Positions 1 to 64,000 of a stretch of 64,000 nt of DNA are shown here, piece by piece. The notes beneath the pieces are model-generated. The model saw nothing but the letters and a program-made list of their open reading frames with translations, searched no databases and was not told where the DNA came from. Every line of letters starts with the position of its first letter. The first letter of the stretch is position 1. This DNA is from Crossaster papposus. Lineage: Eukaryota; Echinodermata; Asteroidea; Velatida; Solasteridae. The stretch covers positions 62,001 through 126,000 of the forward strand of contig JBAIAA010000739.1 in NCBI GenBank assembly GCA_037893245.1. The letters are read 5' to 3'. Position numbers and translations under genes: made by a program.

Positions 1-127
1 GGGCGCCTGGATATATTTTTAAAACTTTTAAAAACTTTTTACCACATGGTGTCCAGTTAAGACTAGGGTTAAACAATGTAATTTACACACTCTAACCATG
101 AAGGACTATTTTTCCTTCCTCCATGCT

Positions 128-280
128 CTAACTCGCCTTGTTATCTTTGTTGAACTGCGCCCCACTCTCCTCCATGTCGACGTCGAAGGGCAGGTATATA
201 TCGAGGTGATACCGGCTGGGATGAGCGTGAAGCAGCACCCGATCCTCGCCAATGTCTAAGCTCAACGTCTTCGCCGTTCG
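128..280 (-). CDS. PIH1D1: PIH1D1 last visible exon (CS-like domain)
   Basis: The acceptor is a T-run ending in TAG at 281-282. The exon opens in phase 0 with RTAKTLSLDIGEDRVLL, which aligns without a gap after the ...EIKLPGV end of the previous exon 11.9 kb away. It reads 50 codons to a TAG at 128-130. Mammalian PIH1D1 continues about 15 residues past the matching position. An AAG|GCGAGT sequence at 137 could be a GC donor leading to a further exon left of the window. Either the protein stops here slightly short, or the true end lies outside. Confidence 0.8.
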   Translation of the reverse strand, partial: RTAKTLSLDIGEDRVLLHAHPSRYHLDIYLPFDVDMEESGAQFNKDNKAS

Positions 281-3200
281 CTAAAAAAAAGAGAGGAACA
301 TGACTCACTTCTTAAACAATTCTTATTATGTCACTCTTAAGAATGTACACTTAACTGTACCTTCAACCTTCAACCTTCAAGAACTGAAGGTTTTATTATA
401 ATGTTTCGTTACGCAACACCGGGTTTTGACGGGGGAAAGCTTTCAACGTATTTAGCTCACCGTTTAATTCATCTATACAATGGGTGTGAAAAGGACGTAG
501 TTTTGAATGATCGAAGGTTCGTATGTTCATGGAGGAAGGAAAACTGTTTTCCTTCCTCCGTGCATGTTGGAATGTTCGATTGGCTTAGACACTTCGCCCC
601 TTTGTTGGCATTTCTCCTTTCGCATCGGATGCCGTGTATACACGCAATAAAAAAAATTCTGAAATTCAAAACAAATGACGGATGAACACGTCGTGAACGA
701 GCAAGGCCGGGAATATCTGTCAGCGACCAGCTCGAAGCCAGCGAGACCGAAAATGTCAGGATGTGCTACCCACAGATGCCAACCTGATGAACCCGTCTCG
801 GGTCGAGGTTCGTGAAAAAAACAATCCCGCGCCTGGGCCCAGTCATTGTCCAAATAATCATGGTCCAACAATAATGGCCAGAGATGAAATGACCAGGGTC
901 CTCAAATACAGGGTGGTAAACAAAATTGGACCGGCCTATATTTTCAGTATCTTCCAACCAGAACAAAACAAGTTTTGATCGACGGGGAATCTTTCTACAT
1001 GTATATGAACAATAATACCAAGGTCACCCGAGCCGGTCCAGTAGTCCTTCTGTGGTGGTTATTTTTTTTCTGGAATAATTAAAGTCGGGGTCAGCAGAAA
1101 CGCCACGACAATGAAAAGACCTGTCCAATTGACCACCGACCTTTGTTCCAGACAAAAGGTCCCTGGAATAAAAACTACTGGACCGAATCGAGTGATCTTG
1201 GTATCATTTTTCATCTAGAAAGATTCTCCGTCTGTTCAAACTAGTCTTTCTGGTCGGAGGGTACTCAAATTAGGCCGTTCCGTGTTTTTTTTCAACCACA
1301 AAAGCGGACCCTGATCCGAATTTCTGTGGTTTTAATGGGCGTAACATGTTTGTCAGAATGTTTTGTATCACACAGACTCTACGAAAACGAACATTTATGA
1401 AGTACCTATAAAAGAAAATGACTTTAGAACACCCTGTATAGAAAATGTGCTGAAACGCAAATTATGTTTTCCCCAAAGCCAAACACAGGGTTCAACAAAT
1501 GTTATATTCTCGTGACCGTTTATAAGTATAACTATATGTTTCGAACAATACATACTGCTTTGGTAAATGAAACAGCGGGTTCAAAATACTCAACTTTAAA
1601 AAAAACCACAAAAACAGCGAGTTCCTTTTTATTTTCCTGTGGTTTATAATAGATCCGCTATGTTATCCGTAATCCGTAATGTAACGTGTGCGATAAGGGC
1701 TTGGATGAGCTGAGCCCGTGGTGAATATTGGTATTGCACACATGGATATCGAGGACACCCAATACCCATTGGAACAACACTGGTTTTCCGGCCCGATATC
1801 CCACAACCCGTCTTGTTTTTTCCCTTCTCTCGCTAAAGAATGCTGACCGCGGTATACGTGTTCTAGGAAGCGGTGTAGGATTACAATAAAACCGTCCCAC
1901 ACTATTACTAGCACCCAGCATGCAGCGTTCGCGTATACCACACACACACTCGCGTATGGTATATTCATTTCAGCTTGCGCGGCGAGAGCACGTCTACAAA
2001 ACAACGCCATTCCCTTCCTGGGTAGACCCCGCGTTTCAACACACACGACCGGTTTTCTTTTTGGCATGTTTTGGTCTTGCTTTTAATAGTTGCGGTTCTG
2101 TGCTTTTTTGGGGTAACAACCGTTTGGTCACAAATTCTGGACTGCGTGTTTTCTTATCGAGTTAGAAGTCTTTGTAAGTCGACTCCAGTAAACTATAGTG
2201 TACCATACATTGGAGGAATTCGAATATTCCTCCATGACCATATAATACTGGGCGAGTTTCGGTTGTTATCACCAGCGCTATCTTGAAAGAAATAATCGAT
2301 ACAGAGCCAAATAAAAACACCGTGGTACAACCGTCTGTTTATTACTAGTAGCGTGTGCGTGTACGTGTACGTATGAACGGATGCCTGGTGTTAGCTTGTT
2401 TGCATGTAATGGGAAATAACGGCCTTGATCTTTGTACTAGTGCCAGTGGTATATTTTTTTAAATCTAGCTATACGGCACGCTTGCAACGGTTTCGCTGCG
2501 GTGGAAACGTTTTCGCGGTACTACTCGCCGAGTCGTCGCCATCGTCTCTGGATATTGATCGTTAGAGCTGTGTGCTCATTGAGGTATGTGTTTTCGTTCT
2601 AGTAATTTGAAAGATGTGTGGGTGCGTGCGTGTGGGGGAGGCAATGTTGTTTATGGAAACTGGAAAGGAAAAGCCTTTGTCGTTAATTACAAAGGACGGG
2701 CTGCCTGTAGAAATGCTTGACTAGTGTATATATTTTGTGTACTGGTAAACTGCAGTGAATTTATGAGACTATACACGTGTATTATGTACGCAAAAAAAAC
2801 ACGTGGCGTGGAAAACTATAGGATAGCATAACATGCCGACACAAGGAAGCATTACATGGGTAATTAGTGGAAGCACCCCGGACACTAAACAAGACATGTT
2901 CATGTATAAAATACCTATAAATATTACTGCTAATTCTGCTTTGGCCTACAATGTTGTGTAGTGTTTTTGGTCTGTTTTTGTTTGTTTGTTTGTTTGGTGG
3001 GGTTTTTTTGGGGTTGTTTTTTTTTTTGGGGGGGGGGGTTGTTACAGTGAACTCTTATTCCTCCATGAGTGAACTGTCAATGTCTTGCGTGCCAATTTAT
3101 TGTTATAACCTATTTGACCTATACGTGCATTTTTGCATTCTGCCGTTTTGTATTCCGTTTCGTTCTTTTTTTGACAAAAATCCAAAGTGAATGTGTTGGC

Positions 3201-6200
3201 ATTCCTTTAACCTCCAAAAGAACGGGTATTTGAAAAATACACCTGTATGGGTGTGTTTTAACGGTCACAACCGAAACATGTTTGGACTCCGTCTAGTCAG
3301 CTCAGTTTGTTTCAAGACTTAGGTAGCGCTTTAACTATACAGTCGAACCCTGATAAATAAGAGCACTGTCCAACACCCTGCTTGTTACACATGGTATGCT
3401 GTTATAACAAGTTAATTTGTCAAGTGTTTGACTGTACTTTATGCACCGTTTAGACCCAAAGGCAAACCGGATTTTTCTCTACTAGCCGGAATTAAAGGTA
3501 GAATACACCATTGGTAATTGCTTAAACTATCAGGAATGGGTGTATTTGGGGGTTGTATTTTATAGTAAATATCGTTTGACTGACCTGTCCGAAGTTTTAC
3601 AATCGTGGATGCTGAGAAAAGCAAGAAAAACGGCGTTCGTTTTCGGCCATCGTCAGGCAGTGGTTCTTATGTTGTTCTTATTATTTTCGAGATCGCTGTC
3701 CGGCAATCGGGAATTTGTTTATATAAAATTCAATTTTTTGTAAAAATTACAGGATATCTAGCGCAATCATTTTGCTGGATGACTACAATAATTGTTTACT
3801 TTCAAATAAGTAGGATATTTCTTAATAATTCAGTAGTAACATTTTTGTATATCTGCAAAAGGTGTATATCCTACCTTTAAAGCAGAAAAACTAAATTTGT
3901 TTGAGTTTGGAATGTCAGTAAGGAAGTAGAAGGATTTCGCTGTTTTGACCACAAACGACAATGACCCGAAGCGGAAGCGCATGGTATGATTGTTACGCCA
4001 GAGTTGCCGAGTGGTGTTTTGGTGATAAGGAATTAGACGTAATATATATATATATTTTGTTTTCGGTTTGCCGTTTTGTAGTGCGGGTCAGTGTGAAATT
4101 TGTTTACCCAGCACAATTTAAGGCAGACTTTTGACCCTATAAACACCAGGGTTGTAGTCGAGTCCCTGCAAGTCCTTTCACAAGTCCTTTCGTGAAGCCA
4201 GTCACAAGTCCCTTCATAAAGGCAGTCACAAGTAACTGGATGAACAATGACAAAGGAATGCTTTTGTCAAAGCTGATTTGAATAGCTTGTGATTTAAATT
4301 GGAACTGAAGGACTTGTGATGGACTTGCAGGGACTTGCAGGGACTTGCAGGGACTTGTGATGGACTCGACTACATCCCTGATAAACACTACAGACCGTTA
4401 CCTATACCCCAGATATCTGAAAAGGATTCCTGAGATTTGGGGAACACAGTGCTGTGATCAACAACAACATTTTGCCTTATCTGTCTTCATTATGGTAATA
4501 CAAAAATATAACTTTTTAAACGTATATACCACTTATGGGCTATTATAGAAAATATGCTGAAAGGCAATTTTAACGCAGTGATATAATTATTATTATTATT
4601 AAAACCAAGCAATTGATCGAACCAATGCTGTATTGTTCAAAATGCACAGAATTATTAATCCGTTGGCGCAGGACCAAATAAGAATTTAAAAAAATTGTTT
4701 TAAAGGTTTGTTAGTCATTTGCAACAATTTCTTTTTACTAATAATGTTGTGGTTTTGGGGATTTCTTTTCAAGGGAAATAAAGTCCGAGAACCTGACTTG
4801 CAAGCTTAAGTTTTACGACCCCAACTCGTTTAGTTGTACGGAAAACAAATCGCGGACGGACAAATGTTGAGTACAGCGGGCGGAAGTCGGGTACATTGGA
4901 TAATAAAAAGAGATATAGCATTCTCGAACATTATAACCTGTGGTGGGGAGAAAAACAAACTATTGAATCTTCAGTTCTTCACTGAACAACGATGCCTTTA
5001 ACATGTCGATGCACCATGGACACAAACCATTTAAAGGTAGTATACACCATTGGTCATTGCTTGAATATCATGAATGAGTAGATTTGGGGGTTGTATTTCA
5101 TAGTAAATATCGTTTAACTGAGCTGTCCGAAGTTTTACAATCATGGATGTCAAGAAAAGCACGAAAAACAGCGTTTGTTTTCAACCGGCGTCGAGCAGTT
5201 ATTCTTATGTTATCTTTGTTTTTTTCGCGATCGCCGTCCGGCGATCGCGAATTTTTGTATTATAAAATTATATTTTTCGGAATAATTACAGGATATCTAG
5301 CGCAATCCTTTTGCTGGATGTCTAGAATCAACATTTACTTTCAAATGAGTAAGATATTTCTTAATAATTCGGTTGTAAATATTTTTGATATCTGCAAATG
5401 GTGTATCCTACCTTTAAATATGAATAATAATATTTCGTGCTTTTGATTATTCAGAACACAGTGCGTCATGATCGTACTCGTACAAAATTATGTCCCTGAT
5501 CTGAACTCGACTTCCGGTTGTTTTTATGGTTATAGCGACCCCGTTTTCACCGAGGTCCGAATTCAATAGCACACCGATTTTCGCACTTTATACCGATTGG
5601 TGCATGGTCGGATAAACATCTGGAATGACACCAACGCGAACCCGAATTTATCATATTACGTAACAAACCGCTACCGTATTTTGAGGGTTGATCATGAGAT
5701 AGAGATGAGTCTTATAATTATTCAGAAAGAACCAAGTTTCGATGTGTTCCCCTTGTGTTAACTTCCTGATCCTCAATCATGCCTGAATATATTTTTACGA
5801 TGTGTAAACTGTTGCATCCATCCTCCCCGATTGTGCTTCACAAAATATATGGTCTTGAGCTAAATCTCCTAGCCCAAATCCAGATATCTGTGTCATTATT
5901 CTTCTATAAAGATTCTCCATCCATTGTTATACATGAGGTAGTTTTGGCATCGGGGTACGTAGTGGAAGTATGCTTGCCCGTTTTTTATTGGCCCTGTATG
6001 TAAGACGTACATGTACATTAGACTCCACCCCTGTATACCCTATACGCTCCAAAATACTGTACAAGAGAAAAATATCGGGAGAAAAGTACCGAATGTAAAA
6101 AGAACAAGGATTTAATCTCTTTTTTTTCCTATTAAAAATAAATGGATGCAGTAGCAACAATGGATGCGCGCAAAGACGAGAAACTACTATTTTTGTGGCC

Positions 6201-9200
6201 TGTAGGGTAAAAAATGTAGATAGACTGAATAAACAAAACAAAACCTGATGATATGTAAAGATAAACATCTATTTCTATGTCTAAGTCTATTTCGGACCGC
6301 AATCTCATTCAATTGTAGTGGTTTCTACGCAACGGCAGGTCGTTGATTTATGTATGAAATTTAAATTATTATACGAAGAAAGACATTATTTATAACCGGA
6401 AAATGTTCCCTCGCCGGAAACTATCTTGTTGAACACCGGTTTCCCATTTATACAGCTGGCCGGAATGAATGTTGATAGCACCGTGGTTATTTGAAAAATA
6501 TATGCAAACGGAAGTAATTTGTAAAAATGAAACGTCTGCTAAGTTCTCATTAGATATTTACGAGCTTATGTGAGCGCGGACATCCATTAATTTTGTCAGT
6601 CTCCTTATCTCGTTCCCAGACTCATTTTCATAAAACTGAATGGTTCTAGAGTCTGGAGTGCTGAATGGTAACGCATAGCAACCGGTGGAAATTCATGTGC
6701 TAATGAAAAGATGTTTTTACCGGCTGATGACGAACCCGGTAATGCCGTCCTGCCCTTAATCACTCTCCGTGGAAACAAGATAGTCGGTGCGCACAACCAG
6801 TGGGATAAAAAGTGTAGAGAATTTAGCCTGATGAGTTGTGTTCTTTTTCGTTGTTGTTTGTAGAAAGATGAACACGCAAATGCAAGCCAACATCGCGCAA
6901 ACGGGATGCAAGAAAACACCGAGCTCGTCAGCCACCAAGCCACGCCGGACGAGCTACTACACCAAGAAGGGCCGCCAGGGCCGGCGGACCAAGCTGACCG
7001 GCTTGCTCCTGCGGGCCATCACCGAGATCATCGCCGAGACGGAGATCCTCAGCATCTCCCACCTCAGCCAGGAGCTTGCGGTCCGGGGCCACAGCATGTC
7101 CCGCTCCACCGTGTTCCGGGCGATGGAGGTCCTGGGACTTCGCGTGGACCGGGACAGGAAGGTCTGGTGCGCCGGGCCGGCTCAGGCGCAACCTGGGCCT
7201 GATGCTGCTCGAGGGACTAAACACGATGCCAGCGCGAGAATTGATGAAGGCTTTACCAAGCTACAAACTAACTCGACTACTGCTAACCCGTTTCCCGGTG
7301 GACCAGATGACACTCCAACTCTTACAGTAAGCAATCTCAGTTATCCAAAGCAAATGGGGTACTCTTCTTCAAATGTCCAACGCGCTGACGAACACGTGAG
7401 CTCAATCGATGCCGAAATCCCCCAGAAAAGCCGTCTTTATACGGTGACTCACAGTCACAACAGACAGTCAAAACGGGAAACCGATGGCAGTGTCAACCTG
7501 GTATCACAGGAATTTGCCTGGACTCAGTGCACTGGAAGTCAGGGATCCGTGCTCCTTGCAGACAAGTGGACAGCCACGACCAAAGACAAGGGAGGACTAA
7601 AACCAATCAACATGACATCATTGAACCTCTCACAGAGGAAAGGAAGAAAAAGAAAATCAGATTGTCCGACTAAATTTGGCGCATTCAACAACTCGGAGGA
7701 GGGTTCTGCAGATACACCCTGCTGGCCAACAACAGCACCACCAGCATCAAGCAATGGACATGCGGACGAAATGTTAAAGGTAAAATACGCAACTGGACAT
7801 TTAAAAAGTATTTTTTTTAAAGCGAAAACACCAAATTAAAAACACAAACAGAAAAAATGCTACCTTTAGTTAGGAACTCTTTGAATTCCTGTTTGGCGAG
7901 GAATGTTAATTCCTCCTACCTTTTAATTTTCCTTTATAGTTCCTAATCTTAGGGTTTAGCCTTGTTCAGGGAAAATATGTATCAACCAGAACCCAATTGT
8001 CTACAATAAATGGCCTAGTGAAATGATATTCATGTGGTTGTCTATGATAACAAATTTGACATTTAATAACACTACAAAAATCAAACGCCAAACAAAATAT
8101 TAAATATTTCTTTAATGATATTTTTGATAGAGATTAAGATGTTGGTTATTCTCCTTTTAGAGTTCCACTAGTCTTGAACAACAAGCAGAGAAGACACTGC
8201 CACTTAATTTGAACCTACTGCCGGTCAACCCTGGGATACATGCACCTTCCAACAGGTCTGTCAACACCAAGGAAACATCCAGTTCTACCCCTGGGGTCTA
8301 CGAATTGGGGAGTCACGATCCGGGGCAACCGCAAGGCTTACATCTGCAAAAGAACCAAGCGCAAAAGTTGCCAACAGAAAAGCTTTCTATAGGCTTTCAA
8401 CGACGAGCTGAACTACCTGTACCTTCAAGGACAACATTGGCACAGTCTTCTTTGGGGGATAGTCTGATCTTAGAGCCAGAAGCTTGCGATAACAGAACCT
8501 CAGTCTCGGGAAAAACTGAAAGTAAGAATAGTGCCTTATCAAAGTTACACAGATCTGTGCTTGATGATCATGAGGTGGCTGGCTTCGTTGAGTGGAATGA
8601 CTCGAAATTTGTGCTGCGAGATAGAAGGCTCGTTGGTACCACTTTGAAAGATGACCACATGCCAAGTTTCAATTTGCAAGACAGTGGTACAGTTCCCCAA
8701 CTTCAGAAATCCACTCTGCAAAGTCAGCGACGCCAGCAGGAAAGTACTCCACAGCTGCCCCTAGATTCACAGAGGAAAGGGATGCATAAAGATGTAGGAT
8801 ATCAACTTCTAAGACAAAGCTCTGCAGCAAATGGTAGGCTGAACCCGAGTTCCAAGAGTCGGCATGTGAAGATAAGTGATGGCAAATGGTCCGTCGTGGA
8901 GGCAAAACGTCCTAGTCGCTCTGAGGGGCCCCTGGGTAAACAATCACGCGAAGCAGGTCAGTTACCCTCAGGTGATGGGGACACAGCAGTGGTCAACTCT
9001 ACCATCCCTGGTTTTCAGAATGACTCCCTGCAGCAGAACCGACGCGAAGACACCGACCCTCAAACGGCAAGGCTGCATGCATTGACTTCAAGTCTGGCTG
9101 CCAAGACATCAACGGTCTTCACCAAAGAGCCTTCATCACAGGACCTTCAAATCAAGATGAGAGCAACTGATGAGAAACTCTCAGACAAACTCTTACCTGA

Positions 9201-12200
9201 TCTGTATCCCAACAATGTGAATCGTAAGTTGAGTGTAGACAGGAATCACACAATCGGTTCTGGTGCAGATGACCCAAGGGTCCCACAAACAAGTCAGAAA
9301 GCTTTCTCAAAATCGTCTATCCCACCAGCAAACAAGTATGGTGCATCTGATTGTCAACAAAGTGAAAGCATCCCGTCGAGCCAAACTACTTGTGGTGCAG
9401 TAAATACACCTGCCTCATCTTGTATGAATTGCTTCTCCACGTTTCTACCAGAACTTAAATCCTGGGTAAGTATCTGAAATTTGATTTAAGAGTTTTCTCA
9501 TTTAACCTCAGATACACAAGGGTCTAAGTGATTTTTAGATGTAGTTTTACTTCATGTTCACGTTATCGTCGTAGTTTTTCGTTGCGTATGGCGTGAAATA
9601 AATACGCACAACAAATTTGTTCCCTATGTGCACAGAATCATAGCATCTCGCGTGAGCTTCAGACTGACCCACTCTCCCCCAATTCTCCCTTTCTTACAAG
9701 TGGCCGTGGAAGTACCGTGGCCTAGATCATTGAATTCGTGGTCTGCGGGTAGTTCTGCAGGTTCGAGCCCAGCCTAGGGCTATGATACTTCTATGCCTAA
9801 CTAATATGGGTAAAGGCATTATTAAATGCCTTGCAGTCGAATGGTTAACCACCCCAACCCTATTCATATTGTAAAAAGGTCAGATTGTCTCATTTCAGTG
9901 TGAGGGGCTGATTCTTCCATACTTTTCCCTGTAGCCTAGACCTCGAAGGGCCTTTGGCCTTGCGATTTGCAATTAAAAAGTTCCATTTGGGGGAGATCTT
10001 ACAATCAGCTGGTTGCACTTGGTCTGGAGTTATATCCCACGCAGAACTTTCATTCTGAAGCTGCCTGGTGATCCTGCTGCTATACATATACGTTTGGTTA
10101 TAGTATCCCAAATTTAGGAAATCATCTCCTAAAGGTTTCTCATAAAAAAAAAATGAGATGTCTTATTTCTTGTTTTACTCATTTTGCAGATGCAAGACGT
10201 CTCCATCAGGCTAAACTCAATGGAAAACCAGCTGCAGTTCCTCACACAGGGTATCAATCAACCTAAGGAGCCAATGGAAGAGGCGGAGCATATGAACCTC
10301 TCCGATGAGGAGGAAGATGATGAGGGGGCAGATGAGGAGGAAGATGGGTATAGGGCAGAAGAGAAGGTAGAAGAGACGGATGAAGAGCAAGCAGTAAAAG
10401 CTGAGGAGGAGGAGGAGCAAATGGAGCAAATGGAGCAAATGGAGCCAGAGGTGCCGACGTGGAACACATCCCTGCCTTCGGTTAACACTCCAGAGAGCAA
10501 TGGTAATAATAAAGCAGATTGTTGCAACTGATAATATAACCAACAAATACTGTATCGCCGACAATAAATGACCGATGACAAATGACCAATGACATAGTAT
10601 ACGGGCATACAGAATTTAGGACTGGTAAGTGTCTCCCAAAACTTCATTTATGGGACACAAAAAGAACTTAACTTCTGGCCAAGTTCGATCAAGGACTATA
10701 GTTAACTATAGTTTGACTAACTCTGATTGAACTCAGGCTAGTCGACGATGGTTGGACTAGTCTAGTCGACTATTCACGACCAGCCTACCGCAGTTGGTCG
10801 CATCGATGGTAACCAATAACCGCTTTAATAGCACAGTACAGAGAGCACCTGTTTGGCAGTTAATGGTCAATAGTTCGACTAGAGTCGTTCGCACTTCAAC
10901 TTCAGTGCGCATGCCCTAATGACGTCACGAACTAACCACTAGTTAACTATAGTTCCTTGATCGAACTTGGCCTCTGTTTTCATATGCAGACTTGATCAAC
11001 AAGTTGCTAAGTGATGAACGTTGGAGCTGTTTTAGTCCCTACATTGGTGGGCCCAGACTGGCCATCAGGCTGGCCAGAGACTGCATCTTTGGCTGCAAGA
11101 TCTTGTCCAGATCAACGGTGACAGGACGTAATGGAATGAAACCTTTGCAACGGGATGGCATCAAGAAGATCAAAGGTTTGAATGAATTTCCTTTACCACT
11201 ACGCGGGTGGTTGGTTCTCTGACAGTGTTGGAGCACAAGGCTTGACCCTCAAGGCCCGGGTCAAGGTTTTGGACCCTCAAGGCCCAAGGCCCTACACAAA
11301 TTTTGTTTGAGCCTTTGGCCTTGAGGGTCAAGCCTTGTGCTCCAACACTGTTTTCTAACCCTGATCCCTGATTTCGCGATTGCGTATCTTCGGCCTGATT
11401 TTACTTTGCGTCTCCCTGCATTCTGTACCCTTCTCAGATTGCCTGATGCAGATTTACGGCCCGAAGTGCAGCGATGTGGAACGCGAGATACTCTGGAAGA
11501 TGGCCAGAGAGAGTCTGTCCCAACTCTGCAAGCGAACCCGCCGACAGTTTACGGTTGAGACAAATGATAATGTGATGGAGGAGCAAGCTTAGGTATCTTG
11601 AAGAGACTCTTGCAAAATGTGGTCACTGTACTAAGAGGTTGATCCGACAAAGGTCTGTCTCTGAAAAGAGCCATGGAGCTAGTGCGCCGCTCCACCTAAG
11701 ATACTTGTCGTTTAAAAAGCAACTTACTTGCCGCAACTTACTTGCCGCAGGAACTATCTCCGGAGCTAGCTAGGGGCCTAGAGCTAATTCTAGCACCGAA
11801 ATTGGTAGGGCTAGCTCCACTTTTAGCGGAAACTGATTCACCATGTCACCCATCATGGACACATAACCTATTTGCTGCCCTTTTTGGACGGGAGCACATT
11901 TCAGATGTCCTTAATAGCTCCACAGAACCCATGTTTAGTTCACTTATCTCAAGAGCTGCTCTTTGTCTAAACATACCCTAAAAGACATGAACTGGATATA
12001 TTACACAGGCACATGTGGAAGTAAACCCTGACCTAATGGGGATGTCGCGCTTTCCCATGAGAACCAGGCGGAAATGGGATCCACCAAGCTCACCTCGGAA
12101 AGTGCAAATGTAAACCAAGCATGACGTCATGACGTCTTAGGTCTACGGTTTCCAAAATATCACAAAAAATCTAATGAAAATGAAGTTACTCACCACTCCC

Positions 12201-15200
12201 GGGAGCTTGATCTCAACTACCAGGAACTCTGGATGTCCCTCCACAGGCTCCCGCATGATAGTGTAGGCCGGCTCCGGGATGGTACTGGCTGCCTTCTCTA
12301 GGCTCTCAACCTCTGTGATCAAGGAAACCTTAGGCTTCTCCTGGGCTCTTGTTTCTTGATTGTCTCCATCGGCCGATTCCATCTCCAGGATTCTGGGTTT
12401 CGACTTGGCCCGGATGTTGTGCTCAGTGAGGTTGCCAAGGTTTTTTCTGTTCTTAAGCTCCAACCAGTCTGTTTACCCCACAAATACAGGAGAATATAAA
12501 ATTACACAGGCAGTAATTTAAAGTTTACCTCAATAAAACATTGAGGTTTAACGGGGTTTTGTTGATTACCTCAAGGCAAAACTGTTAAAATGTTGTAATC
12601 TTCTCTTAAGATCTTTGAGGAAAAATGTCTTAGATAACGAGTCATTCGTGTCAATTCAACACAAGGTTTAACTTTAGGTTTACCTCGAGGTATTACAGGG
12701 TTTAACAGGTTTTTTTGTATTACCTCTTGGTAAAACCTTGGGTTACCTCTTGTTTGATTTTGCATTTTCCCCTTACTTTTTAAACCTCGGCAAAACAGGC
12801 AATAACTAGAAGACAATCAATGTGAAAGATAAGCTCCTTTTATCAAGTGAATAAGGAAAAGTTAGGCGATTTGATAAAATTGAAAAGCGTGGAGGCTGAA
12901 AATTATTCAACTAGTCAACTAAACTATGCAGTTTATTTTTGTATTAATAATGGTGGCAAAATTTTCCTTTAAACTTTAAAACTAAGCAATATTTCAATAA
13001 AGAGGCTGGCTTGCGGGGTTTACTAGTAATTTCAATGTCGTTACCAATAAAAAAATAATAGGTGTAATATAACTCAAAACTGAGAAACATTTGTTTGCTT
13101 TTTATTTTTTTCTCCAAACAAAGTAGGTTTTTCTGTCATAGAAACGTTGTAGAATGCCTAGCAACAGATTGTGTTCCCCAAATTCAAACGGGCTTTGTTG
13201 TGAAGATATTATTTGAAGTACATGTAGTAATATTTCTTAGAACTGCATTTTATATTAATTTTGCACTTTATAATGACACTGCCCTGTATTTGATACTTTT
13301 ATACTAAAACGTAGACAAATAAACGAACCTCACACACCAAATAATGTTTTGTTTATACAAGACTTACTTCTTTCCAGCAGAATTTGATATTTGTTTTCCA
13401 ATCCCTCGAAGATGACGGATATCAGGAAGGCTTTGAAGATCTTGCTCTTCTGAACTTTCTCGTAGAAGCTGGTGTTGATGAGAACATCATAAGCAGTACA
13501 ACCTTTCCCACCTGCAGGAAAAAGACACAAACAGGTTAAGGAACTGTTTGGATTTTAACAGAACAAATTCTGAAAATACTTAACCCTAACCCTGCCAAAT
13601 CCAGCACAGTGCATCTGTGGTGACTGCTTGACCTTGCTGGACTCTGCACACAAGTCAATGTGACAAGGTATGCACTCTGCTGCTCTGGCAGGGTTTCTAG
13701 CTAAAATACCCTGGAGGGTTAGGGTTAAGGAACAAAGAAATTGGCAATTGACGAGACTCAAACCTGCGACCTATAGTCAGTTTCCCTTGTGGTTTATTTG
13801 GGTAGAAAATACTTTAGATAGACTTTTTACACAAAGGCAAAAGTGGCGTCAGGATACAACATTCCTTTCGTGGGGAATTTTCGATACGAAAACCGGACTA
13901 TATGGAAAATTGAAACTGACTTTTCGAGTTTTCGTTAACCCTAACCCTACCTAATGCTACTTTTTACTACTACATGTACATGTAGTAGTAAAAAGTAGTA
14001 TGCAGTACTCTCACTGACTTGTGTGCAATGCCAGTAGTAATTTTTAGTATTTGGTACTTTACCCCTAATTGCACTCGTAGTACTTTTTAGCATTGGGTCC
14101 CTCTGCTTGCTGAGTGTGCATGGCCCATGTATGCTGTGTAGAGTTTTGTAAACTCTACAGCAAAAATTGTCACTTGGGACGCAGCAATATGTCAAGGCTG
14201 GACTACTGCATTTTTTGCCAGGTAAGTATTACTGACCTGTATTGCCACTAGAGTATTTTGTAGTTGGCAGTATCTGTACTCTGTCAGTACACACCCAATC
14301 ATCAGTCAGGGAGAGACCCAGTGCTGGAAAATACTAAGTAGTATTCTGTAGTACGCAGTTCTTTAGCCCAAAGTAAGGCCTAGAGGGTTAGGGTTAATAA
14401 GTGCATTTTAATGCGCGACAGATGACACTTCTGAAGGTTGAAGTTTAGACAACTTTTGAAGGTTGAAGTTCAGACAACTTCAGAGACAACTTCCGGGAAT
14501 TGAATTTTTGGGTTGTTTTATTTTTCAACTGGTACCAGGTACCCATGTTTTACTTTAATAGGGCAACCACGGGTTCCCGTGCTACGCATAAATGCACACC
14601 ACGACTTACTCTTGTCCATTTCCGCATGTCCCTCGCCGATACTCAGAGGTACCCTATAATTTGGCTCATCGGAATCGAGGATCTTCACCAGCTCATCCTC
14701 TGTGATGTCTAAAGGTGCTGGAAGCTATAGGGGATAGAGAGAGAGACAAATGTCTAGGTGCTGTACATAATTGTGATGCGACGTGAGGTCGACCCTAGTC
14801 ACTTTCAAGTTTCTTGCACTTTCATAGTTGATGGTTGATGCGGCACTTTCTGAGTTTGACTCGAATGTACTGTGTGGCTATCTGCTGCATGGTAGCATGA
14901 TTAGACCCAAGCATGTATCTGTACATTGTACTTCATTTGTATTGTTTAAAAATGAAATAATTCTTCTTAAATGCTTCAACCGGTTTAAACTCTTTACATG
15001 TATCTATTCATTCTATGTGTTTCTCAACCCACCAATTTTTAATTTTTAATTAGGTCCTAATATTTTAAACTGTTTAAAAATATTTTTACTTATGATATGA
15101 AATGTTTAAGTGGTCAGTAATTCTTAGAATTAGATGGCTTCTTTGGAAAGCAGTTTGTTAACTAAAATGAACTACCCTCTTTAACCCTAACCCTCCAGGG

Positions 15201-16920
15201 TATTTTGTGCAGAGTCCATCAAGGTCTAGCAGTCACCAGAGATGCACTGTGCTGGATCTGGCAGGGTTAGGGTTAAATTAAAGCTTAAATTAAATAAATT
15301 TAAAAAAAAAAATCTTTAATTTGCTTTAAAAAAAACCATGTTGATAGGACTTTCTGTTTAAAAGTTGAGCAACGACACATTTAAAAGGAGAAATGTGAGA
15401 AAATCAGGTTTAAAGATATAGTATTTAATTGAGTCATTGAAAAACCCACTTTTGATAAATGACAGAACAAAATCCTTAGAAACAGTAAACTCTTAGACTT
15501 ACCTCAGTTGACGTGCAAATATTGATGAAAACCTTCTCCTTCTTATTGTTCTTGATTTTGATACAGAAGCCTGGGAGTGGCTTGACCTTGTGACATGTTG
15601 GTAGGGGACCATTGGGGTCCAGGCCCTGCATCTCAGCTGCCTACACATACACAGACAATGGGGAAATGCAACGTAAACTAAAAACGGGGAAAATCAAATA
15701 AATATGGCTGTTCCAGATTTTACTGGAATTCTTCTGTAAAACGACAAAAGTCTCACAATACCTCACGGTCACCTCACTATTTTTTTTATATATTTTTTTT
15801 TTGGGGGGGTCCTGTTTTGTTATCTCTTATTCTGTCATCATTTTACCGCAAAATTGTCTGTACGTACTCTTATTAAGTCATGTACAAAAACAATGAGGAA
15901 AATTGCTGGCTGCGTGTGCGCATGTGTAAATAAACCGGCGTAAAGTAGATGTTGTTCTCTTCATCAGTTATAGGAACGGGGCCTGTATAAACTACACAGT
16001 CGCCACTTAATCTAGGCCCAATTTCACAGAGCTGCTAAGCACACAATTTTGCTTAGCATGAAAATTTGTCCTTGGTAAAAACAAGGTTACAGAGCTTTTT
16101 AGCTTACCATGTCCATGAATCATGATCATGATGAAAAACAATTAAAATTTTGGCTGATAACCATAAACTTGTTTTTAATGAGCAAGACTTTTTTGTTCTA
16201 AGCAAATTATTTTTGTGCTTAGCAGCTCCGTGAAATGATGTTGCCTTTAATTTGTTGTTGGTTGTCATGTGTACTGACTACTGTACAATAAGCCACTTTG
16301 GAGTTCCGACTGCGCATGTGCACAACAAGATTCAACAATTTTTCTCAAGGAGGTCAAGTGATACAAACACGGCAGACAAATGCACACAAGGCTATGGGGG
16401 ACGTGGTAACCAAATCCGCATTTTTTTCATTTTCTTGTGAAATCGAAACAAATAAATAATATTTGTTCGAACAAAAGTTTGGCCACACAAAGCGGCTGAA
16501 AACACCAAAACGTAAACAAAAATATGTTACTTAGTAACTTTAAAACACGACGATCTCTTGAAATTTGCTGGTACCCCGCTATGCTTTTGCACGCAATCGA
16601 TGAAATGTTTATATCGAAAGAAATATCGTCAAGGGAAAATGTGCGCATGTGCAGTTGGAATACCAAATTGGCTTATTACAACTTACAAGTCAGAAGTACG
16701 TACACAAGTGGCGGATGATTTACAAACCAAATTTAAATTGGATTCTTTGGAAATGTTCCTCCGTACCAAATTCAACCGTGCAACAACTCCCCTTATTTCG
16801 TACCTGCATAATCAACTTTCTGTACATGGTTTCTTCATCCATTGGTTCCTCGTTTTCAGCAGGAAGATCATTTTGCTTTTGGAGATTCAGCAGACTTGAA
16901 TCTGTCATGGGCGCCGCCAT
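128..16920 (-). CDS. PIH1D1: PIH1 domain-containing protein 1 (R2TP adaptor)
   Basis: Six coding exons were read on the minus strand: 16804-16920, 15503-15640, 14610-14724, 13368-13511, 12194-12468 and 128-280 (942 nt, 313 aa plus stop). Phases run 0,0,1,1,0 and every junction fits. The start is the first ATG of MAAPMTDSSLLNLQ at 16920. The N-terminal PIH domain shows PGFCIKIK, VFINICTS, VPLSIGEGHAEMD, GKGCTAYDVLINTSFY and FEGLENKYQILLE. A linker and a C-terminal CS-like domain (LSLDIGEDRVLL, YHLDIYLPF) follow. In the known family the PIH domain binds acidic phosphopeptides of clients or of TELO2, and the CS region joins RPAP3 with RUVBL1/2 and HSP90 to assemble PIKK kinases, RNA polymerase II and snoRNPs. 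Length matches the family (about 290 aa in mammals). The last intron is about 11.9 kb and hosts another gene. The 3-prime end is uncertain; see the separate exon entry. Confidence 0.9.
605..850 (+). repeat. dispersed repeat, copy 1 of 3
   Basis: It shares long imperfect similarity with 25261-25460 and 28668-28890. Common landmarks in order are CGGATGCCGTGTATACACGC, a patch near ATTCAAA..GGATGA.CAC, TCTGTCAGCGAC and TCGAGGTTCGTGAAAAA, ending near CCCGCGCCTGG. The copies have diverged and encode nothing recognisable. The family is unknown to me. Confidence 0.6.
981..1232. mobile_element. inverted-repeat element (MITE-like)
   Basis: The two arms (981 onward and up to 1232) are imperfect reverse complements: GACGGGGAATCTTTCTACAT on the left against the complement of TCTAGAAAGATTCTCCGTC on the right. 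Inner matches are TACCAAGGTCAC and GGTCCAGTAGT. A related, smaller element lies at about 46817-46937. There is no coding capacity. The superfamily is not assigned. Confidence 0.6.
3492..3880. mobile_element. TTAA-flanked MITE, copy A
   Basis: A 389-bp unit begins TTAAAGGTAGAATACACCAT and ends GGTGTATATCCTACCTTTAA. It is closely similar along its full length to 5031-5417, including a shared ACAGGATATCTAGCGCAATC core. TTAA at both ends suggests a piggyBac-type target site. Open frames inside are by-products. Confidence 0.75.
4147..4380. mobile_element. hAT-type MITE with perfect 8-bp target duplication
   Basis: The element starts CAGGGTTGTAGTCGAGTCC and ends GGACTCGACTACATCCCTG, an imperfect terminal inverted repeat. 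It is flanked on both sides by the identical octamer ATAAACAC (4139-4146 and 4381-4388). Eight-bp duplications with a CAGGG terminus are typical of hAT transposons. Subterminal 10-bp repeats (GGACTTGCAG four times near the right end) are part of the design. Other members lie at 36141, 38264 and (partial) 29378. Confidence 0.85.
5031..5417. mobile_element. TTAA-flanked MITE, copy B
   Basis: A 387-bp full-length relative of 3492-3880 in the same orientation. It starts TTAAAGGTAGTATACACCAT and ends GTGTATCCTACCTTTAA. The copies differ by scattered substitutions, so this is an older dispersed family. The terminal layout resembles the family at 37374, 51432 and 53451. Confidence 0.75.
6868..11592 (+). 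CDS. HTH / coiled-coil / BEN-like domain protein nested in a PIH1D1 intron
   Basis: The exons are 6868-7779, 8161-9465, 10190-10502, 10990-11175 and 11438-11592, phases 0,0,1,1 (2871 nt, 956 aa). The first ATG lies just after a strong pyrimidine-rich acceptor at 6862-6863, so a 5-prime untranslated exon probably exists upstream. Residues 30-100 (basic KKGRQGRRTKL, then helices with LSQELAVRG and SRSTVFRAMEVLGL) look like a helix-turn-helix. Residues 105-739 are polar low complexity. Exon 3 starts with a short coiled coil (DVSIRLNSMENQLQFL) and then a Glu/Asp run. The last two exons (LARDCIFGCKILSRSTVTGR, IKKIKDCLMQIYG, ILWKMARESLSQLCKRTRR) resemble a BEN domain, which binds DNA or chromatin proteins. 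A nuclear regulator is inferred. Exon 1 is markedly GC-rich. The HTH is less certain than the BEN-like call. Confidence 0.75.
9714..9850 (+). mobile_element. tRNA-headed SINE fragment
   Basis: Lies in intron 2 of the nested gene. Box A-like GTGGCCTAGATCATTGAATT and box B-like GGTTCGAGCCC have normal spacing. The head resembles those at 35525 and 50345. The body is short, so this is a truncated copy. Confidence 0.5.
10677..10972. mobile_element. inverted-repeat MITE next to a splice acceptor
   Basis: The left arm (GGCCAAGTTCGATCAAGGAC, then TATAGTTAACTATAG) is matched by the right arm (AGTTAACTATAGTTCCTTGA, then TCGAACTTGGCC). The interior includes GACTAGTCTAGTCGAC. The right end is 17 bp from the first base of exon 4 of the nested gene, so its pyrimidine tract is squeezed between the element and the exon. 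Confidence 0.75.
11222..11351. mobile_element. 130-bp near-perfect palindromic MITE
   Basis: Arms of about 34 bp: ACAGTGTTGGAGCACAAGGC onward, matched by the reverse complement ending CTTGTGCTCCAACACTGT. The CAGTG terminus with flanking octamers TTCTCTGA and TTTTCTAA (6 of 8 identical) suggests a hAT-type origin. It lies in intron 4 of the nested gene. Confidence 0.75.
11593..12193. other. spacer between nested gene and PIH1D1 exon 5
   Basis: The 3-prime flank of the nested gene, still inside the PIH1D1 intron. I see no exon, no clear AATAAA and no repeat beyond a tandem TTGCCGCAACTTACTTGCCG duplication near 11730. Confidence 0.5.
13580..13728. mobile_element. TTAA MITE with CCCTAACCCT termini, copy 1
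   Basis: Begins TTAACCCTAACCCTGCCA and ends TGGAGGGTTAGGGTTAA. Its sequence, apart from about 50 internal bases, is repeated in inverted orientation at 15181-15276. TTAA plus a CCCT terminus fits piggyBac-type elements. It lies in a PIH1D1 intron. Confidence 0.8.
13935..14397. mobile_element. TTAA MITE with CCCTAACCCT termini, 463 bp
   Basis: Starts TTAACCCTAACCCTACC and ends TAGAGGGTTAGGGTTAA. The interior differs from the 13580 and 15181 copies and contains a perfect 40-bp palindrome centred at about 13981 (arms TACTTTTTACTACTACATGT). It is a separate subfamily with the same ends. Confidence 0.7.
15181..15276. mobile_element. TTAA MITE with CCCTAACCCT termini, copy 2
   Basis: A 96-bp copy in reverse orientation to 13580-13728. 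Shared blocks are ATCCAGCACAGTGCATCT, GGTGACTGCT, GGACTCTGCACA and AAAATACCCTGGAGGGTTAG. It lacks an internal segment present in the first copy. Confidence 0.8.
16015..16237. mobile_element. palindromic GCTAAGCA-family element
   Basis: Starts GGCCCAATTTCACAGAGCTG followed by CTAAGCAC, and ends GTGCTTAGCAGCTCCGTGAA. The ends are inverted repeats. Other members lie at 42573, 56123, 57095, and as partial copies at 27195 and 58868. All have CTTGG..AAAACAAGGTTAC-like interiors. Non-coding. Confidence 0.75.
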
Positions 16921-16985
16921 TTTGCATACAACAACTCGCCCTCTGGCGGCAGGATAAAGTTGTCTCCACAATCCACAATGTGGAG

Positions 16986-17290
16986 TGTCGTGGCCGAGCG
17001 GTATTAAGAACCCGGTTTTCTGTTCCGCAGAGCGTGAGTTCGAATCTCGGTCTCGACACCGGTGTCCTTAAGCAAGGCACTGAAACCACTATTGCTTCGT
17101 CTTTCGGATGAGACGTAAAGCTGGAGGTCCCGTGTATTGTATAATAATAATCATTATAATCATTATAATGCACGTAAAAGATCCCAGTAACACTTATCGC
17201 TAAGAGAAGGGGTTTGCCTCGGTGTTCCTGGCAGTGCGTTGATCTTCACATCGTGAAGTTTGCACTTATATGGAAGAAGAAGAAGAATTC
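16986..17290 (+). mobile_element. tRNA-derived SINE with conserved central core
   Basis: The head is Ser/Leu-tRNA-like: box A GTGGCCGAGCGGT and box B GAGTTCGAATCTC. The body has the blocks AAGCAAGGCACTGAAACCA, CTTCGGATGAGACGTAAAG, GCACGTAAAAGATCCCAGTA and AGAGAAGGGGTTTGCC, familiar from widespread invertebrate SINE cores. The tail is (GAA)n. The exact superfamily name is not certain. Confidence 0.8.
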
Positions 17291-17297
17291 AGTGTGA

Positions 17298-17326
17298 GGG
17301 GGGGGGGGGGGGGGGGGGGGGGGGGA
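17298..17326. repeat. poly-G tract
   Basis: An uninterrupted run of about 29 G, following the GAA tail of the adjacent SINE. Similar homopolymers (C runs) occur at 24274-24286 and 51870-51887. Confidence 0.9.
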
Positions 17327-18747
17327 GGGGACACAGGGGCCGTCATGCTCGCGCTCATGCTTCGACCAGCTAGCTGGAGAAAAAAAAACCATAGGCATAC
17401 TCGAAACCACGCTGCTGTGACTTTGTTGTTTGTTGTGTCTTCTTAGGGGTCGACCTTAGCACAAATTGGTCTCTAATTATTATTTCTATTTACGGTTCAT
17501 TAATTTCTCATTATGCATAGTTTATTTTTGTCTGGCTTGGATCAAAATACAAGGACTAAGCACGGACCCAGGATGGTTGGTGGGGTTTCATCGGCGATTG
17601 TTATTTGTCTGTGTTTATATATAGCTCCACAGTAGCTCCATGGTAGAATGGTAGAATCTAGCAGTCGAGTCGGCCCAAAAATTTAGCAAAAATTGTACGT
17701 GGGCTTTAAGGCCAGATACGACGCTATATGATTCTGCCATAAATTATATATCGTCGAGCCAAACAATTAAGTGCCCTCGTGGCTCGTGCTTCAAAAAAGT
17801 CGGACGAGAAACTGTTTTTTATTTTTATTTTTTATTTGGCCTATTCGGTCACTGTGGAATTTCAGCCTGGAGCTATTATGCGGGTTTCAAGTTGTTTATG
17901 CCACTCATCGCGTCTAGTACTCATGTTGAAGGAATGTGCCCTCGTTCTAACCCGGAACCTTGGAGCAGAGTCGGCGGGGGCTCTCACTACTAACGGGTCT
18001 TGGCCACATGCTTATTCGGCTCTGGTACTGATTGTGTCCGACGCAAAACTTGTTTTTGCAGAACAGAAGAGTCATGGATTTGACAGCTAGGCCTCTGTGC
18101 GCTTATACACCAGTTTGTGTTGAAGAGTTCATCGGCCATACCCAGCTGAGTGTTTTGATGGCGAATCTGCCGCCATGGAGAAATAAGAGCTACATGGTCA
18201 TGCGTAACGTACGTATGGCCTCGGCGTTGCTATGCTGCTGCTAATTGCTAAACAGTAGACCATGAAAATGTATGCATGGAACAAGCAATTATAATTATTT
18301 ACATGTACACGTACACACGAGATTGTTTTACTATGGTTTTACCACGGAGGAATACAAACATCGTGCTTTCACATAGTGTACATACAAAAAAACCTCCATG
18401 TCTATGGTACATCGATCAATCGTACGTGCGTGCGCGTGGTTCAGTATTTCCTTGTGTTAAAAACTTCTTGAAACCAGGATGAAAATACGCCGACTATTAA
18501 ATTACTTCCTTTTACAAATCCGGACACGGAAGGAGTGTATGATGACAAGCAAATAACATTGGAATGTTGTCCTTCGATCGACCCTGTATGCAGTTTCTGT
18601 CGTATGACATCATTGTGATGTGCAACACTGCAGTTTGAGTTCATCAAACATAAAAGAACGACTTCAAAAACATTGACTATACTGCCCTCAGAGCCTTCCG
18701 CAGTGCATTATAGAGACTTATCCCGGTGTCGCTATAGTCCAAGAAGC

Positions 18748-21700
18748 ATGTGTCGGTCGCCGTGTACGCCCCGCCGTGCCTGGTCGTGGTTCGTGGTGCA
18801 CTTCCCGCCTCACCTCACGGACTTCAGCCTGAATGCAGATGCTGCACTCTTTACACACTTCCAGGTAAGGATGTGGGGATGCTGCTAGTGCTAGATCAAT
18901 TTTCCCATTCATGCCGCCGAAATTATTGTTTAAAAAGCTATATTAAAAGAGAAACGCTAGTTATTCTGAACCGCTGTACTGAAATTCTAACGAGATTTCA
19001 TTCTTGGATATTGATTTGCTTTAATACACAATTGAGTTCATACTGCGTTGCCTAAAAACATTGGGTACCCTTAATTATATAGGTCATTACCTTTAAATCA
19101 TATTATTGCCAAACAACTTTATAATTGTAAAATATGTTATAATGTAATTTATAATTATAGTGGTGAACGCAAAAACAATATGCAGTGGTCAAATAAAAAT
19201 ACTGTCAAAATATAAGTTATGTATAGTAGTAGTTTAACTGTTATTGTACCGAGTTCGAATTTGAAAACTATTGGTGACTGCAGCATTATATGACAGATGC
19301 GATTGCGCAACCATGCAAACTTATCACGAGGTATGTTTTGTTTACTGAGCAGCAAATGTATTGTCATTACAAAATATACTTCTCGTTAAAGTGAAGGTCG
19401 TCATGCATAGACCGACCTATCGTTTTCCAACCACAATGCCCGCCATTGTGACAGCACTCTGCGCGTGCAGATTATTTGCCCGACGTCTAGTTTCTTTTTT
19501 GGTGAATATAGTTGCCGCCCGTTTTTATGTCCTGGTTGTCGGGGTTTCCAGTTGAGCCGCGTCAGCATTTCGGTTGAGTACGAGAGGCTGGATGGACAGA
19601 CCATGGACCTGGGATCCAGTATTTACCGAGGCTTATAAACCGTAATTTTGTACAACTTATTCCGGAACTAAAACATTAACAATTTCAAAGTACCATACCA
19701 GACGCATATATAAATGTTGTTTCGCTAAACATTTTTGACACCAAAATCTGACATCAGTCGTTGATATCTTTCTGGTAATTAAACTAAGGATTCCTCAAAA
19801 GTGTCACTATAAGCACTGTAGCTTGGAAGCCTTTAAGTTTTAGAGGTGGGAGGAAAGTCTATACAGGGAAGCATTCAAGGAAAACCGCGTTCATCCCCAG
19901 TAGAGTGGCGTCCATCCCCAATAGACTGATGTCCATCCCCAGTAGAGTGACGTCCATCCCCAGTAGAGCGACGTCCATCCCCGGTAGAGTGACGTCCATC
20001 CCCGGTAGAGTGACGTCCATCCCCAGTAGAGTGACGTCCATCCCCAATAGAGCGACGTCCATCCCCAATAGAGCGACGTCCATCCCCAGTAGACAGCCGT
20101 CCATCCCCAGTAGAGCGACGTCCATCCCCAGTAGAGTGACGTCCATCCCCAGTAGAGCGACGTCCATCCCCAGTAGAGTGACGTCCATCCCCAGTAGACT
20201 GACGTCCATCCCCGGTAGAGTGACGTCCATTCCCAGTAGACTGACGTCCATCCCCAGTAGAGTGACGTCCATCCCCAGTCCCAGTAGAGTGACGTCCATC
20301 CCCAGTCCCAGTAGAGTGACGTCCATCCCCAGTCCCAGTAGAGTGACGTCCATCCCCAGTAGAGTGACGTCCATCCCCAGTAGAGTGACGTCCATCCCCG
20401 ATAGAGTGACGTCCGTCCCCAGTAGAGCGACGTCCGTCCCCAGTAGAGCGACTCCATCCCCAGTAGAGTGACGTCCATCCCCAGTAGAGCGACGTCCATC
20501 CCCAGTAGAGCGACGTCCATCCCCAGTAGAGTGACGTCCATCCCAGTAGAGCGACGTCCATCCCCAGTAGAGTGACGTCCATCCCCAGTAGAGTGACGTC
20601 CATCCCAGTAGAGCGACGTCCATCCCCAGTAGAGTGACGTCCATCCCCAGTAGAGCGACGTCCATCCCCAGTAGAGTGACGTCCATTCCCAGTAGAGTGA
20701 CGTCCATCCCAGTAGAGCGACGTCCATCCCCAGTAGAGTGACGTCCATCCCCAGTAGAGCGACGTCCGTCCCCAGTAGAGCGACGTCCGTCCCCAGTAGA
20801 GTGACGTCCATCCCCAGTAGAGCGACGTCCATCCCCAGTAGAGCGACGTCCATCCCCAGTAGAGTGACGTCCATCCCAGTAGAGCGACGTCCATCCCCAG
20901 TAGAGCGACGTCCATCCCCAGTAGAGTGACGTCCATCCCCAGTAGAGTGACGTCCATCCCCAGTAGAGCGACGTCCATCCCCAGTAGAGTGACGTCCATT
21001 CCCAGTAGAGTGACGTCCATCCCCAGTAGAGCGACGTCCATCCCCAGTAGAGCGACGTCCATCCCCAATAGACTGACGTCCATCCCCAGTAGAGTGACGT
21101 CCATCCCCAGTAGAGCGACGTCCATCCCCAGTAGAGCGACGTCCATCCCCAGTAGAGAGACGTCCATTCCCAGTAGAGTGACGTCCATCCCCAGTAGAGC
21201 GACGTCCATCCCCAGTAGAGCGACGTCCATCCCCAGTAGAGTGACGTCCATCCCAGTAGAGTGACGTCCATCCCAGTAGAGCGACGTCCATCCCAAGTAG
21301 AGTGACGTCCATCCCCAGTAGAGCGGCGTCCATCCCAAGTAGAGTGACGTCCATCCCCAGTAGAGCGGCGTCCATCCCAAGTAGAGCGACGTCCATCCCC
21401 GGTAGACTGACGTGCATCCCCAGTAGAGTGACGTCCATCCCCAGTAGAGTGAAGCGTCCATCCCCAGTAGAGTGACGTCCATCCCCAGTAGAGCGACGTC
21501 CATCCCCAGTAGAGCGACGTCCATCCCCAGTAGAGTGACGTCCATCCCCAGTAGAGCGACGTCCATCCCCAGTAGAGTGACGTCCATCCCCAGTAGAGTG
21601 AGGTCCATCCCCAGTAGAGTGAGGTCCATCCCCAGTAGAGTGACGTCCATCCCCAGTAGAGTGACGTCCATCCCCAGTAGAGCGACGTCCATCCCCAGTA

Positions 21701-23965
21701 GAGCGACGTCCATCCCCAGTAGAGTGACGTCCGTCCCCAGTAGAGTGACGTCCGTCCCCAGTAGAGCGACGTCCGTCCCCAGTAGAGCGACGTCCATCCC
21801 CAGTAGAGCGACGTCCATCCCCAGTAGAGTGAGGTCCACCCCCAGTAGAGTGACGTCCATCCCCAGTAGAGTGACGTCCGTCCCAGTAGACTGACACCAT
21901 CCCCAGTAGAGTGACGTCCATCCCCAGTAGAGTGACGTCCATCCCAGTAGTCTGCCGTCCATCCCCAGTAGACTGACGTCCATCCCCGGTAGAGTGACGT
22001 CCATTCCCAGTAGACTGACGTCCATCCCCAGTAGAGTGACGTCCATCCCCAGTAGAGCGACGTCCATCCCTAGTAGACTGACGTGGTAGACTGCCGTCCA
22101 TCCCAAGTAGAGTCTTGTCCATCCCCAGTAGAGTGACGTCCATCCCCAGTAGAGCGACGTCCGTCCCCAGTAGAGCGACGTCCATCCCCAGTAGAGTGAC
22201 GTCCATCCCCAGTAGAGTGAGGTCCACCCCCAGTAGAGTGACGTCCATCCCCAGTAGAGTGACGTCCGTCCCAGTAGACTGACAAAATCCCCAGTAGAGT
22301 GACGTCCATCCCCAGTAGAGTGACGTCCATCCCCAGTAGAGTGACGTCCATCCCCAGTAGACTGACGTCCATCCCCAGTAGAGTGACGTTCATCCCCAGT
22401 AGAGTGACGTCCATGCAACCAACCAACCTGCCTGCCTGCCACAAACACCAGCCAGCCAACCATCGCATGTTAGTAGTCAAACTCCATCTCTTTTATCTTT
22501 ATAGTCATCACTCATTATTATCTTCTTCCCCCAACAGTGGCCCATTCGCCAGCCCCTCTTCCTAGCCTACCGCGCCTTCCTGGCCTTCTACACCTTGGCC
22601 TGGCTTATCATGTCTATCGTCAACGCCGGCCGTACCACAGGGCTTGGCGGCTTCTTCGTCTTCCTGACCAACTGGACCTATATCGTGCTTAGCTTGTACC
22701 TCCTTGTCGCCTTTATGTCCACGGCATTCGCGTCGTACAAGCTGAGATCATGGCGCGCACCGCATGGTAAGTAGATATTCTTGATCCGAGGAAGTGCTGC
22801 AATTGTAAAGAATGTAGTTCCTGCTGCCACTTCTTTGTTTGTGTACAAAGTCTATGAAGAGTAGAGTTCATTTTCTAACACAATTGGAAATGTTTCTCAG
22901 AAACAGATTCTACTAGTCTTTTAAACATGTTTGCAATGACTGACCTTCACTGAGATATGATGACAACAAGTGGTTGCAGGATGCAACATTTTTTCCTGCA
23001 ATACTTGCATACTGTGTTAATCTTTTTATTAAGAAACCATTATAATATATTGCCAAGCGATGATTATATTTATGACAGCATACCATATATTTTTAATTGT
23101 TCCGTTACTGAGCGCTTTGTTGAATTATTATAAACATCGTCTTACCGCGAAATGATGAGCTGCCTCTTGGTTTGTAGTGGGAGTTGATTGGTACCCGTTT
23201 TAGTATAATTCAGCACGAAATTTTTACTAAATCTACCCTACACTAAATACGTATGATAAACCGTTTACCCTTGCAGTTAATCGCAACGCAGAGGGGCCGA
23301 CTACTCTTCGTGAACCAGGAAACACCGCTAACTATGAAGCACCAACGGGAGATCCAGATCCCGAGGTGGTCGGACCGAGCGGCCACGCCACTCCGCAGAT
23401 GACTCCCCCGAGCTCCCCGTTCTACCTCAAGATCACCTGGATCCTCTTCAACATCTGCCTAACCTTCGGTCCCATCATCAGCATTGTCTACTGGGCCTTC
23501 ATCTTCGACCCAGCCTTCGTCTACGCTAACCAGGGAGGCGCTTTCGGCGTTGCGCTGACCGTACACCGCCACGCTTTCAACACTGTCTTCGCGTACCTAG
23601 ATCTCGCCGCGTCTGCCACGCCGATCCGATTTTGGCACTTCGTGTACCCCTGCGGGTACGGCGTCCTGTACGCGTTGTTCTCCTTGATCTACTACTGGGC
23701 GGGAGGGACTAACCCTTACCTGGAAAGCCCGGCAATCTACCCGACCCTCTTAGACTGGACAAACCCGGGGAAGACCGTTCTGGTTATCATTGGCTTCGTG
23801 TTCGTTCTGATCGTCTTCCATACGCTCGCCTTCGGTTGCTTCAAACTGCGAATGCTCGTGGCGCGGAGGTTCCACGTGCTGACTCGAGTTGAGCCGTACG
23901 CGCAGACTCTGCGAAATGAGCACCACGATACAGAAGATGAAAACCAAGAAACGAATGATGTATGA
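18748..23965 (+). CDS. rolling-stone-like multi-pass membrane protein
   Basis: The exons are 18748-18864, 22538-22766 and 23277-23965, phases 0 and 1 (1035 nt, 344 aa). Exon 1 ends LFTHFQ and joins to WPIRQPLFLAYRAF, the family's F-x-x-Q-W-then-TM1 layout. Further hallmarks are FVFLTNWTYIVLSLY, HRHAFNTVFAYLDLAASATP, IRFWHFVYPCGYGVLY, YYWAGGTNPY and the IYPTLLDW..PGKT stretch before the last membrane span. About seven hydrophobic segments are visible. Residues 116-148 form a polar Pro/Gly/Thr linker. Drosophila rolling stone acts in myoblast fusion. The role of invertebrate homologues is otherwise largely unknown, so function is not inferred here. The start ATG at 18748 is the most plausible one in frame. 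The tail (EHHDTEDENQETNDV) is acidic and cytoplasmic by expectation. Intron 1 contains the large 21-bp minisatellite. Confidence 0.85.
19889..22414. repeat. 21-bp minisatellite, about 120 units
   Basis: The consensus unit is GTAGAGTGACGTCCATCCCC plus A. Variants are GCGACGTCC, ACTGACGTCC and GAGGTCC, plus single-base or CAGTCC insertions that shift phase locally. Many units carry the CREB/ATF core TGACGTC. Higher-order order is visible, with alternation of TG and CG unit types and a duplicated block at about 21830-21960 and 22200-22330. It lies wholly within intron 1 of the rolling-stone gene. Because 21 is a multiple of 3, long open frames appear on both strands. They are not genes. Confidence 0.95.
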
Positions 23966-24195
23966 ACAGTAATGACGACAGATTCGTTTGGCACTTTACT
24001 TAATGTATGGAGAGAAACAACAACGAGCTTGCATGCTACAGTGGAACTCAACGAGCCTCTCTAACTGCTAGCCACTTCAGGAGGACGTCATCAGTACAAA
24101 GGCTTTTTGCAAACTGTCATCGCTTGCTAACTTGTGCAGATAAGTTTATGTCATGCACAGATGCAGGTGGTGCTGTAGCTGACATTGTTGTGTGT

Positions 24196-24201
24196 ATTAA
24201 A
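24196..24201 (+). promoter_or_regulatory. candidate poly(A) signal ATTAAA
   Basis: ATTAAA lies about 230 nt downstream of the rolling-stone stop codon, the nearest plausible signal. It is a common variant of AATAAA. It is not proven. Confidence 0.35.
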
Positions 24202-24251
24202 CTGGCGCTTCTTTAAGTTGGTCAGTTCTGAGATGTGAAATTTACATATGA

Positions 24252-24427
24252 AGCACGATATGTGGCAGAGAAACCCCCCCCCCCCCTCTTTTGTGTTGAC
24301 CATTGTGTTCCCGGAATCTCAGGAATTCCTTTTAGGTTTCGAGGGGGGATGGGTTAGGTTACAATAGTGTTGAGTGTGTATAAAGTATAAGGATAAGAGG
24401 GGGTACCCCTCTGCCACATATCGTGCT
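24252..24427. mobile_element. inverted-repeat MITE with poly-C
   Basis: The left end AGCACGATATGTGGCAGAG and right end CTCTGCCACATATCGTGCT are perfect reverse complements; a C run on the left faces GGGGGTACC on the right. It lies in the 3-prime flank of the rolling-stone gene and could end up in its transcript. Confidence 0.8.
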
Positions 24428-25260
24428 GGGTATAGAAATTTACCAAGCAAAAAAAAACAAGCACGGTGCCCGTCAGGAATTAGTTTTAAGAAATACCCGC
24501 AACTTGCCACATATTGAAGCCTCACAAGAGTTGTACATAGTTTCCAGTTGAGTTTTATATAAATTGTAACTGGAATTATTTTTTTAAGATTTCGAAACGA
24601 GAATGCTGAAAGTAATACGGTATTTCCAATAATAATGAAGTTGCTTGCAACTTGCTACATATAGCTTCACATAAGCTTTACATAGTTTTGAGATAATAGT
24701 TTTGTATAAATTGCAACTGATGAAGTGCCTTTGAATATTTCGAAACTAGAAATGCTGAAAGTAATACGTAGGCCTACTCTGTCACGCTAATGAAGTTACC
24801 AGAAAGGTTTATAATCCGAGTTACTCGGACTTAAAATTAAAACACTATTTCGAATACAAAGCTTAGCAATTTGTTTACCTTTCTGGCCATATTTAACCTA
24901 AATTTAACATTCGGATATCAATAAAAGTATATTAATTTTACAAATATCATTTATTTGCTGATTTGTCTAGTAATGCTACAAAGCCTGAACGCGCGACGGA
25001 AAACAACATTCCCTAATTTCGATTTGCTGTTCATAATTTTTATTCAAAGGACGTACGTCATCAAAAGGGCGTTTTTTCCAATCGGCAGTTTCCATAAAAT
25101 TGTGGCATTAGGCCTAAATAAAAAAACATGGCAATACAAACTTAAAGCAACTTTCTAAATTTCTGCACCAATCGCGAATCAAAACCTAGCCAAATACGTT
25201 GCCGTGGTGCTATTTTACACTTCCTGTGCGTTCTTATCTCCAGACGTATATATATTAACC

Positions 25261-25460
25261 AGTTCGCGTCGGATGCCGTGTATACACGCATTTTTTTCTC
25301 CAGGGATTCAAATCAAATGGCGGATAAACACATCACCATAGGCCCGAAATCTGTCAGCGACTGGCTCGCCGTGAGCGAGACCGTGTGCTATCCAAAGATG
25401 CTGACCTTTCGGATCGAGGTTCGTGAAAAAGAATCCCGCGCCTGGTTCTGGTCAAAGTAC
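25261..25460 (+). repeat. dispersed repeat, copy 2 of 3
   Basis: Same family as 605-850 and 28668-28890; contains GTTCGCGTCGGATGCCGTGT, TCTGTCAGCGACTGGCTCG and GATCGAGGTTCGTGAAAAA. Non-coding. Confidence 0.6.
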
Positions 25461-25809
25461 ATACAATTATACCAGCGCGAACTGGTTGAAAATTAACTGT
25501 TTAAAATACTGTCACGGTGACACAATATCAGGGTAATATTTTATATCAACTGTACTCTACTAAAATGTTCACAATTAGACACCTATATATACTTTTCGGG
25601 TAAAAAAGGTAAAATATATTTAATATTGAACATTTCAAAGTTAATATGTAATATTAAAAACTAGCAAAAATAGTTTCTTTTCTAATAAAAAAGACTGCTA
25701 TAAGGTATAAATCACGTCAAATTCAGCTTGAAACTTTATAGAATGACTATAAACAATAATCATATGAATTCGTACAAAAGATTTTAAACATGTTGTTGTA
25801 GCTGTAACA

Positions 25810-25815
25810 TTTATT
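25810..25815 (-). promoter_or_regulatory. poly(A) signal AATAAA of the first receptor gene
   Basis: AATAAA on the minus strand, about 100 nt after the TGA at 25913-25915. The spacing is plausible for a short 3-prime untranslated region and supports the terminal-exon call. Confidence 0.6.
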
Positions 25816-25912
25816 TAAGTGCAATGGTGTCTTTCGGCCGAGGTGGGGGAGACCAATATTTTGATCGTCTTTAATTTGTTTCGTTTCTCCTGCTTGTGCA
25901 TGGGATCTAGCC

Positions 25913-27030
25913 TCAGCGTGGACTTATATCCTCATAGGCTGGATTATCTGCAGTGTGGAGAAAGGGAAGCAAAGTTAATAATTATTACATCCATCGAACA
26001 AAAATTTCAAAAAAAAAAGGGACAAAAATGATAACAAGTAGATAGTAAAATCAAATATGGTTGCAGACAAAAACCAATTCGTGCAAAATTTAATGTAAAT
26101 CCCGTGACAATCACCAACATTTATTAGGAAATGGCCAGAATAAAAATGATACAAAAAACAATGATGCAGAAACCATATTTCTTGCATGATTTTGAATTAA
26201 GTGCATTTCTGCAACAAATAGGGTCCTAACTTCGGGCTGAAATTAAAGGCCAAGTAAAAATAAACAGGTTTAAATTTCTGCCACATTACATAACTGAAAT
26301 TGGAATAAGTTACAAGATTTATAAACAGGTCAGCGAGCTTCGCTTTATCAAATTAATTTTAAAAATGATCTGAAAAATGAAAAAAATGAAAAAAAAATGG
26401 TTGCTGCGATTGACATTTGACATGCATAACAGACACGTCATACAAACCACATTGCCTTTAAGAATGCACAATAACTTTGTCACCTGTTTTTATTTTTGTC
26501 TTTTGTTTTACCCGTTTGTATTCAGTGCACTTTCGAAGCTGCACAAAGGACAAGAACGAAAAACAAACAGATGAAGAAAAAAGTTTAAGACAATTAAGAT
26601 CAAGTTGAGGGAGTCCGGTTGGCGTAGCAGTTCTTTCTTCGCCTTCCAACGCTGTGACCCGGGTTCGAATCCCGCCTGAGCCAAAATGTGGATCAAGTTT
26701 TCAGTCCCTGCCTGATTTCAATTGGTTTTCCACAGAATATTTTTCCTGGGTTTTCCTCCTACAGTGGATTCCTCTAAACAGGTTACCCACCTAAATCAAG
26801 AATTGAATAAATTAAATTAAATATGGTCTATTTGAGATGCGATTCTAATTTGTTTGAGGTAAAACATGATAAAGGTTAACAATAAATACAGCATGACAGA
26901 GTTTTCAAACAAAATTCTACTCTGACCTCACCTATATAAGAGGAATCTCTCGCTGTTGTGTTTGTGGTTCCTTTACTCCAGTTATTATTGGGCGTCCTGG
27001 TGGTCTGGTTTCGGGATGTGGAGAAAACAC
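25913..27030 (-). CDS. receptor 1 exons 23-24: cytoplasmic tail
   Basis: The exons are 26932-27030 and 25913-25947. Exon 23 encodes a Thr/Asn/Arg-rich tail segment. The last exon follows a strong pyrimidine-rich acceptor (25948-25949) and encodes only DNPAYEDISPR before TGA. NPAY is an NPxY motif, the class recognised by PTB domains and clathrin adaptors. Phase fits and an AATAAA lies about 100 nt on. This short exon is the least certain part of the model. Confidence 0.6.
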
Positions 27031-30000
27031 CTGTAGTATAAAAAAGTGGGTTTTATCACACCGGACTATTATACATACAAAACACGTCTTTAAAAAAGTA
27101 AATGAAGGATCAACATTTAAAAAACAGAGGACTTTCAAGGACAAAATTAAGATAAAATGGCGGCAGGACTTTTAGAAGTATAGTTTTCGTTGATACTTGC
27201 GATGTCCACAGCATAAACAAAGTCTTGCTTAGTAAAAAAAGGTTAGCAGGCAAAACTCCATGTGTTTTTTGTGCTAAGCAAAATACCTGCTGAATACCAG
27301 TCTCAAATAATATACGTCACCTTAAAATTATATTTGTAGCCCTGTTTTTTCCAAGGAAGAATTTCCGGTGCTAAGCAATTTTTTTGTGCTGAGCAGCTCC
27401 TGATTTGTATCACTGTTGAAGGGATTCTGAGGTCTTACAGCTTATATGACAACCTAGCACCCACCTGACTTGTCGCCGGTCTCTGGAGCGCAGTACGGGC
27501 AGCAGGCCTGCATCCAACGTTGCCGCATCTCTGGCTGCAGCAAGCACTGGAAGACGAACACGGCAAAGCCCTGCAGGGAGTTAAAGGCCGCGAAGAGGTA
27601 GCCGACTGTCAGGGCAGCCTCTCCGATGGCAAAGAAGCCCAGGATCCAGGTCAGGCCGAGCAGGATCGTCACGCTGACGGTGGCACGGAGCTGAGCCGTG
27701 ACGTTGAAGCGGTCCGAGTTGCTGATCTTGCTCCGGCGCAGCCGGCAGAGCTTCCAGGTGACCGCGACGAAGACGACGACGTTAAAGATGAGAACAAGGC
27801 AGACGGGAAGAAGAAAGGAGAGGGCGAACGAGAGGCCGCTCAACCAACATCTGAAGATGAAAGGGAATAATATAGATTGCAATTGAGTCTTCTATGATAG
27901 GCCCAACATCCAGCTCTAAAAAAAAAAATTCTTCACTATTCAGTGTCGTCCAGAAATGTGGATTCGAACTGGTTGAACATTCGCTCTATTCTCCTGATTT
28001 GCCACCCTCTGACCTCTTCCCAAAGTTGAAGAAGGAGCTTGATAATCATCATGTTGCCACAAACGATGACGTCATTTGATGCCGTCGACCACTTTCTGGG
28101 GGCCAAGATAACGGCTTCTACACAAAAGGGATCCGTTTGCTCTATGACCGCTAGACTAAATGTGGTAATGTAGTAAGGGACTTGTTGAAAAATAAATTAG
28201 TTTGATTTTCTAAAACCAACTCCTATCTTGGGCGACAAACTCAGTTATCAATCAATTCTTAACAAATATAATTTAAAAAAAACCACTTACAACCCAGTGC
28301 TGTTCCCATAGTTTTGGATGTCTACCCCTATTGTTGTTCCAACAATTGCAAGTGGTATACCTGAAAATACAAATTTGTTGATGAGCGGGATAATTATTTA
28401 CGTCTCATTTTTCTGACTGCTATCGGGACCAGGCTTTCTCAAATGCACAGCTAAATGCATCTAAATAAGAGAAGAAGCTTAAAAGTTAGTGAAGGAAGAT
28501 AATGATAAGGTGCGAGTATCGGGCTCCAGGGGAGGTTGAATGAGTTGTTCACATAGCAACTGTTCTTTCAATGGGGTGTACGTCGCTGGTGTTACCCGGC
28601 GTGCTACAATTATTTAATATCGTATACCAGTGAGATTGCTTTGTCTGTTTGCTGACTTTCTTAACCAGTTCACGCCGGATGACGTATATAAACGCAAAGT
28701 TTTCCCTAAATTCAAAACGGATGACGCATAAACACGCCAAGTTCAAGTTCGGAAATGTCCGTCAGCAGCGAGCAAAGCCAGAAATGCGTGGGTGTGCTTC
28801 TCGGCACTATTGGCCTAAACCTGCTTCGGATCGAGCTTCAATAAAAATAATCCCACCCCTCGGCTCGGCGGGAACCAGATACTTAATTAAATCAAAGTCA
28901 GGTGTCGATATTGAGCCCCCAGCTCGCTTATTTTTTTCGCTGAGGGGGTACTCGTTCACGGAGCCCATAGCTGTACTTAGCAAAACCAGTGGAATCGGCA
29001 AGGTAGAGGCGTTTGTTAACACTCACCCCATCCGATGACCATCATCTTAAGCAAGAAATGAGAGTAATACGTCGCGAAGACCTTCACCAAGGCCATGTAC
29101 ATGTTGAATGCCTGGATGACCATCCACGCCATGGCAACCAAGAGCGAGAAATGTAAACAGATTGCCATGGCAACGCACAGCTCGTCTGGGAGAGATTCCT
29201 TGTACTCGGCAGTCAGGGAGGCCCCGATGAAGAAAATGTTGACGAAGATCAACGAGATGACAAAGTTGACCAGGACCTTGGCACGTTTGCTGCCGCTGAA
29301 CTTTTTGCTGTTCCGAGCAAGTAAAAGACAACATGAAGGTGACATGAATGTAAATATAATAAGCAAAACATTTTTTTAGTCCCTGCAAGTCCATCACATG
29401 TTCTTCAGTCTTAAATCAAATTAGGTAAAGTCACTGGCTATTCAAATGAACTGTTAACAAAAGCATTCCTTTGTCATTGTTCTACTAGTTACTTGCAACT
29501 GGCGTTATGAAATACAAATTATGACTGGACTTGTGGCTGGACTTGTGACTGGACTTGTAACTGGACAATTGGGACTGGACAATTGGTACCGGACTTGTGA
29601 CTGAACTTGTGAAAGCTACTTGCAGAGACTTGAATACTAGCAGATTGCATCTCCACTATTTGAAAGATATGAGTTTGAGCAAATAAATTGCAGGTGTTTA
29701 TTTTGGTTTGAAAGAATGGAGAAAACTCACAAACAACTTTATGGAACTACAAAGTTTAAAGTTTACTTTGGACACAGCATTTTATGTTGAACATCATTTA
29801 AAAAAACGTCGGCTCATTGATTCGCATGTCAGAAAGAAAATTTTTTAAAGCAACGATAATCACTCACTCATTCAGTTTTGCTCTTGATCTGGGGCTGTTG
29901 GAAGAAAGTAAGAAATAAGATCAACACGAGAAAACAAAACACTATGATTTGGGTGCAATTCTGGGAACGTTAAAAATGTCAACAATGCTCACAATCGCCA

Positions 30001-33000
30001 TAGGTGCAACTACATCATTTAGAGGAATTGTAATGTTCTTAATACTAAATATTTTAATATTGCTTAAAAGTAATATGTATACTTGGATTTAAACTGAATT
30101 ACACCAAAAATTGCTCGATTGATTGATTGATTTTGTGTGCACACTTTGGACAGCGCCATATTTAGTTTTTCAATGAATAATATATTTCAGCTGGCATACG
30201 TATACAAATTTTATGAAAAATGGTTTAGATTTTTGCTTAATTTTAAATTGAAACGGGCAGCTATCAACAAATAGCGGCAAAATACTTGTATGAATTTTAA
30301 AACTAGTTGTGCTGTTAAAAATGCTTGAAAATTGCTTTCGCGAAGAGTGACTTTTGCGCTGTGTTTTGGCAATTGACGTTTGTTACAAACTAACCAACGA
30401 ACTCGAACAAAGATACTGACAAATTGGGAGACTGCCAACATAGTGCCGGTCCGGCACTGCGGAGGTTCAAGTCCAGCCTTGCCAATTTCTTTGTTCTCTT
30501 TGAAATATTTGAACTAATTAATTAACTAACTAACAAATAAACAAACAAACAAACAAACTAACTAACGAAGGGTGGACAAGGCGATTTCTTCAGCTTCTTA
30601 TTTACCTGCAGCTAAAAATCTAGAACAACAACTATAAATAGAAAGTTAATTAAGAATAGCCTCACCCGCAGCATGTGTATGTAATTAGAGTCAACGTCAG
30701 GCCAATAAGGGACAGAGCGCATCCAACGTACGATACAACAGACAAGGCAAGTTGGTGTTCTGGCGCGAAAGTAGGACCCTCGTATATGTCCTGAAACACC
30801 CAAAAAACGAGAGAAAAAATGGTGTCAGTAAACAAAAATTCTTCAATAAATCAATAATCAATATCTATTAAAAAATAAAAAAAAATACAAGTTGAAGAAA
30901 AAAAATAAAAAATTTATCAACGGCAATTGTTGAAAATGTTTTTATGGTAACTCCCAAACATTTTTTGTAAAAAATATCAAAATTTGCAAGTACTGGTTTT
31001 CCTTGTTCATTAATTCCCTTTATTTTTAGTTTCTGTTGAAGAGAAACATGAAACCCAAATTTAGTGCACAAAAAAAACACCTCACACATGAACTCCTAAA
31101 ACACAAATTCTTCACAAATTTTCCCCCACCTCCTAAATTGGAAAGAAAAATAGCATTAAATTTTGTGTCATATTAAACTTTGATAAAATCTGTACAAAGT
31201 GTTAAATCAACATTCAAAGTGTGCTGTCAGTGAAGACCACGCTTTAAAAAGTTCAATTTAAAACATACATCGAAAGCGTTGAATTTAACATTTTGAAAGT
31301 TGAATCTATTTTCTGAATCTATATCAGTTTAATATGTGTCGATAATCCAACTTTAAAATTGTGGTCACTGAACGCACAATTATAATGTTGATTTAATACT
31401 TTAGTTTTAAGCGTGTGTGTCACTTTTATAATCTGTCACCATCCAAACCCAAGTTACACAAAGTTTTGGTTCACATAATACCGTGCCCCAACCCCAATAC
31501 AAAACAAATTTAGAAAGAAGAAATTCATGTAAGTAAAATGGCTTCAAGTCTATCTTTTCAAAATTGACGTACCATCAGCATGGCAAAGTTAGTGAGATGG
31601 CTGCACTTGCAGACAATGTCGCTGTCGTCAATGTCGTTACTGATAAACAGGCTGCAACCATCAGTTGACCAGCCACCCCATCCACCTAGAAAACAACCAT
31701 CGAGTGTTAAATTTACACAGAAATAGTACTATGGGCTTTAGCCAGTCGGCCATATTGAATTAAAAGTGAGGCAACATTTTCTTTTTTGGACTTGCAGAGA
31801 GAAATTACAATACCTCCAAATAGGCACTTAGGGAGACAATCCCATAGAGATGTACACAAACTTAAAACAGTCCTAACTTGTTTACCCTAACCCTTTTCTC
31901 TAAGATCTTCGAGATTTATGCTATTTAGACCCAAACTCTGTCGTTCTAGGACAACAATAACTCCCAAATAGCGTTTTTAGGGTAGCTAGACACTTAGGAA
32001 GACAGTGAAAAGTTTCCCTAAGTGCCACTGTCTCCTTATTACCTAAAAACTTACGCTAATTTCTCTCTCCAAGTGCCTATTTGGAAGAATTAAGGCAATG
32101 ACCTAATGTTAATTACAAATTAATACCAGGTTTTGCTGATGAATAATTATAAATTTGTGATTAAACATATTAATGTTTTAAGCCACATTTATTTAAAAAT
32201 TGAAAGTGGGGCTAGAATGCAAAAATAGTCTGGCCCCATTTAATTCAACAGCTCATATTTTATAAAAGACATTCAGGAAACATGACCAAAATGACTTTCT
32301 TGGGAATTAGGTACATGAACCCAGGGGCAGAAAATTTATTCGAAACTTGAGACTTGAGATTTCAGAAACAATTGCCACTAACCATTTTCTTTCTCGTCCC
32401 AAAACACACAACGGGGGTTGTCTGCGTCCTATGCAAAAAAAGAAAAAAACAGTCTGTATTTATTTGCACCAAACAGATAAAATATGATCTTTGTATATCA
32501 ATACTCAGTAATTTTTAACTAGAATTTTGTTCAAGAAATTTGTTATTGATAATTAATTTTGGTGAAAAGTTTGTTTAAAAAAAGGATTAGCCCGACTATC
32601 ACAATATTTATTTTGAGCTTGAAAACCCTAAAAATTTTAATTTCAAAATGGAGCCTATCTTTTCCCTGAAATCCCGAATTCCATGGCTGTATTCTGGTGA
32701 TTCCTTTTTACAACTTTTATGAACAAATAAAATAAATTGGTAACAAAGTTGGAACAGGTGCCCATTAAACAATTGGGTTTTTTTTCAGTTTTAGGACGGG
32801 TACGGCAAGTTATAATCCTACCATTCTTGCTTTACGGAATGAAATAGTAGCAGGCTCGTCCAAGTCGGTAATGTTCAGGTCTCCAACGGCAGCCGAAATG
32901 ACAACGCCGTTAATAATAGTCTTGTAACCCGCACGACACGAAACAGAAATGCAGTCGATTGATGGGGTGGTACTGCCAAGGGTTGAGATTGCCATCGCGT

Positions 33001-36000
33001 TGGTCGTTGTCGCCACCACGCCGCCTGTGGTTGGGGTTGTGTCAACCTCCTTCTCTTGTTTGTTGGAGAGGGTTCTGTTCCTGCTAGCAGTTTGAATAAC
33101 CTGTCGAATAGAATCAACGTACTTGTCATAACCATGGAGGAAGGAAAACACAGTATTAATTTATTGATGCAGGCTTGAGAATCAAACCATGTGTCACGCA
33201 GCAAACCTTTCCGAACATGTGCCATTTTCCTAACCCTAGCTTCGTCTCCATCTTTGATTAGTTCATGTAATTTGGCAATGGTGATGGAGCCGCAGACGAA
33301 GCCTATAAGCTAGGGTTTAGAAAAGGGCCACAGCTGAATAAATAAAAAGTAATATTTAAAGAGCTTTAAATTTGTTGTCTCTGTTCATCAGGAACGAGAC
33401 CATTTGTGTGACCAGCTCAAGATCATTGTATGTGGTCTCCTGGGTGGAGAGATGAAATTGTAGTAAAGTGTCTTGCTCAAGAACACAAGCTCATACATCT
33501 TCCCTGCTCATTCGGCCAGTCACATTCCAAATACTGTCTCAGCTGCCCGGGGAGTATCTCAGCTGCCCGGGGAGTATCTCATACAGCTGCCCGGGGAGTA
33601 TCTACAGCTCAATGCTGCTGTTTCGGCGCGAAGCAGCTATAACAACAACCATCTCCCCCCTCTACCCGTTTCACTTTTGGGTGGGAAGAACCAATAAGAT
33701 CATTTTTGCAAAATAGATCAAATTAATATTTAAAGAAGTGGTATCGGAAAGATAATTAAGAGAGAACGAAAACTCACGTCGAAGAATGTAGTTTCTTCGT
33801 ACATGACGAACTGAACACGTGAGAGGCGACTGCCGACAGACGTCAGCAGTGAATTTGGCAAATAGATGGATCCCTTGACTATCTCGTCCGTTGATGAGTT
33901 CTTGTTGTTTGCTATGATCGTATCGGCACTGCTGGCCGAGTCGGATAATACCACGTTTGGCTTTTGGCAAAAAACATGAAGAAAATGTTGAGTACTTTAG
34001 CTGCTTCAAATAATAAAAATGCACAAATGATACAATTGACCATTTGTGTGTGGAATTTAAATAATATCTGGTACACTGACTTGTTCACACAGCATGGCAC
34101 AGTTTGACTTTAAATTATCCAGACCAAAACAGTACACTGTTGCTATATCACGTGATTCGGGGCAAGCTCTTGCATAGTTACGTTAGAGACGCTCAGCACC
34201 AATATTGTTCACCATGGTTGAGAATGGTACAAAGACACCAGACCATTCCAGAGCCGGGGGTTGCTAGCGTAAGGCTTGCCCCGAATCACGTGATATAGCA
34301 ACAGTGTCTTTGGTCTGAAGAATTTAAATGTAAACTAGTGCCAAGCTGTGTGAACAAAACAGTGTACCAGATATTATTCAAATTCCACACACAAATGGTC
34401 AATTGGGTCTACTGTACCATTGATCAACAAATGGTCTTCCTTTGAATTTACTCATGGCAGCTATACAAAGTCGTATCCTCATTGAGTGATTCCCACAATG
34501 TCACTTTCCAGATTGTATTGTAAAATTAGGCATGATCCCCAGCCACACGGCATTATGGTGTTTATGACTTCTGACTAGCGCCCTCGAACAAAGATACCAA
34601 CAGGGCAAGAAAGCTCGGTTGGTAGAGCACCGATCCGGTATACCGGAGGTCGAAGGTTCCCGTCTTGCCAATTTCTTTGTTCACTTTGAAATTTATGCAA
34701 ATTTACCTAGTGAGTTTCCAATTGTGGTTTATTTGTGTATATATTTTGTTGGCAGAAAGTACTAAGGCATAAAAAAAAAAAATGTTATGTTGGCGTAACG
34801 GGCCCAAAAAAATAGGGTAGGTAGGTCGGGATTTTTTTTTCTTTTTTTTTCTTTTTCTTTTCCTCTCAGCAATGAAAATGATATGTTTTATAATTGTTTC
34901 AGCCGGTAGTGATACACGATAGCGTGTCCAGGTTCAATATTTACACAATCCACACACACAACAATGAGAAACGGTTAGAAATGGTTTCAAACGTATTTAT
35001 AACTAGATTTATATAGATTTTAATCATTATATTATATAAAAAAAATATCCAGGGTCGGCCGTATTTTTAGGGTCGGTCGGGTTACGCCAACATAACATTT
35101 TTGTTTTTATGCCTAATTGTAGTGTTATATTTTTACACTCACGTGGGCATTGCCTTGGTCTTTTCCAATCCCGTAAAACAAAAGTCCATTGTGCATCGGA
35201 TCGGTGATGTCTATCAATGCAACGTCGACAGAGGGCGTGTCTTCCTCCAGAACATTGGACGGAAACCGAACGCCGAGGTTGAACGCATCAAGGGAGCGCA
35301 GAAGCCTATGTGGGATAAACACAAGACATTGAAGGTTTTCAAATTCCTCTGTGGCTCTACAGATATTTGTAGCGTTGAATGTCCAAACCGTGTGATCTTT
35401 CTCAACTTTTTGGATTTTGGTCTCCTAGTCATTATGAATTGATGTTCCTTAAAGATCAACCAAAAGACGGGGCCTTTACAGCTAAAGCTGAGGTTTCGAA
35501 ACCCTTTTAAAACCTGGGGTATTGTGGCAGCGTTTAGGGTTCGTGACTCAGAATCAGAGGGTCGGGGTTCGAATCCTGCGGCTGGCCATATGTTGTGTCC
35601 TTAGGCAAGCCACTTCACCACAACTTGCCTTTCTCCACCCAGGAGTATAAATAGGTACCGGCATTTGCTGGGGAGTAACCTGCGATGGACTGGCATCCCA
35701 TCCAGGAGGAATAGAAACATTCGCAGTCGTTTTATGCTACTGAAACCGGAGCTAAACACCGGCCTGATGGCATGGCCCAGGACAGACTTATTTAAGTTAT
35801 AAAAACCACTCCTAATAAGAAATTAAAGGACCTAGGTTTTTTTTTTCTTGCAAAAGTATAAATTCCTGTTCTGTGTTCTAACTGCACTTAAACAATTGCT
35901 AATTGTCACTTTACTGCACATTTCTAGGATGGCAATATAAAGCAATCGACATTACGCGAATATCGACATTACGCGAATATAACTTCAATGAAGAGCGCAA

Positions 36001-39000
36001 CATTTTCACATTATGATGCAGTCGAAAGCCCGAAGAAGTACTTTAGAACACAAACTTTAATTCTTAATAACTTTATTGGCAATGGGCCTATAATGTTATC
36101 AACGAATTTGCACGCATCTGACCGATTGTATATCGTGAAGCAGGGTGGTAGTCGAGTCCCTGCAAGTCCATTCACCAGTCCTTTCATGAAGCCAGTCACA
36201 AGTCCCTTCATAAAGGCAGTCACAAGTAACTGGATGAACAATGACAAAGGAATGCTTTTGTCTAAGCTGATTTGAATAACTTGTGATTTGAATTGGAACT
36301 GAAGGACTTGTGATGGACTTGCAGGGACTTGTGATGGACTTGACTACACATCCCTGTCGTAAAGTGAAAACAATCAAATCCTATACATTTAAAAATAAGA
36401 CAAACTGCTGAGCACATATTCACCTTGATGATGAGTCATCATCCAGTTGACTTCCTACCAATTGGTCACCTGGTACTCTGCTGAGTTGGTCCGCAGTCTC
36501 CACAATGTTTCCAAACACGCCTGGACTGTCCTCCTCGTAACTGCCGAGGGCGTCCGCTAAATTCTCAAAGGTGTTCACAGCGTTGGCGACATCGTTTGGG
36601 TTTAGAACATCCGGGACTGACGTCACGCCGATCAATATCTCTGAAACCTCCAGGGCATTTTCTATTGGTAGGTAGACATCGATTAGACAGACATTTCCAC
36701 AAAATGGTTATTGATTATGTGAAACTGGTTCAGTAAGTCAAGGGCCTTTTTGAATCTCTGGCTCGTTTTTAATTTATAGGCTTAATTGATCTATTAATTG
36801 ATTGACAGGAAAGTGATCGATTGCTTATAAGTGATCTTTGATTGATCAATTTATTTTTAGATAACCACTTGATTTATTAACTTAAAAAAAAAAATTTTTA
36901 CTGACTATTGTCTAATTTATTTAACTATTAATTCTTTTATTATTAATTTTTTTTTTTAATTAATTTATTTTTGGATAACCAATTGATTTATTATCTTAAA
37001 ACAAATATTGCAACACTCAATTGATTCATTGTATATTTTAATTGATTTATTGAATATTGATTGATTATTATCTACTGGTTAAATGTTATCCAATTTATTG
37101 ACTATCGTCTAATTTATTTAAGCATTAATTTTTTTTTTTAAATAAAATTGATTATTTTATTAATTTGAGGACTGTTGGTCATTTTATTGATTATTGATTT
37201 TATGATAATCGATATCAAATTCTTCTACCTCTTCTAATGGTGACGTTGGATAGTTCCTTCAGGATAGTAGAGGCTGTCGGGCATTCGCTGGTAATAGGCT
37301 CATCCCAGCCACTTGAAGCATCTCCGCTGCAAACACAAAATAGAAAAAAAAAAGTTTCAAAACAAAAATGTCTTTAAACGGATCGTATACTTTTGGTAAT
37401 TACTCCAAAAATTAATGGCAATAACAACTTACTTGGTAAGAAGTACAGCAGCTTTGGATAGTATAATGCATTTTTAGAAACTTTTCACTTCGAAGTACTG
37501 CGGTTATGGAAAAAGATATCACTTTTTATCCCCAAAAATTTGAATTTGAGAAGCGTTACTGCAGTGACGTTTCTCAGATTGTGTATTCCAATGCAGATTA
37601 TTCTTCCTGCGTGGACATATAACCGCTCCAGATTTTCGGCAATATCTCAAAATTGCTACCACTTTTGAAATGAAATTTGTACAGGTTAGTTTTATGGTAT
37701 ATATCTATAACTATAATAGATTGAAACAAACAGTGGGTTCCAATTACCAAACGTATACGATCCCTTTAACAATTGTGAGTCGGCTTTAGAAAAACATATT
37801 ATTATTCTTAAACTATTTTACTTGTGAATTGCTAGTAGACTAACTTGTAAAAACCCGTTTCCAAAAAGTCAATAACTTCAATAGATATATAATTATACCA
37901 TTGTCTTGTCGCGCTCTCTCCCTCGAGGTCATAGGCACACGGGAGAATGGCAGTGTCTCCCGTAAGGGTCACCGGCCACAGAAACGTGCCCGTCACTCCA
38001 CGAGTCTCTTCGGCAGGGCATCGCGATATAACCGGTTCGCTGGTTCTTGAGGCTCGGGTAGAAGATACTGCCAGAGTTGTTGCTATAATGTGAACAAAAA
38101 AAGTTTATTGACAGGCCTCATCAAAAAGCTTTTTAAGAAGTGATTTGTTCAAAGAACCAGGTATGATCCAACAGATACAGGTTGATTTGTTGATAGCCGT
38201 GGATTGTTGGCGCTGACCAAATGATAAGTTGATGTGGGAAACAGGTCATTGGTGGATGGTTGCCAGAGTTGTAATCGAGTCTCTGCGAGTCTCTGCGAGT
38301 CTCTGCGAGTCTCTGCGAGTCTCTGCGAGTCTCTGCGAGTCTCTGCGAGTCTCTGCGAGTCTCTGCGAGTCTCTGCGAGTCTCTGCGAGTCTCTGCGAGT
38401 CTCTGCGAGTCTCTGCGAGTCTCTGCGAGTCTCTGCGAGTCTCTGCGAGTCTCTGCGAGTCTCTGCGAGTCTCTGCGAGTCTCTGCGAGTCTCTGCGAGT
38501 CTCTGCGAGTCTCTGCGAGTCTCTGCGAGTCTCTGCGAGTCTCTGCGAGTCTCTGCGAGTCTCTGCGAGTCTCTGCGAGTCTCTGCGAGTCTCTGCGAGT
38601 CTCTGCAAGTCCATCACAAGTCCCTGCAAGTCCCCGCAAGTCCCCGCAAGTCCCCGCAAGTCCCTGCAAGTCTATCACAAGTCTATCACAAGTCTATCAC
38701 AAGTCTATCACAAGTCTATCACAAATCTATCACAAGTCTATCACAAGTCTATCACAAGTCCTTCAGTCTGAAGTCAAGTCACTAGCTATTCAAATGAACT
38801 GTTAACAAAAGCATTCCTTTGTCATTGTTCAACCAGTTTAACTTGGGACTAGCTTTATGAAAGGACTTGTGGCTGGACTTGAATTGTAACCAAACTTGTG
38901 AAAGGACTTGCAGAGACTCGAATATCTCACGGTTGCTTGCTTTAATAATTTGTTAATTTAGTTGATGAATTGTAAATTAAAGAATGCTTTATGGCAAGGT

Positions 39001-42000
39001 AATTAGGATCCGATAGATTTGTTTATGGTGCCAGAAATCACTATGCCAAAATGGCAACTGACAAACATTTAGTATTTGTATTGGAAACATTTGGAGATGT
39101 AAATAAATTACACATAAGAGTGAAGAACTGTTCTCTTAAGTTTGAAAAGGAACGATTGAATTGGTTAACTAATAACGATAGCTAAAATATGGCATTACCT
39201 GATGTTGATGGCGAATTCGTGTTTGGGAAAGGAAACTGGTATCCCCCTTGATAAAGAAAGAAAACAAGATTTTTGTATAAATTACATCTGCATTTTTTTA
39301 TATTTTTTTCTTGTTTTTTGGGGGGCTAATTCAATGGATATTTTGGCACTTGCTGCTTAGCACAGTCATAACAACAGCTTGGTTATCATGCAGCCAACTT
39401 CAAATTTTAACAATCCTTTTGGCTGCCTGGTTCGCTGGTTGGCTTAATTGTACTGAAATCTGCTAAGCATCAGTACGTTAAGCTTTCTAACTTAGGCCCC
39501 TTATCCCGAATCAGACAATCAAAGAATGGCTATAAATGGGCCAAATTAATAATTCAAAGTAGAATTTTGAAGAGAGACTTACTCAAAATGGCCGATTCCG
39601 GGGCGTTGCACTGGTCTCCCTGGCAACAGTACCGGCACACGGAGTTCTCCGTGCCAGCGTTGCAATCGTTCTGGTTCTGTTGGGCGTTCACCAGACAGGC
39701 ATCGAGGGCCTGGCAGCCTTTGGTGATCAGGTATCTCCCGCCGTTGACTCGCACCACGTTTTGGCAGGCCGGCTGCGTAAAGTGAGCAGAAAAGTGTGCA
39801 TAGTTATCACAAGTCCGTCACAAGTCCGTCACAAGTCCGTCACAAGTCCGTCACAAGTCCGTCACAAGTCCGTCACAAGTCCGTCACAAGTCCGTCACAA
39901 GTCCGTCACAAGTCCGTCACAAGTCCGTCACAAGTCCGTCACAAGTCCGTCACAAGTCCGTCACAAGTCCGTCACAAGTCCGTCACAAGTCCGTCACAAG
40001 TGTGTCACAAGTCCGTCACAAGTCCGTCACAAGTCCGTCACAAGTCCGTCACAAGTCCGTCACAAGTCCGCCACAAGCCCGTCACAAGCCCGTCACAAGC
40101 CCGTCACAAGCCCGTCACAAGCCCGTCACAAGTCCGTCACAAGTCCGTCACAAGTCCGTCACAAGTCCGTCACAAGTCCGTCACAAGTCCGTCACAAGCC
40201 CGTCACAAGTCCGTCACAAGTCCGTCACAAGTCTCAGTAATACGTTAACTTCTCCGTTGACTTGTCTCCGTAATTATTCTCGACCAGCTCTAAAATGGAA
40301 GCATCAATCATTATAGTTCATATCAAATTTCAGTTATGAAAAACAGAGCAAAAATATGAAACTCACGTTTGTTCCTGAACATCGCTGTTGGGCCAAATTA
40401 CAGGCTTCATTGGTGGATGCAGACTCACAAAGGTAACAGCGCTGAACTATATGCAGACAAAAAATAAACATTTTTTCAACATTTAGCCTACATTTTACAA
40501 AGTTTTGCCCACAAACAATAACAATTTCAAACGTCATACATTCTATACAATGTATATATGCTTAGAAGTGAAGTAAAAAAGTGTAACTTATGATTTGTAG
40601 AAAAATGAATGCACTTACTTATAAATATTGCTTTGTATATTTAAATTTTAAATTTAAGGGCCTGATATTTTCATCTTAAAAAGATCTTTATCGGAGAAAA
40701 TATAACTGTGTAAAACAAGAATAAAGTGGAATTTTAGTAAGAAAGCGGAATGCATTGGTATACACAGTAATATTTGAAAAAATCCGGACTCTGTTTGTAC
40801 CGATTTTTATTATTTACATATACGCAAATTTTAACATGTAAATATCACATTTCTTTTTAGCCTACTTCTTTATATTTGTTATTAATTGTTTTCTTTACAA
40901 ATTTTTTTTTTTTAGAAAAACTGACTACCTGGTATGCAGAACGTTGCATTTTTAACTGTCTGTAGTCTCACGGACTGCGGTGTAAAACACTGGACCCCCA
41001 TAGCGCTGAAGTTGGGCCGAGTGCCCTTATTTAGAAGCCAGTTCTTGAACCAGAGGAGAGTACAATCGCACACCAAGGGGTTGGTCACCATAAATCTGAG
41101 AAGAATAAAAAAATGACCACCAAACTTTTCAGTTGGGCTGACTTAATTATTTTAGGTTTTATTATAGACTGCCATAGACTACATTGTATCCCCACTTTTC
41201 ACAACTTGGCAAAACAATTCTCAAATATTTCTTTTTTATTTTATTTTTTTAAATTTTCTGTTTAGTTTCATAGGGGCTATAGATGACTCCGGAGAAAAAC
41301 AATTCCTACAAAATAGAGCAATTTCATTGCCCAATTTTATCTCAATTTTACAAATTCAAGGGCCACAAATTGCACGAATGGCTAAACAAAATTAGGGGCA
41401 TCTCAAATCATGACTTGGGGCAACTTTGGGTCTTTTTACCTAAAAAGAGTTTTGTGAGCAGAGTTACTTTAAAATAAAGTATTAATGACAATGACACATT
41501 GACAAAAATGTCAGTGGTAGACCTGTCACAGAATTATGTAGGTTGAATCGATTAAATGATAATCGAACTCACAGATTTTGTAGTCTGTCCAATACCATGA
41601 TGAATGAGGGACTGATCGTTGCAATATCGTTGTTTGCCAAGTCCCTGAAAAGGCCACCAAATAAAAAAGAACAAATGTTAGTTTTTCTCTCAAATCTTTC
41701 TCTTTGCCCATTAAGAACTTCAGACAAAATAAATAAATTGCAAATTGTAGGGAAATTCTTTCACAATAAGGGATAATTGGAGGAGGGTGAGAGGGTCACA
41801 TGTCAACCCCAAAGCAATCTAGGGTCACTGGTATTTTTTTTCATTTCACTACAGACACACCTTAAAATACTCACTTATTATTTTAGAGGGAATATATATT
41901 TTTCAGAGGTAAAAGATCTTTACCACAGAACCTCAAGAATTGAACATTCCACAAAGGATCACCGTACAAAACGGGGTAACTTTGGCAATTTTGGGGAAAC

Positions 42001-44536
42001 TTTGACAGATAATTTATAGGAGTAAATTTGTGTGATATGAGATCTATAAAATATCACAACAAATCCAGTTTGGTATTATTTTTCAACTGTTTCTTATTTA
42101 TTTAGATAAATAAAATAACAATACAAATACAAGTTACACCATAAAATAAAAATGATTGAACAAAATTGCAAAGTTACCACGTGTAACGGTATTTAACCCT
42201 AATACACTAGGCCCCATCTTCCCCACAGGAAAAATCTTTAGAAATCGAATTTCTCCACATTGAAAACGCTACAGCGTTTGAGATTTCAATAGGGGCTTAA
42301 AGAAGAACAAAAGAAAGATATACAAAGATATATATTCCCTCAAGTATGTAAATCTGTACTCACAGATGTCTGAGTCTGACTAAGGGCAGATAAGGCGCCA
42401 CCTGGTTTTCATTCTGCAATTGGACACTGTTGTCACTCAAATCTCTGACAAAAAAAACAAAATTTATTCAAAAAAAGTTGAAAAGCACAACACAATAATT
42501 GTAACCCCTTGACACCGCCGCCCGCTAATATCAGTCCGGAATGCTGTTGTCAGCTGTTCTAGCCTTAGAACAGGGGCCAATTTCATAGAGCTGCTAAGCA
42601 CACAAATTTGCTGAGCATGACAATTTGTCCTTGGCAAAAACAAGGTTACAGACCAAATTTTTACCTGATCTTTATTGTTCTGGATTAATAATCAGCTGTT
42701 TTTTTTGCTTAGCATGAAAAACATGTATAATTTTGGCTGGTAACCTGTTTTTAATGAGCCAGACTTTTGTGCTAAGCAATTGTTTTGGCTTAGCAGCTCT
42801 ATGAAATTGGGCCCAGGTGTGTTCCACAGCTACACGCTCAGGCCATTGTGCAGTGCAGCTGCTGGACAACAGCTGCTGTGCAGTCACGCGTATAATTCAG
42901 CTAGTGAGGAATCAATACAAGCAACGGTACAGTTCTGTCAACCAATGATAGCATCTTAAACTTATTTGAAACTGAGAGAGAAAAAAACAGTACATAAAAA
43001 AAAATCGACTTTAAAAAGCAATGACACCTTTGCAATGAAGGATTTCCACTGACTCAATTGTATAGGCAGTTTTGTGCTTGTTTCCTTTTGCGATCGAGGA
43101 TCGAAAAACAAAAGAAAACAAAGGGAACAAAAGATCCTCGAAGGACGGTTTCTTTGTCCTCGATCGGCAATGGGGTTAGGTTTCAGTAAAGGAATAAAGG
43201 AAAACACAATAGGGAATCCTCGGTCGTAATGGCAATTCACAAACTATAGAGTTTTTGAGTGTTTGGGAATATTTTGAGTTTTGGAGTGTTTGGGAATATT
43301 TTGAGTTTTGGAGTGTTATTGAATAGGCTAAGCAGTTTTGATTTGAGTGTTTTGAAATATCAGACAGTTTTGAGTTTGAGTTTTTTTATAGAATAGGCAG
43401 TTTTGAGTTTTAAATATTTTGAAGGAAGCTATAGGCCTAAAGGCATATACCCAAGTAATAAATTATTCAGAAATGTTATCAAAATCTTATCCGCTCTACA
43501 GACAAATTTTTATTTTTCTTACAGTAATAGAAGCCTTGTAAGACCGATGAAAGCCCCTGCGTCCAGAAGATCGCTACGTATGGCGTTCTGCACGAGATAT
43601 CTGAAGAAAAATAGGACAGAAAAAAATACTTTCATAGAAAAAACCCCCAATAAAGTCCTTATTTTGTACCAAAATTGTGCGTGGCAAAACTTGCCTTGCA
43701 TGCGCAAAGGAAATACAGTTTTTTCGCGCAAAGGAAATACAGTTTTTCGCGCGCGGAAAGTCAACTGAAAAACGCTGCGAAAAATTGTCTCCTTGTTTCT
43801 TTGTTGGTTATTTGCATTAAACTTACAGTTCGCGAAGTTCGACCAAATTGGCGAAAACTCCATTCGCAAGTCCCTCAAATAGGTTGTCACTGAGGTTTCT
43901 GAAAGGGAGGAAAAAACAACATGCGGTTAATGAGTTATTTAAACAAAATTGAAATTGGTAACTGTTTTCGACGCAATACAAATTTATATTTTTCAGATGG
44001 CAATTATCTGCATGTGTAAGATCTTCGGAGCGGGTTTCTAATAGTGGAGATTCTTTTAGTAACGGATTTGAAAAAAATATATATAATTTGTATACATCTA
44101 ATATTTAGATTCACGAGACAGTGAATGGAAAAATCTCACAAATTTCAAACCAATTTGCAGAGATCTTTCAGCGCGTATAGGCACAAACATAAACACAAAA
44201 ACATTATTTGAGTTGAATGCAATAGCAAGATTGTATTTTTTGCAGAGTTTACGCTTACAGAATGTGGGTATCGTCGGGTATGCCTCGGGGTACGTTCACC
44301 AGGTTCAGCCCCGAGCAGTCCACGGTCTTCGTGCCGCCCGTGACGGTACACCGGCACAGCGGCGCTAAGGTGCCGGTGCTCTCGGCGTCACCGCACGCCG
44401 TCTGCTGCACCATGCCGGCCACCCGAGTCGCTCCCCCAGTTATCACCAGGGCGAGGTGAAGCAAGACAGACGCTGATGCGGCCAACATGCCTGTCAAAGT
44501 GAGTAGAGATGAGGATCGTCTTCTCGAAGGAACCAT
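25913..44536 (-). CDS. adhesion GPCR: LRR - Ly6/uPAR-like - HormR - GAIN/GPS - 7TM
   Basis: Twenty-four coding exons on the minus strand sum to 3387 nt (1128 aa). Each junction keeps phase. From the 5-prime end they start at 44536, 43898, 43600, 42444, 41644, 41095, 40446, 39772, 39246, 38082, 37326, 36661, 35305, 33960, 33100, 32428, 31685, 30790, 29888, 29307, 28360, 27850, 27030 and 25947; their ends are given in the module entries below. Domain order by residue: signal peptide (about 1-40), LRRNT (48-93), four LRRs (93-194), LRRCT (194-250), Ly6/uPAR-like (250-337), Ser/Thr linker, HormR (about 377-433), GAIN with GPS (about 440-784), 7TM (about 800-1060), tail. A plasma-membrane receptor of family B2, self-cleaved at the GPS and activated by the tethered peptide after it, follows from family knowledge. 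The ligand is unknown. A paralogue lies at 56739. Confidence 0.9.
26605..26825 (+). mobile_element. tRNA-derived SINE
   Basis: The head has box A-like GTTGGCGTAGCAGTT and a perfect box B GGGTTCGAATCCC, then a body (CAATTGGTTTTCCACAGAAT) and an AAATTAAATTAAAT tail. It is a different family from 16986. It lies in the last intron of the first receptor gene. Confidence 0.7.
27195..27405. mobile_element. degenerate GCTAAGCA-family element
   Basis: Contains TTGTGCTAAGCAAAATACCTG, GCTAAGCAATTTTTTTGTGC and GAGCAGCTCC, like the right halves of the copies at 16015 and 42573. The left end is decayed. Confidence 0.45.
27465..30790 (-). CDS. receptor 1 exons 18-22: seven-transmembrane region
   Basis: The exons are 30666-30790, 29868-29888, 29027-29307, 28291-28360 and 27465-27850. 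TM1 is ALSVVSYVGCALSLIGLTLT. A 21-nt exon encodes most of the first intracellular loop (SRAKLN). TM2-TM4 include VLVNFVISLIFVNIFFIG, ELCVAMAICLHFSLLVAMAW and FLLKMMVIGWG. TM5-TM7 read CWLSGLSFALSFLLPV, ATVSVTILLGLTWILGFFAI and FNSLQGFAVFVFQCLLQPEM. The conserved ECL1/ECL2 cysteine pair and the TM6-TM7 family B signatures are intact, so the receptor core looks functional. A mariner remnant sits in the intron before exon 22. Confidence 0.9.
27915..28196 (+). pseudogene. mariner-type transposase remnant (C-terminal part)
   Basis: One frame reads ELVEHSLYSPDLPPSDLFPK, then LKKELDNHHVATNDDVI, a TGA, then QDNGFYTKGIRLLYDR, a TAG, and TKCGNVVRDLLKN. SPDLPPSD carries the last acidic residue of the mariner catalytic triad. 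At least two stops break the frame and the N-terminal two thirds are missing, so it is dead. It is inserted in the intron between exons 21 and 22 of the receptor gene, in the opposite orientation. Confidence 0.85.
28668..28890 (+). repeat. dispersed repeat, copy 3 of 3
   Basis: A relative of 605-850 and 25261-25460: CCAGTTCACGCCGGATGACG, ATTCAAAACGGATGACGCAT, GTCCGTCAGCAGCGAGC and GGATCGAGCTTCAATAAAAA. It ends just upstream of receptor exon 20. Confidence 0.55.
29378..29640. mobile_element. partial hAT-type MITE copy
   Basis: Shares AAGCATTCCTTTGTCATTGT and surrounding bases with the elements at 4147, 36141 and 38264. AGTCCCTGCAAGTCCATCAC at one end and ACTTGCAGAGACTTGAATAC at the other are its subterminal repeats. 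Terminal CAGGG and target duplication are not visible, so the copy is truncated. Confidence 0.65.
30375..30500 (+). mobile_element. tRNA-headed SINE fragment
   Basis: Shares ACTCGAACAAAGATAC upstream and GCCAATTTCTTTGTTC downstream with 34575-34700. The box B-like GAGGTTCAAGTCCAGCC is intact; the anticodon half is partly lost. Confidence 0.5.
31201..31400. mobile_element. inverted-repeat MITE
   Basis: Left GTTAAATCAACATTCAAAGT faces right ATAATGTTGATTTAATACT. Imperfect inner palindromes include AAGTTCAATTTAAA. It lies in the intron between the GPS exon and the TM1 exon. Confidence 0.55.
31573..36661 (-). CDS. receptor 1 exons 12-17: GAIN domain with intact GPS
   Basis: The exons are 36424-36661, 35143-35305, 33778-33960, 32822-33100, 32383-32428 and 31573-31685. 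Early GAIN helices read VLNPNDVANAVNTFENLADA and LLRSLDAFNLGV. Later strands read IYLPNSLLTSVGSRLSRVQF, VVISAAVGDLNITDL and PRCVFWDEKENGGWGGW. The GPS is complete: paired tryptophans, DGC, then CKCSHLTNFAML, so autocleavage between L783 and T784 is predicted with TNFAML as the start of the tethered agonist. The acceptor of exon 14 (at 33961-33962) has a weak pyrimidine tract. Exon 15 carries a Thr-rich insert (TTPTTGGVVATTT) unusual inside GAIN, so its exact start could differ. Confidence 0.85.
34033..34405. mobile_element. 373-bp long-arm inverted-repeat element
   Basis: The left arm starts CAATTGACCATTTGTGTGTG and the right arm ends ACACACAAATGGTCAATTG. The arms match imperfectly for well over 100 bp each (for example TTGCTATATCACGTGATTCG against its complement near 34290). 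The transcript would form a long hairpin in the receptor intron. Confidence 0.85.
34575..34700 (+). mobile_element. tRNA-like SINE head
   Basis: GCTCGGTTGGTAGAGCACC is a clear box A and GAGGTCGAAGGTTCCCG a degenerate box B, followed by CTTGCCAATTTCTTTGTTC, shared with the copy at 30375. No CCA-ready acceptor pairing or anticodon loop is convincing enough for a true tRNA gene. Confidence 0.6.
34763..35115. mobile_element. inverted-repeat MITE, about 350 bp
   Basis: The left end AAGGCAT, an A run, then TGTTATGTTGGCGTAAC; the right end GTTACGCCAACATAACA, a T run, then ATGCCTA. Both arms also carry GGTAGGTCGGG/GGTCGGTCGGG. It ends 28 bp before the donor side of receptor exon 13 (35143). Confidence 0.8.
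35525..35795 (+). mobile_element. tRNA-derived SINE
   Basis: The head GTGGCAGCGTTTAGGGTTCG is followed by box B GGGGTTCGAATCCTGC. The body has CAAGCCACTTCACCACAACT, CCACCCAGGAGTATAAATAG and GATGGACTGGCATCCCATCC. The same body recurs at 50570-50830 and in reverse at 50345-50560. Confidence 0.75.
36141..36356. mobile_element. hAT-type MITE with 8-bp target duplication
   Basis: Starts CAGGGTGGTAGTCGAGTCCC and ends GACTACACATCCCTG. It is flanked by TCGTGAAG (36133-36140) and TCGTAAAG (36357-36364), 7 of 8 identical. The interior is near-identical to 4147-4380 around ACTGGATGAACAATGACAAA. It lies in the intron before exon 12 of the first receptor is read through to exon 13. Confidence 0.85.
37229..38082 (-). 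CDS. receptor 1 exons 10-11: hormone-receptor (HormR) domain
   Basis: The exons are 37899-38082 and 37229-37326. They read RCPAEETRGVTGTFLWP, then LPCAYDLEGESATRQC, then GDASSGWDEPITSECP. This is the C...W-P...C-P...ATR-x-C...W...C plan of HormR/HRM domains, which sit directly before GAIN in many adhesion GPCRs. The TG|C codon split by the intron restores the fourth cysteine, as in the paralogue. The TNSPSTS-ATTLAVSSTRAS stretch before it is a short O-glycosylation-type stalk. Confidence 0.8.
37374..37769. mobile_element. TTAA MITE (GGATCGTATAC family), copy 1
   Basis: Ends are TTAAACGGATCGTATAC and GTATACGATCCCTTTAA. Its interior (AAAAAGATATCACTTTTTAT, ACTGCAGTGACGTTTCTCAG) recurs at 51432-51826 (reverse) and 53451-53830. 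It has no coding capacity. Confidence 0.85.
38264..38928. mobile_element. hAT-type MITE swollen by internal minisatellite growth
   Basis: Starts CAGAGTTGTAATCGAGTCTC and ends GAGACTCGAATATCTC. It is flanked by ATGGTTGC (38256-38263) and ACGGTTGC (38929-38936), 7 of 8 identical. The right part (AAGCATTCCTTTGTCATTGT and so on) matches the other family members. The left subterminal repeats have expanded to about 480 bp. It is inserted in the intron between receptor exons 9 and 10. Confidence 0.8.
38277..38606. repeat. 10-bp minisatellite, 33 identical units
   Basis: The unit GAGTCTCTGC is repeated without visible error for 330 bp. It then passes into AAGTCCATCAC, AAGTCCCTGC and AAGTCTATCAC units up to about 38760. 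The perfection indicates very recent expansion. It is read in all frames as Ser/Leu/Arg-rich open frames, which are artefacts. Confidence 0.97.
39199..40446 (-). CDS. receptor 1 exons 7-9: Ly6/uPAR-like domain and linker
   Basis: The exons are 40367-40446, 39583-39772 and 39199-39246. Exon 7 opens with RCYLCESASTNEACNLAQQ and exon 8 closes with VCRYCCQGDQCN, the CC-x-x-D-x-CN ending of the Ly6/uPAR (three-finger) fold. Twelve cysteines lie between, slightly more than a standard domain. Exon 9 adds a short Pro/Ser/Thr linker. I know of no vertebrate adhesion GPCR with this domain. The same domain occurs in the paralogue (58717-59336), so it is not an assembly or model artefact. An 11-bp minisatellite fills the intron between exons 7 and 8. 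Confidence 0.8.
39808..40233. repeat. 11-bp minisatellite, about 39 units
   Basis: The unit CACAAGTCCGT is repeated with a few C/T variants (CACAAGCCCGT cluster at 40070-40125). The unit is a one-base variant of the CACAAGTCCAT repeat of the hAT-type MITE family. It fills the intron between the two Ly6/uPAR exons of the first receptor. Confidence 0.95.
40929..44536 (-). CDS. receptor 1 exons 1-6: signal peptide, LRRNT, 4 LRRs, LRRCT
   Basis: The exons are 44259-44536, 43827-43898, 43523-43600, 42364-42444, 41573-41644 and 40929-41095. The ATG at 44536 is followed by RRR and a hydrophobic stretch (LAASASVLLHLALVI). A pyrimidine-rich acceptor at 44549 just upstream suggests a 5-prime untranslated intron. 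LRRNT cysteines appear in LCRCTVTGGTKTVDCSG. Exons 2-5 each encode one LRR of 24-27 residues (NLSDNLFEGLANGVFANLVE, YLVQNAIRSDLL, DLSDNSVQLQ, DLANNDIATISPSF) with all phases 2-2, so repeats could be gained or lost cleanly. LRRCT reads NPLVCDCTLLWFKNWL and then GVQCFTPQSV. LRRs normally serve protein binding outside the cell. Confidence 0.85.
42573..42814. mobile_element. palindromic GCTAAGCA-family element, full copy
   Basis: Starts GGGGCCAATTTCATAGAGCT and ends AGCTCTATGAAATTGGGCCC, with strong inverted ends. Interior TTGTCCTTGGCAAAAACAAG matches 16015-16237. It lies in the intron between two LRR exons. Confidence 0.85.
43245..43420. repeat. short direct repeats of about 31 bp
   Basis: GAGTGTTTGGGAATATTTTG followed by AGTTTTG occurs twice in tandem, then decays (CAGTTTTGAGTTT). 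Simple, intronic. Confidence 0.7.
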
Positions 44537-45615
44537 TTTTATCCTGTCCTTAGGAGAACAAAAATGAAAGTTCAAGTGGCACGAATGATCTGGTCAGCTG
44601 AACAAAAAAAGGGATAGCGCGACCTTCTTTTATTTTATTCTTTTATTTTATTCTCTAAAATAATGTTATTCTCTAAGGTCTCACGGAGAGTTCATGGCAT
44701 TAATATCTTTACAACAAGTAAGTTTTTTAACAGGGTTGTTGGTTGGTCGTTTTGGGGATAGGCCTAGCTACAAAAGGTATACTTTAGTTCTAAACAGCGC
44801 ACACATGAAGTACAATTGAACTCTGTTGTCCTTCAGAGACAATATGGATATTGGACACCAGAGATGTTAAAGTAAAACAAATAATATTAAGTTCTGACTT
44901 GGTCCGTACATAACACCATCATCTACAATAGTTCGAACAAAGATTGAGAACCTAATTTGTTCGATAGAAAACATATCACTCTCGACATCTTGCCACCAGT
45001 TTTACTCAGACGCTAAGAATGCCCTCTCACCTCTGTCAGTAATTGGGGTAATCATTAGTGGACGGTGAGAAGTAAGACTAATTAAAGGCTGCTGCGTCAA
45101 CTACTGACTGATTATTGTTTATAGTTGGGTGGAGCAGACAGTCTTCCTCAAGGCGTTTATCAATTTAGCAATCAATCAGTACTAATCGGTGAACCATTAA
45201 ACTAACTGCAATGTCGATTTGATGACCCAAGCAGGCGACTGGTAGTTGCGGCTATGTACAGTGCAAGTGAAAGTATATTGCGAATGATGTAGAATCAGCC
45301 TCGGTTTAAAAAAAAATGGCCACTTTAATTACATGTGATAACAAGCATTTTGGTGACAATACCTGAAAAGCCGAGACCGTATATCAAAACCGTCTGGTAC
45401 ATTTTGGTTATTCCCCCGCCAACAAATTATCAACTCAAACAGAAAGTAAAAACAAGTGAAATACAAGTTTAAATACGTCTTCTACATTAACTCAAACTAA
45501 ACTTGGCTTTGATTAACATTGAATAAACTGCTCAGTTTGGTGGCCAGTACACCGCAATGTCCGCCAAAATCCTGTCGAACAAGTTTCGGTGGCGCTGTCG
45601 CCACATCCACTCGCA

Positions 45616-45795
45616 AAGGTGTGGGTTAGGGTTAGTGTTTGGGTTAGGGTATAATATACCCTATATTATACCCTAACCCAAACACGGGTTAGGGTATAAT
45701 ATACCCTATATTATACCCTAACCCAAACACTAATCCTAACCCACATCCTAACACTAGTTTTTGAGTAATTTAAGTACAAGCCAAAAATATTTTTT
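45616..45795. repeat. palindromic TTAGGG-containing element, copy 1
   Basis: Alternating GTTAGGGTATAATATACCC and its complement form nested palindromes. The right part (CCCTAACCCAAACACTAATC through AGTTTTTGAGTAATTT) recurs at 54714-54805. The TTAGGG-like words are part of the element and not a telomere array. Confidence 0.65.
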
Positions 45796-46816
45796 TTGGC
45801 GGGGGAATAACAGAAAAGTACCAACGGTCTAACTACAGGGGTACGGTTGCTGCATACCTTGCCAAAAATCACCATGAGAATTGTTCCCCTGTTTGATACC
45901 CACGTAACCGATGACGGCCCAATCCAGTGTGCACACAGCCTGCAGTGCCCTATAATCACTACTCTAATATTGGTAAAACCGTGCAAATGAATAACAACAC
46001 GACAACCAATCACGCTTGAGCAACCCCATTAAGTCCATGCAGGTAATTATAGCATTGAAAGTTGAAGCTCAATAGGGTTTTTTTCTGAACGCGAACAAAA
46101 AAACCTGTTTTGACGAACACAGTAACCCCTGCTATTCAATAGAGGGTAATTTTAACCTCACTGGTTTCTGGTGGGGAACACAGCCTACACCTTTGTTACG
46201 TGTATATTAGGGATTCATTTTATGTATTGCCTGTGCCTCAAACTGCATATATTTCTAGTTATGCCCCACTTATAGGCCCCCCGTTGTTGATGATTTCTGT
46301 TGATTTTGTGATAGTGTAAACTCCCCAGAGTCGCCTGTTTAGGGCGTTCACATCTTCATTTAAAGTATCGAATACAATAGTGTGGGGCAGATATGGATAT
46401 AACTATGGAAAAGGACTTTCTCATCAAACCTCATTCACATAATTAATTAGATTTGTCAAAACTTAGATGATGTTACTTTTGACTGAGAAAAAATGCCTGT
46501 ATAGTTTATATTATTGTAGCCTATGCTGGTACTGCCCTAATGTTTAACATGTCGTATACGGCGACCCGCTATACAAATTAAAGATTACTTTGAAGGGCAC
46601 TCCTGTACTTCGAACATGAATACATGCGTAGCAGCTATATCGTAAAAGATGAACAATTTTGAGAGTATGGAATAGAAGTGCCATCCAAACTTGCATTGGC
46701 TTGAGAAAAAATGAGGATCCTGTCTTTTACACATAACATTATTTTGTTGGCTAAAAAGTGAGTAAAGTTTGACTGAATTTTTTTTTTAATTTTTCCAGCA
46801 ATCAAAATTCCAATCT

Positions 46817-46937
46817 GGGATGGAAAGTTTTTTGGGAATAAAAAAGATACCAAATTAGGGTCTGGAGCCGAAACTCAGTCCTGAACCAAATCGGGAATTC
46901 TTGGTATCACTTTTCTTCTAGAAGGATTCTCCATCCA
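46817..46937. mobile_element. small inverted-repeat element
   Basis: Left GGATGGAAAGTTTTTTGGGA..GATACCAAA faces right CTTGGTATCACTTTTCTTCT..GATTCTCCATCC. It is related to 981-1232. Confidence 0.5.
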
Positions 46938-47214
46938 GGTATTGGTTTGGCTGTGGGTGCACTGCGCGTTTGTTTATGGTGTAAATGGAGGGCACATACC
47001 TGGCGACACGAAGGTGAATTGGGGTTAGGGTTAGAATCAAGGACCACCTCGATTGAGATTCGTGTACAAAACCAATGAGAGCCGTCGGAAAAAGTTGAAG
47101 TACAAACAGAGGAAATTTTCGAGAGGAACAAAGGAAACTCCTCGATTTACACCATAAACAAACGTATACGAGTACGAGTAAACACTTTTCTAAACACTTT
47201 TCTAAATACTTTCT

Positions 47215-47350
47215 TGCTATCAGTTCGTAAACATGTTTACATGCTAAGCAAGTTTAGCATGAGGCCGGCGTGTTTAGCCATTGAACATTCGTGTTTAGGA
47301 ATGAACACGGACGGGCGTTTAGCTTCTAAACATGTTTACAAACTGATAGC
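47215..47350. mobile_element. inverted-repeat MITE
   Basis: Left GCTATCAGTTCGTAAACATG and right CATGTTTACAAACTGATAGC. Interior repeats of GTTTAGC and GTGTTTAG occur. Confidence 0.75.
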
Positions 47351-48879
47351 AAAAAAGGTGTTTTCTCGCTATAAACAGTTTTTAGGGTGTGATGGAAGTG
47401 TGCTTGTCTGTCCGTTTTTTGTGGACCATCCTGTATCAATTACGATGAAGGTCTGATATTTCTATATTAACAAGTTCTTCCTTAGAGCCCGTGGTACAAA
47501 AAACAAACACGAAGGAGAGAAAAAAATACAATAAAGCACTCATGTACACATGACTATGCAATCTTCGAACGAAACAACTTACCGTTCCACGATTTGTGTT
47601 GGCTCCTCACCTAAGAACAATAACTGTATTTTCCTTGGTCAATAAACTTGAGGAGTTTGATCGTCGCATTCGCGCCAAAAGCGTCTACGAGGTCCAACTC
47701 ATTACTTGCACCGAACGCAGCGCGCCGCTTTACATTCCTTGCACTACACACGGACCGAAACGTAAAATGGAAAGTGTACATGTAAACAGTTTCCAACTCC
47801 TAGACTTAAACAGTGGGATGAATTGAACTGTGACGCTGTGACGTTTGTTAGCTCATGTTGAAAACAGATGAACATAAAGAGACATAATACCAGTCAATCG
47901 GCCCGGAGAACAGAAGAGATTTCGACCTAATCCAATGGCTTACACACCAACACTGCATGGGGGATTATCCAACCACAGCGTTACAATCGTATGAATACGC
48001 TTCTAAAGAGCGAACAATTGGTTTTTATGTATAACAGGGTTTTTGTTGTTGAACAGCAGGGACATCCTTGGAGCGCAGATAAATACACAGAATCCGGACA
48101 GGATATTATTATACTCAAAGGAAGTGAACCAGTTGTAGTTATCGTCATATTCTAATATAGTAGTAACGGGAATGGTGTGCTATTGGATAAATAATGGTGG
48201 TTATTATAGGAGGTCAATAGCGAAGTATTCATTTCAAAGGTCTATATTTTTTTTGTTTCACTCCATTAACACCCAACTTTTTCTACATGAAGAAACTTAA
48301 TTGCCTACGCGGCCGTTCTGTATTTAAATGTTTTGATTTGACGAAGAGACTGCCGTAGAGGGCGTCGTCAAGCTTAACCCCAAAAAACAAAACCTAGAAC
48401 AAATAACATTTGCGAAGATTTAAACACCCACAAGTTATTTCAAGCTACAGACAACATTTTCAAAAAATGTATAACTTGTTTCTCAAATATTTAGAATGCC
48501 AGTTCGAGGAAGCTTCCAGGTGAAATCTGCATTATTAATTTTGAAGTCAACTAGGGGTTATTGAGGGCGCTAGTGACAGGCTGCGTGACGCGCTTGCAAT
48601 AGCTCTTCAGCAAAAAAACCTGACCGAGTCCAAAAGGTTACTGGACTGTCGTTAGCATGTCCTCTCGAACGCGTCATTACTTTTGAGCGTCGGTTTTGAG
48701 TGGTCAATCACGAACTCAAGTGGAATCTTTTTGGTCAAAGGTTCTCTGGTCAAATCGTGTAAATCATTACACCGGCCATTGGTCATTTCGAGCACTGGGC
48801 CACTCGTTTCTGACATTGACCGGCGTACTTTTGGAGCCGCGTAGATTTCCAATGACGATGGACTAATGCCGATGACAGA

Positions 48880-49555
48880 GTGTAATTGTGACCCCGAAGA
48901 GTATCGTTGTGACCCTGAAGGGGGTAATTTTGACCCTAAAAGTATGTCGTATTGACCCCAAAGTATGTCGTATTGACCCCAAAGTATGTCGTATTGACCC
49001 CACATAGTATGTGGTATTGACATCGAATATTGTCATTTTGGACCCGAAGAGTGTCATTTTGACCCCAAAGTGTTTCATTGTGACCCTGAAGTGTAATTTT
49101 GACCCCAAAGTAGGTCGTATCATAGAGAAAGAAACAGTCCTTTCTCTATGGTCGTATTGACCCCGAAAAGTATCATTTTGGACCCGAAGAGTATCAGTTT
49201 GACCCCGAAGAGTGTCATGTGACCCCAAATTATGTCGTATTGATCCCAAATGTTATTTTGATCCCAAAGAGTGTCATGTTGACCCTGATGTGTCATTTTG
49301 ACCCCAAAGTGTGTCATATTGACCCAGAAGGTTGTCATTTTGACCGTGGAGTGTGTCATTTTGACCTCAAAGAGTCAATTTGACCCTGAATATTGTCAGT
49401 TTGACCACGAAGATTGTCAGGTTGACTATGAAGATTTTCAGTTTGATCATGAAGATTGTCATTTGACCCCAAAAGGTGTCATTGCGACCCTCAAAAGTGT
49501 CATTTTGACTCTAATGAAAAAAAATTGGGGAGAAAAGTGTCACTTCGACACTGAA
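48880..49555. repeat. degenerate minisatellite, unit about 19-22 bp
   Basis: Units of the type GTCATTTTGACCCCAAAGTG and GTCGTATTGACCCCAAAGTA vary in length and sequence. The array includes an inserted hairpin ATAGAGAAAG...CTTTCTCTAT near 49125-49150. It is an old, diverged array. Open frames inside are artefacts. Confidence 0.85.
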
Positions 49556-50344
49556 TAGTCATTATAAATATGTTGACCCTATTTTTTCGTAACCCCTTTA
49601 TTCCTAACAATTATCTTTATACACGTTCACGCTGTGTGCGACTTGAAATACTGACGAAAATATCCGAAATCCTTAGACTAAGTTCAATGTAAACCGTAAA
49701 AATGTAACAAATTATGTTAAAATGCCCTGGTGATTTTAATAGGTTTCAGCATAATTGTCTCTATTGGGTTTGGTTTAACGTATTAAACATAACGAGTTCT
49801 AGTGTTGATTTTAGACGATTGTTTCTCTGTAGATTCAGACAGTGTCAATATACAGTGTCAACCCAACAAGCCTGGGTGAATTTGGGCACTCCACAAATTC
49901 AATTGTCTTTGATTAATTTACCGAGTTAAAACAAAACGAGACTATAAATCCAACGCGGCGCGAGTTCAAGCTTCACGGTAGACGGTTGTATTTTCCCGAC
50001 TGCGAGGCTCGTAAAATAAAAGGTTTTGTTTATTCGATCGCGGTCCTGTGTGAAGTTGAGCCGAATTGTTCTTTGTTGACGACTGTTTCCACCCGCTCGT
50101 GTATAAACTGCACTGGTTGTTACGCCATTTTATGATTTAAAGTGTTGGTATTGGGTCACAAAGCAGGTCTTTTATCATAAACTTATGCCTGTTACAATAA
50201 ATCCCAAACCACAATCCTTTACTACTCTTCCATTAAAATATTCACATCAATAACAAATAACTATAAACATGCTCGTAGGATTTTCCAAAATAAAACATGA
50301 AGCGCGCATGCCCAATAATTTTGGTGCTCAAAGCGATTCCCTGC

Positions 50345-50560
50345 TCATAGGGACAATAAAACAGCTGGATGCTGGCATTTTGGCGCAAAGCACTGCTACG
50401 ATCAACCACAATTAACATCCCTGCCCTCGCAGGACGGTACCCATTTACTCCTGGGTAGGTAGAAGCAATGAGTGACAAAGTGCCTTGCTGGACTCGAACC
50501 CCCACCCTGCACGAATTAACCACAAACCACGAATTCAGTGATTCAGACCACGAAGCCCTG
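50345..50560 (-). mobile_element. tRNA-headed SINE, reverse orientation
   Basis: On the minus strand: a head with GTGGTCTGAATCACTGAATT and GGGGTTCGAGTCCAGC, then CTACCCAGGAGTAAATGGGT. It lies back to back with the copy at 50570. Confidence 0.65.
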
Positions 50561-50569
50561 CACTTTGGA

Positions 50570-50830
50570 GAATGTGACCAAGTGGTTATGGTTCGTGGCT
50601 CATGAATAGGGGGCCAGTGGTTCAAATCCAACTTGCTGCTCATTGTTCTTTGTCCTTGGGCAACCCACTTCACCCCAACTTGCCTTTCTCCACCCAGGAG
50701 TATAAATGGGTACCGACATTAGGTTGGGATTAGAAATATTCTCAGTCGTTTCATGCGAAGAAAACCAGAGACGAACAACAACCTAGTAGGCCCGGCCATA
50801 ATTGTCGCCTTGTGACAAAGACTAGGCCAA
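50570..50830 (+). mobile_element. tRNA-derived SINE
   Basis: The head AAGTGGTTATGGTTCGTGGC and box B-like GTGGTTCAAATCCAAC precede a body shared with 35525 (CCCACTTCACCCCAACTTGC, CACCCAGGAGTATAAATGGG). Confidence 0.7.
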
Positions 50831-50908
50831 CAATTTAAGGATCACACTCATCATGCAATCCTGAAGTAATATTTTTCAAAAAATAACATTCACATCGTAA
50901 CTGTGCAG

Positions 50909-51062
50909 TGTAGCGTAGCGTAGCGTAGCGTAGCGTAGCGTAGTGTAGTGCAGTGTAGTATAGCGTAGCATTGTGTAGCATTGTGTAGTGCAGTGTAGTG
51001 CAGTGTAGTATAGCGTAGCATTGTGTAGCATTGTGTAGCATTGTGTAGCATTGTGTAGCGTT
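50909..51062. repeat. 5/10-bp tandem repeat
   Basis: (GTAGC)n passes into (GTAGCATTGT)n with TAGTGCAGTG variants. A simple satellite with no coding meaning. Confidence 0.9.
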
Positions 51063-51431
51063 CCGTACTGCTTTCTCGAAAATAGTTGCATATTCAATCT
51101 GTTATTTTGGTGTTCATTTCTTACGTTTCTTACACTGAAAGGATATCGTCCGCGGTGCGTCACCTTATCCTAAACATCCTGATATTGTGCACCACTCTGC
51201 GCATTGATTCGGAAATATAGACAGTAAATACTTGGTTGTGCACTTATATTGTTCATAATAATTACAGTAACCACCAGCCTCTAAAATGTCACTCAAAGTT
51301 CCCCCGATTTTGTTTTACCTACAAACACCAGCCGACACTTGAGCCGCTTAGGTCGAATCTGAGAAACCGCTGATCGAAATCTCGCGTTAACACCTTTACA
51401 AGTGTGGTATTTAGTGTAACAGTGGTTCTGG

Positions 51432-51826
51432 TTAAAGGGATCGTATACGTTTGGTAATTGGAACCCACTGTTTGTTTCAATCTATTATAGTTATAGATAT
51501 ATACCATAAAATTAACCTGTACAAATTTTATTTCAAAAGGTGGTAGCGATTTTGAGATATTGCCGGAAATCTGGAGCGGTTAAGTCCACGCAGGAAGAAA
51601 AATCTGCATTGGAATACACAATCTGAGAAACGTCACTGCAGTAACGCTTCTCAGATTCAAATTTTTGGGGATACAAAGTGATATCTTTTTCCATAACCGC
51701 AGTACTCCGAAGTGAAAAGTTTCTAAAAATGCATTATACTATCCAAAGCTGCTGTACTTCTTACCAAGTAAGTTTGTATTGCCATTAATTTTTGGAGTAA
51801 TTACCAAACGTATACGATCCCTTTAA
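51432..51826. mobile_element. TTAA MITE (GGATCGTATAC family), copy 2
   Basis: Starts TTAAAGGGATCGTATACGTT and ends AACGTATACGATCCCTTTAA, an inverted terminal repeat of at least 24 bp. Its interior is the reverse complement of 37374-37769. Confidence 0.88.
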
Positions 51827-53450
51827 ACTAGGCCACACTGTATCACAGCACACCCCAGAGCTATAAACACCCCCCCCCCCCCCCCCCAGATTGTCATCAT
51901 CAACTACACAAGGAACAAATCACTATTAGAAACGGGTGTAGGTGTGAACTGCGCATGGATACTTTAGTCGTTGCTAGGTTCCGGTGAGACGTGGCAGACG
52001 ACAAAAGACCGCGCGCTTTTGCAGTTTCTTCATCAGAAACGATCTGCCTGGGACTACGGTTGGCGATCTTCGTGCAGATTTGACCGTAACTGCGAGTGGA
52101 TTCGAAGTTGGAATACCAATAGAGGTAGGTAGTATAGTAATGCACCAAATTAATGTAGTGATGCACTGTTATAGTGTTAATAACCAATCTCCTTATCATA
52201 AAACAACTAATATTTCTTTACCCAGTCGGTTCATCGACACAATTTTCGACACAATTTTCGACACAATGCGACACCTATTTTGGTATTGACACTTTTTGGT
52301 TCCTTAGTGTACAATCGGAAAGTCACAGTTAACATTGTCATATACTGCTCACGCAGCCCGGCTGAGTGCTGTTCATTAGCTATTTTTAACTTTATCGGTA
52401 GTCCTAGAGGGCCATGGCACGATTATTTTTGCAAAGAATAAACAAGTACAAATGTCATGACCTAGATCGATTGTCTGCAAAAGATTGCCACGTAATTGCT
52501 CAACAAACATTGCCGAACGCCTTATCATCTCGTGTACCAAATTCCGTTTTGCAATAATTACACACAGTGAGTCAACAACAAGCCAAAGATCAAACGTAAT
52601 TTCATTGTCAAGTAGCAGACTCAACCAGTAACGGTTTATACAAATACCCGCATTCCAAACCAGTTCGTTTTTACAGCCGAACGCAGTCTTTAAAACATGT
52701 GGGTTGAATTATAGTTTGTCATAGTATGTATACAAGAACAAATCTTGCTACCAAGAGAGAAGACGTCTTTGTGTTAATTGTCAAGTTTTACAATCTGCTT
52801 ATTTTCTTTCGTGAGGATCTGGAGATATAAAGTTTCCAGAAATCGGTTATCAAAATCTGAACTTTTTTTAAGCGACTGACGACGGTGTGTTGACTGCACG
52901 TCTATTTCAAAGTCCACCGTTGCGTTTCGTTTGTGCTCCAACATTATACACCCGTTGTGTAATTTAACTCTTAACATCTGCCGCTAAATTTCGCGCCGAT
53001 TTGCAGGCATTTCACTAAGGTAAGTTGATCAAAGCTGTTGAGAAACGGTTGAAGTTTGAATTGAATTCTGTTTGCATGTGGAATCTGTAATAGTCTGCAC
53101 GAAACTGTATTTGTGTACACATAATGTGAATAACTATTTATAAATATACCTGAGAGAGTTTATCTGTTCCTATTGGTCGAAGGCCCATGACGTGGGTGGT
53201 TTTGAACGGCCCATAAAACTCCAACTATAGTTTTAAACACTTTTTTCGGTGTCACATTAAATTTTTACTCCTATCAAGTCTGGTCAACCTGAATGAACCT
53301 TTCACTAGTTGAAACCCTACGCAGCATGCGCAACGAGTCCGTGTATTTTCACTGTGACACCTTTACACAAGGTTGTGTACAATAATATAAAAATTTCCAG
53401 AGAATCCAATAATATATTTGATATAAAGTTAAATAATGAAGAAGCGACGA

Positions 53451-53830
53451 ATTACAGGGATCGTATACGTTTGGTAATTACTCCAAACATTTATGGCAAT
53501 AAAAACGTACTTGGTAAAAAGTACAGCAGCTCTGGATAGTATAATGAATTTTTAGAAACCTTTCACTTCGAAGTATACTGCGGTTATGGAAAAAGATATC
53601 ACTTTTTATCCCCAACAATTTGAATCTGAGAAGCGTTACTGCAGTGACGTTTCTCAGATTGTGTATTCCAATGCGGATTATTCTTCCTGCGTGGACATAA
53701 CCGCTCCAGATTTTCGGCAATATCTCAAAATTGCTACCACCTTTACAGGTTAGTTTTATGGTATATATCTATAACTATATAGGATTGAAACACATGGGTT
53801 CCAATTACCAAACGTATACGATCCCTTTAA
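53451..53830. mobile_element. TTAA MITE (GGATCGTATAC family), copy 3
   Basis: Starts ATTACAGGGATCGTATACGT and ends ACGTATACGATCCCTTTAA, in the same orientation as 37374. It has an internal deletion of about 20 bp near 53743. Confidence 0.85.
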
Positions 53831-54713
53831 GATAATTATCTAAACTATTTCAGTATATGAGATACCTCGAAGAGCAACACTTATCTTCAGACATTGCAGT
53901 TTATTACATTGTAACAAAATTTAAGGCAGCCACAATTGTAAGGTTCCTCCTACCCATATACAACGCAGTTTTGCTTATAAATATGCAAATTCGCATGAAC
54001 AAAAAAACAGGCGCCAAATATACAATTTAAAATGGCAAAACAAAAATTGAAATTAAGGTTAAATGAAACACAAAATATGCATTTTCATGGATTGTAGTTA
54101 ACAAAATACGTTGTATATCCCTTTAAATTTGTTTCTCATTAGGTTTGATATATTGTCGTATCCTTGCACCTAGGTACATGTCAAAGAAACCGAAATAACC
54201 AATTAAATTTAATTCAATTGGATCCGTCATCGCCCACTTGTCTTTGGCAAAAAAAACCAGCGATGGTTTCGTAAACAAACGCGCGAGGCACGCGCGGAGT
54301 GTCAAACATTTACGTCTGGACGGGGCAAATTATTAAAAAATAGTCAACAACGAGCAATAAAATATACCAATTGGCAGGTCCCTCATCAAGTCCTCTCTAA
54401 ATCTCGTCCGTGCTGAAATTGCTCCCATGAAAGATTTGCAATTATGCATGTGGGCATGCGCCGAGGACTACACAAAAACGGGCGTTGTTCCTGTTTTAGC
54501 CACCGTGTGATGCCCGTGTCTTCAGGGTGTGAGCCACCACTATTCAAGCTCATCAACAAAGTTGGACCCAAATTTGATCATTTACTCTCAAATTTGTATC
54601 CTAGTGGAGACATCTCTTTGTTCTCGTGTACAAACTGCTTAAAAAGTCGGGCACCTTTTTCAAAATGCTCCTATTTCAACCACAATTAATTTCCTGGGTT
54701 GAAATTTCGACCC

Positions 54714-54805
54714 AATATACCCTATATTATACCCTAACCCAAACACTAACCCTAACCCACATCCTAAACCTAGTTTTTGAGTAATTTGAGTACACTCCAA
54801 AAATC
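54714..54805. repeat. TTAGGG-containing element, copy 2 (partial)
   Basis: ATATACCCTATATTATACCC, CTAACCCAAACACTAACCCT and CTAGTTTTTGAGTAATTTGA match 45695-45790. Confidence 0.65.
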
Positions 54806-56122
54806 TAATTCGTGAAATTCCCAGTGGAGACCTATTCATCTATAGAAATTTACCCTCCGGAGACCTTTTGTCTCCATTATACACATTGTGTTCAGGTCTC
54901 CAGAGGGTATACCGAATTTCAGATCAAAATGTGTTCCAGACACATGTATCTTGCTCAGCCAGAATACATAGGCCCTAATACTAGTTACAGGATTTTCTGT
55001 AAGAATGTGTACGTACAACGTACCGTGTCGCATGAGTTTTGACGGAGTTTCAAATTGGTCACACGAACACGCAGGCAATTCGAGTGCTTACCTGCTATGC
55101 GGTTTGAGATGATAAATGGAAAAAGCGTCGCGTTTATTAGCCGATCGCACGTACGCCAAACACTGTAATATTTCAAATAGTACGACAGATTTCTTTACAC
55201 AAAAGCAAAGTGATTATCGTAATTGCTAAGCAAGAAAACGTCGGTGTACAGTCATAAAAACAGTACTAATTTATAGAAATGTGCAGCAATATTCTGAAGC
55301 TAATTTGAAGCAATTAACCATAAAACTTTTTAAGATATACGGCACAGTTCTTTCATCACACACCTCTTTTAATATTTTTTGCTTCCCGAAGACAATGAGT
55401 AAAATATAAATATCCAATCTGACGGTGAAAAGTGCAGCTGAAAAGTGCATCGTTTGATAGGCTTTGATGAACGAGCTGTTCGCCCGATGACGGTCCTAGA
55501 ATGCTGATCGAAACGTTGATTCAAAGCTTTAAACGCACAATCTGTATAATGTAATATTTTTGTGAATTGTTTTGCAATTTTTTTGGATTGTTTTGCGACT
55601 AAATGCGCGTAGTTCGCGTACGATGTGTACAAAACCAACATCGTTCCATGGGGAAAGTGGCAACAGTCGTTGAGTTGACAAATGACGGGCTAGCGCGGGG
55701 GGCTCGCGAGCCGAAACGCGCCGGCGAGAAACGGCCGGCTGTATTGGGTTCGAGTGGCCGTCAACATCGTACACGATCTATGTTGAGGAGGTCATTCAGA
55801 AAGATAAATCTGTTTTTCCTGTCGGAAAAATAAATCCACTATTTGCCACGACCTCAAATTATGGCATTTTATTTCTACAAAGGGCCATTAAAAAAATACT
55901 TCCAGCGAATATTTTCATTGTGGAGTCTTTTTTTTAACTAAACTTTCGTTCCGTTTAGATCCTGCATGGACTAACCTTATTATGTCAACCACCTTCAATT
56001 TTAAATGGTCTGGTGTCCTTTTGCCATTCGCTCTCATTGTAAAAAGACGTATTGGTGCTTGACGTCTCTACAAAAGAAAGAGTATTCCCGAGTGCCGTGG
56101 TTATATAATAATATAGTGTTCC

Positions 56123-56350
56123 ATAAGCCAATTTAATGGAGCTTATCAGTAAACAAATAATGCTTAGCATGAACATTCTTCATTGGCCAAAACAGGGTCA
56201 CAAACCAAATATTTAGGCGATGTATATTTGCGACTGGTATTCAGCTGGTTTTTGCTTAGCATCAAAAATACATGAGGTTAACATGTATTAATTGAGCAAG
56301 AATTGTTGTGCTAAGCAACATTTTGTGCTGAGCATCTCCATTAAATTGTT
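56123..56350. mobile_element. palindromic GCTAAGCA-family element
   Basis: Left ATAAGCCAATTTAATGGAGC; right GAGCATCTCCATTAAATTGT. Interior TGGCCAAAACAGGGTCACAA matches the family. It lies about 400 bp upstream of the second receptor start. Confidence 0.65.
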
Positions 56351-56738
56351 CTGAAGATAAGTTTAAAAGCGTGTACAGGTTCAATGTATTAACAATTCAT
56401 TGTATACTCTTGTACCGAACATATTCGGTACAGGTCCATTGTAATTGGCTGATTCTTCACGTCACGTGATGGACCTCCAACCAATCACTAAACCAGAATG
56501 ACAATTCACTGCACAAAATGTCACACATAATACTCGCAATTGGCTGATTATCAAGCGTCACGTGATGGGCTCCAGTCAATCAACAAACAAGAAAGTATAA
56601 TGCGAGTTTCATCTTAATACTGATATCCTACCTCAATTTTACGTATGGTTTTATAATACACATTGTTTTCGGACTTTGAAGATGATTTCAAACCACGGGG
56701 CCGTATGACACAGCGAATCGTTCAAACTGGAAGAAAGC

Positions 56739-59700
56739 ATGTTTAGAAACCGGACCGGCCGTGGATTCTTCCCCTTATTTGCCCTGTTTCTGGTGGCGAG
56801 TTTCGGAGGCATCCAGTGCCAAGACGTGTGCCAGGACGGCACGGGGCCCAACGGGAACGGGACGCGGTGCGAGTGCCTGCCGGTGGCCGACGCCGTGCTC
56901 AACGTCGACTGCACCGGCAGAGCTTTGACTGAAATCCCGCTCATTCCGGCAAACACCGGAGTTTTGTAAGTCGCCTGTTCTCCTCCTTTTGGTATCTTCA
57001 GTTGTTTTTTCCCTCAACAAATACAGTCGAGCAGTGCTATTGTATAGGATAACCGAATAACGGGCTAAATTGGCCATTGTGGTGTGTACACCAAGGGCCA
57101 ATTTTATGGAGCTGCGAGGCACAAACAAAATGCTTAGCATAGAAATTCTTCCTTGTCAAAAACAGGGTTACAAACCAAAATGTTTAGGTGATGTATATTG
57201 TTGGTGACTTATAGTATTCAACTTGGTTTTTGGTTTAGTTTTTGCTTAGCATAAAAAGTACATGGAGTTTTGGTTGGAAACCTGTTTTCATACTGAGCAA
57301 GACTTTTGTGTGATATTAAATGTTTGTGCTTAGCAGCTCCATAAAATTGGCCTGGGTGCGTGAATGGGGAGTAACCACCCTGTTTTAATGGTTATTCGCT
57401 GATTTTTTTGGTTTTTTATAGAGATCTAACCAATAATAACATTCAGCTTATCCAGTTGCGAGATTTTCGGCGGCTGGACACGCTACAGAAATTGTGAGTA
57501 TATAACTCAATAGGGTGTATAATGTTGGAACATGGTTTCAATGTATGTACGTCTACATACAACCCACAAAATGGACCCCATACAAGCTTTAAGTTAGTTA
57601 CCCTTACCTAAAATACAAGTGAATCAGTAACTATAAACAATTTAACATGGTGTACCCTCCTCGTGTGAAAATAACCATCGAAACAAATTTGTTTAACATT
57701 ATCTAAGATAATCACGTCAGTTTCACACATAGGTCATACCTACAGCTCTAAAATTTCATTTTTCTATTAATTTGTTTAGGTTGACCCAAAGTTACTAACT
57801 TCAATAAGTTTTTTTAAATAGTGTTGGTGCCGAAAAAATTGTTACAGCGCCCTCATTCGACCAGCAGTTTCCTATCCTGGGGAACTATAAACACAAACAA
57901 ATTCGTACTTCTCGGAATATTTTGTGTAGAAAAAACACAGCACCGCGATTTTTATTTACAAACGGTACAAATTCTACAAACAACCTTTTCTGCCAATATT
58001 TCGTTAATCTTTCGTATATACTTATATAATTAATATCGTAATTTGTTTCGCAACAGTCTGTTCTCTTTTTATCATCATATGCACTGCCACATGTTATTTT
58101 CAGGGTACTCACGGGAAACCCGCTGGACTGCGGCTGCGCCTCGACCGATTTCAAAAGCTGGGTCATCAACCTCCAAAGCGTGACTGCGACAGCCCAGTTG
58201 GTAGAGGGCGCCGTTTGCGGCGACGCTGTATACGGTGGTGAAAATCTGATAGAAGCTTTGTTTTGCTTTGAAGGCAAGTGTTGAGAAAGTTCGAGCAAGG
58301 ACCAATGGTTAACTAGTGGTTGGTTTGTGGCGTACCTTGCGCACGCGCCATGAAGGTGTAGAGCGAACAACTCTTGACTAGTCGACATTTGTGGTGCTGA
58401 AACGTACTCACACCGACAAAACAACATTTTAGCGTTAATTTATCTTACATAACCGCTGTTTTTATCGTACAATGGCGACAAAAGTGGCAAAACCACAAAC
58501 TCTCAAACAAATAGCTATGTCTCTACAAGGATACAAATTCACGATAGAGTTCTTATTTTGTGCAGGGTGTGAATGACAGCCGTAGTGACAAATTTAAATT
58601 GAGGCTCGGGGCACGAAATACATATTTGGTTGAGAATAAACTTTCCATTTTCTAAATACATGTACATGCAGTAGACATTATCTTTGATGATTTTAAACGG
58701 CCATTTCAATTCACAGACCGTGTGTGTTACAAGTCGTGTACCAATGTTACTGACGGCAGCGCTTGCTCTTCCGAGTTTTGCTTCCCAGTAAGTAGAAATT
58801 AACACGATTAACAACTTACCATAGAAAACTCCGAGAACAATACCGTCACTGTATTCAAATTTTCGAATGATGTATATTGTTTGTGACTAATTGCTTAGCC
58901 TGAAAACACAAGGAGGTTTGGCTAGCAACCCGTTTTTACTAAGAAAGATTGTTTTGTTGCTACGCACATTTCTGTGCTTAGCAGCTCCATGAAACTGGCT
59001 CTTGGTTACCAGCGTAATGCCATGTAATGTATATAACACTCGTTACTGTTTTTTTAGCTGGTTCCCCTAAACTCGCTAAGCAGTATCTCCTTTGATTTCT
59101 TTGCTGGATCTATTTTTTCTGTTTTATCTGTCAGGGTGATACCTGCCAGAATGACCTGGCGTACGCGGCTGACGGCAGCGTTCGGATGACAAAATCTTGC
59201 GTGTTTATGGCCGTCTGTCAGGACGCAGCTAAAGCGGCAAACGAGGCCAGGTGTCGACAGTCGGTCGGTGCGTCCTCGCGTTGCGTCTACTGCTGCCAGG
59301 GGGACAATTGCAACGCACAACTCAACACAATCAACGGTAAACTTACCATACCACCGTTCGCCTATTCTCCTATTTTATACAATTCTCAAATTCCGACTTA
59401 CATAATTTATCGAGATGCTCTTTTATTTGTTAAATCAGATTTTGCGCTTCCTTCGTACATGAACGCAACTTACACAAAGCCGTTTGATCTACATGTACAC
59501 GTGCGGTGCGGTTAAACTAAACCCAGATACAGAGGTTTGCTACGAATTCGAGCGATTCACAATACATAGAAGCTGCCGTTGGAGGCGCAAATCCTGCTAT
59601 ACCCGCAGTGCATCATGGGAAAAAGTCGACATCAGTTTGAAAAACAGTATTCATTTTGCATGAACTCATCAGTTTTTACGTCTTTTTGGATGCGCACGAT

Positions 59701-62700
59701 TAAAGTTCCATTTTTTTTCTCTGCAAATAATGTTTTAATCAACGACGCTTCCGGATACATTTATGTTTGTGTTGTACCTCGCGTGAACAATGAAGAACAG
59801 ATATTTCACTACAGTATGATGTAAAGTTTAAAAGTGGCTCTTTTGAGTCAAACGCTTGGTGGCGCACTGCATTGTGAATCGCCCGAATTGACCTAAGTGT
59901 GCAACAAATAAATGTATAATACAAAGTCATGTACGGTGGGTAGTGATTAAATCAAGAAGTAACAGCACTACTTCCATTTACAGAGTTAACTGTTTTAAAC
60001 TAAGCATAAAGGCCAATCTCTGTCGAGACAAATATGCTTCAAATATTTACGTACCAGTTTTTGCTCTTCCAGACACGTACGTGTTCCCCTTCCGGAGGCC
60101 GTTGGAAGTTACAACCCCTCTGCCAGTCACAACAGGTATCTGGCAATAATATACCAGCAGTTTGTTTTTATAAAAAAACACAAAAAAACCCAAACAAACA
60201 AACAAACAAACAAACAAATAATGTTGACAAATGAAATGCTTTATAAGTTAAATTAAAAACATTCATATAAAGTAAACTGTGTACTTTACGATGTGGTGGG
60301 TGTCATTTTGCCCTGAATTAGAAAAGGATTAATCGACTTGTTTACATATTAGAGAAAGTAATTTATTACCGATTTTCAACTGACATCATATACTTAGCGA
60401 GTACACCAAGGAGACCTGTCACCACGCCTGGAACACAGACTACAAGTGGCCGAGGAACTACGCAGATATTTACCACCGAAAGAACTCCGACAACTCTACC
60501 GGACACCGTCTCTTTACGAACTGACAGCGTGGTGCAATCATCGGAAACCCTCTCAGTTAGTGAATCGTCATACCAAACTTCTGGATCCCAGACGTCCGCA
60601 TCATTGCCAGAAACCGTCTCTACATTGACGGACAGCATGGTGCAATCACCGAAATCCTTAACCAGCGAATCGTCATACACACGGACTGGATACCAGACAT
60701 CACCCTTCTCAGAAACCCCTCATAGACATACCCTTACGGACAGCATGGTGCAAACAACAAATTCTTTCTCAACCACCGAATCACCATACACAGATACTGG
60801 ATTCCAGACGACGGAAGCGTCTTCAGAAACGGTCCCTACTCGGAGCGACAGCATGGTGCAGACTTCACATTCCGTCTCAACAAGCCAGTCGTCATACACA
60901 GGTATTGGATTCCAGACACCAGTACCTTCTTCCGAAAGCCAGTACCTTCTCTTAAAACGCATGCAGTTTGTGTCTTGAATAAGAACACGGTGGCCGTCAC
61001 CCATTATTATTTTTCTCTTAGAATCTGGCACCTCGTGGATAATCTCCTCGAGAGTTTGAAACATTCCACAACGGCCGCCCAAGTGGTATGATGACGACAC
61101 GAACATGCACACGAATACCTCTATAGGGGCGATCATTGGTGCAATAATGCTTTCCCTAGTGTGTGGCTGAAGACTACCTCAAACAACGTTTTCACGCTCC
61201 TTAGACAGTGAAACTGCGAACCAACGAACATCAAAAAGAAACCCAGACACCTGCTTCCTAACTCGCACTGTCACACAACACTCATTTTACGTTTACAGGC
61301 CAAAAAATGGAAAGCGACTGACAAACCATAATTATTTTGACAGACAATGTGTTGACCATTTCCAATGGCACTCCCTTGAAACGTAGGCCTAATCTGACAG
61401 AAAGACTTTGAGCCACTGGCAGTCCAACCTCATAACACATTTACTTTGCCTTTTCAGACAGCGGGCAAGGCTCCACAACACCATCCCGAGAAACCTCGGC
61501 GATACCTCGAGAAACCAAGGCAGCCGCCACGCCTTCCCTGTCCACGGCGCGTCCAACCACGGAGCGTGAAACAACGTCTCCGTGCGGCCAGGTACCTCCA
61601 CATCGCTGGTGCCTGGCCGAGACGGCAGAAGGCGAGTGGGGATCTATCACTTGGCCGGCGATGATCGCCAATCGGACTGCCAAGGTGGCGTGCCCGTACA
61701 AGACCCTCGTGGATCCGGATGCTTCTAGGCACGCCCGTAGAACTTGGTAAAGTATTATTTATTTCCGTAAACGAAACACGTCGCCATGTTGGTTCAGTGT
61801 GACGGGCTCGAATCAAGCCTAGAGTTACCTCTAGATACTTTTGTAGAATCAAATCGTAGCGATGGTGCTTTCAACAAGGCTACACAGGGTTCAATTCCAA
61901 CCTAGACTAACTTGGACATTTGCCTTTCATCACCGTCAGGTTTCATTCCACTGGAATGTCATTCCAAGTTAGACCTTTCTCCCACCTCTAAAACATGAGC
62001 TTTCCGTTATTCTCTAGTTTTGGGTACAATCGCTCGGCTGATGACTGAAATTGAATATCCACTTTGTTCCGGAAGTGGCCTAACAGGCAATTAAGCTGAC
62101 AGGTAAGTTAAGAGGTTAAGCTTACAGGGTCTAGGAGCGGCAATAACTCTTTTCCTGGAACAGAGAGAAGTGTATTTATTCATTTGTATTTGGATATAAT
62201 GCAGTTTGTGGGACGCCACTAGCAAACGAGCCTTTTGGGGGAAGCCAGACATGAGCGAATGTCCGACTGCCTCTGGGGCCCTTGAGGAGCTCGCTAAGAT
62301 TGAAATCACAGAGGGTAAGGGTGCCTTTTGTCTATGTCTAAGCTCATGTTTGATGTTTAAAATGGAATGAGATAGGCTAGGCTAGGCTTCTACGATAGGC
62401 TATGCTAGGCTTCTACGATAGGCTAGGCTAGGCTTCTACGATAGGCAACAGCTGTAGCCGTATATTTGGTTTAGCCAATGGTTTACATAATTATGATTAA
62501 CCCTTTCTCTATGAGGCAGATCACTGCATGGTAGTGGTACATGCCAATTCACTCAAGCTGTTTGCATTGAACGATACATAGGTTTTTGGGGTGTGCATGT
62601 TGAAGTGCGTTGAAGGATAAACAAGAGCAAGGGTTAAACAATTGTTTAAATTAATGAAAGAATCAGCAGACATACAAATATACATACAAAAATCACAATT

Positions 62701-64000
62701 GCTTATAGTTATAAGCAGAAGCACCAAGCAACTTAAGCAGAAGCAGAAGCAAAACAATTGCTTAAAAACATAACCTTTTTGTTTTACCTAACAACTTTTT
62801 CTTAAGCTTGCCTAGCAAATGCTTAGATAATTAGTGCTAAATGCTTAATGGCAAAAGCAAAAGCTTGTTCTTACGTATACGTTTTTAAACAATTGCTGAT
62901 CTGGGAAGCATTTGCTTGCAAGAAACAAGCTTTGCTCTTTCCTAAAACTAAGTAGAAACTTTTGCTAGCTAGCAATTTCTTTTTTTCATGTATAGAAATG
63001 TAAGCAAAAGCCTAACAAAAAGCAATTGCTAGTTTTGATGTAGTCGGCTCTATACGTATAGGCCTACAATAATTTGAAGCAACTCCCTAGAATTGTGGAC
63101 ATAACAAAAATGAAGAAACAATTTCATATATCTGGAATTCATCCCCGTTTCTGTGTACAAAAACCCATGAGCTATGGGCCACGACAAAAAGGTATGTCAA
63201 GGAGTTTTTTTCATTCCTAACCTGTGTTCTCCAACCCAAACCTTAAGTGCCCGTTGTATTAAACTGAGACATCCTTAACATAACATCAAAGGAATTCTTT
63301 CTAAAACTGTCACTCTCTACCCTTCTTCCCACTTCAACCGCAGACAACGCACTGGCCGTTTCTAGTCAACTCACCGTTGTGACATCCAACGCCGCAGCAC
63401 TGAAAGCTAATGACGTCACGATCACAGTGGACGCCCTCAAGAGACTGCTAGACGCCCTCATCCGGTACCCGGAGAAAGGACAGGTAATCTTCAAAGATTC
63501 CATGGCAACGGCCGAGCAGATGACGTATGTGAAGTTCGAGGAGCTGCTGGAGAGTCAGAAGTCAAACCGAACAACGAGCCGGTTAGCAGATCCTGTTTTG
63601 GGCGTCTCGATTAATGCATGGTCGATTCTTAACATAATATTCTGAGACATTTAACTTATACGGACATTGATTCCTTTATGCTCGAGTTTATCTCAAGAAG
63701 GAATCGATTATTGTTAACATCATTATGTCAGCTCGTTTTATTTCAAGCAAATACAAATACAGTGAGTCTATTCTACCAGCCAATGCAGGACATTGCTCCT
63801 TGACTATAAACTCAGAAAATATTGAATCATTTAGGCCTACTGAAAAAAATATGTAATTTCTTTTAGACCAGTCTCACAGGATTTGTTCACAGAGTGTCAA
63901 AACTTGGTGGTCATGTGTGGAATTCTTTCCAATTTCTTTCAGGCTTTTGCAACTGATCGACGACTTTGCTTTCCACGTTCCCTTTCTGAACGACTCGAAG
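56739..64000 (+). CDS. second adhesion GPCR (partial): LRR - Ly6/uPAR-like - mucin-like stalk - HormR - GAIN
   Basis: Eleven exons are visible: 56739-56965, 57422-57493, 58104-58273, 58717-58787, 59135-59336, 60073-60135, 60398-60901, 61458-61746, 62205-62314, 63344-63581 and 63943 to the window edge. Phases run 2,2,1,0,1,1,1,2,1,2, matching the first receptor where domains correspond. A signal peptide (FFPLFALFLVASFGGIQC) is followed by LRRNT (RCECLPVADAVLNVDCTG), one LRR (LTNNNIQLIQLRDFRRLDTL), LRRCT (NPLDCGCASTDFKSWV), the Ly6/uPAR-like domain (VCYKSCTNVTDGSACSSE; CVYCCQGDNCN), a Ser/Thr stalk, HormR (WCLAETAEGEWGSITWP; TC; FWGKPDMSECP) and the first GAIN helices (ITVDALKRLLDALI; LLQLIDDFAF). 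GPS and 7TM must lie beyond the edge. The donor at 58274 is GC, not GT. The predicted visible protein is 668 aa. Confidence 0.88.
57095..57353. mobile_element. palindromic GCTAAGCA-family element
   Basis: GGGCCAATTTTATGGAGCTG on the left, CAGCTCCATAAAATTGGCC on the right. It is in intron 1 of the second receptor. A half copy (GCTTAGCAGCTCCATGAAAC) lies at about 58868-59003 in its fourth intron. Confidence 0.75.
60398..60901 (+). CDS. receptor 2 exon 7: mucin-like tandem-repeat stalk
   Basis: A single large exon, phase 1 in and out, encodes about 168 residues very rich in Ser and Thr. From about 60523 it consists of four imperfect repeats of about 36 residues, each starting DS(M/V)VQ and containing a (S/P)YTxTGFQT-like core and SETV. 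The donor (ACAG|GTATTG) falls inside the fourth repeat; if ignored, the frame runs 77 nt more to a stop at 60976-60978. Dense O-glycosylation and a stiff extended stalk are inferred. The first receptor has only a short linker here. Confidence 0.7.
62355..62450. repeat. 28-bp tandem repeat, about 3 units
   Basis: GATAGGCTAGGCTAGGCTTC plus TAC is repeated three times. The unit itself is built of TAGGC words. Intronic in the second receptor gene. Confidence 0.85.

Follow-up and report, generated by a model that had tools for sequence, protein, structure and literature searches.

Results

Two LU-bearing adhesion GPCR genes arranged head to head

The window (the whole 64,000-nt stretch of Crossaster papposus DNA that was analysed) carries an adhesion GPCR gene on its minus strand, extending from position 44536 to 25913 (gene A), and a diverged paralogue on its plus strand, which was found by searching the window with protein A and runs from 56739 to beyond 64000 (gene B; Table 1). 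The two genes stand head to head, with their start codons 12,203 bases apart, and the exon models of both were read from genomic DNA alone. Splicing reconstruction of gene A yields 20 exons, with GT-AG introns and consistent phases, and a spliced frame of 3117 nt that encodes 1038 residues and contains no internal stop. The preliminary description of this DNA had joined the exons in phase; its boundaries 40929|40446 and 40367|39772, as well as the ends 44536 and 25913, were all reproduced exactly, and the 20-exon chain is open throughout. Two joins are ambiguous, both of them outside the LU region: the exon 18 donor has an alternative 3 nt downstream (GGGTT|GTAAG), which stays in frame and adds 1 residue, and other in-frame join sites are possible at exons 11 and 12.

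Table 1. Exons of genes A and B, with positions numbered from the first base of the window.
Gene	Exon	Position	Strand	Content
A	1	44259..44536	-	LRRNT (Pfam 0.0012, below cut-off), preceded by a hydrophobic N-terminus read by eye as signal peptide
A	2	43827..43898	-	LRR; 72 nt, phase 2-2
A	3	43523..43600	-	LRR
A	4	42364..42444	-	LRR
A	5	41573..41644	-	LRR
A	6	40929..41095	-	LRRCT, phase 1 at end; LRRCT_2 0.033, below cut-off
A	7	40367..40446	-	First half of LU domain; phase 1-0
A	8	39583..39772	-	Second half of LU domain, CCQGDQCN at end; phase 0-1
A	9	37899..38082	-	Ser/Thr linker, then HormR first part
A	10	37229..37326	-	HormR second part
A	11	36459..36661	-	GAIN first part; basis includes paralogue alignment
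A	12	35143..35424	-	GAIN; basis includes paralogue alignment
A	13	32822..33100	-	GAIN
A	14	32383..32428	-	GPS start (CVFW)
A	15	31573..31685	-	GPS with HL|T cleavage motif and start of predicted tethered agonist
A	16	30666..30790	-	TM1
A	17	29027..29307	-	TM2 to start of TM4
A	18	28294..28360	-	TM4 to ECL2; alternative in-frame donor
A	19	27465..27850	-	TM5-TM7
A	20	25913..25947	-	Short C-terminus and stop
B	1	56739..56965	+	LRRNT-like segment, preceded by a hydrophobic N-terminus read by eye as signal peptide
B	2	57422..57493	+	LRR
B	3	58104..58273	+	LRRCT-like from its alignment to A; on its own nothing in Pfam; GC donor
B	4	58717..58787	+	First half of LU domain; phase 1-0
B	5	59135..59336	+	Second half of LU domain, CCQGDNCN at end; phase 0-1
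B	6	60073..60135	+	Linker; phase 1-1
B	7	60398..60901	+	Ser/Thr-rich mucin-like linker; phase 1-1
B	8	61458..61746	+	Linker, then HormR first part
B	9	62205..62314	+	HormR second part
B	10	63344..63581	+	GAIN first part
B	11	63880..64000	+	GAIN, cut at window end; 105 more bases from C739:126001 on, then GPS and 7TM

Domain organization of gene A

Judged by its sequence, gene A is almost certainly an intact starfish adhesion GPCR gene, in which an ectodomain of the order LRRNT-4 LRR-LRRCT-LU-HormR-GAIN/GPS precedes the 7TM region. This order, including a 12-cysteine domain ending in CCQGDQCN, had been put forward in the preliminary description and is borne out by the spliced frame and the domain matches. 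Eight Pfam families are listed for the full-length protein. A 7tm_2 match above the cut-off (E = 8.2e-41, residues 756-996) identifies a secretin-type 7TM region, and GPS (2.4e-14) and LRR_8 (8.6e-12) are also found, as are LRRNT (18.8 versus a cut-off of 25.8) and Toxin_TOLIP at the LU domain (residues 252-332, 0.0052, 17.9 bits), both below their cut-offs. The LRRCT segment alone matches LRRCT_2 with a score of 14.7, below the cut-off of 23.8. HRM is absent from the full-protein family list, and the HormR segment alone matches it at 3.3e-4 (21.4 bits, below the cut-off of 26.2). No Ig family is listed in Pfam for gene A at E up to 1, nor is any GAIN model listed; the GAIN assignment comes from the last 88 of 313 residues, which align to the solved chains of ADGRG6 (2e-14) and ADGRG2 (3.3e-13). 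In searches of solved chains, the N-terminus matches a wide set of LRR proteins (195 sequences, of which the best 60 were viewed), and the best match of HormR is a weak one to CELSR1 (0.51). CVFW, the cysteines that follow it and HLT are all preserved in the GPS region, and cleavage within CSHLTNFAMLM is predicted after residue 734.

The segment between LRRCT and HormR is recognized as an LU domain, a small domain of the three-finger family to which snake toxins and certain modulators of the brain also belong. Searched alone, it matches Toxin_TOLIP in Pfam above the cut-off (1.1e-4, 23.3 bits versus 21.2), and UPAR_LY6_2 (4.4e-4) and UPAR_LY6 (1.9e-3) below theirs. A sequence search of solved structures places LYPD6 first (2.2e-5) and LYPD1, also known as Lynx2, next (1.7e-4), with unrelated chains appearing in the tail of the same search (ThreeFoil, 0.2; T-cell receptor, 0.97). 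The domain has 12 cysteines, the same number as human LYPD1, with which it shares 9 of 11 cysteine spacings, and its alignment to LYPD1 scores above every one of 2000 shuffles, whether or not the cysteines are held in place. The LU domain is described as having ten core cysteines, and LYPD6 as having one more disulfide, in loop 3 (PMC6600238), which fits a count of 12 rather than 10. The same source characterizes LU genes as typically consisting of two exons flanked by phase-1 introns (PMC6600238), and the LU exons of both gene A and gene B form such a unit, with phases 1-0-1. Unlike gene A, LYPD1 and LYPD6 are described as small single-domain GPI-anchored proteins, not receptors.

A diverged paralogue with the same architecture

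Gene B was followed into the 10-kb flank to the end of TM7, giving 18 exons and 1131 residues; its last C-terminal exon was not found in the window and the 10-kb flank. Its single GC-AG intron begins at the donor of the LRRCT-like exon (AAG|GCAAGT, window 58273/58274). The encoded protein consists of an LRRNT-like segment, one LRR exon, an LRRCT-like segment, LU, a Ser/Thr-rich linker encoded by two extra exons, HormR, GAIN, GPS and 7TM. Identity between A and B amounts to 42/108 in the LRR part, 31.6% (25/79) in LU, 43.3% (26/60) in HormR, 94/251 in GAIN, 24/49 in GPS and 50.6% (131/259) in the 7TM region. Pfam recognizes 7tm_2 (8.8e-38) and GPS (1e-13) in gene B and, below the cut-off, HRM (0.031 in the full protein, 8.4e-4 with the segment alone), and finds no family for the LRRCT-like segment alone. 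The HL|T motif is kept, in CDHLTNFAMLM.

The LU domain of gene B also has 12 cysteines and ends in CCQGDNCN, so that the LU signature CC-x4-CN is present in both genes. On its own it matches nothing in Pfam up to an E-value of 1, its best match among solved chains is SLURP-1 (E = 3.7), and 5 of 11 cysteine spacings are common to the LU domains of A and B. With the cysteines held, 24 of 2000 shuffles score as high as the alignment to LYPD1 and 4 of 2000 as high as the alignment to the LU domain of gene A. Given these weak profile and shuffle results, the assignment rests on the cysteines, the exon anatomy and the place of the domain. Gene B is the strongest new evidence obtained here, being a diverged paralogue in which the domain order, the number of LU cysteines (12) and the phases of the LU exons are those of gene A. 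The presence of a three-finger-family (LU) domain between the LRRs and HormR, as the preliminary description had claimed, thus holds at the sequence level, with two genes of this order in the window.

Relationship to known adhesion GPCRs

The 37 solved sequences listed for the 7TM region of gene A, with no ADGRA chain among them, are headed by ADGRG2 (E = 8.8e-52), ADGRG4 (2e-46) and ADGRG6 (1.4e-44), and the nearest solved chains of the GAIN/GPS part are ADGRG6 and ADGRG2, again with no ADGRA chain among the matches. The core of gene A therefore appears nearest, among the solved receptors, to ADGRG2/G4/G6 (group VIII), in a comparison that contained no ADGRA chain. To our knowledge, ADGRG ectodomains contain neither LRRs nor an LU domain.

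When the genome (1.02 Gb, 1841 contigs) was searched with the TM5-7 exon of gene A, 51 matches had an E-value of 0.001 or lower; gene A itself ranks first and gene B, at 56% identity, second, and none of the rest exceeds 41%. A tree of 116 columns was built from 27 of the 30 TM5-7 loci fetched and human ADGRG2, the remaining three loci (L052, L053 and L055) being left out for stops. Genes A and B group together (91/90) and make up, with ADGRG2, a cluster (99/97) distinct from the remaining 25 rows, a placement that carries a long-branch warning and has ADGRG2 as its sole outside reference. The three omitted loci are TM5-7 matches with in-frame stops, perhaps pseudogenes, and two of them (L052 and L053) lie 23 kb apart on the same contig (C499).

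The preliminary description had compared gene A with receptors of the GPR124/125 type. ADGRA2/ADGRA3 (GPR124/GPR125) have LRRs and HormR before the GAIN domain, with an Ig domain between, whereas gene A has LU, not Ig, between LRRCT and HormR. Because an LU domain stands at the place of Ig and the nearest solved cores are those of ADGRG, we do not favour a GPR124/125-type receptor; since ADGRA is absent from the matches, the comparison leaves some room for such a kinship.

Discussion

LU-bearing receptors in starfish

Adhesion-GPCR-like starfish proteins with an LU domain were in print in 2022 and 2024 (PMC9410279, PMC11595613), namely LyAr2 (XP_033635706) and XP_033635539.1 of Asterias rubens and LyAp2 of Acanthaster planci. 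In the 2022 account, LyAp2 and LyAr2 are treated as parts of larger sequences, annotated at NCBI as adhesion GPCRs, and as closer to LYPD6 (PMC9410279). These three proteins resemble A and B in that they come from starfish, have an extracellular LU domain close to LYPD1/LYPD6 and include two from one species; in the passages available, the published accounts make no mention of LRRs, HormR or domain order, and the likeness is one of description only. Genes A and B are presumably orthologues of the LyAr2-type proteins.

The preliminary description had suggested a lineage-specific receptor class and had measured it against vertebrate architectures. That yardstick does not apply, since the host is a starfish. 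The combination of LU with a receptor does recur in starfish, in the two genes found here and the three published proteins, and its novelty is weakened by the reports of 2022 and 2024. As for the full LRR-LU-HormR-GAIN order, no description was found in the literature covered, which comprised open-licence papers, with supplements outside the scope; the available text of PMC6267866, PMC13197933, PMC4302439 and PMC13409769 holds nothing on this architecture. One unclassified adhesion GPCR with an LRR is described in Ciona (PMC2396169). What is new here is the full architecture, the exon cassette and the head-to-head pair, the idea of a starfish adhesion GPCR bearing an LU domain being already known.

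Alternative readings of the LU exons

For gene A, the exon chain, the domain order, the GPS cleavage motif and the duplicated architecture are established. The best explanation overall, and in our judgement a probable one, is an intact receptor with a captured LU module that works by a tethered-agonist mechanism.

The LU exons might instead be an alternatively spliced option, with the main receptor devoid of LU. The cassette is symmetric (270 nt long in A, 273 nt in B), and skipping it keeps the frame (the LU-less A protein is open, with 948 residues); isoforms lacking LU are therefore possible, and a receptor without it could be the main product. Nevertheless, the 12 cysteines and the domain as such have been kept in both paralogues despite an identity of ~32%, which argues for LU use in at least one isoform of each, and we consider it unlikely that the main receptor lacks the domain.

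Along a line suggested by the authors who described LyAr2, the LU domain might also be a Lynx-like modulator of a nicotinic receptor, acting in cis and with the GPCR part serving as its anchor. The LU domain of gene A does resemble LYPD6 and LYPD1/Lynx2, and it is regarded as a fair assumption that LyAr2 has in echinoderms the role of Lynx2 in mammals (PMC11595613). However, an earlier paper of the same group calls the grouping of LyAp2 and LyAr2 with Lynx2 irrelevant, because these are larger adhesion GPCR sequences (PMC9410279), and the intact GPS motif and 7TM region of gene A point to signalling rather than mere anchoring. We regard a role as anchored modulator as quite unlikely.

That the LU exons belong to a separate LU gene of the kind that encodes many GPI-anchored three-finger proteins in starfish, nested in an intron of an LRR-HormR receptor gene or reached by read-through, is highly improbable, because phase 1 meets phase 1 at both borders with no stop and gene B repeats the same LU pair in the same place and phases. 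Single LU genes are nevertheless many in starfish, with 48 LU-containing proteins in Asterias rubens (PMC11595613), and contig C985 of the present assembly has three LU exons, with tails rich in Thr and Pro, near which no convincing exon of a receptor was found.

A possible mode of action and origin

Adhesion GPCRs in general are cleaved at HL|T within the GPS and are activated by the tethered agonist thus freed. For an intact receptor with a captured LU module, we envisage that the LRR and LU domains engage a partner, which may sit on an adjacent cell, in the matrix or on the same cell, that the GAIN domain cleaves itself at HL|T after residue 734, and that ligand binding or pulling would free the tethered agonist TNFAMLM and thereby render the 7TM core active. 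The site of action may be the coelomocytes or the coelomic epithelium. This scheme of LRR/LU binding, GAIN self-cleavage and tethered-agonist activation in these tissues seems to us evenly poised between right and wrong. By analogy, an integrin-like protein would be the best guess at the ligand, since Lystar5, another starfish LU protein, pulled down an integrin alpha-8-like protein (PMC11595613).

As to origin, the LU domain is a LYPD1/LYPD6-type module, carried in a symmetric phase-1 two-exon cassette, and exon shuffling probably brought it in before the duplication that gave rise to gene B. A review of 2019 prefers the term "proto-module" for LU to that of a bona fide mobile module, on the ground that few proteins carry it in unrelated contexts (PMC6600238). 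That two paralogous mosaic GPCR genes both contain LU as a clean phase-1 cassette is good evidence for its mobility as a module.

More tentatively, and in our judgement less likely than not, starfish, and perhaps echinoderms, might possess a distinct ADGRG-like class in which an exon-shuffled LYPD1-type LU domain senses the ligand and governs how the tethered agonist is freed, the domain being perhaps spliced in or out. If so, signalling receptors with an LU domain would come in two kinds, these and the TGF-beta receptors, a family that the same 2019 review presents as the transmembrane flavour of LU proteins (PMC6600238). The TGF-beta/activin receptors are likewise transmembrane signalling receptors with an LU-fold ectodomain (PMC6600238) and, unlike gene A, are kinase receptors without LRR, HormR or 7TM; activin receptor type-1 appears as a weak match in the LU searches of solved chains (E 8.3 and 10).

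Other LU exons and genomic surroundings

At E up to 1, a genome search with the LU exon of gene A recovered itself and three exons on C985 and missed gene B, and a search with the LU exon of gene B recovered itself, gene A (E 0.12) and a weak match on C93 (E 0.71). Since such searches miss a known paralogue, their sensitivity is too low for counting LU receptors. A scan of the whole genome with Pfam UPAR_LY6 gave no match anywhere and is uninformative. The three C985 exons (L006 at 103949, L007 at 78783 and L008 at 94683) are each followed by Thr/Pro-rich coding sequence. Protein A, searched against C985:60001-140000, matches only these three LU exons and two chance-level stretches (E 3.2), with no convincing receptor exon; they look, within this region, like ordinary LU-mucin genes and were rejected as further receptors.

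The second LU exon of gene A is flanked by two intronic minisatellites: one with an 11-bp unit (window 39807-40233, 38.8 copies) in the intron upstream, ending 34 bases before the exon, and the other with a 10-bp unit (window 38276-38611, 33.6 copies) in the intron on the other side. Elsewhere in the window, a 21-bp tandem array of ~120 copies (19888-22414) lies just upstream of exons of the rolling-stone (Rost) family, which are recognized as open frames on the plus strand at 22505-22768 and 23231-23959 (PF21534, 5.8e-23 for the second and 9.1e-4, below the cut-off, for the first). A 333-residue open frame (6835-7833, plus strand) has a weak Tc3-type transposase match (0.026, below the cut-off), and a 437-residue frame (8161-9471) matches no family at E up to 0.1. 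In the wider assembly, contig C1841 is a mitochondrial genome of 16,330 bp. Five genetic codes were compared on its COX1 (tables 2, 5, 9, 13 and 21); four of them keep the gene free of stops, and table 9 (echinoderm and flatworm; AAA Asn, ATA Ile) yields the expected conserved residues. The order of its tRNAs and the placement of ND2 and ND1 on the opposite strand match asteroids, as expected for a starfish host. Contig C8, of at least 5.2 Mb, contains COX1 matches in the standard code and without stops (L020, L022 and L023), one full-length and one in two adjoining pieces, which are perhaps bacterial sequence in the assembly, from a symbiont or a contaminant.
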